Of a DNA stretch of 64,000 bases, positions 1 to 64,000 are shown piece by piece (the stretch's first letter is position 1; every line of letters begins with the position of its first letter). Below the pieces are notes generated by a model, which saw only the letters and a list, made by a program, of their open reading frames with translations, was not told the origin of the DNA and made no database searches. Source of the DNA: Anisus vortex (taxonomy: Eukaryota > Mollusca > Gastropoda > Planorbidae); the NCBI GenBank assembly GCA_949126835.1, contig OX421503.1:6349457-6413456 (forward strand). Direction: 5' to 3'. The position numbers were made by a program, and so were the translations under genes.

Positions 1-864
1 ATATCAATATAGTTGTCAATTGCGCAGGTAGATAATATAAAAAAATGTTGATGTATAGTTACAGATAAAGGATATATAGAGAGAGAACGGACATATTAAA
101 ATATATAAAACTGTATAGTTAGATATAGAAATATACATACGTAGATCATATAAAATTTGATACATAAACGAGCATAAAGACAATCATGCAGACATAATTT
201 CGACATATAATAAGATACACAGTTAGTTAAATGCGTCATTAGTCATCATGCCTAGAAAAAAAAAATACTTGTCCTTTATTTATGGTCTATTGTTGCCCTG
301 TTCTGTACGTGTAAATGTTAACACGTGTCTTGCAGTATAATTGCACACTGTTAACATAAATAAATGCAGGGGTTCTAAACCCTTAAACATATTGTATACA
401 AAGGCATTGCTACACTGAACCAATTACAAGTATGTCTTTTTAACTGCACAGGTACTACTATTTAACGACCTGTGTCTTCTCTTTAGCTGTAGGGGCTGGG
501 CGAGAATGGGTATGTGTCTCTAGACGATGATCGTTTTGAGAATCACTGCTTTAATAGAATACATTGATGGAAACTTGTAACACCTTGTATGTAAAGATGT
601 GACTTTGTAATGAACGAATTCTAGTTAGTTTTGATGCTTTACGTGTCCGTTTTAGAAACAAATTCACAGTGATCTTCTGTGTCAATATTGGGAAACTAGT
701 TTAGCACTACAAAGGGTTGAATTTTTTGTGGTGGATGGTTGTCAGGGTAGGGGTTGTCAGAATTTTATTGTGATTGAAACGGGACAAAAAAAGTGTTTAT
801 TGGCTTATGTGTAGCGACAATATAATTGGTATTGTGAAAAATAGTCGGAAACGAATGGAATATA
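1..864. other. AT-rich stretch without a recognised gene
   Basis: No open frame with protein-like composition, no tRNA and no repeat that recurs elsewhere in the window was seen. It holds scattered A/T runs only. Confidence 0.5.
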
Positions 865-1095
865 GAGGGTTTGGTGGCTGAGAGCGCGTTCGGCTGGCGT
901 TACAAACGCCCTGGGTTCGAATCCTGGTAAAGGTTTGGATTTGTTTCCGTGACTGGAGTGTGTGCCATAGTCTGCCCTGCTCTAATGGGTACCTGACATT
1001 AGTTTGGGTAAAGTAAGGCGGCCTGCCAAACAATCCCCTAGAATGCCCTGGCCACAGAAATTGGTGTACGCTGCTTCACCGGACCCATGATCAGT
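865..1095 (+). repeat. tRNA-derived SINE, full-length type
   Basis: A tRNA-like head carries a clear pol III B box (GGTTCGAATCC, 914-924) and an A-box-like GTGGCTGAGAGCGCG just upstream. It is followed by a body that recurs without the head at 3330-3475 and 36855-36985. Shared body words include TACCTGACATTAGTTTGGG, GGCCACAGAAA and CTGCTTCACCGG. The head marks this as the most complete of the three copies. It is read as a SINE and not a working tRNA because the body is repetitive and no closed acceptor stem is seen. Confidence 0.7.
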
Positions 1096-1129
1096 TAAAA
1101 TATAATCAAATTAGCTTTCCATTATACAT

Positions 1130-1600
1130 TTGTGTCTTTTTTTGTAACAAGCTTTCCTTTTTTTTCTCTAAAACGTCTTTAATTTGTTCTATATTTCATG
1201 CCATCTACTTCACTACACTAGAAACTATTCTCTTATGATCTTCGGAATACATTTAAATGTTTTCATCTAATTAAATCTAGCGCTTTCAGCAACACTGGAT
1301 GCACCCTGACAATATCGAGACGTGTGAAGATAATCTTGAAGATACCACATTTGAATATCTGACGTATCAAAAAAGCAAATAGGAAAAAGTTAAACAGCAC
1401 GCGATATCAAGTGTGTAGGCCAGTGATTCCCAAATTGGGCACTATAATATAAAAATGAAAACATCAATATTTCCGCTATATTTTTAGCGTTAGCATGAGA
1501 AAGTATTGGTATTTAAGTTTTAGCGACACATAATATTAAATTTCGAATTACGATTTCTGTAGTTAGAACGTCGATGAACTAATCCCAGGTTTTTAGTATA
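1130..1600 (+). repeat. Dispersed repeat, copy 1 of 3
   Basis: It shares ordered blocks with 48640-49060 on the same strand and with 37045-37320 inverted. These include CACTTCACTAC, CACCCTGACAATATCGAGA and CAGTGATTCCCAAATTGGG. The last resembles a hAT-type terminal repeat, but homology continues on both sides of it, so it is internal to the repeat. The CACCCTGACAA word also occurs upstream of peptide gene B (60183), and a degraded form lies upstream of gene A (about 12665). Confidence 0.5.
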
Positions 1601-2267
1601 AAGTTGTAAGTTGGCCGATTGATAGCCGCAGAGAATTATCCTGGCCGTCACCCTATATTTTAATATTCAAACACATTTTCACACTTCCAAAGACAATCGG
1701 ATATCGTAATACATCGGTATAGATTTAAATGTAATAATACACACAAAATAATTTTACAAAGTGGTACCAAATATACATAATATCATACTCCGCTCTATTT
1801 TAGAAGAATTTTTTTCTAGTATCAATTCATCATATCTCTAGAGTTTAGAGTCTAGAGTATGTCTCTGCGTTTTTAAATGTGCGATTTTTTTAGTTGCTTC
1901 GGTGTGTCCAGGTCTGTCCGGGTGTAAAAGATAATCGTAAGAAAAATTCACTTACTAAATCTATTGTTTTTTGTGTAACGATAGAATTTTTCCAGTCTAA
2001 ACTTATTGCGTGTGCATACAGTCATTATTACCAGTCGGCCAACCGTGTCTTGATTTGCATCATTATTTTACAACTTAACAATAATTATTGTAGGCTACAC
2101 AATTTCAAGCATTAAATTATTCTATACTATAAACGTTCATCGATTGGCTTAAGTGAAGTTACCTCCTCCGTTTGTTTTTAACACAAATCTATAAACCTAA
2201 ACATTATTTAATAAAATGTAAACATTTTTGTTTATACTTTTCTTTGGTTTTCATTTGTTTTTCTTAT
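1601..2267. other. AT-rich stretch, nothing recognised
   Basis: The 73-codon open frame at 1894-2115 has no domain, no repeat partner and no splice or poly(A) context. It is treated as chance. Confidence 0.4.
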
Positions 2268-2378
2268 GTATTATCTTATCTTACGTGATACAGTTGCTTC
2301 TTCCTATACATAAAATCATTGCAATCTATTCGTATCCGTGGTTGGAGCCTAGCCTTGCATTTTTATTTTTATTTTTAT
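2268..2378 (-). repeat. 3' tail of jockey/CR1-like LINE
   Basis: Read on the minus strand it aligns with the 3' end of the LINE at 15508-17060 and with the tails at 26945-27035 and 32325-32490. The order is a GCAAGGCTAGGCTCC-like block, then TCCGTGG/CGGATGAGCG, then an ATAAGATAAG-like terminus. It is a severely 5'-truncated insertion. Confidence 0.6.
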
Positions 2379-3329
2379 TTTTTTGTTTGATGTTAGGAAT
2401 AATTTTGTTGGACCAAATCTAAAGGTACGTTGAAGCATCACTCACCAGTTTCCTTGGCGAACACATGATAGAGGATTTATGGGTTAGCACATTAAGTATA
2501 GTTTTAATTATTTTTTTGGGGAAAAATTAAAAATAAATAATTTACATCGTTAAATACAAAAAAAAACATTGCGCCAAACGTATAAAAAGACGTAAAATTG
2601 TACAACATTTTAAATTTGGAATCATACATGTTATTATGATCGAATGTTTAAAATTATTCTTTGACTTCCTTAAAGGTTTTGTGTTATATGTCGGTCTGGA
2701 AAGAATAATACATTTCGTATAATCTTTATATTATCGTGTACAGATCTATACATACGATTATCCAATGGTTATTCGTTAACTTTTTTGAATCTAGTCTTGA
2801 ATTTTGATTATAGCTCAAATCTTGATGTTAAACCTAGTGTAAGCCCGTTTCAAATGCATTTTGACTCTTATATACTTTAAAAAAAATAAAATTTCAGGTC
2901 CTGAAATAGTTACATTCTACAAATTTAATTAGTTCAATTATAAATGTTATGCACAACAAAAAATTAACGGATGTTATTGCTGAAGACATGCATCATGTGT
3001 CATGAATGAGCCAGCTATCCTCATCAACGAATTGGCTCAGGGTTTCCATTGTCAGCGGGAACAAAAAGAAGCCGTTAAAAAAAAAAAATAATAATATATC
3101 TTTGAATCTACATAACCTGCATAGTGAAATAATTTTACTCCAAAAACTGAGGAATTACGGGGCGAAATAGTCCTTGAAGATACGTTTAAACACTTTTGTC
3201 TTTGGTTAATGTTTTGTCACTATCAACCTCAACATCTGCATGCAATAACACGGAACGATGCGATATATTATTATAAATATTTATTATTATTCAAAATCCT
3301 TAGAAGATCGAGCCAGGTAAAGGCTATGA
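2379..3329. other. AT-rich stretch, nothing firm
   Basis: No gene is seen. About 2760-2850 weakly resembles part of the dispersed repeat near 49450-49500 (TCTAGTCTTGAATTTTGATTA-like). The match is too short to delimit. Confidence 0.35.
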
Positions 3330-3475
3330 TTCTTTTTCCGGGACTCTACCTGACATTAGTTGAGGTATTAAAGTAAAGGCGGTTAGGCATTGTGCTGGCC
3401 ACACAGCCCGTAGTATGTTGTAGCCACAGAACATGGTGAACACTGCTTCACCGGCTCTATGATCAATTTCGTCCG
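3330..3475 (+). repeat. SINE body, headless copy
   Basis: It matches the body of the SINE at 865-1095 (TACCTGACATTAGTTGAGG, AAAGTAAAGGCGG, CTGCTTCACCGG) but has no tRNA-like head. It is a 5'-truncated copy. Confidence 0.65.
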
Positions 3476-4214
3476 ACAAATACTTTATTTTTGTATGTAT
3501 TAATATTAGAAAGAAAGAAGAAAGATAATGGTGTTTACTGACTTGACACAACATGTTACACGCAGAACGATCGATAAATCATGAATGAAGTTTAGATTAC
3601 TTTCACAAAACTAAGTTATAACTTTATTTATTACAAGCTATCTTACCCCGCGTCGCCCTCAAAACAATTACGTAGACTTAAAGCTACAGAAAACATTTGT
3701 ACAAACTAGGACGAATGAAATCTCATAAAACGTTTAAATGAATTAAAAATCCATTTGAACATGCTAAAAGCTTCCATCACTGCCCCCTCTATGTAATCTT
3801 TCAAATCATCAATGAAGACTTGGACTAAATACTAACATTGAAACTAGGTCGTCTACTGTTTTTATGTTACGAATATGTCTATAAATAATTAATGCACACT
3901 TTTGAGTATATTATTTAAATCACCCTTAAATTGTTGATTTTTTGGGGGGTCTAGCGGAGGCTCCAGAAGTTTTTCTTATTTATTTCGAAACAGCGGTATA
4001 TTATTACTAGAGTAAAATTAAAAAAAACAACTATTTAAATCAAATAAAAAAAAACGATGAAATACCAATTAACATGAAAGAAAGATAAAAGTCCAAAACA
4101 GATTTGCATTTTTTAAAATGTATTTATCCTATGTATTTTGAGGTTTAGAATCTCTTTTTGGTGCAATTTTATAAAAATATATTGATCAAATTAGAAATAT
4201 ATTTGGTTAATGTC

Positions 4215-4216
<2 letters not shown>
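3476..4216. other. AT-rich stretch, nothing recognised
   Basis: No supported gene, RNA or repeat copy was seen. Confidence 0.4.

Positions 4217-4264
<48 letters not shown>
4217..4264. repeat. (TA)n microsatellite
   Basis: About 24 TA units abut the left edge of a solo LTR. The LTR family repeatedly sits beside such tracts. Confidence 0.9.
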
Positions 4265-4268
<4 letters not shown>

Positions 4269-4967
4269 ACGTCCACAATCCCCTTGTGGTCAGAGCCGTG
4301 TAGATATTGTTGATAATTATCGTTGGTCCTAGGGTAGACTTTAGTTATTATTATTTATGTTTTAGTATTGCACAAACTCTCCTTATGGTACTGGGTACAA
4401 ACTCAGGATTTGCGTTCTAACAGTTCCTTTCCTTGACGTTAGAGTAGTAGGTAAATATTATAGTATTGTAAACAACACAATAGAATAGTAACTTGACGAG
4501 GAAGCTTCAGTGTAAATGTTGTTGATAATTTAATTCAGATGATATGTTCAAATACATAAATGCAATATGAAGATTATGTACAGTTATAATAAAATAGTGA
4601 AAACAAAAGCGTCCTCAAAAGAAATTATCTCGAAACTCACAGCCTTTCAGACAAACAAATCATTAATTACTATTAAAGTGGTGCGGGGGACAGACCTATT
4701 ACAAGGAGGGGTGAAAATAATGGTATCATTACAAAACTCATAATAAAAATGATAGGAACTCCCCCATGCAGAAATAATGAACCATTCCTAGCCACTGCAA
4801 AAATGTGAGGTCAACACGGAATACCAAAATTAACAAGAATCTTTCGCCTTCGTACTAAAAGTCAAGGAAATGAAAAAATAATCTTCGCCCACAAAATCTT
4901 ATGTAGGGAGAAAAAAGAGAAGGAATTAGCATTGTGTGTTCCAATACTTGGAAACCAACAGTATATG

Positions 4968-4970
<3 letters not shown>
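4265..4970 (-). repeat. Diverged solo LTR, family 1
   Basis: It begins TGTTACGTCCACAATCCCC and ends GTATATGACA on the plus strand, the same termini as the 675-677 bp LTRs of the elements at 5029 and 38173. It carries many substitutions and small indels relative to them. No internal region is attached: (TA)n lies on both sides and a younger family-1 element starts 58 bp to the right. It is an older solo LTR, orientation minus like its neighbours. Confidence 0.85.

Positions 4971-5028
<58 letters not shown>
4971..5028. repeat. (TA)n microsatellite
   Basis: A pure TA tract between the old solo LTR and the young element. It probably was, or supplied, the insertion target. Confidence 0.9.
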
Positions 5029-5032
<4 letters not shown>

Positions 5033-5703
5033 ACGTCCACAATCCCCTTGTGGCCAGAGCTGTGTAGATCTTGCTGATAATTCTCGTTAGTCCTAGGGGA
5101 GACTTTAATTATTTGTATTTATGTTTCAGTATTACACGAACTCTTCTTATAGTCCTGGGCACAAATTCAGTATTTGTATTCCAACATTTCCTCTCTTGTA
5201 AATTATGGTAGTAGATAAATCTTATAGTAATGTATACAACACAATAGGATAGTAACTTGACAAAGAAGCTTCAGTGTAACTGTTGTTGATAGTTTATTTC
5301 AGGTGGTATGTTCAATATATACAATATATCTATTATGTACAGTTAGAATAAAATAGTGCAAACACAAACGTTCTCAAAAGAACATATTTTGAAACTCTCT
5401 GTCTTTCAGACAAAACAAATCATTAAATACTATCCGAGTGGTGCAAGGGACAGACCCACTACCAGTAGGGGTGAAAATCATGGTAACATTACAAAACTCA
5501 TAACAAAACGATATGAACTTCCCCTATTAAATAATGAGTCGTTCCCAGACTCTGAGAATTTGAGATCAACACAGAATCCCAGCATTACCTAGAACCTTTC
5601 GTTTTCCTACTAAACGTCCTAATATCGCGTGTAGTAAGAAAAGAGAGAGAGAGGAGAATAAACATTGCGTGTTCCAATTCTTGGAAAAACAATATACATG
5701 ACA
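5029..5703 (-). repeat. 3' LTR of family-1 copy 1
   Basis: On the minus strand it starts TGTCATGTATATTG and ends GGACGTAACA. It differs from its partner at 11099-11773 by about two bases. The plus-strand open frame of 78 codons inside it is identical in both LTRs and is not considered a gene. Confidence 0.93.
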
Positions 5704-5714
5704 CGCCCCCACCC
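5704..5714 (-). other. Polypurine tract of family-1 copy 1
   Basis: On the minus strand a G-rich run (GGGTGGGGGCG) lies directly before the TGTCATG start of the 3' LTR. This is where plus-strand priming occurs in LTR elements. Copy 2 has the same tract after its LTR at 38848. Confidence 0.75.
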
Positions 5715-6945
5715 AATGAAAGAAATAATGTACCATAATTACCCAAGTAATACTCAACATGGTACATTTTTCGTACTTAACACTATCGTTTTAATAACCA
5801 ACAATCAATGGAAGATTATTAGACAATTTAAGCAAACATGGCTCACTGGCACAACTAAATTATAAAAAGTGTCACTACCCAATTGTAATTGTGATTATAA
5901 CGTGATGGACAAATATTTTACCGTTAGTATTAATATTAACTAATGTCTCAACAAGTACAAATAATTCAAAAATATTCTAGTCATTCTTATTTTAACTATG
6001 TACAGTTGTGTGGATTCCCACCAAAAATTTGCAAAAAGTTTTAATCTATTAAACAAATATAACATTGCTCAAACTCTTGTCAATTTCCAACAGTTTACTT
6101 CTAATATACAAACCAAAAGATAAGTAATACGTAACTCGAATCAAACTATAGGTTACTTCCCCTTTAAATTACAGTGTCAACTTGACATTAACAGGGTTCA
6201 TACCTAAGATGATGATACTTCCCCTTTTCTCAAATACGAGGAGAAAATACGCTCTAGTTACGATTACTACAGTAATCTCAATATTAAAATGTAATCCACT
6301 ATTATGCGTTTTTGGCAATTTTGAAAGTTTAATATAAAAGTTTGTTCAGGGTTGAATGAGTGCACACCTTTAGGTACCTTTGTTTCCCTCCGTTCCCGGA
6401 TATATGGAATATATAACAACCTATACAACATAGTGAATATCCACTAGTTTTTCCCATTCTATTACCATGATATAACAATTTAGCAATAGATTTCCAATAT
6501 TATCTATTAATTTATACCAATTAAGATTACATCTCTTTCTAAGATAAAAATTGTACATATTATTATTTAGTTCCATTCATTAACTAAAATAAAACAAGAT
6601 AATAAATCAACTAGCTCAAAGTTTTCCCACTTAATTGCATGTGATGACAATTACTTTTATCCATCCATATCAAGTAAATACGTGCATATTATATATTTAT
6701 TGCATCATGCATCAACATTTAAATGGAATTTCTTTTCCATAATCAAATGAATTTAAAATATATCAGAACATCAATATTATACATGATTATAAGAATTATT
6801 AATACTTTCAAAAGACTTGACTTCTGTATGATACAAGTATTCTATAGGTATTCCATAATCAAAATTCAAACGAATGATAGGTTATCATGACACATTCTTA
6901 ATGAATAAGTGAGATGATCTGAAAAAGAAGTATAGGGTTATTCAG
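5715..6945 (-). other. 3' non-coding region of family-1 copy 1
   Basis: About 1.2 kb between the coding stump and the 3' LTR. It is nearly identical to 38860-40090 in copy 2, and no envelope-like or other frame is visible in either copy. Confidence 0.7.
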
Positions 6946-7457
6946 TCAATCATGTAGCACCCGAGATAGAGTATCAGCTATGACCTTGTCTCTATCTTGT
7001 CGATGATACGGGGAATGGGATACCAGTCGGTCTTTGTCAAATTACTTAATTTCCCAAAGTCTCTATAAAACTGCAGTGTGTGGTCGGCTTTTGGTACCAT
7101 CACACAGGGTGTAGACCATTTGCTATCACATTTTTCTCCTATGTCATCTTCTAACATATACTTTACATCTAATTTAATATGCTCAGGTCTGATGGGGTCA
7201 AATGGATGCTGTTTAATAGACCTTGCACTATTGGTTAACACTACATCGTGCTCTATGACATGTGTCCTACTGGGAACATTTGTAAACATTGACTTATTTT
7301 CATGCACCAGCTCAATAATCTTCTCCTTATCTTCTACCGGAGGATGTTCTAGCCTTGTATCTAAACTCTTAAGGGCATCTGTATTATTAAGTTTACTTTC
7401 TGCTAACTTATATTCTATCCTAGATAAATCCGTCGGGACTCTAGCTAACGAAATCAT
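6946..7457 (-). pseudogene. RT N-terminal stump fused to RNase H tail, copy 1
   Basis: Frame 7457-6978 continues the polyprotein after a 1-base loss. It reads through the linker into the start of a Ty3/gypsy RT: a DPIRPEHIK segment, then KWSTPCVMVPKADHTLQFYR and WYPIPRIIDKI. The catalytic YxDD box and the rest of RT are missing. Right after the junction (about 6980) a different frame reads KVIADTLSRVLHD and a stop at 6946-6948, the typical end of a gypsy RNase H. An internal deletion has therefore joined the first part of RT to the last codons of RNase H, out of frame. Copy 2 carries the identical junction. Confidence 0.85.
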
Positions 7458-7498
7458 GGGGACCTCCCGTGGTTACTCTTTTCCCTGGAAACATAGGG

Positions 7499-10400
7499 CT
7501 AAAGTAAATTAATATGGCATACCCTCTGGTTTTGTCTCCGGTCAGGAGTCTTTATCAAATAATTGACCTCGCCAAGCTTTGACTCTATCTCATAGGGTCC
7601 ACTAAACTTTGCACTTAAAGGCTGATTTTGCAAAGGTAGAAACACAAGAACTTTGTCACCTGGTGCAAAAGTTCTAGCTGTAGCTTTACGGTCATAGTTA
7701 TGTCTCATACGCTCCTGCATCTGTGGAAAATGAATCTTCACATGGTTAAAAGCATGATAAAGCCTATTTTTAAATTTATCTACATATGACAAAAGTCCAA
7801 TCGGTTCACTGTCCGTTAGCCAAGTTTCATGTAGAAGTTTCAACGGACCTCTGACTGAGTGTCCATACACAAGTTCGAATGGGCTAAACCCCAGGGATTC
7901 CTGAGTGGCCTCCCTTGCAGCGAACAGTACATAAGGCACACCCTTATCCCAGTCTTTCTCGTTTTCATAACAGTACTTTTTAAGCATCGATTTTAATGTC
8001 TGATGAAACCTTTCCAGAGCTCCCTGGCTCTCAGGATGATAGGCACTTGATAGCCTATGGCTTATCCATAATTGTTCCATGACTTGTTTGAAAATGTTCG
8101 AAGTAAAGTTAGTCCCCTGGTCGGACTGTACTGTCTTCGGTAGGCCATAACGTGTGAAGAAATTTGTCAGGGCGTCTACCACCTTCACTGTTGTTATGTT
8201 CCGCAACGGAATGGCTTCCGGGAAGCGAGTGGATGAACACATGACTGTGAGCAGGTATTGAAAACCGGCTTTTGTTTTCGGCAACGGGCCCACGCAATCA
8301 ATGAGTATATGACTGAATGGTTCGTCGAACGCTGGTATCGGCTGGAGTGGAGCGACAGGAATTCGTTGGTTAGGACGTCCTACCATTTGGCATACGTGGC
8401 AAGTCTTGCAGTATTGTTCGACATCTCTTCTCAGTCCTGGCCAGTAGAAGTAAGGGAGGATACGGTGGTGCGTTTTCCGGACTCCCATGTGACCAGCGAA
8501 AGGAAGAATATGCGCCATACGCAGTATATCTTGACGATAGCACTTAGGTATTACAATCTGGTGAATACTGTCCCACTCGTTTGTACCTGAGTTGAGCGGT
8601 TTCGACTTTCTCATCAATACTTCATCTTTCATGTAGAAACATTCCGCCATTGCATCTGCAGTCTTTTCGTCAACAGCTTTCATTCTGAGTTGCATTATTA
8701 CTTCGTCATTCAATTGTTCTTTCACCAATTTCTGCTTTGGTGACAAAATGTTATCGTTCTCGGTTGCATCACCAGTTGTTAGTTCAGCAAAGAACGTAGC
8801 ACTTAAATCGATGTCAGGTGTTTCTGTTATCACTGTTTCATTCGCATGTGTGTCTTCAGAACAGACAAACACATCTTTCGTTGCACTACACGGCGTAGCA
8901 GGAGTCTTTACCGACTTCTTTTTCTGCATTGCTCTTGTCAGTGCACATGTTGGGCGTTCATTGGCAGGACGTAGGTTTTTGTCCTCCGCCATCTTTGTCT
9001 CCAACACTTTGACCATGGGCTCGACAGTGACTCTGCCGCCCATAATGTCATTTCCTAATATCATGGAAACGCCTTTGACGGGTAGTGCGCGCCACACTCC
9101 CACTACGATGTTACCTGTAAAAATATCCGACTCGAGTTTTATTCTGTGCAGTGGAGCTTCCACAGCCTCCATACTAGCACCTCTCAGCACAACAGACTCA
9201 CCGGTACTGGTGGCATCTGTTAACGGCACACTGCCCTCCAGGATCACGCTGACAGCAGAACCCGTGTCACGTAATATCTGTATTTTCTTCTTGCTGAGTA
9301 CATCGACTTCTGTCGACACTGTCCCCTCGTAGACAAAGGGTCGAAAATCGGATAGGTCGTCCTCTTCCGGGACTTCAGGAACCATCTGTTCCTCACGGCC
9401 TTCTGAAAGCATAATAGATTGAGTACAGCTATTCTCTTTTACCTTAGATAGACTGTTCTCAAAAACCATCGACTCCACAACTATGGGCGATGCCGGCCGC
9501 ATTTCTTTTGAGTTTCTTGACCCTGTGTTGCACACTTCTTCTGTCTGCTTGCTATCTTTCTGCACTCTGGCACAGTGTAGAATAGCACCTTGCTTCTTGG
9601 TAAGGATCCAACAATCTTTCTTCATGTGGCCCTCTTTCTTGCAATTGAAACATACCACCTTTGCTTTATTTACATCTGTCTGCTTCCTGAAATGAACTAA
9701 GTTACTATTATTATTTACACCACTGTTCTTATTATTGTTTTCACTTGTCTCTTTTGGTTTACTAGCCTCCTTGGGCTCTGGTTTGTGCACTTTGGGTTTG
9801 TCAGCATAATATGGCTTTATGCTGGCGTGAATTATGCCATAGTTATCTGCCAATCTAGCAGCTTCATGCACATCTTCAACCCCTCGGTCTGAGATGTGGG
9901 TTTTAATATCCACTCGAATACAATCATTGAATTCCTCAAACAATATTAGGTTCTTGAGTTTATCAAACTCACTTACATTCTGTGACCTTAGCCACTGTTC
10001 TAACATTTTCTCCTTTTGTCTCAAAAAGTCTACATGAGTTTGATCATATGCCTTCTTTCTGTCTCTAAATAGCTTTCTATATTTTTCTGGTGTCAGAAAA
10101 TAACTTTTTAGCACCCTATCTTTGATTACTTCATAGTCATTTATTTCCTCGGGTGTTAAACTCAACACTACGTCCAATGCTTTTCCTTTGTTGAGAGTTG
10201 ACCTTAACAATAAAGCCATCTTATCATCAGGGAACTGATAATCTACAGCTATCCTCTCAAAAAGCAAAAAGAAATCTTGAACATCTTCTTCTCTGAATAT
10301 AGGCAAGTGTTGCTTCATTGCGCTAATATCCATACCATTGCTGTCCCTACGATGGTCAGGTCTGTTCATGCGTGCCATCTCTATCCTTTCTCTGCTTTCA

Positions 10401-10828
10401 ATCCTAATTCTTTCATTTTCCCTTTCAGTTTCTATCCTAATTCTTTCATTTTCCCTTTCAGTTTCTATCCTAATTCTTTCCAATTCCATTCTCTTCATAG
10501 CTAATTGGAATTTTAGGTTTTCACTCAACCCTTCATCTTCATCATTGTTTGATGATCTAGATGACATATTTCTTACCTCGTCTCCGTGGGCAATTACCTC
10601 GCCCCCACTGGGAGCTACATAACCTTCATTGATATCGTTCTGTCCCACTTCAACTACACTACCAGTGTTCATGGCATTCTGCCCGTTCAAACATGTCATA
10701 ATTTCTTTGGTCAAACGATTTCGATTAGGTCTTGCCTGTCCTGCCTCAATCCCAAAGGACTCAGCTAATTCTTTTAGTTCAGCAAATGACATGGCATTAA
10801 GTTCCTCACTTGATATATTCGAAGCCAT
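7499..10828 (-). CDS. Gag-protease-integrase polyprotein, family-1 copy 1
   Basis: 1109 codons from ATG at 10828. Residues about 1-50 look like a SAP-type helix pair (LKELAESFGI). About 95-150 is an E/R-rich coiled coil with a 33-nt tandem repeat. About 170-330 is a capsid region whose second half resembles the SCAN fold. A zinc knuckle CFNCKKEGHMKKDC starts near residue 393. The aspartic protease DTG is at 521. The integrase zinc domain (His ~780 to CKTCHVC ~812) precedes core residues D844, D903 and E939, giving a 35-residue D-E gap. A GPYEI chromatin-side domain follows. The frame ends at a stop (7499-7501) where copy 2 has a lysine codon. A second lesion, one missing base near 7470, separates the RT stump. 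Plus-strand frames inside are shadows. Confidence 0.93.
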   Translation of the reverse strand: MASNISSEELNAMSFAELKELAESFGIEAGQARPNRNRLTKEIMTCLNGQNAMNTGSVVEVGQNDINEGYVAPSGGEVIAHGDEVRNMSSRSSNNDEDEGLSENLKFQLAMKRMELERIRIETERENERIRIETERENERIRIESRERIEMARMNRPDHRRDSNGMDISAMKQHLPIFREEDVQDFFLLFERIAVDYQFPDDKMALLLRSTLNKGKALDVVLSLTPEEINDYEVIKDRVLKSYFLTPEKYRKLFRDRKKAYDQTHVDFLRQKEKMLEQWLRSQNVSEFDKLKNLILFEEFNDCIRVDIKTHISDRGVEDVHEAARLADNYGIIHASIKPYYADKPKVHKPEPKEASKPKETSENNNKNSGVNNNSNLVHFRKQTDVNKAKVVCFNCKKEGHMKKDCWILTKKQGAILHCARVQKDSKQTEEVCNTGSRNSKEMRPASPIVVESMVFENSLSKVKENSCTQSIMLSEGREEQMVPEVPEEDDLSDFRPFVYEGTVSTEVDVLSKKKIQILRDTGSAVSVILEGSVPLTDATSTGESVVLRGASMEAVEAPLHRIKLESDIFTGNIVVGVWRALPVKGVSMILGNDIMGGRVTVEPMVKVLETKMAEDKNLRPANERPTCALTRAMQKKKSVKTPATPCSATKDVFVCSEDTHANETVITETPDIDLSATFFAELTTGDATENDNILSPKQKLVKEQLNDEVIMQLRMKAVDEKTADAMAECFYMKDEVLMRKSKPLNSGTNEWDSIHQIVIPKCYRQDILRMAHILPFAGHMGVRKTHHRILPYFYWPGLRRDVEQYCKTCHVCQMVGRPNQRIPVAPLQPIPAFDEPFSHILIDCVGPLPKTKAGFQYLLTVMCSSTRFPEAIPLRNITTVKVVDALTNFFTRYGLPKTVQSDQGTNFTSNIFKQVMEQLWISHRLSSAYHPESQGALERFHQTLKSMLKKYCYENEKDWDKGVPYVLFAAREATQESLGFSPFELVYGHSVRGPLKLLHETWLTDSEPIGLLSYVDKFKNRLYHAFNHVKIHFPQMQERMRHNYDRKATARTFAPGDKVLVFLPLQNQPLSAKFSGPYEIESKLGEVNYLIKTPDRRQNQRVCHINLL

Positions 10829-11075
10829 AGTATAGCGTTCGAAATATTTGTTATAGTAGAGTAGTATATATTGTATAACAAAATATAAAGTTCCAACTTA
10901 CGATTTGTCCAGAAATTTGCACAATATAATATTAAACACTTCGTGGAATCTTCACACTTCCCAAGGAATAAAAACGCAAACCAGTTCTCTCCTCTTTTTA
11001 AATAGAATAGTTTCACAGTCCGAACGAGACTACCAAATCTTGTCAATCCTAGGTCAGGAAAAGTAGAACTCAAAT

Positions 11076-11093
11076 ATCCTGGACGAGCCCCCA
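11076..11093 (-). other. Primer-binding site, tRNA-Pro type
   Basis: On the minus strand, 5 nt after the 5' LTR end, lies TGGGGGCTCGTCCAGGAT. This matches the well-known tRNA-Pro primer-binding site of murine leukaemia virus at 17 of 18 positions. The position and the leading TGG support the call. Confidence 0.75.
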
Positions 11094-11098
11094 AATTT

Positions 11099-11773
11099 TG
11101 TTACGTCCACAATCCCCTTGTGGCCAGAGCTGTGTAGATCTTGCTGATAATTCTCGTTAGTCCTAGGGGAGACTTTAATTATTAGTATTTATGTTTCAGT
11201 ATTACACGAACTCTTCTTATAGTCCTGGGCACAAATTCAGTATTTGTATTCCAACATTTCCTCTCTTGTAAATTATGGTAGTAGATAAATCTTATAGTAA
11301 TGTATACAACACAATAGGATAGTAACTTGACAAAGAAGCTTCAGTGTAACTGTTGTTGATAGTTTATTTCAGGTGGTATGTTCAATATATACAATATATC
11401 TATTATGTACAGTTAGAATAAAATAGTGCAAACACAAACGTTCTCAAAAGAACATATTTTGAAACTCTCTGTCTTTCAGACAAAACAAATCATTAAATAC
11501 TATCCGAGTGGTGCAAGGGACAGACCCACTACCAGTAGGGGTGAAAATCATGGTAACATTACAAAACTCATAACAAAACGATATGAACTTCCCCTATTAA
11601 ATAATGAGTCGTTCCCAGACTCTGAGAATTTGAGATCAACACAGAATCCCAGCATTACCTAGAACCTTTCGTTTTCCTACTAAACGTCCTAATATCGCGT
11701 GTAGTAAGAAAAGAGAGAGAGAGGAGAATAAATATTGCGTGTTCCAATTCTTGGAAAAACAATATACATGACA
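11099..11773 (-). repeat. 5' LTR of family-1 copy 1
   Basis: 675 bp, TG...CA bounded, same length as its partner. Its outer edge runs straight into (TA)n. Confidence 0.93.
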
Positions 11774-11776
11774 ATA

Positions 11777-11845
<69 letters not shown>
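11774..11845. repeat. (TA)n microsatellite
   Basis: An almost pure TA tract directly outside the LTR. Confidence 0.9.
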
Positions 11846-11847
<2 letters not shown>

Positions 11848-12529
11848 TATTTAATTTTGGGTGAACCTTTTAAACGTTAAATTTGCTTATTCTCAAAATG
11901 CGAAATGTATGACTTAAGGCCTTCTTCCAGGCAAGTATTAAATTTTACCAAGGGTCATAATTTTTTTTTCTAAATTTACTTAAAACTTTCTCCAAGTGTT
12001 GCCGTCAAATAAAATAATAAGTCTTTACTTATACAATAAATATTTAGTACAGTTACAAAAACAAATGTAGTAAGCATAAAAGCGTAGCTCTACTAATTGA
12101 TTTCAATGAAAAAAACAAAAACAAGTTCAAATCAAGAAACTAACTCAGAACTGCCACGTGGTACACGAGAATCCTAGCCGTTTGCATAGGAAATACACTG
12201 GAATGAAGCGATATCTAACAGGTAAAACAAAAGTTCACGTGTATTTAAATTAACAAAGGGAAATCGGATTTGACAATCTGCGTACTCTATAATGTAAAAT
12301 GTGTAAAGCATGATTATACAGTTTTCACATTGTATCTAGAATGGTATAGATGATCCGTCTATAATACTTTATTTAAGACTGATATATTTTTGTGTAGGGA
12401 ATTGTATCGATAATTAAAATGTATTTAGTTATTATGTCGTACACATTATTTCTATACATCAAATGTAGGTTATCTAAGTCCCTGCATATTTATAGTTCGC
12501 ATTTTGGTTACCTTAGTGTTATTTTCACA
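11846..12529. other. AT-rich stretch, nothing recognised
   Basis: No gene, RNA or repeat partner was seen. Confidence 0.4.
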
Positions 12530-12784
12530 AAACATTTAACAATAAGCTTACTCTTTTTTTTTTACAAAATCAATATCACCCGGTTCTTTACACTACACTG
12601 TATTAATTGGTATAATTTGTCTGTGCCCCCATACATTTTTTTTTCATTAAACTTAAGGAAAAAACACCTCGACAATATCAATAAAATTAGCATGCGAAAT
12701 GTTGACATCAAACCTCTATCTATGTATACGTAAGTGGTTTCTATGCAAATTAGTGTGCCCTAAATAACTGCGACCGCTGAATAA

Positions 12785-13010
12785 AGATATCTGACACTAA
12801 ACAATGTCAGTCAACTATGACTCTAGACTCGTCACTCTGAATATAGACCTGGTCAGTCAACTGTGACCATAGACTTTGTGATATCAAATTTGGCACTAGT
12901 CATTGCCATTAAAATCTGAATTTAGACATTGTCAATAAACTCTGACTCTAGATATTTTCAGTCAAATCTGAAAGTAGACATTGTCAATTAAAACTCACTC
13001 TGGGCATTGG
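12785..13010 (+). repeat. Degenerate ~30-bp minisatellite upstream of gene A
   Basis: Repeats of CTAGACATTGTCAGTCAA followed by CTCTGA, six to seven diverged units. The same unit array lies at 60310-60495 upstream of gene B. Confidence 0.65.
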
Positions 13011-13084
13011 CAAACTTTTTAGTTTTAGTCCCATTATACTAAATATATAAATAAGATGTATCTATTTTGGATTTTGTAAAATAG

Positions 13085-13190
13085 ACAGGACCGTTCAGGA
13101 TAGGCAAAAGTGGAGAAAGTTGACTGCCGATGGTTCTATTCGCTCCCCCCAAACCCAACAACCACAACGGACGGTCATGGGATTGATGAT
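13085..13190 (+). repeat. LINE C-terminal tail fragment
   Basis: It translates as DRQKWRKLTADGS and a short proline/glutamine-rich tail ending in ATGATG-type repeats. This is the terminal signature of LINEs whose last residues read DRxxWRxL. It is a short 5'-truncated piece related to the kind at 62885-63350. Confidence 0.5.
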
Positions 13191-14173
13191 GGTGAAATAG
13201 ACAGACTCCTGAGTTAAACCTAAAATGCGGGAATATTAGTCCGCAATTATTTATTTTTATGTACACTTTGCAAATGTATCGGCCTATCAATGAGTTATCG
13301 TATGAGTTTTCTGAACATTTTTTTTTTACCAACATATATTTTTTATTATGTATATATTCTGAATGGTCAATACTTTATCTAAAATTCATTTCAAAGTCTT
13401 TCAACTTAAATAAAAAAAATAATAACGTTGAATCACACTGTGTGTGTGTGTTTTTTTTTTCGCCATTAAATTTAGAATTCGACTGAAAACGCCGCTCTAA
13501 ATTGTCTTAGAAATCCGCGTGCAAAAAATCTCTAAAAGCACTAATGATGTAACCTGGAGAGGTGGCCATTTTAGTTTAAATATTGGGTTCCTACAGTAAT
13601 TATTTACAATAAATTTATTGAAAGGAGCATAACGATGACGTATATTATAACATTTTAACTAGAAATGTTTCACTGGCTTTAAACTGTATGCACACATACC
13701 TCGTTAACATTTAACTCTTCATGTTATACTCTGATTTACTAGTCAAATGGACATATACATTTTCAAAAAAAAACCTTGTTGAAATATTGTCCTAAGTTTG
13801 AAAAACTATTTATTTAGAGCTGAAATAACTGATAATCAACAGCATATACTTTTCTGAAAAACTTCACGCTAAAAATCGTTGGCATTATGTCTTAAAAGTT
13901 GGTGTCTATTTTTTTAATGTATAACTTACACAATTTCTAAAATTATTAAATGGTGTTAGCTCCCTCTTTGGCCAAAACGACAAATTGTTTCGATATTTAT
14001 TATAATCGCAAACATTCTTGAAATAATATTGGACTAAACATGGCAACATCTTGGTTGAGTTAAAAAATAAAACAGATGTCTGAATGAAACGTTTGATCGT
14101 AATATATGCTTAGATATTTTCTGAAGTGCACTTGAATAAACGTTACTGCAAATAGAATTTCGGTCGTAAAGTG

Positions 14174-14181
14174 TATATAAG
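14174..14181 (+). promoter_or_regulatory. TATA box of peptide gene A
   Basis: TATATAAG, at equivalent positions in gene C (27810) and gene B (62048). About 60-140 bp upstream all three share AACAGATGTCTGAAT and a GTTTGATC block, probably upstream elements. Start of transcription is expected near 14205. Confidence 0.7.
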
Positions 14182-14204
14182 AAGACCAATTTAAAGATAC
14201 TATG

Positions 14205-14248
14205 TACAACGTACACAAGTGTATATTTCCCAATTACAACTGTGTCAG
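14205..14248 (+). other. Non-coding leader exon of gene A, GC donor
   Basis: Inferred first exon. It ends GTGTCAG followed by GCAAGT, which is the consensus for a GC-AG intron (G|GCAAGT). The same end is present in gene C at 27882. No ATG-led frame is present. The 5' edge is a guess from the TATA position. Confidence 0.55.
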
Positions 14249-15185
14249 GCAAGTATTCGTTTGCTTTTTGCATTTGTGTGGACATTTCTGTTGAATGAAT
14301 TTTGTTAATTGCTTTTTGCTTGACCAATAAACATTTTTATTTTATTTTATGTTTTCATGTATAGGACTTTGAGTTTAACTTTAGTTTCTGACTTGTGATT
14401 GCTTCTTCAGTAATTATTTTATTTTATCACACATGAAAACGTCTAACAGAATAATAAAACTTCATTGCAGCATATGTCTTACATCCATTTATATTCATCA
14501 CATCAATAAACGAAAAATACATATTTCCAATTAATGAATAGTGTTCATAATATTATGCTCCAAGTCCACCTTCATGTTTATACAATAATTCTGATACACC
14601 TTGTTTGCTCAAGACCTTAAAGTTAACTGGCAAATAACTATTCATTATCGCGTGATCAATCTCTCTTTCAAAAAGCGAGATTCTCGTGGAAATCGAGAAT
14701 AAAATCTAACATCGCATTTTCTACAAAATTAATTACGCATGAGAAACAAATGATTGATAGACAATCAGAGAAGCAAAGATAAGAAAACTCGTGCTTCTTA
14801 ATATTTAATTTGATAGTATTGGTCATTCCCCTTAGACCACATATTGTTTGAAGACATTATCCATTCAACTATCCTTCTGCTACAATAGCAGCTAATCAAT
14901 TTTATTATGATATTATTGTATTGAGGAATTTTAGTTCAATTTAAATTCTTCCTTAATTTTTTTTCAATCGTTCGAGCAAAACAGTTTATACAAAATATTT
15001 GAAGCATAATTTCATAGTTTACAAGAGCGCGTTAGGAAACATCTTTAAGGTTACCCTAAGACATAGAAAGACATTAAAATTTATATATATATGTATATTT
15101 AAGCCAGTAGGCCATTATATGTATATATATATTAACCGAAAGGTGTTTTGTTCGTCTTGCTACAGAATAATTCAAATTGAACATC

Positions 15186-15281
15186 ATGAAGGCTTTAGTC
15201 TTAGCAACGATCGTGGTTGTATTGATCTCAGCGATGTCCCCTGCTACGGCTTGGTACAGGAAACCAAAACAAATCGGTCCA
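15186..15281 (+). CDS. Secreted-peptide gene A, signal-peptide exon
   Basis: Exon 15166-15281 follows a good acceptor (TTCGTCTTGCTACAG) and starts coding at ATG 15186. The 32 codons encode a basic start (MKAL), a hydrophobic core (VLATIVVVLISA) and a likely signal-peptidase site after SPATA. Then comes a short basic segment WYRKPKQIGP, before a donor GTATGT in phase 0. Gene B has the same exon with identical length (62326-62421), and both start their introns with the same run ending TTCACATTTCTAAA. The product is expected to be a small secreted precursor. A 1.55-kb LINE and (TA)n lie in the next intron. The family is not recognised. Confidence 0.75.
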
Positions 15282-15507
15282 GTATGTTCACATTTCTAAA
15301 AATTGAAACGAAAAGTGCATATTTTACTTAAACCTATAATGCTTTTTATAAGTTAATGATTAAAACAAATATGTATGTACAAAATATTCACGTTTCATTA
15401 ACTGACCTAACAAACGTTTCCTTAGTTTGGTCAATGAATTCAAGCCAGATATATGTGTGTATATATATATATGTATCATTATCTGTCCTTTGGGTTTTAT
15501 GTGGAAC

Positions 15508-17060
15508 ATAAAAGCAAACAAAGTTTCTGGTACAGATGACATACCAGCAAGACTGCTTAAAGAACTAACCAATGAAATATCTCCAATCTTTAAAATATTT
15601 TTTCAAGCCTCTCTAAACCAGAGCAAAGTGCCCAGAGATTGGAAATTAGCTAATGTAACCCCCCTTTTCAAAAAAGGAGATAAATCTGACCCCGGTAATT
15701 ATAGACCTGATTCTCTAACCCGCCTAACATGTAAATTACTTGAATATATAATATATAGTAGTATAGTAAATCATCTAGACAAACTTAATGCACTGTGCCC
15801 ACACCAACATGGCTTCAGGAAAAATAGATCATGTGAAACTCAATTAATAGGCTTAATAGATGACTTGTCTAAGGGATTAGATAATAACAACCAAATTGAT
15901 GCTATATTACTAGATTTTTCAAAAGCATTTGATAAAGTTCATCATTCTAGTCTACTAAAAAAAACTTAAATATTCTGGCATCTCTGGCCCCTTACATCAG
16001 TGGATTCAGGACTTTCTTATAGGCAGAGAACAAACAGTGATAATAAATGGCTCTAAGTCATCACCAATAACTGTAAACTCGGGAGTTCCACAAGGAACTG
16101 TTCTAGGACCCCTACTATTTCTAATTTATATTAATGATCTGCCAAATTGCATCAACACAGGAACAAAAGTAAGATTATTTGCCGATGATTGCATAATTTA
16201 TAGAATAATAAAGACAGGAAAAGATAGTGAACTTCTACAAAAAGACCTAGATGAACTACAAAAATGGGAATCAAACTGGAGTATGTCTTTTCACCCAGAA
16301 AAATGCCAACTAATAAGGGTATCCAAGAAAAAGAAACAAATAATGGCAAACTACTTCATTCATGGTAAAGAACTAACTCAAACTAGCAATGCTAAGTATC
16401 TAGGAGTAATAATAAATGATAGGTTATCTTGGAACCCTCATATTGATGAAGTAATTAAAAAATCAAACAAAACATTAGGATTCATAAAAAGGAACTTTTA
16501 CAAATGTAATAAGAACATAAAACTAAAATGCTATCTCACATTAGTTAGGCCTATACTAGAATATGCAGCACCTGTATGGGACCCATCAACTAAAGAAAAC
16601 ATTAAAAAATTAGAACAAATTCAAAAAAGAGCTGCGAGGTTCATAACTAGTGAATATTCCCAATTAACAAGAGTAACACTATTAGTCAAATCATTAAAAC
16701 TAGAAACACTAGAAGACAGAAGGGCAAAGAGTAAAGTAGTAATAATACATAAGGCATTAAAATCTAATTTAGAAATACAACACAATGACAACCTGTTGCA
16801 AAGCTCAGATAAACATAAAGACAAAAACACTTTCCTTGTCCCTTATGCGAGAACAATAGGAATATAAGTATTCTTTCTTCCCGAGTGGCATTCGGGCATG
16901 GAATAGGTTGCCTGAACAAACCAGGAAAACCAGTAACTTAACATCATTTAAAACATTAATAAAATGCAAGACTAGACTCGGACCACGGATGAGCGTAAGA
17001 AGCAATAACTTCTTTATAGAAGCAGCGTCTGTAATGTATAAGATAAGACAAGAGCCTCTG
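15508..17060 (+). mobile_element. 5'-truncated jockey/CR1-like LINE, broken RT
   Basis: Three consecutive frames join into the C-terminal two thirds of a non-LTR reverse transcriptase. Frame 1 starts about 15508 (KVSGTDDIPARLLKEL, GNYRPDSLT, LDFSKAFDKVHH). Frame 2 starts about 15966 (NSGVPQGTVLGPLLF, FADD at 16178-16189, YLGVIINDRLSWNPHI). Frame 3 starts about 16860 (FFPSGIRAWNRLPEQ). Single-base lesions in an A run near 15960 and near 16860 separate them. The endonuclease half is missing, so it is a dead 5'-truncated copy. It ends with GTATAAGATAAG. Tails of the same family are at 2268, 26945 and 32325. It lies in intron 2 of gene A, same strand. Confidence 0.88.
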
Positions 17061-17141
17061 TCAAAGTACGCCTCCACGTATTCTTACGATTCAATTCAAT
17101 CCTTCCCAGCTCTTAGCTCTTTTCAGTTCTTCAAGTCGCAT

Positions 17142-17214
17142 CCATATATATATATATATATATCATATATATATATATATTTATATATATATATATATAT
17201 ATATATTTATTTAT
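17142..17214. repeat. Imperfect (TA)n microsatellite
   Basis: TA repeats with few interruptions, just after the LINE. Confidence 0.85.
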
Positions 17215-17397
17215 TTATACATATTTTTATATATACTATATATAAGCTTATATTGAAATTTAACTGTTATGCTTTAATAAATAAAACGGTGTCAATTAAA
17301 TGTTTGCATCGATATGTTCATATCATTATATGAACAACATTGTTTTCTAACTAGCGTAAACCATATCAAGTTGTAATGTCTGAAATAGGGATGTTAA

Positions 17398-17460
17398 AAC
17401 CGGTTTGTTTTCAAAACCGGTTTTCGCTTCTATAAAACCGGTTTAAAACCGAATTTCGAT
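17398..17460. repeat. Cluster of AACCGGTT palindromes
   Basis: Three AAACCGGTTT/AAAACCGGTTTT copies in about 60 bp, preceded by GGGATGTTAAAACCGG and followed by a C20 run. This resembles the subterminal arrays of some hAT transposons, but no transposase or second end was found. Confidence 0.4.
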
Positions 17461-17929
17461 TACCCCCCCCCCCCCCCCCCGCAATGTCACAAGTCACAGG
17501 CCGGAAAATAGACAAATGAGCTTATTTTTGTAGGTGTATTTGAAAAATATTTCAAACTTAATAAGTGTTTATGATTTTGTACACTTTACCATAACATTCT
17601 TTAGAAATAAAAAAAAATATGGGCTAATTGATTAAAACCGATAATAGCTTTCAATAGTGATAATTTGTGCACCGTGGACTTATAACCTTTATACAATACT
17701 TTTTTTTAACTAACAATTTTTACAATACCCAAATATCACCCATCTGATAGCCTTCTAGTGCTGAAGCATCCATAATGGTTATTCCAAACATCATTTTGAT
17801 CATTATAAAGAGGCTAACATAGTTTCCACAATTAGTTAACAACAGTTCATAAACTTACTTTTTTTCTTTTACTCACGAACTAGTTGTGATGATATTAAAA
17901 ACATTTTATTATGTTTTCCTTTTTTTTAG

Positions 17930-17965
17930 CGTGATGATGGATTGATAGACGTCGATGCTGATACG
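17930..17965 (+). CDS. Gene A acidic repeat exon 1
   Basis: 36 bp between a TTTTTTTTAG acceptor and a GGTACA donor, phase 0 on both sides. It encodes RDDGLIDVDADT, net charge about -4. It lacks the two codons (Ala-Ile) present in the later units. It joins the signal exon in frame. Confidence 0.65.
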
Positions 17966-18012
17966 GTACATATTAATTCTTTACTTACATTACATATTGT
18001 GTTATGTTTAAA

Positions 18013-18185
18013 GATAAGAAGATAAGATAAGATTGCTTTATTGATCCAAATGAATGGAAAATTGACTTGATTACATAAATTCCGTCTTTCAGCATACCTA
18101 AAACAATATTAAAGAACCATTTGTACTCAAACACAATAGACATTCACGCACACTATCATACCATTTATCATACAAGAAAAAAGTA
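18013..18185 (-). repeat. LINE/SINE 3' tail inserted in the exon array
   Basis: It reads ATAAGATAAGATTGCTTTATTGATCC on the plus strand in two adjoining blocks. It is the reverse complement of 24190-24425, sharing TTTGTACTAAAGCAC-type, ATCATTT and AATAAAG blocks. It sits between repeat exons 1 and 2 and explains their longer spacing. Confidence 0.6.
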
Positions 18186-18336
18186 GGCCTATTAAAACAA
18201 CTATATATATATATTTATACATATATATGTATATATATATGATATAATCTAAACGTATAATGAATATTTTGTTTTCTTTTAATCACTGGCTAGTTACTGT
18301 TATATTAAGGTAACTTAGTTGTGTTTTCTTATTTAG

Positions 18337-18378
18337 CGAAATGCAATTGGTGAATTGGAAGACATTGATATTGACACG
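18337..18378 (+). CDS. Gene A acidic repeat exon 2
   Basis: 42 bp, phase 0, acceptor TTATTTAG, donor GGTAAAT. It encodes RNAIGELEDIDIDT, net charge about -4. It is the most acidic intact unit. Confidence 0.65.
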
Positions 18379-18599
18379 GTAAATTTTAATTCTTTACATA
18401 CAATAAAGATTTTGTTATGTTTAAACCATTACATATGTATATATATATATATATATATAAATAATATATAGAATGCCACAATAGTTTCTACAAGTAGTTG
18501 GCAAAAATTTCTAAAACAAATTATTAATTTTTTTTTTCATTTAATCAATAAATAGTAGTAGATATATTCATAACATTTATTTATGTTTTCTTTTTTAAG

Positions 18600-18644
18600 C
18601 GAAACGCAATTGATGGATTGGTAGTCGTCGATCTTGAAATTTAA
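18600..18644 (+). pseudogene. Gene A repeat exon 3, donor lost
   Basis: The acceptor and twelve to fourteen codons are preserved (RNAIDGLVVVDLEI), but the ACGGTAA donor reads ATTTAAA. If used, this exon would run straight into a stop (18642-18644). It is either a dead unit or a rarely used terminal exon. Confidence 0.6.
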
Positions 18645-18699
18645 ATTTTAATTTTCTACATTCATGACATATTTTGTTATATTGAAATCAACTATATAT

Positions 18700-18703
<4 letters not shown>

Positions 18704-18736
<33 letters not shown>
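18704..18736. repeat. (GA)n microsatellite
   Basis: About 16 GA units replace the TA tract found at this position in the other array units. Confidence 0.9.
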
Positions 18737-18739
<3 letters not shown>

Positions 18740-18859
18740 ACAAATCAGTTTCTACAAGTAGTTGGCAACAATGTCGTATCGAAAAATCTATTTTTTTTTC
18801 TTTTAAATACTAACTGGTTGTTGTTTTAATAACATTAAATTATGCTATTTTTTTTTAAG

Positions 18860-18901
18860 CGTAACGCAATTGATGGATTAGTAGATGTCGACGTTGTAAC
18901 G
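18860..18901 (+). CDS. Gene A acidic repeat exon 4
   Basis: 42 bp with intact acceptor (TTTTTTAAG) and donor (GGTAAAA), phase 0. It encodes RNAIDGLVDVDVVT. It looks closest to a consensus of the array. Confidence 0.65.
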
Positions 18902-19141
18902 GTAAAATTTAATTCTTACCATACATTACATATTTTGCTATGTTTAAAACAACTACCTATAATATATGTATATATAGTAGTATCGTAGTATATATATATA
19001 TATAAGGCCATATTGAAGGCCAAAATAGTTTCTACAAGTAGTTGACAACAATGTCTTAACGGATAATCAACTTTTTTTTCTTCTAATCACGAACTAGTTT
19101 TTGTTTATTAATAACATTTATTTATGTTTTCTTTTTTTAAG

Positions 19142-19183
19142 CGCAACCCAATTGATGGATTGATAGACGTCGATGCTGTCCCA
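19142..19183 (+). pseudogene. Gene A repeat exon 5, donor lost
   Basis: It encodes RNPIDGLIDVDAVP after a good acceptor, but the donor GT is AT (CCAATAAAT in place of ACGGTAAAT). The open frame running on from it enters a LINE insertion at about 19239 and is not meaningful. Confidence 0.6.
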
Positions 19184-19238
19184 ATAAATTGTAATTCTCA
19201 ACATACATTACATATTTTGTTATGTTTAAAACAACTAT

Positions 19239-19490
19239 CCATCCATCCCTATGGCGCTACAGCCCATGTAGGGCTTTGGCCTGCTCCACCACCTCCTTCC
19301 ATTCGGGCCTATCTCGGGCCTTCCTTCGCCAAGCCCGCACACCAAGATTTAGTAGATCTGACTCTACAGCCTCGAGCCCTCTTTGTCGTGGTCTGCCCCT
19401 AAGCCTCTTTCCTCTTGGTCTCTGGTGATGTACTGTTCTGGCTGCTCTGCCATCTGTCATTCTTTCAACGTGTCCTGCCCACCTCATATA
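19239..19490 (-). mobile_element. 5'-truncated LINE fragment, C-terminal tail
   Basis: Minus-strand frame from 19487 reads RWAGHVERM, RGRPRQRGLEAVESDL and RRKARDRPEWKEVVEQA. This is the arginine-rich end of a LINE RT protein. Its 3' end has CCAT repeats (19240-19250). It is a short dead copy. Confidence 0.7.
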
Positions 19491-19658
19491 TTATATACAT
19501 ATGTAAACTAACCCATAAAAACAAAGTTTTTATTATTCTCCCTTTCTTTGTAAATTAAGTTTATATTTAATTTATGTTTTGATAGATTAAAATAAATATA
19601 AGTGATATCATACCTTACGAATTTCAACACTAAAATTTTAAGCATATTTTTTTTCTAG

Positions 19659-19999
19659 CTTTGGCCTGCAAAAAACATAAAAAGATAACTCGCTTTGTTT
19701 CGGCTATATTTATTGTGTCGTTTTCATTCTATTTATTTCGTAAAAAGGAACATATCCGAAAAGTTTCTTTACTTCCGTCTCTTCCGGTAGAAGCAGACAT
19801 GTTTTACGTAAACTGTTGTTTCATTCGCAAATTGGTCGAAGGTATTAAAGGCTATGATGCTGAAAATTTGATAAAATGTATTGTTAGTCGGGACAAGTCT
19901 GCTGCCCAAGTTTCGGCTCGATTGGACGACGGGAAGTGGTCGAAAAATCATGCAAAGTTTTCCAAGCAAGCAACAGAAATAGAAGACAGTACGATTTAA
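19659..19999 (+). CDS. Unrecognised open frame, possible exon
   Basis: An uninterrupted frame of about 112 codons begins right after a good acceptor (TTTTTTTTCTAG at 19647-19658) and ends with TAA at 19997. It has no ATG until 19799, so it would be read only as a spliced exon, entered in phase 1. It shows a basic start (ACKKHKKITR), a hydrophobic stretch (FVSAIFIVSFSFYLF), a CC pair (FYVNCCFIRKLVEG) and a third cysteine site (LIKCIVSRDKS). Gene A exons end in phase 0. Entered that way, this exon would add only LWPAKNIKR before a stop. No family is recognised. It could be a retrocopy fragment, an unrelated exon, or chance. Confidence 0.3.
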
Positions 20000-20439
20000 T
20001 GGAAAGGGAGTCATAAATATGTATTGAATCAAACACAATTTTCTTTCTATTCTATATTATTTGCTTCTGTGCACAAGTAAAACTTATTAGTAAACTTACA
20101 AAGGTTTTCCTAGTCAACCCAATATCTGAACGTATAATTAAATAATTAAGGGTCAAAAGATTCCTTCCTTTGTTTATAAGCTTGGTCTATTTACACAAAG
20201 TTACTATTATTCTACTTTGGTAAACATTGTTATCGTACTTTAAGACATAAACTGCTGTTAGAAATGTTTAGTTATTCCCCACGCAATAAAAAAAAGTCTA
20301 ACATAATATAATGATATAAAAAATATCCTTTTTCACATCCTAAAAATAATTGTGAACTATTAATTAGGTTTATTTACTGTTTTTTATTATAAGTGCTAAT
20401 TTGCAAAATGGCCTTTGTTATTATAGTGTTTGATCGTTG

Positions 20440-21300
20440 TCTTCTTCTTCTTCGCCATTATCAACTCCTAGTGGAGCATAGGCCATCAACAATCTCTTTC
20501 CATGTCCTCCTGTCTCTGGTTCTCTTCTCTAACTCCTTCCAAGTTCTCCCGATCACCTGCACATCCTTTGCTACTTCCGGCCGCCAGGTGTTCTTTGGTC
20601 TACCTCTTCGTCTTGCACCCTGGGGATTCCACGAAAGAGCTTGTCTAGTACAAGTTTTCGTTGGTTTCCTCAATGTGTGGCCTATCCATCTCCATCTCCT
20701 TTTTTGTATTTCTTGTTCTACTGGAATATGTGCTGTCCTTTCCCATACAGTTGCATTTGTAATTTTGTTATACCATTTGATATCCATTATTCTACGTAGA
20801 CAGTCATTCACAAAAGTTTGTAGTTTGTTTAAATCCCCCTTTGTTAATCTCCAACTTTCCGAGCCATACAGTAAGACAGATTTTACGTTGGAATTGAAGA
20901 TTCTTAATTTAGTTTTGGTTCTAATTTGTTTTGTTTTCCAGATATTTTTTAGCATAGCAAAGGCTCCTCTTGCTTTTTGTATTTTTACTTTAATATCTGT
21001 TCCAGATCCCCCTTCCTTGTCAACTATACTTCCTAGATTTGTGAAGTTGTCTACTTCTTCCAGCATCCTTCCTCCTACTTCCACTGCATCAGTACTTTTG
21101 GAGTTTATTCTCATTATCTTGAACTTTCTATCATTTATTTTAAGTCCTAGCTGTTGTGCCTATAAATCTAGTATTGCAGTTTTTTCTTGCATTTGCTTCT
21201 GACTTTGAGCTAATAGGGCTCTGTCATCTGCAAAGTCTAGATCTTCAAGCTGTTTAAACAGGGTCCATTGGATTCCATTTTTTTCTGTTTTCTGTAGTAT
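20440..21300 (-). mobile_element. 5'-truncated RTE-like LINE
   Basis: Minus-strand reading starts with LDFADDRALLAQSQKQMQ (the RT YxDD region, about 21235) and is stopped once near 21161. It then has an open frame of 217 codons from 21114: NLGSIVDKEGGSGTDIKVK, KARGAFAMLKNIWK, LLYGSESW and RRRGRPKNTW. It ends in a GAAGAAGAAG tail at about 20445-20455. These are the usual C-terminal hallmarks of RTE/BovB-type LINEs. It interrupts the last intron of gene A. Confidence 0.85.
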
Positions 21301-21552
21301 CGTTAATCGTTGTCAATATCGTTTAATTATGAACCTTTTCTGATTTTTTTGATTTTTTTATTTTTTGATTTTTTTTAATTTTAATGTTTTTTGAAGTTAA
21401 TAAGTCAACTTTTTTTTTTACTGAAATAATGTTTAATGACATTTTGTTTCTCTATACACAATATATTTTATTGTGTTACAAACTTAACTTCTTTGCAACA
21501 ATGTCAATGTTGGTTTAACTTGATTGGCAATCGATTTTCCTTTTTTTTACAG

Positions 21553-21630
21553 AATCTGCTGAGTAAAGAAAAGCTATTGATGACGACAAATAACTTTAAG
21601 AAATCGTTGTTGAAATCAATCAAGTTCTAA
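21553..21630 (+). CDS. Gene A last exon, lysine-rich tail
   Basis: After a strong acceptor (TTTTTTTTACAG, ending 21552) a phase-0 frame of 25 codons ends with TAA at 21628-21630. It starts NLLSKEKLL and ends NNFKKSLLKSIKF. With six lysines and one glutamate it is strongly basic, and the second half could fold as an amphipathic helix. This contrasts with the acidic middle exons. A poly(A) signal follows 61 bp later. Phase and context fit it as the final coding exon of gene A. The order signal, acidic repeats, basic tail is the layout of many host-defence and venom peptide precursors. No homologue is recognised and no transcript evidence is available. Confidence 0.6.
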   Translation, partial: NLLSKEKLLMTTNNFKKSLLKSIKF

Positions 21631-21691
21631 AGAAGTGTGGTCATTTATTTAAGATTACATAGTCGATATTTTTAATTATTCTTAACGATCA

Positions 21692-21697
21692 AATAAA
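21692..21697 (+). terminator. Poly(A) signal of gene A
   Basis: AATAAA 61 bp after the stop of the lysine-rich exon, with T/A-rich DNA downstream. Confidence 0.55.
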
Positions 21698-21985
21698 CAA
21701 TAACAACACATTTTACAGCATTACATTTGTCAATTATCGCGGAAATGTTTAAACAAGAAAATATTATCACGGTGCAATTTAATATTTAAATCTATTTCAT
21801 GGGTAATAAAAAATATCAATAAAAAATTAGTGTAACATTTTATATTGTTGTTCTTTTTTTCCTTCCATTATTCAACATAAATATTTATTATGTTGTATTC
21901 GTGTTATTTACATACGTATTGTATAATTAAATTTGGCTTTAAGATGATTTGGTCTTCTAAATTGCTCATGTTTAGACTATGTGAA

Positions 21986-22203
21986 GCCGGCTGGCCCAGC
22001 GGTTAGTTCACCGAAATGTCAACCGAAAACCAACTGACACTTCGCGGGTTCTACCCCTGCCACCGACGGATCCCTGTCGCCCTGCAGGAGTTTTGGGCCT
22101 GTAAACGTATTGGCTCCAGTAGGCAGCATTGTTTTTAAAGCGCATAGAACTGTTCCCAACGGGATATGCGCTATATAAGTCGTATTTTATTATTATTATT
22201 ATT
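21986..22203 (+). repeat. tRNA-derived SINE with (ATT)n tail
   Basis: The head GCCGGCTGGCCCAGCGGTTA with a degraded B box (GGGTTCTACCCC) is followed by a body containing CCCAACGGGATATGCGCTAT and a terminal ATT repeat. It is different from the SINE at 865. Confidence 0.75.
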
Positions 22204-22228
22204 CATACAAAAACGCATTTCATTTTAG

Positions 22229-22303
22229 AAAAACCAAATAGATGCTGAAGTTAATCAAATATTTAAATATGAAAACAAATTTAGTAACAAATATGAATTA
22301 TGA
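22229..22303 (+). CDS. Possible alternative last exon of gene A
   Basis: Acceptor TTTCATTTTAG, then a phase-0 frame of 24 codons starting KNQIDAEVNQI and ending in TGA. The start resembles the array exons (RNAIDGLVDVD), and AATAAA follows at 22373. It could be an alternative 3' end, a remnant of a further unit, or chance. Confidence 0.35.
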   Translation, partial: KNQIDAEVNQIFKYENKFSNKYEL

Positions 22304-22379
22304 CATTTAGTAATAATGGAAAACAATCACGCAAACTTATCTTGTTTGTCTGTCTGTAATTCTCCTCTCACCAATAAAA

Positions 22380-23236
22380 GACACGTTAACATACGCAGAA
22401 ACTCTAAATTTTGCAGCATGTATGTTATTTGTAAGGGGAGACATACAAAACATACTGCAAAAATAATAAACAACGTGCACTTTTACTAAAGTGAGTTAAA
22501 TTAAATAAAAAAAAGAACAATTACTCCAAACGGAAGCACCTTCTACACATAAGATTTGTGCATCCAAGGAAAAAATAAGATATACCGCCTGATCTATATT
22601 TAGATTGTGTTATGTTTTTCTTGCGCAGCAAGTAACGCTATCCTAAACTTGCCTTTAAGACTACTGTTGCTGTATAAAACAATATATTTTAATTTTAATT
22701 TGAGATCTAGGCGTATACATAGCAGACGCTTCTTCTATAAATTGATTATACTACAATTCTACAAGGAAAGTAATGAAACAAAGAATTTAAATAAAAATCT
22801 ATACAGTTACTTTTACACAAACATTGTTTAAAAGTTTCAATTTAACTGTGATATTTATATGTGATTTAAATTATCCGACAACTGCTGACAAATGGAATGG
22901 CCATATTTTATAATGTTCCATTGTTAAAATTATAGTATATTAAAGCGGATGTCTATAAGTCCAAGTTTGATTGGATATTCCGAATCAGAAGATTTCGAGT
23001 CATCAAAAAGCAGAAATATTAATGCAAGCGGTCCATATTATTATAGTCTTTGATGCGTCCTTTTACATTTAAATTTGTACTACTTAAAAAAAAAATGATT
23101 GGCAACAGTTTGGTTATCTTTGTTTGCTAAGGCAGCCATGTTCATGCCCAGAAGGAAGAAAAACTTCTTTTAGATTGCGTAATGAATAAGAAACAAGTTT
23201 TTTCTTTTTAATTTTTGTAAACTATTGTTGTATTTG
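22380..23236. other. AT-rich stretch, nothing recognised
   Basis: No gene, repeat partner or RNA seen. Confidence 0.4.
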
Positions 23237-23672
23237 TGTAACGACTGTTAATGTTGGTCAGTAGACCGTGACCGGTCATTGCGACCAGGACTGTGTTGGG
23301 CACAGTCGTTTGACCAGTTTTATACAAACACGGGTAATGAGAAGGGGAGAGAGAGGAGAGGAGAAAAAAAACAAGAGCGTGTGTGTAATACCGAGTGGAC
23401 AAGGGGTCGCTAGAGATATATTTTTATGAAGTTTGTAGGCATGTATTTTTTGATAGAGTCATGAAGAGATTGTGTATGAGATACTTCGAATTATTGGATT
23501 GAATGTTACTAAGTGTTAACAACGACTTTTATAACTATATTGTGTGTAGTAAATAAACTATATATATATATGTCTACAAGCTGAGTTGTTCTATATATAT
23601 ATGAAGTAGGACATTTAAGTACATCCCAGGGTTAGGAGCTATCGCTGACAAGAGGAGATAATATCGGTTACA
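23237..23672. repeat. Probable solo LTR of an unrelated element
   Basis: Bounded by TGTAACG and GGTTACA, a TG...CA inverted pair typical of gypsy LTRs. It has an AATAAA at about 23550, a GA-rich patch and TA repeats inside. No matching copy or target duplication was found, so boundaries are tentative. Confidence 0.4.
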
Positions 23673-23974
23673 CAACACATGAGGATGTTACAATTTGAAA
23701 GTTACATTTTCGAATTCTTTAGACTTAATGAATATTCGACTTGTAAGATTGCAGACATTTCTTCTAGATATAAGCCTATTTCGTCAACTAGACCCAAAAC
23801 TCAAGCTGGGAGGCAGAAATTGGTCAGCTTATTAATATTCAAATGTAAACGAGCTATTAACACTTTTTGTCCAACTATATCTCGATATAGTTTGTTATGT
23901 ATTCAAACATTATGTCATTTTAGTATTAGTTAACAATCATATTGAAGCTAAAAATGAAAAAGAAACAATTGATC

Positions 23975-24065
23975 CAAGCGTCTTGTGGGGCTAATTAGTA
24001 GGTCCTGCGCTTAGTTCACCGAACTGTAAAAAAAACGGTCCGGGTTCTAGCCCTGATAAACAGCT
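23975..24065 (+). repeat. tRNA-like SINE head, degraded
   Basis: GGGGCTAATTAGTAGG with CTTAGTTCACCGAACTG, then a weak B box (GGGTTCTAGCCC). The TTAGTTCACCGAA word is shared with the SINE at 21986. Confidence 0.4.
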
Positions 24066-24189
24066 TGCTGACAGTATTCTTGTGATTAGTAAGACCGTTG
24101 AACAATGTGCAAATAACTGTGGTCACAACATCTTAAGATCGCTGCTTTTTTTTTGCCCTAAACATCATACAAGACAAAAATATCATTTA

Positions 24190-24425
24190 TGATTCAGCTA
24201 TTGTATCAGTCAGCCAGAAAATACATTAGCTGACTCCTAAATGATACTTTTTACTTGTATGATAAATGGTATTGATAGTGTGCCTGCATGTCTACTGTGC
24301 TTTAGTACAAATGGTTCTTAAATTTTGTTTAAGTACCAGTAGGCTATGCTGAAAATGGAATATGTGTAATCAAGTCAAATTTTCATTTTTTTGCATCAAT
24401 AAAGTAGTCTTATATTATCGTATCT
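24190..24425 (+). repeat. LINE/SINE 3' tail
   Basis: Reverse-complement partner of 18013-18185, ending CAATAAAGTAGTCTTAT and a TATCGTATCTTA tail. Confidence 0.6.
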
Positions 24426-25950
24426 TAATTCTAAAATTATATTTATTAACTTATTTAAACAAAATATATATTATGTTATGTTATTCTATTGTGTTTTTTT
24501 TATAGTAAAGCAAATATTTGAAGACGTAGATCAATATTATTTACTTAAAAAGATGTAAAGCCCATGATCACTAAAGAACAAAACACGTTTACTATGCTCA
24601 TATCAGTGTTTGTTTTTAAAAAGAAACCAATCTAATAATAGTTAAAATTGAATTTATATTGCATTTGTGAGATAACCGATGACTTATGTTTTAAGGTCTG
24701 CAATACATACCCAAAGTGTAAAATAAGCAAACACTAACTAGTAGAAAAAAAACTAAAATCAAAAACCTTAATATAATATAATGAAATTTCATGATTGTTG
24801 TTCAATAAGTATACACACAAATATGCAGGGAAATAACGCACTAAACACAATTTTGAGAAAAACGCGCAATTCTTACAAACATTGCTTTAAAATATTTTTA
24901 TTTGAATAGCTAATTTCTAATAATGTAATAATATTTTTTTCCACATTCAGGTAATGTTAACCTGTTTATTGATATATTCTATTAATGTTATTTAAAATAT
25001 GGTAAAAAACATTTACTTGATGAATCGATATATTATAACAATTTCACATTTAATTGCATATTGAATTATATCAGCCACATAGATCCGAAAATATTTAAGA
25101 GATAAAGAAAAGAAATAAACAAAAACCATATTTTTATAACATTTAGGAAAAACAAATTAGTAGCTGCCCTATCTTAAATAGTGAAATAGTAATACAGTAG
25201 AAATATAGTAATACACTATTTTTAGTATAGACATGTCACTATGTTTTACAGACAACGATCAATAATTCTTGACCAAAGGTCATACGTGGTTGCACAAATA
25301 AATAATTATACATTTATTTGGCGTTAAAAACAATATTTTCTAATATTTTTTTTTTATAGCAGAAAGCTTAGTTTGAGTCAAAACATTTAAATAAAAAAAA
25401 AATAGTATCACAATACATGTCTAAATATGTTTTAGCAGTAGAAATAAACGAACAAGTACACACAAGATTTATGCACTAAATACATTTAAACAGTTCACAT
25501 TTTAAAACAAAATGTTATATGTAATTTAAGTTCTCCTTGTTTTTCTAAAATGTTTTTAACTCTGGCATTTTTTACACAACTCAAATAACCCAGTTTTAAG
25601 CACAACATGTATTTTTATCATTCAGCTGTGGCCCACATACAATTTTTTTCATTTTTTAACATGTGGGTACGAAATGGAACATGCTCAATATCACACAGCA
25701 AAGACAATCTTTTAAGATCATACTAACATTAACGTCAAACTTCTCCTATTATAGATTAGCTATTAGGCCTACGTAGCTATGCTATTCAGTACATAAGGTT
25801 CATTGTGTATGACAGTGGTTCCCAAATCGTCGTTATGGTAGAACGTATTGAGCTCTGTGACACTTAGACAAATTTCTTTAGATAGTCATTCTCCGTAGTT
25901 GTGTTATTGAATATGGTATGCATGCAATGTGAATTAATAGTTTTATCAAT
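24426..25950. other. AT-rich stretch, nothing firm
   Basis: No gene is seen. A CAGTGGTTCCCAAATCG word at 25813 resembles a hAT terminal repeat but has no partner. Confidence 0.4.
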
Positions 25951-26653
25951 TGTCATATATATTGTTTTTCCAAGAATTGGAACACGCAATGTTTATTCTT
26001 CTTCCCCCTCTTTTTCTCATTAAAACAGGATTTTGTGGGCGGGGCTTAGGCTTCCGATTGCCTGACGTTTAGTGGGAAGACAAATGATTCTACTTAATGT
26101 TGGGATTCTGTGTTGATCTCAAATTTTCAGGGTCTGGGAACGACTCATTATTTAATAGGGGAAGTTCCTATCGTTTTGTTATGAGTTTTGTAATGATGCC
26201 ATGATTTTCACCCCTACTGGTAATGGGTCTGTCCCTTGCACCACTCGGATGGTATTTAATGATTTGTTTTGTCTGAAAGACAGAGAGTTTCAAAATATGT
26301 TCCTTTGAGAACGTTTGTGTTTGCACTATTTTATTTTAACTCTACATAATAGATATATTGTATATATTGAACATATCACCTGAATTAAACTATCAACAAC
26401 AGTTACACTGAAGCTTCCTTGTCAAGTTACTATTCTATTGTGTTGTATACATTACTATAAGATTTATCTACTACTCTAATGTCCAAGAAAGGAAATGTTG
26501 GAACACAAATACTGAGTTTGTGCCCAGGACTATAAGAAGAGTTCGTGTAATACTGAAACATAAATAATAATAATTAAAGTCTCCCCTAGGACTAACGAGA
26601 ATTATCAGCAAGATCTACACATTTCTGGCCACAAGGGGATTGTGGACGTAACA
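25951..26653 (+). repeat. Solo LTR, family 1, with 4-bp target duplication
   Basis: 703 bp, plus orientation, starting TGTCATATATATTG and ending GGACGTAACA. It is flanked by CAAT on both sides (25947-25950 and 26654-26657), a 4-bp target duplication. It is diverged from the young LTRs and has a small insertion near 26020. It is the only family-1 LTR here with a resolvable target site, and it shows that insertion does not require (TA)n. Confidence 0.88.
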
Positions 26654-26944
26654 CAATGAATGAATGTATGAAAAATCTAAACACATGTTTTTGGTCAACT
26701 TCTACTAACTTTTTGGTCGTTGAATTTATAAAACTCAATTGACAATATTTGATGTAAAATGCATATATGTCTCTAACGATAGCTTCGTAAGATAAATACA
26801 ATATCACTTAACGAAACTGTATACAATTAGAATGCCCTTGTCTACAAAATAGTCTGAAAACGGCCGTCACCAGGAGCGATGGTTATTTTAACTTGTGGGT
26901 TTTGATTGCCATACGAGAATAAAATTAAATGATTAATTAATAAA

Positions 26945-27035
26945 TATGCAAGACTAGACTCGAACCACGGATGAGCGTAGGACGCAAAAATCTTCATTAC
27001 AGAAGGAGCGTCTGTAATGTATAAGATAAGATAAG
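26945..27035 (+). repeat. 3' tail of jockey/CR1-like LINE
   Basis: Matches the end of the LINE at 15508-17060: ATGCAAGACTAGACTCG, ACCACGGATGAGCG, GTAATGTATAAGATAAG. Confidence 0.75.
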
Positions 27036-27249
27036 AAAGCCGTTTATCGTATTTTCTGAGAAGGTCATAAATATGACACATGTTTAAAATAACCCAAAAA
27101 TTCATAGTAGCTCTAATATCTGCGTTACTAGTCCAATAAACATGGTAATTTAATTGTTTACTCATTTAATTTTTTAATTTTCATTTAATCTTTAAAATGT
27201 AATGGTAATAAATTCACCTTCATTCTATATTACTATTACATAAACATCC

Positions 27250-27890
27250 GATACATTTTTCCAACTATTCAAGCTATACATGTTTTTTTTATATATAGAA
27301 AAAGAATCGTTTCTATAGACTTAGTATTCAAGTTTGGGAAAAAAGCTGTACACATTTGAGCATTCGGTTTAAAAAATAAAATAATAACTGTTAAGTGTCT
27401 GAATAACTTATTAGTTAAACTTGTAAGAGCAAGGATTTTACAGAAATTTAACAACATTATCTTTCTAAAATCTTCATTGCTTAAAAAGTTCGCATTCCGC
27501 CCTTCCAAATGTATATCTATATCTGTTATTGCCTTTGTTAACATATAATACAATAATAGTAAATTATTATGCTGTTCCCTGTTTCGGCTATAATGGCACA
27601 TTCTTGTAGGTTAGATGTGTTTCTTGTTACAGCTTTTACACATATTGCTGGACAAAAATACACAATGAGTTAGATGAGAAACAGATGTCTGAATATTTAT
27701 AAATATATTTTATTAAGATATAAGTGAACAGAACGTTTGATCTAAATACTTGCGCAGGAAAATTTCTGAGAAGCCCTTGAATACATGTTGGATCAAACAT
27801 GGTAAAATGTATATAAGCCAATTATGACGATCTTATAACCAATTATTTCCAAGCCTTTATTTCGGAATTGAAACTGTATCAGGCAAGTAT
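27250..27890 (+). repeat. Third copy of the peptide-gene promoter block
   Basis: Aligns in order with 61550-62130 and with the gene A promoter: AGACTTAGTATT, AACAGATGTCTGAAT, GAACGTTTGATC, TATATAAG, and the leader end. It drives gene C. Confidence 0.7.
27810..27817 (+). promoter_or_regulatory. TATA box of peptide gene C
   Basis: TATATAAG in the same context as gene A (14174). The leader exon would run from about 27840 to 27882 and end at a GC donor (CAG|GCAAGT). Confidence 0.65.
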
Positions 27891-28441
27891 AATTTTAATA
27901 ATGTTTATGCTTTAATAACATATATGTTGACTGTTTCTATTATAATAGCTTTGCAGCGTTGTTTAAATAATTAGCCTTCCTAGGATTTCAGCAACAAAGA
28001 CACACAATCAGAAAATGGTAGTTTATGAAAACAATGATTACTAAAAAAATATTTGGTGCGAACTTTTTCCATTTGTTTGAGTTATTGAGTAGTTTAGAAA
28101 TACCTCTTTTGGCATGTTGTCACCATTGATATACTGGCTCGTGCAAAAATCGCCCGTTATGGTTATTCAACTTAGACATAAATGTCTATTAACTAAAGGA
28201 ATATGAGCCAAAACTGTATATATATATATATAGTGTCCTGTCAGAGAAATTGATCCATATGACCGATGAAGCGTAACTCATCGATATCGTTGGCTACGGA
28301 ATAGTAGGGGATTGTTTGTACAGAGCATATATAATAATCAATTACTTAAAGATCAATAACTGAATGATGTTAAATAAAACAATCGCAGTGTCAAACAAAA
28401 AGTTGTTATGTTTTTATTTTCTACAGAAGAATAAAAAGAAA

Positions 28442-28627
28442 ATGAACACAGTTTCAGTGGTTATTTCGGTTTTATTCATCTTGGCCATTAGTTCTGAAGA
28501 GCTGACAGTGAAGGGAACGCCATCGAATAAATCGGAACAAAAAGTAACAGATTTCATAATAAATTCATCAAATCTGCGGTGGAGACGATTTCGTCTTACG
28601 GACCTTATTGGTAGTGTGGCAAGTTAG
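28442..28627 (+). CDS. Secreted-peptide gene C, 61-residue precursor
   Basis: The exon starts after a good acceptor (TTTTATTTTCTACAG, ending 28426) 15 bp before ATG 28442. An upstream in-frame ATG at 28364 lies in the intron by this model. The product has a signal peptide (MNTVSVVISVLFILAISS), a short acidic-to-neutral spacer (EELTVKGTPSNK, SEQKVTDFII), and a basic aromatic segment NLRWRRFRL before DLIGSVAS and TAG. GTAAGT directly follows the stop, so a 3'-UTR intron is possible. The promoter and leader match genes A and B, but the coding exon does not, suggesting the family swaps its coding part. Function is unknown; a small secreted basic peptide is the best description. Confidence 0.6.
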   Translation: MNTVSVVISVLFILAISSEELTVKGTPSNKSEQKVTDFIINSSNLRWRRFRLTDLIGSVAS

Positions 28628-28634
28628 GTAAGTC

Positions 28635-29590
28635 AGATTGTTGTTTCCTGTGGTGCGTCTCTGGACCTCGTGACCAGCTGTTCATGTGGAGCGTGTCGTG
28701 TTTCTTTGTCAGTTGGCACAGTTCATATGTCAGAGATTAGTAATTTTCTATGTAATGACCTCGGCTAAAATTTACCATTCCTAAAATGCTTGTAGCTTTT
28801 TAAGCGTTTCTGGGTACAGGTAAGTTTATTATGGTTTGTATCTTTTCTTGACTTGGTTTTATGCCGTTAGTTCCAACGTTGTGGCCAAGAAATTCTATTG
28901 ATATTGTATTGCAGATGCATTTGCCAACAGTGAGTGTTAAACCCTTGTCACGAAGCCTTTTGTAATTAAGTTCATTTTGTGAGGAACTGTAACAGAGAAT
29001 GTCATCACTGACGTTTACGACTCCTTTGAGGTTTGTTAAAGCTCGGCGTATGGCATGTTGGAATATTTCGCTTGCTGAGGTTCCCCCCCCCCCCCCAAAA
29101 AAAAAAAAAAGAAAAAAAAAAAAAGAAACTTGTATACAAACTATTTAATGTTGCCTTACTGATATTCGGTTGTCCGAAATAAACATTTGGGAAATCTATG
29201 TTTGTTTGTGGATTTCAATAACAAGTGATCGCTTCGCAAAATTGATCAACACTTTCACCCTTACCTTGTTCGTGTGACAAAGAGTCCACAATGTCATTTA
29301 CTTTGTTCCCCGTGAAGGTCAGCATCAGTGCACGTGTGTAAGAGACATTTATTCCACCGAACAGCACAACCCTCCTGGTTGCAATCGAACGGTTGATAGT
29401 CCGGTAAGCCTATGAAACTCGCCATCGTCGTCGCCAAAAATGTTATATATTGTAAATGTTGGAACAGAAAGAAACACGACACGCTCCGTTGTGAATGATT
29501 GTCTAACTGACGCTTTATTGTTTTTTTCTCGTCCCACGTGATCAGCTGGTCAAGGAGTCCGAGTGATCTAAACAACACACACATACCATG
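28635..29590 (-). mobile_element. Degraded, rearranged Ty3/gypsy element
   Basis: On the minus strand, about 29100-28800 translates as SASEIFQHAIRRALTNLKG, VVNVSDDIL and IEFLGHNVGTNGIKPSQEK. This is the palm of a gypsy RT with the YxDD box as VSDD. Upstream, from about 29450, MASFIGLPDYQPFDCNQEG looks like the start of a Gag. An LTR-like word, GGAGCGTGTCGTGTTTCTTT, is present once on each strand (28690 plus and about 29500 minus), so the remnant is rearranged. A poly-C/poly-A run at 29083-29125 separates the parts. Confidence 0.6.
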
Positions 29591-32324
29591 ACGTAATCAA
29601 CAAAAAACTGATACACTACATGCACCTGTGCGGATCTTTATTGAAAACAGGAAACCCTAAAATACGAACACTTACGTACGCATAAGGGAATGTTCCGTAA
29701 AAGTCATTTATGTAGGAGTGTTTTATAGACGCGGCAGCACTCAGAAGATTTCAGCAGTCATTACCATTGCTTTATTTTGCGCATCATTGCGTCTCACCTA
29801 CCTTTTTTTTGTTCTTTTCTTGAAGAGCCCCACTGTGTTCTTGAAAGGACGTGACTTTTCAGATTTGAAAAGGTTCCAATTTTTATCGTTTAAAATATCC
29901 TACTTTTTTAAAAAGTCTTAAATGGCTCACACTTTTTATTGTTCTAGAAAACGTCCCTTGAAAAAAAAAAAAAATTCTAAAAAAATGCTTCAATTTTTAT
30001 TATTGAAACAGCAAATATATATTTTTTGTTGTTTTTTTCCAGAAAAGAAAAGCCTCAATTTTCGGGAAATCAGTTTAGAGTTGTGATGAATTCGTAACTT
30101 GACTGGAGATATACTGTTTGTAGTTTTGTCTAAGTTTTTGTTTTGTTAATAAAGCAAATAATATTGTTGACAACAGAGTTATTAATTCTTCTATTTGGAG
30201 AGACTTGAGCTCTTTTACATTTACTTTTCTATGTTTTGGTGAATCGGTGAAAACATTTAAAAACAGTTTTACATTAAAACGAGCGCTATTGATTTACACA
30301 TTTATAAGTTTAATTTCTACAATTCAGCAGGACTAATTCAAGAGACAAAATGTATCTAAGTTCTGACTAAATCTTGGGATCTAACATTTGCCTGATGTTA
30401 TATAATTATATTTATATCATCATCATCGATATTGTCATTGATGGGGCGAATTGACTCCTCGGCAGACATAGTCTTTCATTTTTGTATATTGTGATACTAG
30501 GTATACACTAAAGGACAATATATTTACTATTTATCTGATAAAAGACAAATACACGTAAATTCAAGATAAAGAATATGGACATGAGAATACAAAGGAATTA
30601 CAGAACTCTACCAGACACGATATTATCTTACAATAGTTATGACAAATATTAACAGTACAAATCACAATTAACAAAAATGTTGACTCAACTTAAAGACTCT
30701 TTACAGAATTCAAAATAATTCCAACTCTACATTATACTATAGCAATAACCGCCAAGAACAAGAATGTCTGTGTATGTAAAAATAAAAGATAAATTAAAAT
30801 TACACAGTCAAACATACAATTTCGCCCTCCACCGCCCTTTTTTTAACTAAAAATATATACACATACCAGTTTATAACAAAAAACAAAAGCAACATTAGCA
30901 ATAGGTAATAGGTAAGGTATAGGTAAGTAAAAATATACCTATTTCTTACTGTGTCCGACTTGTTCCAAAGCTGGTCCGTAATGTGGATAACGTTTAACAC
31001 TACAATTAAAGTTTAAGTGTTTCTGGTTTCAAGATAGTTAGTCTTCACACAATCAGAGTTTAACAAAGATTACAACTAAATGACTAAAGGAACTGTACCG
31101 GATTCTGTGTTATGGTAAACACCGAGGAAATAACTAATTGCGAGTCGACACATCAGGTAATATCAAAGCAAACAAATATAAAATAAATAGCTGCTTTATT
31201 AGTTTGAAATGTATCTTTCTTTAAAAAAGTTGCAAGCAACATGTCGGACAATGATGTCCTAACTTCATAAAAACATGATAATTATCATGTCGTACGACTA
31301 CGATCAACTTGCTAGGTATCGCCATTAGTGAATATGCCTTTCCGATGACTCTATAAATATGCACATAAAAACTAACGTGGGAATTACTTACAGTAAATAT
31401 GATATTAATTGATCAATCTGATCGATGGCAAGTCCCCCTTGGAGGACTGTAAATAGCACTAAGCAAATCAAAGCAACCATGTAAGTTCAAGCCTACATGG
31501 TGTCGCCATTTCTATTTGGGGCTTGAACTCGTGAAGTTAATATCAAGGCAATTCTGTTCAACTCGTTGCCAACTGTGAATGATAAAATAGTATTTTAAAA
31601 TGTATACAAGTTATAGTGTCCACATTTTAAAATGTACTGGGAATAATCTGTTAACATATGGAAGCGATGTAAGGCTCCAAAATTGTTATAATCGCTGGCA
31701 CCAAATTTTCTATCTTACAGTATTATTTTATTTGTATATTGCGTGGATTATATTTATAACATAGAAGTAGTTAAGTAACATGTAGTATAGTTCAGATGAA
31801 ACGTTTATTTACAGTTACATCGTGTCCGCCAATATCACGAAATCCACAAATAAGCAAAGTACTATCATACAATCCATTAGAACATTGATTTAATAAGTAT
31901 CATTCATTATTACTTGAGCACAATATCTAGCTCCTCAATACATACAATGATTATCACTTGTTTACTTCACTAAGTGTATTACTTTACAAAGTCTACACCT
32001 TAAGACTTGAATAAAGCCTAAGTCCTCATTTAGCTCAGCAGAACTAATCAGAAAAGATAACTTCTCATCTCCTGCATCCAACATATGCTGGCCTCTTGTT
32101 GCAATTTTATCGCCCTTGTTCACTTATGTTCACTTATTCAAAAATCATACTTTCTTGTGTTATTAAATTATTTCCATTTTGAACACCTCAAGACTTTTGT
32201 TAATTAAAAGTAAAACTTCAATCTCTATCTTAAATATGTTACAGTTTAATTAAAAAAAAAGAAAAAGTAATTAAATAACAATGATATTTGTAGAATAAAA
32301 ATATTAAATAGAGAAGCTAAGTAA
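29591..32324. other. AT-rich stretch, nothing recognised
   Basis: Open frames are short with biased composition. No repeat copy, RNA gene or exon array was found. Confidence 0.4.
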
Positions 32325-32490
32325 GTGGCCTTAGGGCATGGGATGGGTTGCCTGAACAAACCAGGGAAAGCAGGAATTTAACATAATTTAAAACATTAAT
32401 AAAAATGCAAGTCTAGATTCGAAAAGGATGAGCGTAGGATGCTATATTCTTCTTTATGGCGTGAGCGTCTGTAGTGTATAAGATAAGTAA
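32325..32490 (+). repeat. 3' tail of jockey/CR1-like LINE
   Basis: Matches 16895-17060: GGCATGGGATGGGTTGCCTG, AACATTAATAAAAATGCAAG, GATGAGCGTAGGA, GTGTATAAGATAAG. Confidence 0.8.
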
Positions 32491-33593
32491 GTAAAGTATG
32501 TAATTTTCTTTTCTAATGCAACGAGAAAAAAGAGTAATTGTGATGCAATACTCAGTATCTTAACTCGTCCCCTTAACTATTCCAATGGATCCTTCAGAGC
32601 AGTGTGGTGTTATTGACAATTTTCTGACCCACACACAAATTATACATTTCACAATAGTGGTAAATGCAATACGAGATACAAGATTAAAAATAACATGTAC
32701 AATGATACAAATGTTTTAAAACACATCGTTAATGAAGATCATTAAAATAAAAAATAAAAAAGTCAAAAGAATGGAGTACAGTTTATAAAGAAAACACAAT
32801 GAAAATTATAGACAAGTAATGCAAAACAAATATATCATTTACACCTTACTAAAAAAATAAATAGATACATTTTTTTCTTTTGAAAAAGAAATAGGCCTAA
32901 ACCTCTGTTTGATCACAAATCATTCTACATTTATTCGAACTACAGTAATACTTTGATTCGTTGTTCTCGTTATCGTTGACTACCCTTTATAATAATCTAA
33001 AAAACAAGAAAGAAAAAATAAAAATAAGCCACACTCACAAAAAGGGTGATACCTTTATTGTCCACACATATTTAAATTATTTTAGTTTACACAAATAGAG
33101 CTTTGTATAGCTTACTAGCGGCATGGTTAAGTCTCAAGACACTGGTTTAAATTCATTCACATATTATATAGCGTTTCATATATAAACCCATTCATGATTT
33201 TTTTCATTGTAAGTTAGAATAATCATTTTGTCCAATTTAGAAATAGTAACAATAAAATACGTTTGTTCTAAGAATGTGTTTTCGTAATGACGAAACCGTC
33301 TTTTTATCTTTTAAACATAGCTATCATATGTTTAATACATTAACTGTATTTTTAGTTTGAATCTGATAATTGGTAAGACTAGTCAATGACCAATGGGTAG
33401 GTGCCACTAACAAATTGGCTAAAGTGGCAACACTGAGATACTGACCAGATAACACGAGGTCACAATAAGGCGGGAACGGTCACGTGGGTCCAAGGTCAAC
33501 AGGTGAGACGCCAAGTGAACCTTAGAGAGTTAGAAACAAGTCGGAGTTCGAAACAGTGTTAGATTCAGTCTCAGGTCGAAGTTACAGAAATAG
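32491..33593. other. AT-rich stretch; possible LTR remnant
   Basis: No gene is seen. About 33400-33590 is less AT-rich (GTGGCAACACTGAG, AGAGTTAGAAACAAGTCGG) and resembles the R-U5 end of an LTR, but it has no partner in the window. Confidence 0.3.
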
Positions 33594-33986
33594 TCAATAC
33601 ATTTTTCTGGACCACATGGCAGTAACATTCAGATTTCTCAATGGATCGACAATATTTTGCACATTACCCATAACTACATTTTGATCAGTTGTTAGTGTCA
33701 TTGTCTTCAGAGGAAAAGGAGACTGCGAAATCGTCCATTGATGATGAAAGGATGCCATATAATTGTTATCTACTCTTACGACAATCACCACTGCAGTTTT
33801 TGCATTCTTCACATAATCTATTTCGGCTGTTTCACTACAAGTTACCATGTTTTCACTTTTGGGTTTTGATCGTTTTAAACATGTGTGTACTGCGCTCTTC
33901 TGTTTATTAGCGGAAGCCTCATTTGCTTCCTTCTCCTTTTTCTTTTCCCAGCCAGATACATATTTTCTACCAACGCCTCTTGACGT
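33594..33986 (-). pseudogene. Possible hAT/ZMYM-type transposase N-terminal fragment
   Basis: A minus-strand frame is open for about 131 codons after a stop at 33987. It begins TSRGVGRKYVSGWEKKKEK, continues with a basic stretch (CLKRSKPKSEN) and then EIDYVKNAKTAVVIVVRVDN. The xKYxSGxEKxKxKxE start resembles the N-terminus of TTF/ZMYM-type hAT proteins. No zinc-binding cluster or catalytic core follows. It may be a decayed fragment or an unrelated exon. Confidence 0.25.
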
Positions 33987-36179
33987 TTAGGTAGTTTTCT
34001 TGCCATCTCACACTAAAAACATAATTTAAAAAAATAACAAAATACAGTGTTAACTGATTTATTACATCGTTGCTTGATTAAGTGATTTCACCTTTGACTA
34101 CGACAAAATGCAATTTAAAGTTTTAAAATATTCAATTTAGTTACCGAGTTATAAGCATTTGTTTAATATTAGTATCAGTCGGAAAATGTCGCCTTTTTAT
34201 TTTTCCTATTGAGTTTACATAGGTCTAATCCTAAACATGAATGTCGGACTATTCAATGGGCTTTATTCACAAGTATTTCCGGGTCACGTGCTGTGCAAGA
34301 AATTGTTTGTTTACAAAATGGAGAAACTAATAATAAGTTGTCTTATTGTGATCAGATTCCATCGTTAAATCTTCATAAAATAAAACTAAACGATGTTTTC
34401 ATCGATATCCGCTGATAGATACAAACTTCTAAAATGCATGGCATAGCGAAAATAAGACAATATAACATAGTACGGTATTATGTTTCAAGCACTTTGTAGA
34501 TGAAGACGGAGACTTTCTTGTTTCAACCTTTCACTGTAGGCCAAAGTCACGGCCATAGTAAGTGTACTTGCCATTGGCCTAGATCTTCTTAGCTTAAGTC
34601 AATAATAAAATGATTTCATAAAATCATTCTCCTAGGCAATTTGTATGTCTGATTAGCTAATAGAGCGTTTGCAATGGACGGAGATTAAGTTTTTTAGTGA
34701 CGTCATTTGTAAATAGACGAACAAATATGGCATATGGTGGAATCTCTTAACATGCCAAATACACATATGAATATTGGCTATCCTACTGAAAAATAAGGAG
34801 GCAAATAGTAGACGGCCTACTGTAGATTAATTGATTAATGTGATTAGGCTTTGGCCGGCTAGACCTATTTACACTTTCAATTTCCCTTTATAGGCCTAAA
34901 CTTTTAATGTTTCGTATGCTAGGCTAATGGGCTAATGGCTAAGTAGGGCAGCGACGATGCCAAGTGATAGTGTTGGTGAATAGGCTATCTAGTCTAGTCA
35001 CTATAGGATCGCATCGTCTATGATCTATGTCTATGATAATAATAAAATAGCCTATTTTATTTAACAGACATAATACAGCTTAAATCATAAAAAGACTTAA
35101 AACACAAAACATCATTTAAAAAAAGCTCGAGCCTATATGAAACTTTATTAATACAGCGGCCATTGTACTTGTACACCACTACACAAAGTAAACACAAATC
35201 ACGTGCTTTTTGTCACGTGATTGCTAACGCCCCATACAACTCATTAATTGCCTATTAACCAAGACCAAACTTTACTAATATGTTATTTATTGTTAGGCTA
35301 TAACAGTTATAACCCCAACACAAACATAGTCATAGGCTATAGGCCTACTGAATGATATTGTAAAATTGTGCTATATATTAGGCCTAGGCTATCTAATAAT
35401 AATAATGATTTGTGTATTTTTATTATTTGAATTATAATTCAATACAATTACTAGGTATTTTGTTACAAACGGCAGGTATTATATTTTATTCGATTACTTC
35501 ATACCGGACAGTCTATTGAAATACCGAAGTATACGGCACAAACAAAAAAAAACGGACACCTGCCAAATCCTATATGAAAGTAAAGAATTAAATCAAACAT
35601 GTTTAAGATTTATGTAGTGGAGTTTAGAATTAAGTTTAGTCGTTTGCAGAACCGGGTAAATTATGCTAGTCTTTTCAATTAACTACGATTGTATGGTTTT
35701 GTTGCTTAGTTGTTGAAATGTAAGGAAGGCATTTTTTAAAAACATTTTATCCGAAAAACATAAGTGTACTAATAAAAATATTCAACATATTATTTACACA
35801 CATGCAAGAAAAAAAATAATACTTGCCTCATTCAATTTCAGTTTGAGAATATAGGCCTGTATTTTATCGAAAAGGGTAATTTAATTGTACCAATATAGTT
35901 CTGTTTGAAGAAACATGTATTCTAGCGTTCTTAAAGCGTTATCAAAGCAACTTTGGTTCAAACGTTTCTTTGACACAGCTGTTACATTTATTCCTAAAAA
36001 AAAACATGTTGAATTTTTCAACGTATAGTGTTTGCAAAACGAAAAACAAATACATCTAAAAATGTATCATTTTGTCAAAAACTGAAAGCAACATTATTAG
36101 TTGAATTTTCGAATATTATTATGTATATGTCTTGAAGCTCAAAACTATGCAAGTATTTGTATTTCAGACTTCAAATCAA
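33987..36179. other. AT-rich stretch, nothing firm
   Basis: Many TAGGCCTA-like words occur (34800-35400). No open frame, RNA gene or repeat copy could be supported. Confidence 0.4.
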
Positions 36180-36285
36180 AAGAGTTAGTCGTAAGAAAAC
36201 CATGGGGATCACTAAGAACTTATAATTGAAATATTTAAGTTTATAATTTAGTTAGTTAGTAAAAATGTTTATAATTTCATTCCAG

Positions 36286-36411
36286 GACTTCAAATGTGAA
36301 CCTACAAGAAATATTTTAGTGGCTAAAAGAGAAGTCATCAAAATTAAAGAGGAGACTCTAACAACCGATACGCATAGGACACATTTATTTTCAGTTGAGA
36401 AGGAGCGTTAA
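36286..36411 (+). CDS. Possible terminal exon inside the dispersed repeat
   Basis: Acceptor TTTCATTCCAG followed by a phase-0 frame of 41 codons and TAA. It starts DFKCEPTRNILVAKRE, includes EVIKIKEET, and ends SVEKER. The paralogous stretch in the other arm (about 49435-49555, minus) keeps most residues (DFKCKPTRNTLETKRE) but has lost the acceptor and gained a stop. No family is recognised. It may be chance conservation of a repeat. Confidence 0.25.
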   Translation, partial: DFKCEPTRNILVAKREVIKIKEETLTTDTHRTHLFSVEKER

Positions 36412-36854
36412 TAAGTTAAGATACCTTTTACACAAGTAAATGACACGAATTATTTTTGAAATGTTGAATGACAGAGCAAAACAAAAAATAAGTATTTGTA
36501 TTTGTATATGCAAGCCTACGTAGGGCCAAATAAAAATGTCAATTTGTTTCTATCAAAATATAAATAACTTGCCCATGATAATTCAAAGATTTGTTTTTTA
36601 GTTTTATCTCCGGTACTATGCATTTGAAAATTGATTGTGCATAAAACATGTATTTGTTGGCCAGCCAAAATTAATTTTTCGCGCATCTACTGCTTTGGGC
36701 TTATTAAGTTATAATAATCATAAATTGCTTGCATAATATTTACAATTATATTACAATTGAATGCATAATATTAACAATCTGAGCAATAATTAAAACATTT
36801 GTTGTTCCTTATAAGGGGTTAAATTCGACATTCAACATCATGCGTGGCGAAAAT

Positions 36855-36985
36855 GATGTGTACCCGACCTTAGTTGGGGTAAAGTAAAGGCGGCTGTGCA
36901 TAGTGCTTGCCCCACATTCACCTAGGATGCCGTGGCCACAGAAACTGGTGAACGCTGCTTTGCCGACCTTTGGATTAATTCAGTC
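36855..36985 (+). repeat. SINE body, headless copy
   Basis: Matches the SINE at 865-1095: CCTTAGTTGGGGTAAAGTAA, GCCGTGGCCACAGAAAC, AACGCTGCTTTGCCG. Confidence 0.65.
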
Positions 36986-37762
36986 TGACGGGTACTTTAC
37001 TTATAATGTTAATGCTGATAATCTTGACGAGACGTTTTTGTTTTGTTCCTTTTCTGTGACCTAGTCACCAATTTGGGAATCACTGACACTCGAGCCTATA
37101 ACACGCTCGACTTCAAGTTCTGATGAAAGGATGTATTCCTACTTCCTTATTAATCTTACGCATTCGATATTAGCATTCATCATGTTGAAATTTCTCGATA
37201 TTGTCAGGGTGCCTCCAGGGTCATGGAGAGTGCGTCAAACGTAATGATGAGAAGAAAACATTGTAATGAAGCACTCCTGAGATCAGAAGATAATAATTCT
37301 TATCCTAGAGAACTGGATAACACACAAAGAGAATAAGATTAAAGACGTTTTAGAAAAAAGAAAGGAAAGCATGTAAAAATAAAACAAAAGAAAATTATGA
37401 TACAACATTTTTTGTTTATGTTTATCGATTGGTAAATTTTTTGTTTTTTTAATTTTTTTTTTTGCATGCCTGCGCACAACTGTTAACCCTTTTTAGCGAT
37501 ATTCGACTTCTTTGTTGTTATTTCTTTGCTCTTTCAGTACAAACCTGACCGCTTCGTGTCTTTAGTTGTTGTTTCGTTAATTTTTTTCGCACCATATTAA
37601 GGTGTTGGTCTGTAAACTGTTCTCCTTCCCAGATCCTTTAAAACTCTGACCATCCACTGGATCATGTCAGTCGATAATTACACATCCAGAAAGCAAAACC
37701 AACTAATTAGAGTTAAAAACGGACAGTGTTATTTTAGCTGGTTTCACTACATGTGACATGCT

Positions 37763-37834
37763 GTTTCCTTAGCGTAGTGGTTAGCGTCTTCACCTTCTAT
37801 GCTTGCCATCCTGGTTCGATTCCTCACGATGGCT
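37763..37834 (+). repeat. tRNA-like sequence, probably SINE head
   Basis: A box TTAGCGTAGTGGTTAGCG and B box GGTTCGATTCC are well spaced for pol III. The T stem (CCTGG with CCTCA) and the acceptor stem do not pair well, so it is not called a working tRNA. Confidence 0.45.
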
Positions 37835-38172
37835 CATTTTTTTTTTACTTTTTTTTATTTATATTCGTTTTCTATCAATATTGTAAAGCTTTTAATACTT
37901 AAAACTTTCCTAAATTGTTTTCAGTAAAAAAAAATATAATAATTATATTTTTGACGCTTGCGAAAGACGGGTGTTTGATTCTCATCGACAGGGGTTGTCC
38001 TAACTTTTGTTAAAAAAAAAGAGAAGCATATTTAACCCGATTACAATATTTTTGTTAAATTACTTTCTGAAATGTTTTCACTAAATAAATATTAATTATA
38101 TTTTTTAAATTATTATATATTTCTGTTCATTGTAGTTTATGAAATAATTTAAATATATAGATCTATGCTTAT
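37835..38172. other. AT-rich stretch, nothing recognised
   Basis: A weak tRNA-like patch near 37960-38000 (GTGTTTGATTCTCATC) only. Confidence 0.35.
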
Positions 38173-38848
38173 TGTTACGTCCACAATCCCCTTGTGGCCA
38201 GAGCTGTGTAGATCTTGCTGATAATTCTCGTTAGTCCTAGGGGAGACTTTAATTATTAGTATTTATGTTTCAGTATTACACGAACTCTTCTTATAGTCCT
38301 GGGCACAAATTCAGTATTTGTATTCCAACATTTCCTTTCTTGTACATTATGGTAGTAGATAAGTCTTATAGTAATGTATAAAACACAATAGGATAGTAAC
38401 TCGACAAGGAAACTTCAGTGTAACTGTTGTTGATAGTTTATTTCAGGTGGTATGTTCAATATATACAATATATTTATTATGTACAGTTAGAATAAAATAG
38501 TGCAAACACAAACGTTCTCAAAGGAACATATTTTGAAACTCTCTGTCTTTCAGACAAAACAAATCATTAAATACTATCCGAGTGGTGCAAGGGATAGACC
38601 CATTACCAGTAGGGGTGAAAATCATGGTATCATTACAAAACTCATAACAAAAACGATAGGAACTTCCCCTATTAAATAATGAGTCGTTCCCAGACTCTGA
38701 GAATTTGAGATCAACACAGAATCCCAACATTACCTAGAACCTTTTATTTTCCTACTAAACGTCCTAATATGGTGTGTAGTAAGAAAAGAGAGAGAGAGAG
38801 GAATAAACATTGCGTGTTCCAATTCTTGGAAAAACAATATACATGACA
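38173..38848 (-). repeat. 3' LTR of family-1 copy 2
   Basis: 676 bp. About five differences from its partner at 44334-45010 were seen by eye, slightly more than between the LTRs of copy 1. Confidence 0.92.
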
Positions 38849-40122
38849 CGCCCCCACCCAATGAAAAAAATAATGTACCATAATTACCCAAGTAATACTC
38901 AACATGGTACATTTTTCGAACTTAACACTATCGTTTTAACAACCATCAATCAATGGAAGATTATAACACAATTTAAGCAAACATGGCTCACTGGCACAAC
39001 TAAATTATAAAAAGTGTCACTACCCAATGGTAATTGTGATTATAACGTGATGGACACATATTTCCCCGTTAATATTAATATTAACTAATGTCTCAACAAG
39101 TACAAATAATTCAAAAAATATTCTAGTCATTCTTATTTTAACTATGTACAGTTGTGTGGATTTCCACCAAAAATTTGCAAAAAGTCTTAATCTATTTAAA
39201 CAAGTATAACATTGCTCAAACTCTGTCAATTTTCAACAGTTTACTTCTAATATACCAACCAAAAGATAAGTAATACATAACTCGAATCAAACCATAGGTT
39301 ACTTCCCCTTTAAATTACAGTGTCAACTTGACATTAACAGGGTTCATACCTAAGATGATGATACTTCCCCTTTTCTCAAATATGAGGAGAAAATACGCTC
39401 TAGTTACGATTACTACAGTAATCTCAATATTAAAATGTAATCCACTATTATGCGTTTTTGGCAAATTTGAAAGTTTAATATAAAAGTTTGTTCAAGGTTG
39501 AATGAGTGTACACCTTTAGGTACCTTTGTTTCCCTCCGTTCCTGGATATATGGAATATATATAACCTATACAACATAGTGAATATCCACTAGTTTTTCCC
39601 ATTCTATTACCATGATATAACAATTTAGCAATAGATTTCCAATATTATCTATTAATTTATACCAATTGATATTACATCTCTTTCTAAGATAAAAATTGTA
39701 CATATTATTATTTAGTTCCATTCATTAACTAAAATAAAACAAGATAATATATCAACTAGCTCAAAGTTTTCCCACTTAATTGCATGTGATGACAATTACT
39801 TTTATCCATACATATCAAGTAAATACGTGCATATCATATATGTATTGCATCATGCATCAACATTTAAATGGAATTTCTTTTCCATAATCAAATGAATTTA
39901 AAATATATCAGAACATCAATATTATACATGATTATAAGAATTATTAATACTTTCAAAAGACTTGACTTCTGTATGATACAAGTATTCTATAGGTATTCCA
40001 TAATCAAAATTCAAACGAATGATAGGTTATCATGACACATTCTTAATGAATAAGTGAGATGATCTGAAAAAGAAGTATATGGTTATTCAATCAATCATGT
40101 AGCACCCGAGATAGAGTATCAG

Positions 40123-43100
40123 CTATGACCTTGTCTCTATCTTGTCGATGATACGGGGAATGGGATACCAGTCGGTCTCTGTCAAATTACTTAATTTCCC
40201 AAAGTCTCTATAAAACTGCAGTGTGTGGTCGGCTTTTGGTACCATCACACAGGGTGTAGACCATTTGCTATCACATTTTTCTCCTATGTCATCTTCTAAC
40301 ATATACTTTACATCTAATTTAATATGCTCAGGTCTGATGGGGTCAAATGGATGCTGTTTAATAGACCTGGCACTGTTGGTTAACACTACATCGTGCTCTA
40401 TTACATGTGTCCTACTGGGAACATTTGTAAACATTGACTTATTTTCATGTACCAGCTCAATAATCTTATCCTTATCTTCTACCGGAAGATGTTCTAGCCT
40501 TGTATCTAAACTCTTAAGGGCATCTGTATTATTAAGTTTACTTTCTGCAAACTTATATTCTATCCTAGATAAATCCGTCGAGACTCTAGCTAATGAAATC
40601 ATGGGGACCTCCCGTGGTTTACTCTTTTCCCTGGAAACATAGGGCTTAAGTAAATTAATATGGCATACCCTCTGTTTTTGTCTCCGGTCAGGAGTCTTTA
40701 TCAAATAATTGACCTCGCCAAGCTTTGACTCTATCTCATAGGGTCCACTAAACTTTGCACTTAAAGGCTGATTTTGCAAAGGTAGAAACACAAGAACTTT
40801 GTCACCTGGTGCAAACGTTCTAGCTGTAGCTTTACGGTCATAGTTCTGTCTCATACGCTCCTGCATCTGTGGAAAATGAATCTTCACATGGTTAAAAGCA
40901 TGATAAAGCCTATTTTTAAATTTATCTACAGATGACAAAAGTCCAATCGGTTCACTGTCCGTTAGCCAAGTTTCATGTAGAAGTTTCAACGGACCTCTGA
41001 CCGAGTGTCCATACACAAGTTCGAATGGGCTAAACCCCAGGGATTCCTGAGTGGCCTCCCTTGCAGCGAACAGTACATAAGGCACACCCTTATCCCAGTC
41101 TTTCTCCTTTTCATAACAGTACTTTTTAAGCATCGATTTTAATGTCTGACGAAACCTTTCCAGAGCTCCCTGGCTCTCAGGATGATAGGCACTTGATAGC
41201 CTATGGCTTATCCCTAATTGTTCCATGACTTGTTTGAAAATGTTCGAAGTAAAGTTAGTCCCCTGGTCGGACTGTACTGTCTTCGGTAGGCCATAACGTG
41301 TGAAGAAATTTGTCAGGGCGTCTACCACCTTCACTGTTGTTATGTTCTGCAACGGAATGGCTTCCGGGAAGCGAGTGGATGAACACATGACTGTGAGCAG
41401 GTATTGAAAACCGGCTTTTGTTTTCGGCAACGGGCCCACGCAATCAATGAGTATATGACTGAATGGTTCGTCGAACGCTGGTATCGGCTGGAGTGGAGCG
41501 ACAGGAATTCGTTGGTTAGGACGTCCTACTATTTGGCATACGTGGCAAGTCTTGCAGTATTGTTCGACGTCTCTTCTCAGTCCTGGCCAGTAGAAGTAAG
41601 GGAGGATACGGTGGTGCGTTTTTCGGACTCCCATGTGACCAGCGAAAGGAAGATCATGCGCCATACGCAGTATATCTTGACGATAGCACTTAGGTATTAC
41701 AATCTGGTGAATACTGTCCCACTCGTTTGTACCTGAGTTGAGCGGTTTCGACTTTCTCATCAACACTTCATCTTTCATGTAGAAACATTCCGCCATTGCA
41801 TCTGCAGTCTTTTCATCAACAGCTTTCATTCTGAGTTGCATTATTACTTCGTCATTCAATTGTTCTTTCACCAATTTCTGCTTTGGTGACAAAATGTTAT
41901 CGTTCTCGGTTGTATCACCAGTTGTTAGTTCAGCAAAGAACGTAGCACTTAAATCGATGTCAGGTGTTTCTGTTATCACTGTTTCATTCGCATGTGTGTC
42001 TTCAGAATAGACAAACACATATTTCGTTGCACTACACGGCGTAGCAGGAGTCTTTACCGACTTCTTTTTCTGCATTGCTCTTGTCAGTGCACATGTTGGG
42101 CGTTCATTGGCAGGACGTAGGTTTTTGTCCTCCGCCATCTTTGTCTCCAACACTTTAACCATGGGCTCGACAGTGACTCTGCCGCCCATAATGTCATTTC
42201 CTAATATCATGGAAACGCCTTTGACGGGTAGTGCGCGCCACACTCCCACTACGATGTTACCTGTAAAAATATCCGACTCGAGTTTTATTCTGTGCAGTGG
42301 AGCTTCCACAGCCTCCATACTAGCACCTCTCAGCACAACAGACTCACCGGTACTGGTGGCATCTGTTAACGGCACACTGCCCTCCAGGATCACGCTGACA
42401 GCAGAACCCGTGTCACGTAATATCTGTATTTTCTTCTTGCTGAGTACATCGACTTCTGTCGACACTGTCCCCTCGTAGACAAAGGGTCGAAAATCGGATA
42501 GGTCGTCCTCTTCCGGGACTTCAGGAACCATCTGTTCCTCACGGCATTCTGAAAGCATAATAGATTGAGTACAGCTATTCTCTTTTACCTTAGATAGACT
42601 GTTCTCAAAAACCATCGACTCCACAACTATGGGCGATGCCGGCCGCATTTCTTTTGAGTTTCTTGACCCTGTGTTGCACACTTCTTCTGCCTGCTTGCTA
42701 TCTTTCTGCACTCTGGCACAGTGTAGAATAGCACCTTGCTTCTTGGTAAGGATCCAACAATCTTTTTTCATGTGGCCCTCTTTCTTGCAATTGAAACATA
42801 CCACCTTTGCTTTATTTACATCTGTCTGCTTCCTGAAATGAACTAAGTTACTATTATTATTTACACCACTGTTCTTATTATTGTTTTCACTTGTCTCTTT
42901 TGGTTTACTAGCCTCCTTGGGCTCTGGTTTGTGCACTTTGGGTTTGTCAGCATAATATGGCTTTATGCTGGCGTGAATTATGGCATAATTATCTGCCAAT
43001 CTAGCAGCTTCATGCACATCTTCAACCCCTCGGTCTGAGATGTGGGTTTTAATATCCACTCGAATACAATCATTGAATTTCTCAGACAATATTAGGTTCT

Positions 43101-43914
43101 TGAGTTTATCAAACTCACTTACATTCTGTGACCTTAGCCACTGTTCTAACATTTTCTCCTTTTGTCTCAAAAAGTCTACATGATTTTGATCATATGCCTT
43201 CTTTCTGTCTCTAAATAGCTTTCTATATTTTTCTGGTGTCAGGGAATAACTTTTTAGCACCCTATCTTTGATTACTTCATAGTCATTTATTTCCTCGGGT
43301 GTTAAACTCAACACTACGTCCAATGCTTTTCCTTTGTTGAGAGTTGACCTTAACAATAAAGCCATCTTATCATCAGGGAACTGATAATCTACAGCTATCC
43401 TCTCAAAAAGCAAAAAGAAATCTTGAACATCTTCTTCTCTGAATATAGGCAAGTGTTGCTTCATTGCGCTGATATCCATACCATTGCTGTCCCTACGATG
43501 GTCAGGTCTGTTCATGCGTGCCATCTCTATCCTTTCTCTGCTTTCAATTTCTATCCTAATTCTTTCCAATTCTATTCTCTTCATAGCTAATTGGAATTTT
43601 AGGTTTTCACTCAACCCTTCATCTTCATCATTGTTTGATGATCTAGATGACATATTTCTTACCTCGTCTCCGTGGGCAATTACCTCGCCCCCACTGGGAG
43701 CTACATAACCTTCATTGATATCGTTCTGTCCCACTTCAACTACACTACCAGTGTTCATGGCATTCTGTCCGTTCAAACATGTCATAATTTCTTTGGTCAA
43801 ACGATTACGATTAGGTCTTGCCTGTCCTGCCTCAATCCCAAAGGACTCAGCTAATTCTTTTAGTTCAGCAAATGACATGGCATTAAGTTCCTCACTTGAT
43901 ATATTCGAAGCCAT
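40123..43914 (-). CDS. Gag-protease-integrase-RT-stump polyprotein, copy 2
   Basis: One frame of 1263 codons, the intact form of the frame broken in copy 1. Order: SAP-like N-terminus, E/R coiled coil (20 residues shorter than copy 1), SCAN-like capsid, zinc knuckle CFNCKKEGHMKKDC, protease DTGSAV, integrase zinc domain, core with LIDCVGP, QSDQGTNF and ESQGALERF, and GPYEI domain. A linker (KPYVSREKSKPREVP) leads into the first part of RT up to PRIIDKI. It stops two codons past the deletion junction. About 1160 residues before RT begins are preserved, so Gag, protease and integrase could still be made. Reverse transcription would have to come from another element. Confidence 0.93.
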   Translation of the reverse strand: MASNISSEELNAMSFAELKELAESFGIEAGQARPNRNRLTKEIMTCLNGQNAMNTGSVVEVGQNDINEGYVAPSGGEVIAHGDEVRNMSSRSSNNDEDEGLSENLKFQLAMKRIELERIRIEIESRERIEMARMNRPDHRRDSNGMDISAMKQHLPIFREEDVQDFFLLFERIAVDYQFPDDKMALLLRSTLNKGKALDVVLSLTPEEINDYEVIKDRVLKSYSLTPEKYRKLFRDRKKAYDQNHVDFLRQKEKMLEQWLRSQNVSEFDKLKNLILSEKFNDCIRVDIKTHISDRGVEDVHEAARLADNYAIIHASIKPYYADKPKVHKPEPKEASKPKETSENNNKNSGVNNNSNLVHFRKQTDVNKAKVVCFNCKKEGHMKKDCWILTKKQGAILHCARVQKDSKQAEEVCNTGSRNSKEMRPASPIVVESMVFENSLSKVKENSCTQSIMLSECREEQMVPEVPEEDDLSDFRPFVYEGTVSTEVDVLSKKKIQILRDTGSAVSVILEGSVPLTDATSTGESVVLRGASMEAVEAPLHRIKLESDIFTGNIVVGVWRALPVKGVSMILGNDIMGGRVTVEPMVKVLETKMAEDKNLRPANERPTCALTRAMQKKKSVKTPATPCSATKYVFVYSEDTHANETVITETPDIDLSATFFAELTTGDTTENDNILSPKQKLVKEQLNDEVIMQLRMKAVDEKTADAMAECFYMKDEVLMRKSKPLNSGTNEWDSIHQIVIPKCYRQDILRMAHDLPFAGHMGVRKTHHRILPYFYWPGLRRDVEQYCKTCHVCQIVGRPNQRIPVAPLQPIPAFDEPFSHILIDCVGPLPKTKAGFQYLLTVMCSSTRFPEAIPLQNITTVKVVDALTNFFTRYGLPKTVQSDQGTNFTSNIFKQVMEQLGISHRLSSAYHPESQGALERFRQTLKSMLKKYCYEKEKDWDKGVPYVLFAAREATQESLGFSPFELVYGHSVRGPLKLLHETWLTDSEPIGLLSSVDKFKNRLYHAFNHVKIHFPQMQERMRQNYDRKATARTFAPGDKVLVFLPLQNQPLSAKFSGPYEIESKLGEVNYLIKTPDRRQKQRVCHINLLKPYVSREKSKPREVPMISLARVSTDLSRIEYKFAESKLNNTDALKSLDTRLEHLPVEDKDKIIELVHENKSMFTNVPSRTHVIEHDVVLTNSARSIKQHPFDPIRPEHIKLDVKYMLEDDIGEKCDSKWSTPCVMVPKADHTLQFYRDFGKLSNLTETDWYPIPRIIDKIETRS

Positions 43915-44104
43915 AGTATAGCGTTCGAAATATTTGTGATATTAGAGTAGTATATATTGTATAATAAAATATAACGTTCCAACTTACGATTTGTCCAGAA
44001 ATTTGCACAATATAATATTAAACACTTCGTGGAATCTTCACACTTTCCAAGGAATAAATGCGCAAACCAGTTCTCTCCTCTTTTTAAAAAGAATAGTTTC
44101 ACAG

Positions 44105-44333
44105 TCCTAGAAAACTAAACACAAATATGCCGCTCTCAGTACTACTAATGTCACAAAATATTTAAAGGTCAGGAAAAAATATAACTCAAATTTTCTGTGT
44201 AGATCTACAAATTTTTTCCAATCCTAGATCAAGAAAAGTAGAACTCAAATCTACCGAACGAGACTACCAAATCTTGTCAATCCTAGGTCAGGAAAAGTAG
44301 AACTCAAATATACCGGGCGAGACCACCAAATTT
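44105..44333 (-). repeat. Repeated primer-site leader of copy 2
   Basis: Two diverged tandem units (TCAATCCTAGGTCAGGAAAA, GTAGAACTCAAAT, ACGAGACTACCAAAT). The unit next to the LTR gives a primer-binding candidate TGGTGGTCTCGCCCGGTA (44311-44328, minus) in place of the tRNA-Pro type in copy 1. Confidence 0.6.
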
Positions 44334-45007
44334 TGTTACGTCCACAATCCCCTTGTGGCCAGAGCTGTGTAGATCTTGCTGATAATTCTCGTTAGTCCTA
44401 GGGGAGACTTTAATTATTAGTATTTATGTTTCAGTATTACACGAACTCTTCTTATAGTCCTGGGCACAAATTCAGTATTTGTATTCCAACATTTCCTTTC
44501 TTGTACATTATGGTAGTAGATAAGTCTTATAGTAATGTATAAAACACAATAGGATAGTAACTCGACAAGGAAGCTTCAGTGTAACTGTTGTTGATAGTTT
44601 ATTTCAGGTGGTATGTTCAATATATACAATATATCTATTATGTACTGTTAGAATAAAATAGTGCAAACACAAACGTTCTCAAAGGAACATATTTTGAAAC
44701 TCTCTGTCTTTCAGACAAAACAAATCATTAAATACTATCCGAGTGGTGCAAGGGATAGACCCATTACCAGTAGGGGTGAAAATCATGGTATCATTACAAA
44801 ACTCATAACAAAAACGATAGGAACTTCCCCTATTAAATAATGAGTCGTTCCCAGACTCTGAGAATTTGAGATCAACACAGAATCCCAACATTACCTAGAA
44901 CCTTTTATTTTCCTACTAAACGTCCTTATAAAGGTGTGTAGTAAGAAAAGAGAGAGAGAGAGGAATAAACATTGCGTGTTCCAATTCTTGGAAAAACAAT
45001 ATACATG

Positions 45008-45010
<3 letters not shown>
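44334..45010 (-). repeat. 5' LTR of family-1 copy 2
   Basis: 677 bp, TG...CA bounded on the plus strand, outer edge in (TA)n. Confidence 0.92.

Positions 45011-45045
<35 letters not shown>
45011..45045. repeat. (TA)n microsatellite
   Basis: TA tract directly outside the LTR, as for copy 1. Confidence 0.9.
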
Positions 45046-45049
<4 letters not shown>

Positions 45050-45311
45050 TTAAATTAGTTTTAATATTGTAAATTAGATAAATATATGCACTGAATTCGC
45101 TTAGGCCTTGACAATGCCTATTTTAATTGGTTGACACCGTTTTAGAAATAAAAGTCTAGATTTTTTTAAAGCAGATATGGGGGTCGTATCTGATTCTAAA
45201 ATGAAAAGCTGTAATATGCGCATCTTTTAAATCTTCGTATTCCACACATCCCTAGGTATGTTGGACCATTGAAGCGCCACAGATGACATGAATGTACAAC
45301 AGCCTAAAAGT

Positions 45312-45850
45312 GGGTCTTTTTAAAGAAACACAAGTACGTTTTTATTAGAGCTACAAGTGGGTATTTTCAAAAAAACACAAGTACGTTTTTATAAGAGTTA
45401 AAATTACGGTCTTTTCAAGGAAACGCAAGTGCGTTTTTATAAGAGCGAATAGTAGGGTCTTTTCAATGAAACAAAAGTACGTTTTTATAAGACCTATAAG
45501 AAGGGTTTTTTCAAGGAACCAAAGGTACTTTTTTATAAGAACTATATGTTGGGTCTGTTCAATGAAACAAAGGTACGTTTTTATAAGATCTCTAAGTGGG
45601 GTCTTTTCAATGAAACAAAGGTACGTTTTTATAAGACCTATAAGTAGGGTCTTTTAAGGAAACAAAGGTACGTTTTTATAAGACCTATAAGTAGGGTCTT
45701 TTCAATGAAACAAAGGTACGTTTTTATAAGACCTATAAGGAGGGTCTTTTAAGGAAACAAAGGTACGTTTTTATAAGACCTATAAGTAGGGTCTTTTCAT
45801 TGAAACAAAGGTACGTTTTTATAAGAGCTAAAAGTGGGGTATTTTTATAA
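45312..45850 (+). repeat. 48-bp minisatellite, about 11 units
   Basis: Head-to-tail units containing GGGTCTTTTCAATGAAACA, AAGGTACGTTTTTATAAGA and CCTATAAGTA. Flanking units are diverged and central ones nearly identical, the usual pattern of array growth from the middle. The period of 48 is a multiple of three, so a 63-codon open frame (45466-45657, repeating MKQRYVFIRPIS) exists, but no splice or start context supports coding. Confidence 0.9.
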
Positions 45851-46264
45851 AAAAAAAAGATAGGGCGATCTAAAGAAAAGACAAAAATAGGGTCATTTGA
45901 ATGTAAATGATAAAAAAGTAAAACGTTTACAATTTAAAATGCACGGGTAAATCATTTGGTAGGATTTTTTCTTGAAGTAAAATCTGCTATGATGTTATTT
46001 TCCGTGTATAACTTAAATTAGATATTCCTGATTTCTGTATGTGTAATTTTTGACAAACATTATCCAGTGGAGAGTCAGACAATTTTAGTCTTAAGATCTG
46101 GAAAGTAGAAACATCTACAGACCAACAATTAAATATGGTGAAAGGTAAAGAAGAAAAAAACAAATAAGAATGCGAAACGGTTTAGTTTCTCCCGAAAGAA
46201 ATGTCAACAAAGAAGTGAAAAATCAATTAAAAGAGACAGCAGTTGATTATTACAGTAGCATGGC
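45851..46264. other. AT-rich stretch, nothing recognised
   Basis: No gene or repeat copy seen. Confidence 0.4.
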
Positions 46265-48064
46265 CAGTGGCGGCCGCTCCCCCTACGACCATTTTTTTTT
46301 AAAGAAAGGGCCTTTTCGGGAAAAAAAAATATTTAATTAATAATTTTAACAAGCCACGAAGCACAATTTATGATGTTTCTATTTTTTGTCTTTAAATTGC
46401 ATTTCAACAATTTAATTTATTACAATCATTTTGAATCATTCAGCGTGCCAACAGCGTGAAAGTCAAACTAATCAACTATATTATTTTTATAAGACAATTT
46501 ATTTAGTGCCGTAGCAAGGCCAAGACCAAAAGAAAAGGAGCGTAATAGAAAAAATCATTAACGCGTTTTATATTTAATTAAAAATTAACCCTAATGTTAT
46601 TATCAGCTTTAAAAAAAAATCCATTCCTAGCTAATACACAATTTTATTACTCAACTTACACATTATTAGGTATCAACTTTTCAATTTAGTTGACAAGTAT
46701 TTATTCTTTTTTTTTTTTTTTAAGTAATAGATATAAAGTCGTTAATGTTAGTTCTCAGAATAACTGAGTCTAACATGGTATTTTAACCCCAATAATATCT
46801 GGTGCATATAATTGCGTAGAACACATTACAATTGAGTGGAAGAGATACGTAATAATCATACAAACTGGGTAGATATTTTAATGCTTGAAAATGTACATGT
46901 ACATTCCTTAGTCATAAAATATTTATATAATTTTCAACTATCTTGTGTAATTTGATCATTCCTAAGTTACAAATTGTAAGCCATTATTTTTTTAAAAAAG
47001 GAAACAAAAAAACAAAACCAAAACTACGGACACATAATAGAAATGTAAAGAGAAGAATTATCTCCCTTTGAGTAAATTCTCCAAATTTGATGCTAGTGAT
47101 ACCAAAGGAGTCTATTGTTTTAATATAGATCTAACTAGTGTACTTCTGAAAATGCTCATCTATCTTAGTTTGCCTTAAATTAGCGAAAGAGTTAACTGTT
47201 TTAAAATGGATTTCACGGAAAGATATGCCTAGTTTCAATGCAAATCCATTCCAGTTGCCCAACACTTCAAGTGCTTTTGGACCCAGTCTTGTAAATGGAA
47301 GTTTAATTTACTAAAACGTGTCGCCAAGTCATACAGAAACATCGGCTTCAACAGTCAGTTCTCCTTCTTCAATAACGGATTTTTTTTTTCCATTAAGATA
47401 CATCTTAATTGCTTCCAGATAATAAAATAATATATCCAAGACTTTATCTATACACCGTGTGACTTTCTTCTAGAAGAGACTTGAGAAACTATACATTTAA
47501 CTATATTAACAATACATTCAATCAAAGATTGCAAATCCAGTGATGGGAGTTTTGCATACAAAGATTCCTGAACTTATACAGTCGACATCCAGTGTGATTC
47601 CCATGTAGTTCGCCATGCAGCACCCTCTAATTTTGCTGACAAACGTTGTGTTCACTTGCATTAAACAATATTCTTGGAGGTCTTTCGAATGCCACTGAAA
47701 ATCGTTATGCGTGCCAAGTCTGGCACGCGCGTCTTAGGTTGCCGACACCTGCTATAAATCATTCGCGTTGCTTCTATAAATACTTTCCGATAGTAGATGT
47801 TCATCCCGAAAATTAACAGTAGATGCAATCAATTTTGCAGAAATTACCATCAATATTAGATCTACCTGCTAGAAAAAGAATCGTGAATGGTTAAATAAAA
47901 ACTTTACTATTATACAGTGTGGGTATCCTGAGGCACAGGGTTTTCTTATAACCTTAATACGTACAAATTCTTTGTTATTCTATTAATCTGGAAAAATTGT
48001 TAAAAAAGGGGCCGTTATCCTAAAATTTGGCTCCCCTTAGCATCAAAACCTGGCTACGCCACTG
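46265..48064. mobile_element. Old hAT-like DNA transposon remnant
   Basis: Inverted ends CAGTGGCGGCCGCTCC (46265) and, inverted, CAGTGGCGTAGCCAGG (48064) share the CAGTGGCG start common among hAT elements. The 1.8-kb interior has no intact frame. Some minus-strand stretches look protein-like between stops. Flanking 8-mers do not match, so it is old or the ends are unrelated. Confidence 0.35.
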
Positions 48065-48639
48065 GTGCGTTATAATAGTATGCAAAATATTAATTAAAGC
48101 ACATCGTGTACTGCGCCAGACAAAGACAGCTCTATGTGTTTAACAATAGAAATGTTCCGGTCGCCAGGGCTGTTCAGGAAATGTAAACCCCTTCTAATGA
48201 AATCATGATAACTTCAACAGAACCTTATAAGAAGGACATAAAGAGAGAGTAAGACTTCATGCACTCATTGACACAACTACGAAATACACATCTGGCCCAC
48301 AATTGTTTTGCGTTACACTTGTAACACATGAACCAGTCTACTTGTCTTGCGGGTCATTAGATTTGTTTTAATGTCCAAGAAGATAAAACTGACCCTCATT
48401 TAAGAGCTTTGGGAGCTTTTCATCTCTTCTACGGTCAGTAAGAAAAAGCTAGAACTCTAACTTGTAAGAGAGATGTGTGTCGTCCATAGGCAGACAAAAA
48501 AAGAATAAGGCGAATTATCAACTGATAGATTTCCTTTCTTTTCAAAGCGTTTGTATGTATTCTCTAAATAAATATATATAAACAATTCTCTTTGTATTAT
48601 ATTTTTTTTTATTGTAACATGCCTTGGTTATTTTTTCTT

Positions 48640-49660
48640 CTAAAAAGGCCTTTAATCTTATTCTCTCTGTGTGCTATCCACTTCACTACGTTAGGAATTT
48701 ATAATCTTTTGATCCCGGGATCGCTTCATAACAATGTTTTCTTCTCATAATTAGATATGATGCACTCGCCATCACCCTCGTGGCACCCTGACAATATCGA
48801 GAAATTTCAACATGCCGAATGTAAATATCAAATGCTTGAGATTAATAAGGAAGTAGGAATAGCTTTCATCAGCACTTGAAGTCGAGCGTGTTATGGGCTC
48901 AAGAGTCAGTGATTCTCAAATTGGGAAAACGACCAAAACTTAAACATTTCTTTATGACTATTGTCCATAACACTATACATATGTAGTATTTTCATTTTAG
49001 CGACTCGTGATGTTAAATGTCAAATTACACAGCAGGTCTATCGAGAATTAGGAAAAACAAATTGTAAATCATTGTTAAAATTGCAAATAGTATATTTGCA
49101 AATTATAATTGTTAGAAATTAATAAGCCAAAAGCATTAGAAGTGCAACATATTAATTTTGGCTGGCCAACAAATACATTGTTTATGTAACGTCAATTTTC
49201 AATTGCGTTGTACCGGATATAAAACTCAAATAAATGGGTATTTCAAATATATTTTGATAGATAAAAAAAATAAAAAAAAAATACACAGTTTTATATGAAC
49301 CTACTGGTGTGCTTATGCAAATAAACGTAATATTTATTATAAGGGTTTGTCTATGTCATTCAACATGTCAAAACATAATTCTTCTCATTTACTTTTCTTA
49401 AATGTATCTTAACTTGTTAAAGCTCCTTCTCAACTGAAAATAAATGTGTCCTTTGCGTATCGGTTGTTGGAGTCTAGTCTTTAATTTTGATTAGTTCTCT
49501 TTTTGTCTCTAAAGTATTTCTTGTAGGTTTACATTTAAAGTCTTGGAATGAAATGGGAGACATTTTTACTAACTAAATTATAAACTACAATATTTCAATT
49601 ATTTGTTCTTAGGGATCCCCACGGTTTCCGTATGACTAACTCCTTGATTTACATTAGTAT
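48640..49660 (+). repeat. Dispersed repeat, direct copy (inverted pair of 36180-37330)
   Basis: Blocks as listed for its partner. Its first 420 bp also match 1130-1600. Includes CAGTGATTCTCAAATTGGG at 48908. Confidence 0.7.
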
Positions 49661-50758
49661 GATCTTTCATGTATGTAATACTTAACTATTCCATAATTTG
49701 CAGACGCAACAAAAGTGGATTTATTTTAATCTTTTTGCAGTCGTTACTAAACAGATAAATTGACAACCATAAAAGGAAATAGAAATCCTAGTCCCGCCTA
49801 CAAAACTTGCTTTGGGGAGAGAGAAAATAAGCAATGTGTGATCCAGTATCGGGCACAATATTGATATGTAACATTCATTGACATAATTTTTGGCCATATC
49901 CATAGATTATTTTTTTCCTTTAGCACATATTGAAATAGAATAGGTATATAACTTTAGTTTTTAATGCTCGTGTTTTTGTATGAATTCGCGTTGTTTATAC
50001 ATCATAATGTATGTCTGAACTAGTTAATTTTTAATAATATTATATAAATCTTATATAATATTTAGTTCACTTTGTAATGTCCCGGGTCTCATGTCTTAAG
50101 TATATGATCTGTTTCACTATGAAATAATACAGTCCAGCTACTCTATGAATGTTTAAAGCATAATTTAATAATATAACATAAAAAAAAGTGTCATTGTAGA
50201 TACTAAGTAACCCAGTTAACACTCTGCAAAACAACAACTAACTACTATAAATGTTTTGTTGCAAAAGGTGCTAGAAAGGAAGATAAGCGCAACATTTTAA
50301 AAAAGAGCGAGGAGTTGTCTCCCTTATTCCCTCTCAATTACCTCTCTCTCTCTGAATGAGTTAAAGTAAGTTCCTATATAAATATTAATAAAAGAAGACT
50401 AATGTTTTCTCTCTCTCGTATTGTACATTTATAAATATTTGTGTTAGTTGTTTTGATATTTTTTGTCTTTGTTAAAAATGATGTGTAATATCAATGTAAA
50501 ACTTAAATTTGTGTTGTCAGTGTTTATATATTTATACTGATTCTCTTGTAAAAAAAATGCTACTTTCATTGATAATCAAGCAGCATTTGTTATTTTCAAG
50601 TAAGCATGTGTGAGTGATTAATGTTATTGTTATTTTAAATTGTAAACATTTTTTGTTTTTTGTAAATGTATTATTAATGTTTTTCTAATGTTCAATTTGT
50701 AAATATTAACATCCATTGTTCCCTAAAGTAAATTATAAGTTAAAAGTAAACAAACGTA
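49661..50758. other. AT-rich stretch, nothing recognised
   Basis: No coding region is seen. It may contain the lost 5' part of the element fragment that follows. Confidence 0.35.
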
Positions 50759-52067
50759 TTGTTCACCATTGATAATATCACACACGTTTTTAGTTCAATC
50801 TATCATACAGAGTCTAATGGAATGATTGAGCGAGCTTACCAAACATTTAAACAGACGATAGCTAAAGTATGTGAGGAACATCCATTTGAATGGGATGATT
50901 TCCTACCTCCTATTATGTTTGCCTATAGACAGTCCATTCATGAAAGTACAGGTTATTCACCGTTTGAATTAATTTTTGGAAAGAATCCAAATGGAACTCT
51001 AGATAATTTTAAATCACAACTGTTAAACATGAAAGATACAAAAATGTCACCATTTGACCTAATAAACAAAACAGAAAAACACATGAAAACAGCTTATGAA
51101 TTTGCTGTCAAAAAGAATCAAGAAATAAAGTCTAAAACTGTAAACAGAAAATGTTCATAAAAACATAAGGAAATTAGAAGTTAGTAATAACGTACTTGTT
51201 TTTTTACCAATTGGCAGTGGTAATACCATGGAATGGAAAGGTCCTTTTGAAATAGTGCATAAGTTATCTGATGTGACTTACAAAATTAACATAGATGATA
51301 AAGAAAAAATTGTTCACATTAACAATTTAAGAGCTTATGAAGAAAGCCAAATAATTGAAACTGAATCAGAAAATAATAGCAAAATAGAACACAACAATAT
51401 TATAATCATTGAAGATGAAAATGTTAAAGACATTTCCAATAATATTGACTATCTATGTGACATAACCACAACATCAACTAATGAAAAAGATCAAATTCAG
51501 TTAGAACATATTGAAAATGAAGAAGTTAAAAAAAACATTGTAAATATATTAAATAAATTTAATACATCAATAACAGAGAAACCAGGTTTGACAAATAAAA
51601 TTAAGCATAGAATAGAACATATTATTGTACCTAGTCTATAGACATCAATAAGATTGTATAAATATTGCTGATAGATAATCTTGATAAATTAGCCTAATCA
51701 TTATCTATACCTATTCCTGACATACAAAAGATTGTGTCAAGAAATCAAAGTAATATTAGTACAACTGAATTAGATTAGACAATACAAAAAATGAATTGTC
51801 TATGGCTAATTGTCAATGTAAACATTAGACATCATTCTTTGTGTCTTTTGATTATTTTGTACCAATGGATTTTTGTGTGTGTATATATATTGTATGAATT
51901 ATTATGATTATTGTCTGAATTATTACATGAATTTAATATGCCTTGATTAAGATTACTATTTTTTATGAATGTTTTTTTATAAATTGATGCTTGTAACTTT
52001 TTGTATATTGTGTATACATTCAAAAATAATAATGAATTATTATTTTTTCCTATGCGCAGGGAGTAAT
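50759..52067 (+). pseudogene. Broken Gmr1-like element, integrase C-half
   Basis: Plus strand. Frame 1 (50759-51160) begins inside an integrase core (FSSIYHTESNGMIERAYQTF), with the catalytic glutamate in the GMIERAY motif, and runs to the core's end. After a frameshift, frame 2 (51228-51641) has the GPFEIVHKLSDVTYKI domain, an Asn/Glu-rich linker, and the very start of RT (KPGLTNKIKHRIEHI), then a stop. From about 51650 it aligns inverted with the 3' non-coding part of the element at 52568 (CATTAGACAT, TTCTTTGTGTC). A GCAGGGAG tract followed by TGTTATAG near 52060 may be the purine tract and 3' LTR start. Gag, protease and most of RT are absent. Confidence 0.75.
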
Positions 52068-52567
52068 GTTATAGACTAACATAAATATATAGTATGAGGG
52101 TCTAAGGAAAATAACTCATATAATCAAAATGTATTTCACGAGTTATTGCCGCTATGTATTGCTCCTATGTTTCTAAGTCGTAGTGCGACGCTATGTTCAT
52201 TCATGCTTTACACGAGAATTGTGTGCTGTTAGCTTTAAGCAGTGAGAATCACGGGAGTTGAGAAACTGGTCATATGACGAGCGAAGAGTTTATTTGATAG
52301 TTAACTGCTAATGGTTACAGATAAATAAACCATTAACAAAGATGCTTTCGCTAAGGACTTGTGAATAAAGCCCATTGCCCAATAAACTATAATTACTCAT
52401 CAATATAATTAGACGATTGAAAGCTATTATATTTCAATAATTAGCTATAAAAGTATTTTTGATTTCAAAATTTGAAAGCTTACAAGGCCTAAAAACCCTT
52501 CGAGTGGGCGTGACTAATTTATTGTTTACAAAAATTGTTCAAAAACGTCATTATAATTAAACAACCG

Positions 52568-53022
52568 TGTTGATGTCCTATTATTATTATTGGACTATCA
52601 AACATTACCACCAGTCTTCTCAGAGTATTTGAGTTGCAGTAGCTGAATTATTTGATTGATTTGAACATCAAAATGGACGACATCACCACAATATAAATTC
52701 CAAACTTGTAAATAATAAATGAACGACTTATTGCAGCATATTATTTAATAACAATTCATTAACAGTTGACACTTCACATCCAATGAACAAATATAGCTTT
52801 ATAGTATCAACATAATACACAATTTTATTTATTTCTCCTGAGTCTAAAATACTGCCTGCGTTCCTTGTGAGTTATGAGAAAAGACTGCCGACCGCATGGA
52901 CCGTCACTTAACTATATCTACTTCCGATATAGGTTTTCTTAATATCCAAAAATGGGTTTTATTTCGACTTTTTAATTATTAATATAGTTACTACCTATAT
53001 ATTATTTAATGGCTTCATAGCA
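52568..53022 (-). repeat. 3' LTR of family-2 element
   Basis: 455 bp, same as 59277-59731 as far as can be read. On the minus strand it is preceded by the purine-rich GGTTGGGGGGGTA. Confidence 0.93.
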
Positions 53023-54253
53023 TACCCCCCAACCACAGAGAAAAAATAATAATTTATTATTATTTTTGATACGAAAAATGTTTACAATAATGAAAAAAAT
53101 TATCTTAATCTTAATTAATGCATATAATCATTCATTTAATAATACATAGAGAAAAAATCCATTTAATATATGTACAAACAATCAAAAAACATATTTATAG
53201 GCAGAAATATGACACAAAGAATAATGTCTAATGTTTATATGACAATTAGTCATAGACAATTATCTTTAGGTATTGTCTAATCAACTTCAGTAATACTGAG
53301 ATAAACTATTGGATATCAGTGATGTGTATGGATAATTATTATGCTAAATACTCATCAAGGCTGTCGAGATTATCCACTATCTTTATCTCACTAAATCTAA
53401 ATAGATTCCATGAAAATTTTTTCATACAACATTTATTAGTTTATACACTAAGATTAATATAATACTAATGTCGGTTTTTTTTATAATTGTCATTTTGTAT
53501 TGATATTCTCATCATGGTTATTATGAATATATATCTTCATAATATTTATTTTGAATTGATATTCTTATTGATTCTTATTGATTATTATTGATTATTATTG
53601 ATTATTATTGATTGATATTCTCAATAACATTACTTACAATGTAACATGATTATCTTTAATCTTAGTTTACAATAAAATATTACACAAATTATTCAAGTCT
53701 TTTCTTCAATTATATATTTATATTACACTGCTCATTTTCCTGTGAGTCTTATATGTATCATTTATTTATTGGCTTCAATGCTATCTTTAGTCTTACATGA
53801 ATACAATACAATATTACCATCTAATGCTCTGACTTTAGAGTCTCACATAGGCATTTCATTATTATATCATTCTTATTTCAATTCCTCTAATGCTTTTTTA
53901 AAGACTTACATAGGCATATTAATATTAACATATGGCATAACAGATTCACTGTTCAGAGGCCACAAAATTTTATGTGCTTAACAGTCTTACCAAACTGTTC
54001 AGAGGCTACATAAAAAAAATTATTCCAACTGACAATTATTATTTTTATCAGCTCAGCTATTTATAATTCAACACTGTAGATTATTCAGTTTTGCAAGTGG
54101 TGATTATATCTCATCAATTAAATTATTTACAGCAGTATCCATATTTACATATTTGTTCTTTACAAAGAGAAAAAAAAATGTTATCATGTCATTATACTTG
54201 TTACTGAAAATATCATATCTCATTCACAAATTTATTTATTCGTATGTATAATT
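53023..54253 (-). other. 3' non-coding part of family-2 element
   Basis: Purine tract next to the LTR, then AT-rich DNA with a tandem GATTATTATT patch (53570-53615). No frame. Confidence 0.6.
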
Positions 54254-57190
54254 TTATTGATTATACCTGAGTTCTCTGCTAAAATTCCTTAGAATTTCAC
54301 AGCATTTTCTCAATGTTATTTTTCTATGTTCAGATTTACTAATATCATTGTCTGGTTTATTTTCAATTATCATATCATCTTCTGATTTATTTTCAATAAC
54401 TTTGTTTTCTTCATCAGTTCTCAAATTGTTTAAATGAACAATTTTTTCTTTGTTATTAATGTTAACCTTGTAAAATACATCAGACAGCTTAAATATTATT
54501 TCAAAAGGTCCTCTCCATTCCATAGTATTGCCATTGCCAATTGGCAAATAAACAAGTACTTTATTACCAACTTCTAGTTTTCTCATGTTCTTATGAATGT
54601 TTTCTTTGATATCAACTGCTATCTTGTAAAAAGGTTTGTTTATGGTATCTGTCATTTGTATTGGAGCCTTATGTTTAGAATCTTTTTTATTATGTCTAAG
54701 ACAGGTATCACAGCTTTTAATAAATGTTTTTAAATCTTTTTCCATCTTAGGCCACCAGAAATTCCTTTTGAGTTTACAAACTGTTTTCTTGCTACTCAAA
54801 TGACCTGACAATGCATTGTTATGCGAAATTTGCATTACTTTGACAGTTAATGTTTTAGGTATAACTATTTGAGTTACATCTAATTTAGTGTCCTTTCTAC
54901 AGAGAATTCCATTTATTATTTCAATGTTTTTATTTTTAACCTGACCTTTTTCAATTTCTGATACCATTTTAATTATGTATGGATCTTCTTTCTGTTCTTG
55001 TTTTAGAGTTAGCTCATCAAAAGGCATGTTTATTAAACTTATATTTTCTGTTTTTTTCATTTGGGTTTCCTTTTTATGAGGACTATCAATGTATGATAAT
55101 ATCTCACTCTTCATTTTTGTAAAATCAGATATTTGATTTTTAGCAATGTTGAATATTTGTTTATGACCTTCTAAATGTCTACATAATGAAATAGCATGTA
55201 ATTCTTTTGGTACATTGTTTATTTCACATTGACTTTCAAATTTGCTTACATACTGTTCTAGTTTTTCTGTTCCATTCCATTTGGGAATAGGATTATCCTT
55301 TTCATTATTTATGGATAAGTCAATATTAGGTGTCTCATTGAGAATATTATTTTCTGACTTTCCTATGGTTTGTAAGAAATTAAAAGTTTGTAGAGCAGGG
55401 TAAAATTCTTGTTCTGGTAAATCTACTAACTTCTCATTTTGCAATAGAACAGGTTTCAAATTCAAGTCATTGGATTTTTCATTCATCCATTTTTGAAAAA
55501 TGTCAAAACTATTATCATGTTTGACATTGAAAGAATTACCAATAATTAAAGGTGCAACACAGTTTTTCATTATGGCTGCCTCTGCTTTTCCAGTGAGCCA
55601 AGGACAATCAATGTCTATTATAGTGACAGGACAATTTACAGTGGAACCATTTCCAAGTTTTATTGTATCCACTCTTATTATATTGGTGGGTTTCTGATTT
55701 GGAATGATACTTTCATCTATACATATTATACTACTTCCGGTGTCTCTTAGACAGTAAGTGGTCTTTCCTTCCACATAAGCAGGAAAAAGTATTAACTGAC
55801 CCCTGTTTTCAAATATGACATTATTAGATTGAGATGTGGAATTGTTAAGTTTTCCTCTATTTCTTCTATTTTGGAAATTTGATTGAGGTCTGTTTTGAGT
55901 ATTAGGAAAATCTTGTCTTCCAACATGTTGATTTGGCACATTGTTATTGGAAAAATTCTGATTTGGCATATTTCTGTTTCCAAAATTTGAAAAATTCTGA
56001 TTTGGAAAGTTTCTATTATCAAAATTAGAAAAATTTTGATTTGAAAAACCTCTATGATCAACATTTGATCTATTGAAGTTTGGATTGAAATTTCTACCTC
56101 TTGCATTGTTATTTCTGTAACAATATTCTGATGAATGGTTTGTACCATTGCAAAAAATACATCTATAATTATTAGATTTTGGTTGATTACCAAATTTTTT
56201 TCTATTGCCAAATTGATTATGTCTAGACCTAGGAGGTGAATAGCTCCTTCTTCTATGTTGAATTGTATTTACTGTTTGATTTTGTTTAGTCAGTTCTACA
56301 TTAGGATGACTATCCTTAAAATTTGAGATTGCATCTATCAAACTCTCAACTGTCTTAACTTTTCTTTCCATAATGTGAGTAAACAATGGTTTAGAAGCTT
56401 GTTCTAATACTTTATCAACAACCATGATTTCTATAATCTCATTAGGATTTTTGGTATCTATTTTTACTAAGTCTAACCAGGTAAGTAAAAATGTTTTCAC
56501 TTCAGACACAAAAGCTCTCGGTTCTATCTTGTCTGTTAAGATAAAGTTATGGAACTTCTGTCTGTAATAATCCTCAGAGTGAATAAAGAATTTAATTAAC
56601 TGTTCTTTGATAATGGCATAATCAGTTATTTCTTTATCAATATGTGATAGTGCTTCCCTACCCTTATCTTTCAATTGTGGGATAAGGTGAATGTAATATT
56701 CTGAAATGGGAATCCCATATCCTTTACATGTTGCTTCAAATAAATTTAGAAAATCAACAATTTTCTCTTTCCCATCAAAAGGAGGCATTTTGAATCTTAC
56801 ACTATGTTTTGATTTTTCATTATTTGTTTGCTCAACTTTAGTATTTTGTAATTTAGCCAACTCCAATTCATGAGCTAATTTTAATTGTGTTTCTCTTAAC
56901 TCTTTTTCTTTATTCATTTCTAGTTCTTTTTGTTTAATTTCATTATCAAGTTCTTTTTGTTTAATTTCATTATCAAGTTCTTTTTGTTTAATTTCATTAT
57001 CAAGTTCTTTTTGTTTAATTTCATGAGCCCTTAATTCTGCTCGTTCATCTCTTTCCTTATCTGCTAATTCTTTTTTCAATTGTTTAACTTTATTTTCAAC
57101 AAATTCTTGATATTCTTTCTTATCAGTAATACCATATTCTTTTGCTAACAATTTAGCCTCATCATAGAGTAATTGAACCTTTGACTCCAT
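54254..57190 (-). CDS. Gag-protease-truncated integrase polyprotein, family 2
   Basis: 978 codons from ATG 57190. Residues about 40-110 are a charged coiled coil with a 9-residue tandem repeat (NEIKQKELD). About 130-300 is a capsid region (MPPFDGKEKIVDFLNLFE) with a SCAN-like second half. The zinc knuckle CIFCNGTNHSSEYC is near 343. An Asn/Phe-rich linker follows (NQNFSNF repeats). Protease DTG is near 483. About 633-705 is a second capsid-like segment (IPKWNGTEKLEQYVSKFE). The integrase zinc domain (about 790-835, CDTCLRH) leads to the first catalytic aspartate (YKIAVDI, about 860), which is fused directly to the C-terminal domain (VLVYLPIGNGN, GPFEIIFKLSD). The two other catalytic residues are absent. 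It ends FSRELRYNQ, perhaps the last codons of RNase H. Confidence 0.9.
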   Translation of the reverse strand: MESKVQLLYDEAKLLAKEYGITDKKEYQEFVENKVKQLKKELADKERDERAELRAHEIKQKELDNEIKQKELDNEIKQKELDNEIKQKELEMNKEKELRETQLKLAHELELAKLQNTKVEQTNNEKSKHSVRFKMPPFDGKEKIVDFLNLFEATCKGYGIPISEYYIHLIPQLKDKGREALSHIDKEITDYAIIKEQLIKFFIHSEDYYRQKFHNFILTDKIEPRAFVSEVKTFLLTWLDLVKIDTKNPNEIIEIMVVDKVLEQASKPLFTHIMERKVKTVESLIDAISNFKDSHPNVELTKQNQTVNTIQHRRRSYSPPRSRHNQFGNRKKFGNQPKSNNYRCIFCNGTNHSSEYCYRNNNARGRNFNPNFNRSNVDHRGFSNQNFSNFDNRNFPNQNFSNFGNRNMPNQNFSNNNVPNQHVGRQDFPNTQNRPQSNFQNRRNRGKLNNSTSQSNNVIFENRGQLILFPAYVEGKTTYCLRDTGSSIICIDESIIPNQKPTNIIRVDTIKLGNGSTVNCPVTIIDIDCPWLTGKAEAAIMKNCVAPLIIGNSFNVKHDNSFDIFQKWMNEKSNDLNLKPVLLQNEKLVDLPEQEFYPALQTFNFLQTIGKSENNILNETPNIDLSINNEKDNPIPKWNGTEKLEQYVSKFESQCEINNVPKELHAISLCRHLEGHKQIFNIAKNQISDFTKMKSEILSYIDSPHKKETQMKKTENISLINMPFDELTLKQEQKEDPYIIKMVSEIEKGQVKNKNIEIINGILCRKDTKLDVTQIVIPKTLTVKVMQISHNNALSGHLSSKKTVCKLKRNFWWPKMEKDLKTFIKSCDTCLRHNKKDSKHKAPIQMTDTINKPFYKIAVDIKENIHKNMRKLEVGNKVLVYLPIGNGNTMEWRGPFEIIFKLSDVFYKVNINNKEKIVHLNNLRTDEENKVIENKSEDDMIIENKPDNDISKSEHRKITLRKCCEILRNFSRELRYNQ

Positions 57191-59258
57191 TATTATTTAT
57201 TATGAATGTCAAGATTTATTATATTATAGTACAGTACAATTATTATAATGCACTATTTTATAGTACAGCAATGTTTTATTCTTATACTGGATGGCAATAT
57301 TTATTAATTACTGAATGAGCATTATTATATTACTGAATGACAATATACTGAATGAGCAGTTATATATTATCACAGCAACTTTATAATTCAGAAATGCAAA
57401 ATGCTAGAATGTCAACAAGTATGCTAAGCCAAGACACATTTTCTATTATGGCTTGTTTATTTTATTATTATTATCAATTTTATAGTAGAGTTTTAAAGCA
57501 AGTGCAAGTCACTTTTTGCTATTATGACTTATTATTACTATATAGGTTGCACAATTATTTTCCGCAAAGCAAAGTACAATCTTATTATTACCAATGGTAG
57601 CACATATACAATATTATTATTATTATTGAGGATGGCATATAAGAATTAGATTAATGTTATCATAAGCCACTATAATATTATTCTTATGAGCAATTGAAAT
57701 GGATGTAATTATTATCAGTATTGGAAGTACATTTTCATAGTGATTACTGGAAGTACATTTTCATTAATGCCAATACACAATAATTTTACTATAATTAATA
57801 GCAATGTAAATTCTAGATAATATTATTACAGTAGCACTGCAAAGCACAATATTATTTTTATTTAGGTTATTTTACCTGTTATATTGTGAATATTTTGTAC
57901 ATTTGTAGTTACATGTATTAGATATCAATTATTATTTTGTTAATTGTAATTACATGTAATTGGGCACTACTTAAATTATATAGTTATGAATCTGAATATT
58001 CATATTATTATTATCTAGGTGAACTTATTATTGTTAATGTTCTTACCATAGACCATTATACTCAGAGAGCAAAAACTAACCAATGCATATTAATGATATC
58101 TCAAAAAATACACAACAAAAAAAATTATATCAAGTAACAATAGAAAAAAAACACAATCACAATACACTAATGCTGCTTGGACCACACATGATAGAGGAAT
58201 TGTTGACAAAGAATCACAACATGTATAACATTGACAAGACTATAGTAATTTTACTTTAATAATTCTTAACAATAACAAACAAAGTCAAGACAACTAACAG
58301 AAATAACCCTAACAAAGAATCATTTCTAATCAATCTCTTTTAAGAAATAGAAATAGATGATAGACAGAATAAGAATAGACAAGAGATTTAATTAAAAACT
58401 ACCGCCAACCAAAGCCCGCTTTATACATAAATAATACATATATATATATATAATTCATACTAATGAATGTAAAAAATATGATTAAATTAAAGATTACTTA
58501 ATAATCCAAATGAAAACACATTCACTGTATGAAATTACTGCAATGTAAATCCAGAGTAGAAATCCAGAAGAAACTTAATTAATTATTTAATAATCCAATG
58601 AATGTTCACACTGTATCAAGTTGAGTTGTTTCAAGTTTCCACTTCAGTATGGTATAATCCAATTTTAGAATGAACACAAGAAAAAAATGTATACCATTAA
58701 TTAAAATTAATGTCAAAGTCTTTGGTATACAGATTAAATATTAATTATATTTAAAGTTATTTAATGTTATTTATTTATCTTCCGATAAGCACATCGGACT
58801 TCAACACATCAGATTTCAACACCTGGTCGTGTCACATCGGATTTGAACATAGGCTACATAAAATTCAACACATGGTTGTGTCACATCGGATTTGAACATC
58901 GGACTTGAACATATGTATATAGTTTAGGTTCCTTGTTGATAACATGTGGGAACGAAACTTTTTCCGGTTGCAAATATTAAATAATGATCTGCGTATAGTC
59001 ACTGTTTTTCGATTTTTTGTATCGAATTTTCCAATGATGAAATATTTGTCATCGGTGTACAAATGTTATATTTTCTTAGAGCTATTATAGTGCTCAATCA
59101 TATAAATAGTATATGTATTTGAAATAATTGACTCAGGCTTCAGTTTTGTTCAAAAACTGGTACTCACATAATTTTCCATGTGGTTTGTAGTACGTCTTCA
59201 AAAAGTTCAAAAAGTTTCGAATTTGAACATAATATTATATCCTTCAGCTTCTCTCTCC
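57191..59258 (-). other. Long leader of family-2 element
   Basis: 2.1 kb without a coding frame, unusually long against 270-420 bp in family 1. It contains short repeats of CACATCGGATTTGAACAT and TTCAACACAT at 58785-58915. Confidence 0.6.
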
Positions 59259-59276
59259 GTTAGCTGCCACCAAACC
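59259..59276 (-). other. Primer-binding site region, family 2
   Basis: Just inside the 5' LTR the minus strand reads GGTT then TGGTGGCAGCTAACGGAG. The TGG start fits a tRNA 3' CCA end. The tRNA was not identified. Confidence 0.5.
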
Positions 59277-59731
59277 TGTTGATGTCCTATTATTATTATT
59301 GGACTATCAAACATTACCACCAGTCTTCTCAGAGTATTTGAGTTGCAGTAGCTGAATTATTTGATTGATTTGAACATCAAAATGGACGACATCACCACAA
59401 TATAAATTCCAAACTTGTAAATAATAAATGAACGACTTATTGCAGCATATTATTTAATAACAATTCATTAACAGTTGACACTTCACATCCAATGAACAAA
59501 TATAGCTTTATAGTATCAACATAATACACAATTTTATTTATTTCTCCTGAGTCTAAAATACTGCCTGCGTTCCTTGTGAGTTATGAGAAAAGACTGCCGA
59601 CCGCATGGACCGTCACTTAACTATATCTACTTCCGATATAGGTTTTCTTAATATCCAAAAATGGGTTTTATTTCGACTTTTTAATTATTAATATAGTTAC
59701 TACCTATATATTATTTAATGGCTTCATAGCA
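59277..59731 (-). repeat. 5' LTR of family-2 element
   Basis: 455 bp partner of 52568-53022, followed by the right copy of the AACCG target duplication. Confidence 0.93.
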
Positions 59732-60309
59732 AACCGGAAGTAAACAAATCAGAAAGGAAGCGAAATGAGTTGTCTTTCGTTTGAGAAAATACAAAGTTGG
59801 ATTATACGCTTATAATGGTTTAATTTAATAATTATTTACATCTATAATAAGCGCAGGGCATATAATAGGGCGGGCCCACGGCGGCCGCATAGTTCGCAGT
59901 GGCCTAAGATCGGCTGTGTATTGTATATATACATATATACATTATTTAATAATAGTTTGTAACAATGGCGTAAAGATTATTTCCATACAGCAATATAAGT
60001 TTCTTTAGTACCAAAACATTTTTAGTACGTTTGTTCTTTAGCTTATTTCTTGTTCCCAATACACACTTAACTATACTTTTTACAAAATCAATATGACCCA
60101 GTTCTCTGCGCTAAATTGTATTGATTTGTATAATTTGTCTGCGCCCCGATACATTTTTTCCTTCATACTTAAAACAGAAGCACCCTGACAAAAGCAAGAA
60201 ATATTAGCATAGAAAATGTCGACATCAAACATCTCTTTTATGTATACGCAAGTAGGTTGCTTTGCAAATTGCCGTATTGTAAGTAACTTTAATGCCATCG
60301 CAAAATAAA

Positions 60310-60495
60310 AATGTTTGACTCTAGATATTGTTAGTCAACTCTGAGTCTAGACAATGTCTGTCAAATCTGACTTTTGACATTGTCAATAAACTCTGAAACT
60401 AGACATTGCCTCTTAATTATGACACTAGACATTGTCAGTTAATTCCTGCTCCAGACACTGTCAGTCAACGCCGACTCTCGGCATTGTCAGTAATT
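60310..60495 (+). repeat. Degenerate ~30-bp minisatellite upstream of gene B
   Basis: Units of CTAGACATTGTCAGT followed by a CAACTCTGAC-like spacer, the same unit as at 12785-13010. Confidence 0.7.
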
Positions 60496-60868
60496 TTAGT
60501 TCTAGTGACATAAAAATATAATTCAGAGATATATATTTTGTATTTTGTATAATTGACAGTCTATGGATTTAAGCTTAACATCCGTGTAGAAATTTCTGTA
60601 GATTTTATATTTTATTTATGTCAATTTTGCAAAATTTTCGCCCAAGCAATTAATAAAAGTATGAGATATCTTAACGATGTATTCTTATCAACAGCTAATT
60701 ATGTGTCCTGCTTTTATCTTATCATATATTATAAGAGACGCTCTTTTTTTTTCGGGGGGGGGGGGGGGCTTTTAGACTAAGAATCCGTTTAACATACAAC
60801 TAAGAACACGGATATTACTCTAGGCTATGTGACAAAGCTAATTGAGGATTAAAATAAAAAATGACAAA

Positions 60869-61467
60869 TCAAATAAATGTAGCATCAACCGACCCAATCC
60901 ATAAGTAAGACAGTAGGGGTCTAAAGCATGTTAAATGGTATCTAAGGTACATATTGAAATAATACGTTTTAAAGTTATTTTTGAAAGTAACAGTAGAGGT
61001 TGTTCGCATGAGTTGAATAAGAAGAAGATTCCACACCTTCGGACCGGATACTGAGAAGGCTCTAAGGCCAACGGTCGTCAGAGAGAAACGGGGCTCTTCC
61101 AAAAGCGATGAGTTGGCAGAACGAAGTTTTCTTTGCGGGACATATGGTTTGATTAGTTCCTTGAGATAGGACGGAAACTCGTTATTAAAAATGCACTGAT
61201 GGTAGCGCCACTTTATACTCAATTCTGGCTTTCACGAGGGAGCCATTGGAGCGAGCGTAGAAGGGCGGTTCCCGAGTCTCGTTTTGACTTGCGCATAACC
61301 AAACGCGCAGTACTGTTCTGTATTCTCTGTACCCTAGCGATTTTGTGTTTAAGCAGGCCGGCTAGCCGGGCGTTACAATAGTCGATACGCGAAAGTATTA
61401 GAGCGAATACCAATGTTTTTACACAATCCGTGGACAAATAGGGTCGTAATTGGCCAAGTCTACGCAT
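60869..61467 (-). mobile_element. 5'-truncated CR1/L2-like LINE
   Basis: Two minus-strand frames. 61467-61219 reads RRLGQLRPYLSTDCVKTLVF, LILSRIDYCNARLAGL and KIARVQRIQNSTARLV. 61222-60869 reads FNNEFPSYLKELIKPYVP, AFSVSGPKVWNLLL and TVTFKNNFKTYYF. Together they are the C-terminal third of a non-LTR RT protein, with a frame break near 61220. It is dead, and lies in the gene B upstream region. Confidence 0.85.
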
Positions 61468-62047
61468 TTGTAGATATATTCAGCCAATAATTTTGACTTT
61501 TTAACAATTTTGTTTTCAAAAATATTTAATAAACAAATTACGTTTTATAAAATAAAGAAACAAAAGTTTCTATAGACTAAGTATTAAAGTTTTCAAAACG
61601 CTAGTTCATATATATTAAAAACATATATTTGTTGAAAGATGTTCCTAAGTTGTAATAAGTATTTATTTGAACTTGTAATAACAGATAATAAACAGCAAAT
61701 GTTTTTCTCTGAAAAAAAAATCAAGTTAAAAGCATTTGTCAGTTTGACATGTAAATCGGTGTTTACCTTAAGTTTTTTTTATTATTTTTAAACATATAAC
61801 GTTACAATATTTACTTTTTGTAATGGTATATTTTCCTTATTTTGCCATAACGAAACATTGTATGAATATTTATTTGTCTTTTTGTAAACACTCTATACAT
61901 AATATTCGACAAAACATTTCAACATCTTGGTCGAGGTAAAATAAAACAGATGTCTGAATAAAACGTTTGATCCTTGTATATGGGCAAACTTTTCTAAAGA
62001 GCACTTGAATAAATTTTCCTTGAAAGAGAATTTCGATCGTTAAATTG

Positions 62048-62055
62048 TATATAAG
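62048..62055 (+). promoter_or_regulatory. TATA box of peptide gene B
   Basis: TATATAAG within the shared promoter block. The leader exon end (CAG at 62120-62122) is followed by ACAATT where genes A and C have GCAAGT, so the usual donor is lost. Confidence 0.65.
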
Positions 62056-62325
62056 AAGACAAATTTAACGAGAATATTTAGCGACGTACGCAAGTCCTAT
62101 TTCCGAATCAGAACTGAGTCAGACAATTATTTGTTTCTTGATTTAGTTAAAAAAAAATATTATTATTATATTACACATTTATATTATTATTGTGTACTTA
62201 TTGTAATCATTCGTTTCTCCGTCAATTTTACGGGCATATCTTCTAGTAAATATATATATATATATATATATTTAACCAAACGTCTTTCTGTTTTTCTTGC
62301 TATAGAATAGTTCAATTTGAAAACC

Positions 62326-62421
62326 ATGAGGGCTTTAGTCGTATCAATGATAGTAGTTGTTGTGATCTCAGCGATGTCTTCTGCTAATGTTGATGTCGAC
62401 AGATCACCAGTAGTCGATAAA
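62326..62421 (+). CDS. Secreted-peptide gene B, signal-peptide exon
   Basis: Acceptor TTTTTCTTGCTATAG ends at 62305. ATG 62326 opens 32 codons: MRALVVSMIVVVVISAMSSA as signal peptide, then NVDVDRSPVVDK, and a consensus donor GTAAGT in phase 0. Length and phase are identical to gene A's exon, but the part after the signal is acidic (DVD), like gene A's array exons. No array exon was found up to 64000. A LINE fragment and (TA)n fill the intron, so the rest lies outside the window or the copy is dead. Confidence 0.7.
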
Positions 62422-62884
62422 GTAAGTTCACATTTCTAAACGTATATTGTGATACATCTCTCTGTGTGTGTTTAAATAATCAAATTGGTTCATTTAAAGA
62501 CACGTGTGACCTTATCGCCTCATTTTTCGCCTTTGTCGTCGCTAGCTGTGTGACCGTACTCAAGGGCCATTCCCGTTACATTTATATTGTTGAACGCATG
62601 GGTTTTATCGGGTTTTCTATATTTCGGTGAAATTGTCGTTGTTTTTTTTTTAATAGTGCGAAACCTGTGTTTTTAAACGTTACGCACCGATTTTTCGGCT
62701 TGGAGAGTTTGAATCGTTTATTATTTTAATTTGAATATTACTAACATATGACAGCAGTATGTTTATCAAATCATCCGACCGTGAACCGTTTGCAAAGTAT
62801 TGTGTTTATTTTCTACAACGTGTTTAGGTCTACTTTATTATTTTATTGAGAACTTTACTCCCTTTACTCGAGGATACGCTCCCT

Positions 62885-63350
62885 GGCGATTGCAGTTTTA
62901 TTTACGGCTGTAAAACATGGACACTTACAGCAGATCTCCATAAAAGAATCAGAGCCCTGGAAATGAGATGCCTACGTACAAATTTTAAACATCTCCTACA
63001 AAGATCGAGTTAAAAATGATGCTGTCCGTGAGCGAATCACCAACGTCATCGGCCCTCACGAGGATCTACTCAGTGCCATTTAATCCAGAAAACTCAGAGG
63101 GTACGGGCGTGTGGCGAGATCCAAAAGCCTGGCGAAAAAATCCTGCAGGGCACAGTGGGGGGTGGAAGAAAGAGTGGCAGGCAGAAAGACACTGGAATGA
63201 TGACATCAATGAGTGGACCAGCTTGTCTCTTGCAGACTCCTAGAGGGCGGCGCAGGACCGAGACAAATGACGTAAAATCATCCAACTGTCAAAAAATGGT
63301 GCCCCAACGACCCTCACTCAGCTCATGGGATAGAATAAGAAGAAGAATTA
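62885..63350 (+). mobile_element. 5'-truncated LINE fragment, C-terminal region
   Basis: Shifting plus frames read YGCKTWTLTADLHKRIRALE, then RVKNDAVRERITNVIGP, then ILQGTVGGGRKSGRQKD and MVPQRPS. This is the end of a widespread LINE RT protein broken by at least two frameshifts. It ends in AGAAGAAGAA (about 63340). Confidence 0.75.
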
Positions 63351-63441
63351 ATAACATTATTTAATATCTCAATTTATACATTGAATTTTTTGGGACAATG
63401 ATAAGTGGAAATTTATTGACATCTTATTCGGAATAAGTCAG

Positions 63442-63504
<63 letters not shown>

Positions 63505-63521
63505 TTAATATATATATATTG
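63442..63521. repeat. (TA)n microsatellite
   Basis: Long TA tract with two interruptions. The minus-strand open frame across it is an artefact. Confidence 0.9.
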
Positions 63522-64000
63522 TCTTAGTTTCAAGTAAATTATAGTCCGATAATATAAAAAGAAAGTGTTAAACTTTTTACAATAACACCACAAAGGTGAC
63601 CGAATCAAAATTACAGAAAATTCTATAGCCAGTAATGTCGTTAGTTCCAGTAACATTTAATTTACCATTAATTGCACTTTAACAAACAAACTTTTAGTAG
63701 GGTTATATAACGTACATTAAGATAAAAAAAAGATAATAAAACAAATAAATAATTAAAACATGTTGTAGTCATTAGATTATCCGTCATTTTGACTTGCATA
63801 AAAACTAGTATGGAAAAAAATATGTAAATTATAATTCTAAAATGTGTATAAGTATTATACGTTTATCAGCTTATGATGCGAATTATGTTCAATAGAAAAC
63901 TAATAAAGCATTATTATGCTACGATAATTCCATTTTTTTTTCACACATTTTTTAGGCGTTGGCTTTTTACATGATAACTTAACTTTAAACAATTATACAT
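63522..64000. other. AT-rich stretch, nothing recognised
   Basis: Intron of gene B if that gene continues. A T-rich AG at about 63955 precedes a short frame ending in TAA, too weak to call. Confidence 0.35.

Follow-up and report, generated by a model that had tools for sequence, protein, structure and literature searches.

Introduction

In published work on the micro-exon genes (MEGs) of schistosomes and tapeworms, a signal precedes short exons whose lengths are divisible by three and which are set in long introns; the genes form clusters grown by duplication, evolution is faster in the mature part than in the signal, and retroelements lie nearby (PMC10526429, PMC7653826, PMC4350168). The operational definition in one of these papers asks for at least seven exons, at least half of them shorter than 70 nt and of a length divisible by three (PMC7653826), and schistosome MEG proteins are described as carrying a post-signal motif, FL..F followed by W-polar-basic (PMC10526429). 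The myticalins of mussels have a leader-only exon 1 with an intron just before the ATG, a phase-1 second intron, a precursor composed of signal, cationic peptide and anionic extension with a Lys-Arg site between the two charged parts, and clusters that include pseudogenes (PMC5577615, PMC12294457). The bicycle effector genes of aphids are described as rapidly evolving, with N-terminal signals and many small exons of one phase (PMC9168663).

Here, we compare with these systems a locus, gene A, in a 64-kb window (the whole stretch of DNA analyzed). Like these MEGs, gene A combines a signal and short exons divisible by three with long introns, clustering by duplication and nearby retroelements. 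Its model has six exons (leader, signal, three mini-exons and last), against the MEG minimum of seven, and 3 of the 6 predicted exons (36, 42, and 42 nt) are shorter than 70 nt and divisible by three. It further differs from these MEGs in having three spliceable mini-exons, not a run of at least four, and in that these are tandem copies of one 36–42 bp unit. When the precursor was inspected by eye for the post-signal MEG motif, WYR was present and no Phe preceded it.

With the myticalins, the gene A family shares a conserved signal, a variable cysteine-free mature part, a charge-split precursor and a cluster with broken copies; a leader-only exon 1 with an intron just before the ATG is likewise predicted in A and in its copy C from a GC donor word and a CTACAG acceptor. 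Unlike the myticalins, gene A has no dibasic site at the charge border, is in phase 0 and not phase 1, and draws its acidic part from tandem mini-exons; by eye, its signal does not resemble the published consensus. Bicycle genes share with gene A an N-terminal signal and small exons of one phase (PMC9168663), whereas the same paper gives them phase 2, about 17 exons on average and CYC motifs; gene A is in phase 0, is modelled with six exons and lacks cysteine. We give roughly an even chance to the reading that gene A is a member of a small clustered family of secreted peptides that keep a conserved 5' module and differ greatly in their mature parts.

The 5' module and its copies

The features that bear on this reading are as follows.

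14010 to 14173, + strand: promoter block of gene A, also present as copies at B, C and D, as judged from A–B identity and from matches of an A+B profile to C and D
14174 to 14248, + strand: TATATAAG (at 14174) and predicted non-coding leader exon 1, with the GC donor AG/GCAAGTAT at its end; intron from 14249
15166 to 15281, + strand: gene A exon 2, with CTACAG acceptor, 20-nt 5'UTR, ATG at 15186, the signal peptide, the basic N-terminus WYRKPKQIGP and, directly after it, GTATGT
27629 to 27903, + strand: gene C promoter-leader block, with TATATAAG at 27810 and donor word AG/GCAAGTAT
28442 to 28543, + strand: gene C signal-like exon, MNTVSVVISVLFILAISSEELTVKGTPSNKSEQK, with CTACAG upstream, then GTAACA; frame open to a stop at 28625
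35805 to 36041, − strand: copy D of the promoter-leader block, without TATATAAG; donor word retained; signal exon not found in the window
61886 to 62143, + strand: gene B promoter-leader block, with TATATAAG at 62048; leader donor lost (AGACAATT)
62326 to 62421, + strand: signal exon of gene B, MRALVVSMIVVVVISAMSSANVDVDRSPVVDK, followed by GTAAGT

The 5' module of gene A thus runs from a promoter with TATATAAG through a non-coding leader, whose status as an exon is predicted, to a signal exon. The 32-codon signal-peptide exon reported in the first-pass annotation is present at 15186–15281 (MKALVLATIVVVLISAMSPATA-WYRKPKQIGP); GTATGT follows it in phase 0, and B carries a copy of it. The two strands together have 52 hydrophobic ATG starts, of which four combined a mean hydropathy of at least 3.4 with an acceptor-like site, namely those of A, B and C and one at 51433 on the minus strand, inside a retroelement region; a phase-0 donor passing the filter followed A and B among these four and 6 of the 52 overall.

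The 5' module of gene A is duplicated as copy B at 62 kb, with collinear homologous pieces from 12390 to 15300 in A and from 59921 to 62440 in B (2.9 kb within A). Identity between A and B is 80% over 259 columns of the promoter-leader block and 83% over 133 columns that begin at the end of the leader intron and take in most signal codons. The promoter (132/161 aligned bases) and the leader are each 82% identical, and the upstream parts of the duplication 64% (562/882, far upstream) and 69%; 15116–15301 lies outside the figures of the global alignment of the duplication, which failed to span the leader intron. The ten post-signal residues have nothing in common between A and B, and the B segment corresponding to WYRKPKQIGP is acidic (NVDVDRSPVVDK). 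Between A and B, 9 of 11 codons retain their third position (p=0.002, counts entered by hand), which gives a hint, and only a hint, that change may have been faster after the signal, in a test that was picked after inspection and used an ungapped 33-nt alignment with about six synonymous sites in codons 23–32.

When the promoter-leader blocks of A and B were combined into a profile, it detected two further copies in the window, C (54.4 bits, E 3.6e-16 over 27637–27890) and D (31.8 bits, E 2.9e-9 over 36028–35809), both absent from the first-pass annotation, whereas the best control scores were 9.1 bits across 20 Markov shuffles and 4.3 bits for the reversed window; the wider limits of the C and D blocks listed above come from profiles that include C and D, respectively. 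All five pairs other than A–B (A–C, A–D, B–C, B–D, and C–D) aligned with E values of 1e-5 to 9e-21. A, B and C have TATATAAG in common, and the GC-type donor word AG/GCAAGTAT ends 3 of the 4 leaders (A, C and D). The signal codons of C bear a weak likeness to those of A and B. For D, a signal exon was sought among the hydrophobic ATG starts in the window and none was found; a signal-like start at 31480 on the minus strand was set aside, as its donor is in a different phase and it lies 4.3 kb away. AGGCAAGTAT occurs a fourth time at 11929, outside the three leaders, where no alignment supports it, and we make no claim for it.

Judged by their copies, the signal exon and the promoter block of gene A exceed what chance would be expected to give. 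The suggestion of an undescribed family, made in the first-pass annotation, gains strength from three further promoter-leader copies in the window, two of them with signal exons. The four blocks, compared within the 64-kb window, may alternatively be parts of a repeat element. Because B has no leader donor and D no TATA box, parts of the cluster may be dead. That the cluster as a whole is largely a relic, in which duplicated secreted-peptide genes decay one by one and the array of gene A is a remnant, seems to us unlikely: D does lack both TATATAAG and a detectable signal exon, B its leader donor and array copies 3 and 5 their donors, and retroelement DNA has entered the introns of gene A and the spaces between copies, but A and C retain TATATAAG, the GC donor, the acceptor and an open signal-like exon, and the promoter is more similar than most of the surrounding duplicated segment. 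The leader of B also speaks against a relic, since it is free of ATG, as if it had turned exonic and were still used (0 against 3.1 expected in the unspliced leader, p=0.04, one of three leaders tested); the leaders of A and C showed no clear depletion.

We also consider, as a doubtful possibility, that promoter, leader and signal exon form a secretion cassette. Duplicated as a block, with homology ending just past the signal exon, the cassette would land by unrelated DNA and turn downstream splice sites and open frames into new secreted peptides, and the array of gene A would be non-coding AT-rich DNA that was recruited and multiplied. If so, the family would be a site at which to watch the birth of secreted peptides stepwise.

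The mini-exon array

Downstream of the gene A signal exon lie five tandem units, each with a 36- or 42-bp open segment that begins with CGN (Arg), at 17930, 18337, 18600, 18860 and 19142.

17930 to 17965, + strand: array mini-exon 1, RDDGLIDVDADT; acceptor and donor present
18337 to 18378, + strand: array mini-exon 2, RNAIGELEDIDIDT; acceptor and donor present
18600 to 18644, + strand: array copy 3; donor lost; TAA stop after 14 codons
18860 to 18901, + strand: array mini-exon 4, RNAIDGLVDVDVVT; acceptor and donor present
19142 to 19183, + strand: array copy 5, RNPIDGLIDVDAVP; donor lost

The five units are a genuine tandem duplication, a repeat beyond chance; when the window was scanned with a profile built from them, no further copy passed the threshold, either elsewhere or near B, C or D. 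Five phase-0 mini-exons, each starting with Arg, had been proposed; the five tandem segments are there, and 3 of the 5 (17930, 18337 and 18860) have both splice sites, while 18600 and 19142 have no donor (at 19142, GT has become AT and the frame continues for 86 codons). The splice junctions listed in the first-pass annotation leave out the same two copies. The shared phase and Arg start follow from tandem duplication and count as one observation, not five. The five units support the earlier proposal that unit copy number changes by duplication.

The donors of the three spliceable copies match just 3 or 4 of 6 scored positions. Among 141 acceptor candidates between 15.3 and 22.4 kb, the highest pyrimidine counts belong to 21553, 19142 and 17930, a ranking that is partly circular because the exons were probably first picked by their acceptors. 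A phase-0 donor within 18–90 nt follows 9 of the 40 acceptors listed out of the 141, and three of these nine are array exons. Mini-exon charge is −4 in two copies and −2 in the other three, so that 2 of the 5 lie at or below −3, as do 1.3% of random open 14-codon frames.

Identity among the array exons is 75%, against 72% and 74% in flanking intron, and pN/pS is 0.59 (interval 0.24–1.43); neither measure separates coding constraint on the array from neutral change, and the probability that all five copies would stay open under neutral change is 0.29–0.56. Since the exons are no more conserved than their flanks and the interval includes 1, the coding status of the array is unsupported. The array may then be a non-coding tandem repeat and gene A a short secreted peptide made from exon 2 alone, ending in VCSHF (VSSHF in B), with the apparent donor being coding sequence, a reading that we hold to be rather improbable. 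Besides the array exons having diverged as much as their flanks, and two copies having no donor, it would account for the identity between A and B that extends beyond the signal exon for 18 of 20 nt and fades at an in-frame TAA (V-C/S-S-H-F-stop just beyond the donor). This homology may, however, simply stop at a duplication or insertion break; GTATGT in A and GTAAGT in B both match the donor consensus, their single difference preserving the fit, and the acceptors of the array rank among the best of the region.

The candidate terminal exon and the modelled precursor

21553 to 21630, + strand: candidate terminal exon, NLLSKEKLLMTTNNFKKSLLKSIKF, then stop; AATAAA at 21692; joint-best of 141 acceptors by pyrimidine count

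Of the proposed lysine-rich terminal exon followed by AATAAA, the frame, the AATAAA and the joint-best acceptor hold up, whereas charge alone is unremarkable: it is matched by 7 of 48 comparable frames, and charge together with amphipathicity by 2 of 48. The case for the basic tail of this frame being beyond chance is weak to moderate.

The modelled precursor of gene A has 97 residues. Conotoxin-like frameworks are defined by a cysteine pattern in the mature part, and the 97-residue model contains no cysteine. Its acidic repeat spans 40 residues with a net charge of −10 and its tail 25 residues with a charge of +5; basic pairs occur at residues 25 and 88 only. We expect the peptide to have little fold.

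The N-terminus after the signal (WYRKPKQIGP) has a charge of +3 in 10 residues, and the plan of myticalin genes and precursors resembles the gene A model (PMC5577615, PMC12294457). It is conceivable, though we think it very unlikely, that this N-terminal segment is the active cationic peptide, with the acidic repeats as a C-terminal extension and the basic tail incidental; the basic/acidic border has no dibasic site (given the pairs at residues 25 and 88), the B segment at this place is acidic (NVDVDRSPVVDK), and the intron is in phase 0, not 1.

Returning to the preferred reading of a clustered secreted-peptide family, the signal-like exon of A, B and C is preceded by a shared promoter block (with TATATAAG in all three) and a shared leader (whose GC donor word is the same in A, C and D); the leader would be spliced to this exon. 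In gene A, further splicing would join the signal exon to the three acidic mini-exons and these to the lysine-rich terminal exon, so that the secreted precursor would comprise the signal, a short basic segment, the acidic repeat and the basic tail. The acidic repeat would most likely mask the basic ends, or space them, up to the point where the peptide is cleaved or diluted after secretion. Duplication of the unit, exon and intron together, has probably changed the length of this repeat, and a copy drops out once it has lost its donor. The likeliest function of the peptide is one that faces outward and changes rapidly, for instance in defence, mucus or reproduction, and the data favour none of these over the others. 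Should these genes be expressed, they would form a family of cysteine-free secreted peptides invisible to protein search and recognisable by its promoter and GC-donor leader, the leader profile being a possible handle for listing its members genome-wide; it would also stand alongside MEG and bicycle genes as a case in which the growth and decay of tiny exons alter a secreted protein.

Database searches

Against a protein set without mollusc proteomes or the source genome, the modelled precursor gave four candidates, none with E≤1, and the open frame of C gave none. In Pfam, the sole match of the gene A model was T4_Spackle (13.4 bits against a cut-off of 27, residues 1–28), and the B signal exon had no match; PDB and Rfam searches returned 0 matches each. 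Four peptide words were absent from a text search of the literature, a weak null because peptide letters are rare in running text, and a literature search for conotoxin gene structure retrieved nothing. As a control, the LINE reverse transcriptase of the locus found 7253 relatives among 7978 scored candidates (81% identity for the top-scoring one, close to 50% for most of the 120 listed); the database thus includes kin of the repeats, which says little about its coverage of genes. Taken from its sequence, gene A is likely a secreted-peptide gene with no recognisable relative in the searched databases.

Retroelement insertions

Three LINE-derived insertions had been placed in the introns of gene A. 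Two have Pfam support, one at 15.4–16.9 kb (RVT_1, split across two frames) and one at 20.46–21.16 kb on the minus strand (DUF6451); the remaining piece, at about 19.24–19.49 kb, is a candidate insertion. Retroelement DNA sits both in the introns of gene A and between the copies of the cluster.

Gene A and its second copy

We found the observation on the candidate secreted-peptide gene (gene A) to hold at its core and to extend further than first reported, to a gene family in which a 5' module of promoter, leader and signal exon is conserved. The first-pass annotation had proposed a 7.5-kb gene with a signal exon, five acidic mini-exons and a basic last exon. On re-reading the sequence, the signal exon stood: it extends from the ATG at 15186 to 15281 (32 codons, phase 0) and is followed by GTATGT. 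The mini-exon array was overcounted, with three of its five copies spliceable, and the mature products, modelled from sequence, are putative. The precursor in this model is 97 residues long and free of cysteine.

A BLAST comparison of the gene with the window revealed that its 5' part recurs at 62 kb (copy B), where the promoter-leader block, an acceptor, the 5'UTR and a signal exon are present, the last having 32 codons and the same phase as in A; in the 20 intron bases next to this exon, 18 are identical. The homologous pieces are collinear (A 12390-15300, B 59921-62440), and the four main ones together cover ~1.6 kb in aligned columns; one includes a 26-bp minisatellite that lies upstream of both copies within the duplicated segment (12896-12993 and 60316-60491). 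Identity is 82% in the promoter (132/161 aligned bases) and 82% in the TATA box and leader (61/74), compared with lower values in the neighbouring parts, including the poorly aligned leader intron between homologous pieces:

Identity between copies A and B outside the promoter and leader (A coordinates)
12390-13340: 64% (562/882)
13341-13754: 45% (186/414), probably no true alignment
13755-14009: 69% (176/255)
Leader intron: 45% (146/322), probably no true alignment

The 5' module is therefore more tightly kept than its surroundings. Values of pN and pS are 0.17 and 0.26 within the signal codons and 0.74 and 0.07 in the ten codons that follow, with zero shared residues (30 nt, ungapped alignment); this hints at rapid change after the signal, short of proof for positive selection. 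The leader of B (62078-62325), in which the GC donor is lost, has zero ATG in 248 nt against 3.1 expected (P 0.04), and the unspliced leaders of A and C, a further copy, have no clear ATG deficit.

Further copies of the promoter-leader block

Searching the window with a promoter-leader profile built from A and B recovered two more blocks. Block C lies at 27637-27890 and scores 54.4 bits (E 3.6e-16); block D, on the minus strand, lies at 36028-35809 and scores 31.8 bits (E 2.9e-9). The best control scores were 9.1 bits in 20 Markov shuffles and 4.3 in the reversed window. With a profile that includes C and D, their limits widen to 27629-27903 and 36041-35805, the scores from this profile being raised by construction. 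The remaining five block pairs were all significant, the weakest being B-C (1e-5). Specifically, TATATAAG is found in A, B and C and is missing from D. The leaders of A, C and D all finish with AGGCAAGTAT, which we take to be a strong donor of the GC type and which is lost in B. On both strands of the window AGGCAAGTAT occurs four times, the fourth (11929) having no supporting alignment.

A search of the two strands for ATG starts with a hydrophobic sequence returned 52 candidates, six with a phase-0 donor, and a stricter scan gave 28, nine with an acceptor-like site; the signal starts of A, B and C appear in both. The signal-like exon of C, MNTVSVVISVLFILAISSEELTVKGTPSNKSEQK, is followed by GTAACA, a donor below filter strength, past which the frame continues for 27 codons, including RWRRFR, to a stop at 28625. 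Its 5'UTR and first codons are similar to those of A (E 5e-5) and those of B (E 0.001). When longer stretches of A and B were compared with C, the promoter block alone matched, and thus the membership of C rests more on this block than on its signal codons. For D, neither this broader comparison nor the both-strand scan for hydrophobic ATG starts found a signal exon. Separately, a signal-like start at 31480-31392 (minus strand), MVALICLVLFTVLQGGLAIDQIDQLISYL, is followed by GTAAGT in a different phase, and may belong to another secreted gene or to the leader of a retroelement.

The mini-exon array and the candidate last exon

The array segments start at 17930, 18337, 18600, 18860 and 19142, all opening with CGN, and are tandem copies spaced roughly 260 to 410 bp apart in which exon and intron are both alignable. 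In the third copy (18600) the donor is gone and the frame runs into TAA, and the fifth (19142) has AT where the donor GT is expected; with two copies lacking a donor, three of five are therefore spliceable in their present state. When all five copies are compared in pairs, identity is 75% in the exons (294/392), 72% upstream (562/777) and 74% downstream (475/645); restricting the comparison to the three spliceable copies gives 72%, 68% and 74%, respectively. The five copies have a pN/pS ratio of 0.59 (interval 0.24-1.43), the three spliceable ones a ratio of 0.49 (interval 0.15-1.52), and the probability that all five remain open under neutral change is 0.29 to 0.56 at 20 to 10% divergence. 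In sequence so short, these results neither demonstrate nor exclude coding. Among 141 plus-strand acceptor candidates between 15.3 and 22.4 kb, the highest pyrimidine count (13/14) is shared by 21553, 19142 and 17930, followed in the array by 18860 and 18600 (12 each) and 18337 (11). These high ranks count in favour of splicing, although the array ranks are mutually non-independent and the exons may have been picked by this very acceptor feature.

The candidate last exon at 21553 has, besides its acceptor, a stop and an AATAAA, both common finds in AT-rich DNA. A net charge of at least +5, as in this exon, is seen in 7 of 48 comparable window frames and in 6% of composition-matched random frames; adding an amphipathic moment reduces this to 2 of 48 and 1.5%. 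Altogether, 13 candidate terminal frames lie between 18.9 and 22.4 kb, four of them inside a LINE piece (20.46-21.16 kb); gene A may possibly end in another of these frames, for example the 24 codons at 22229. The last intron also holds a 121-codon open frame without a Pfam match (19634-19999).

Known systems and possible role

Micro-exon genes (MEGs), myticalins and bicycle genes each have part of the gene A architecture. Among the defining features tested, gene A lacks some that mark MEGs and some that mark myticalins; from bicycle genes it departs in its phase, its number of exons and its absence of cysteine. Gene A works in part like all three, and we do not assign it to any of them. No homologue was found in sequence-database and text searches whose scope lay outside mollusc proteomes, transcriptomes and the source genome, so 'undescribed' means not found in the places searched.

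Two charge layouts are possible: an acidic pro-region preceding a basic tail, as in the first-pass annotation, or a myticalin-like layout in which a basic peptide at the N-terminus carries an acidic extension, which as a family rule is opposed by the acidic N-terminus of B. We take charge masking, as a putative mechanism, to be the likelier idea. Because of secretion, clustering and fast change, we infer an outside-facing role.

Repeats and retroelements in the window

A gypsy-type LTR retrotransposon is present in two copies (4999-10402 and 38144-43548) that share 98% identity along 5.4 kb; their zinc-knuckle and integrase domains lie in frames of the minus strand. The LTRs (~680 bp) are 99% identical within each pair, so both copies look young. 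LTR-like copies at 25949-26653 (minus, ~94% identical) and 4215-4863 (~83%) are probably solo LTRs, either from this element or from a relative of it. A second gypsy-type element (54257-57196, minus) has an integrase zinc-binding match and a SCAN match under the cut-off, and a related fragment lies at 51146-51378 (81% identical). A tandem repeat of a 48-bp unit occupies 45303-45845 (11.4 copies). Finally, a duplicated stretch of 464 bp (52563-53026 and 59273-59735) is, by its 99.6% identity, apparently a recent insertion or duplication.
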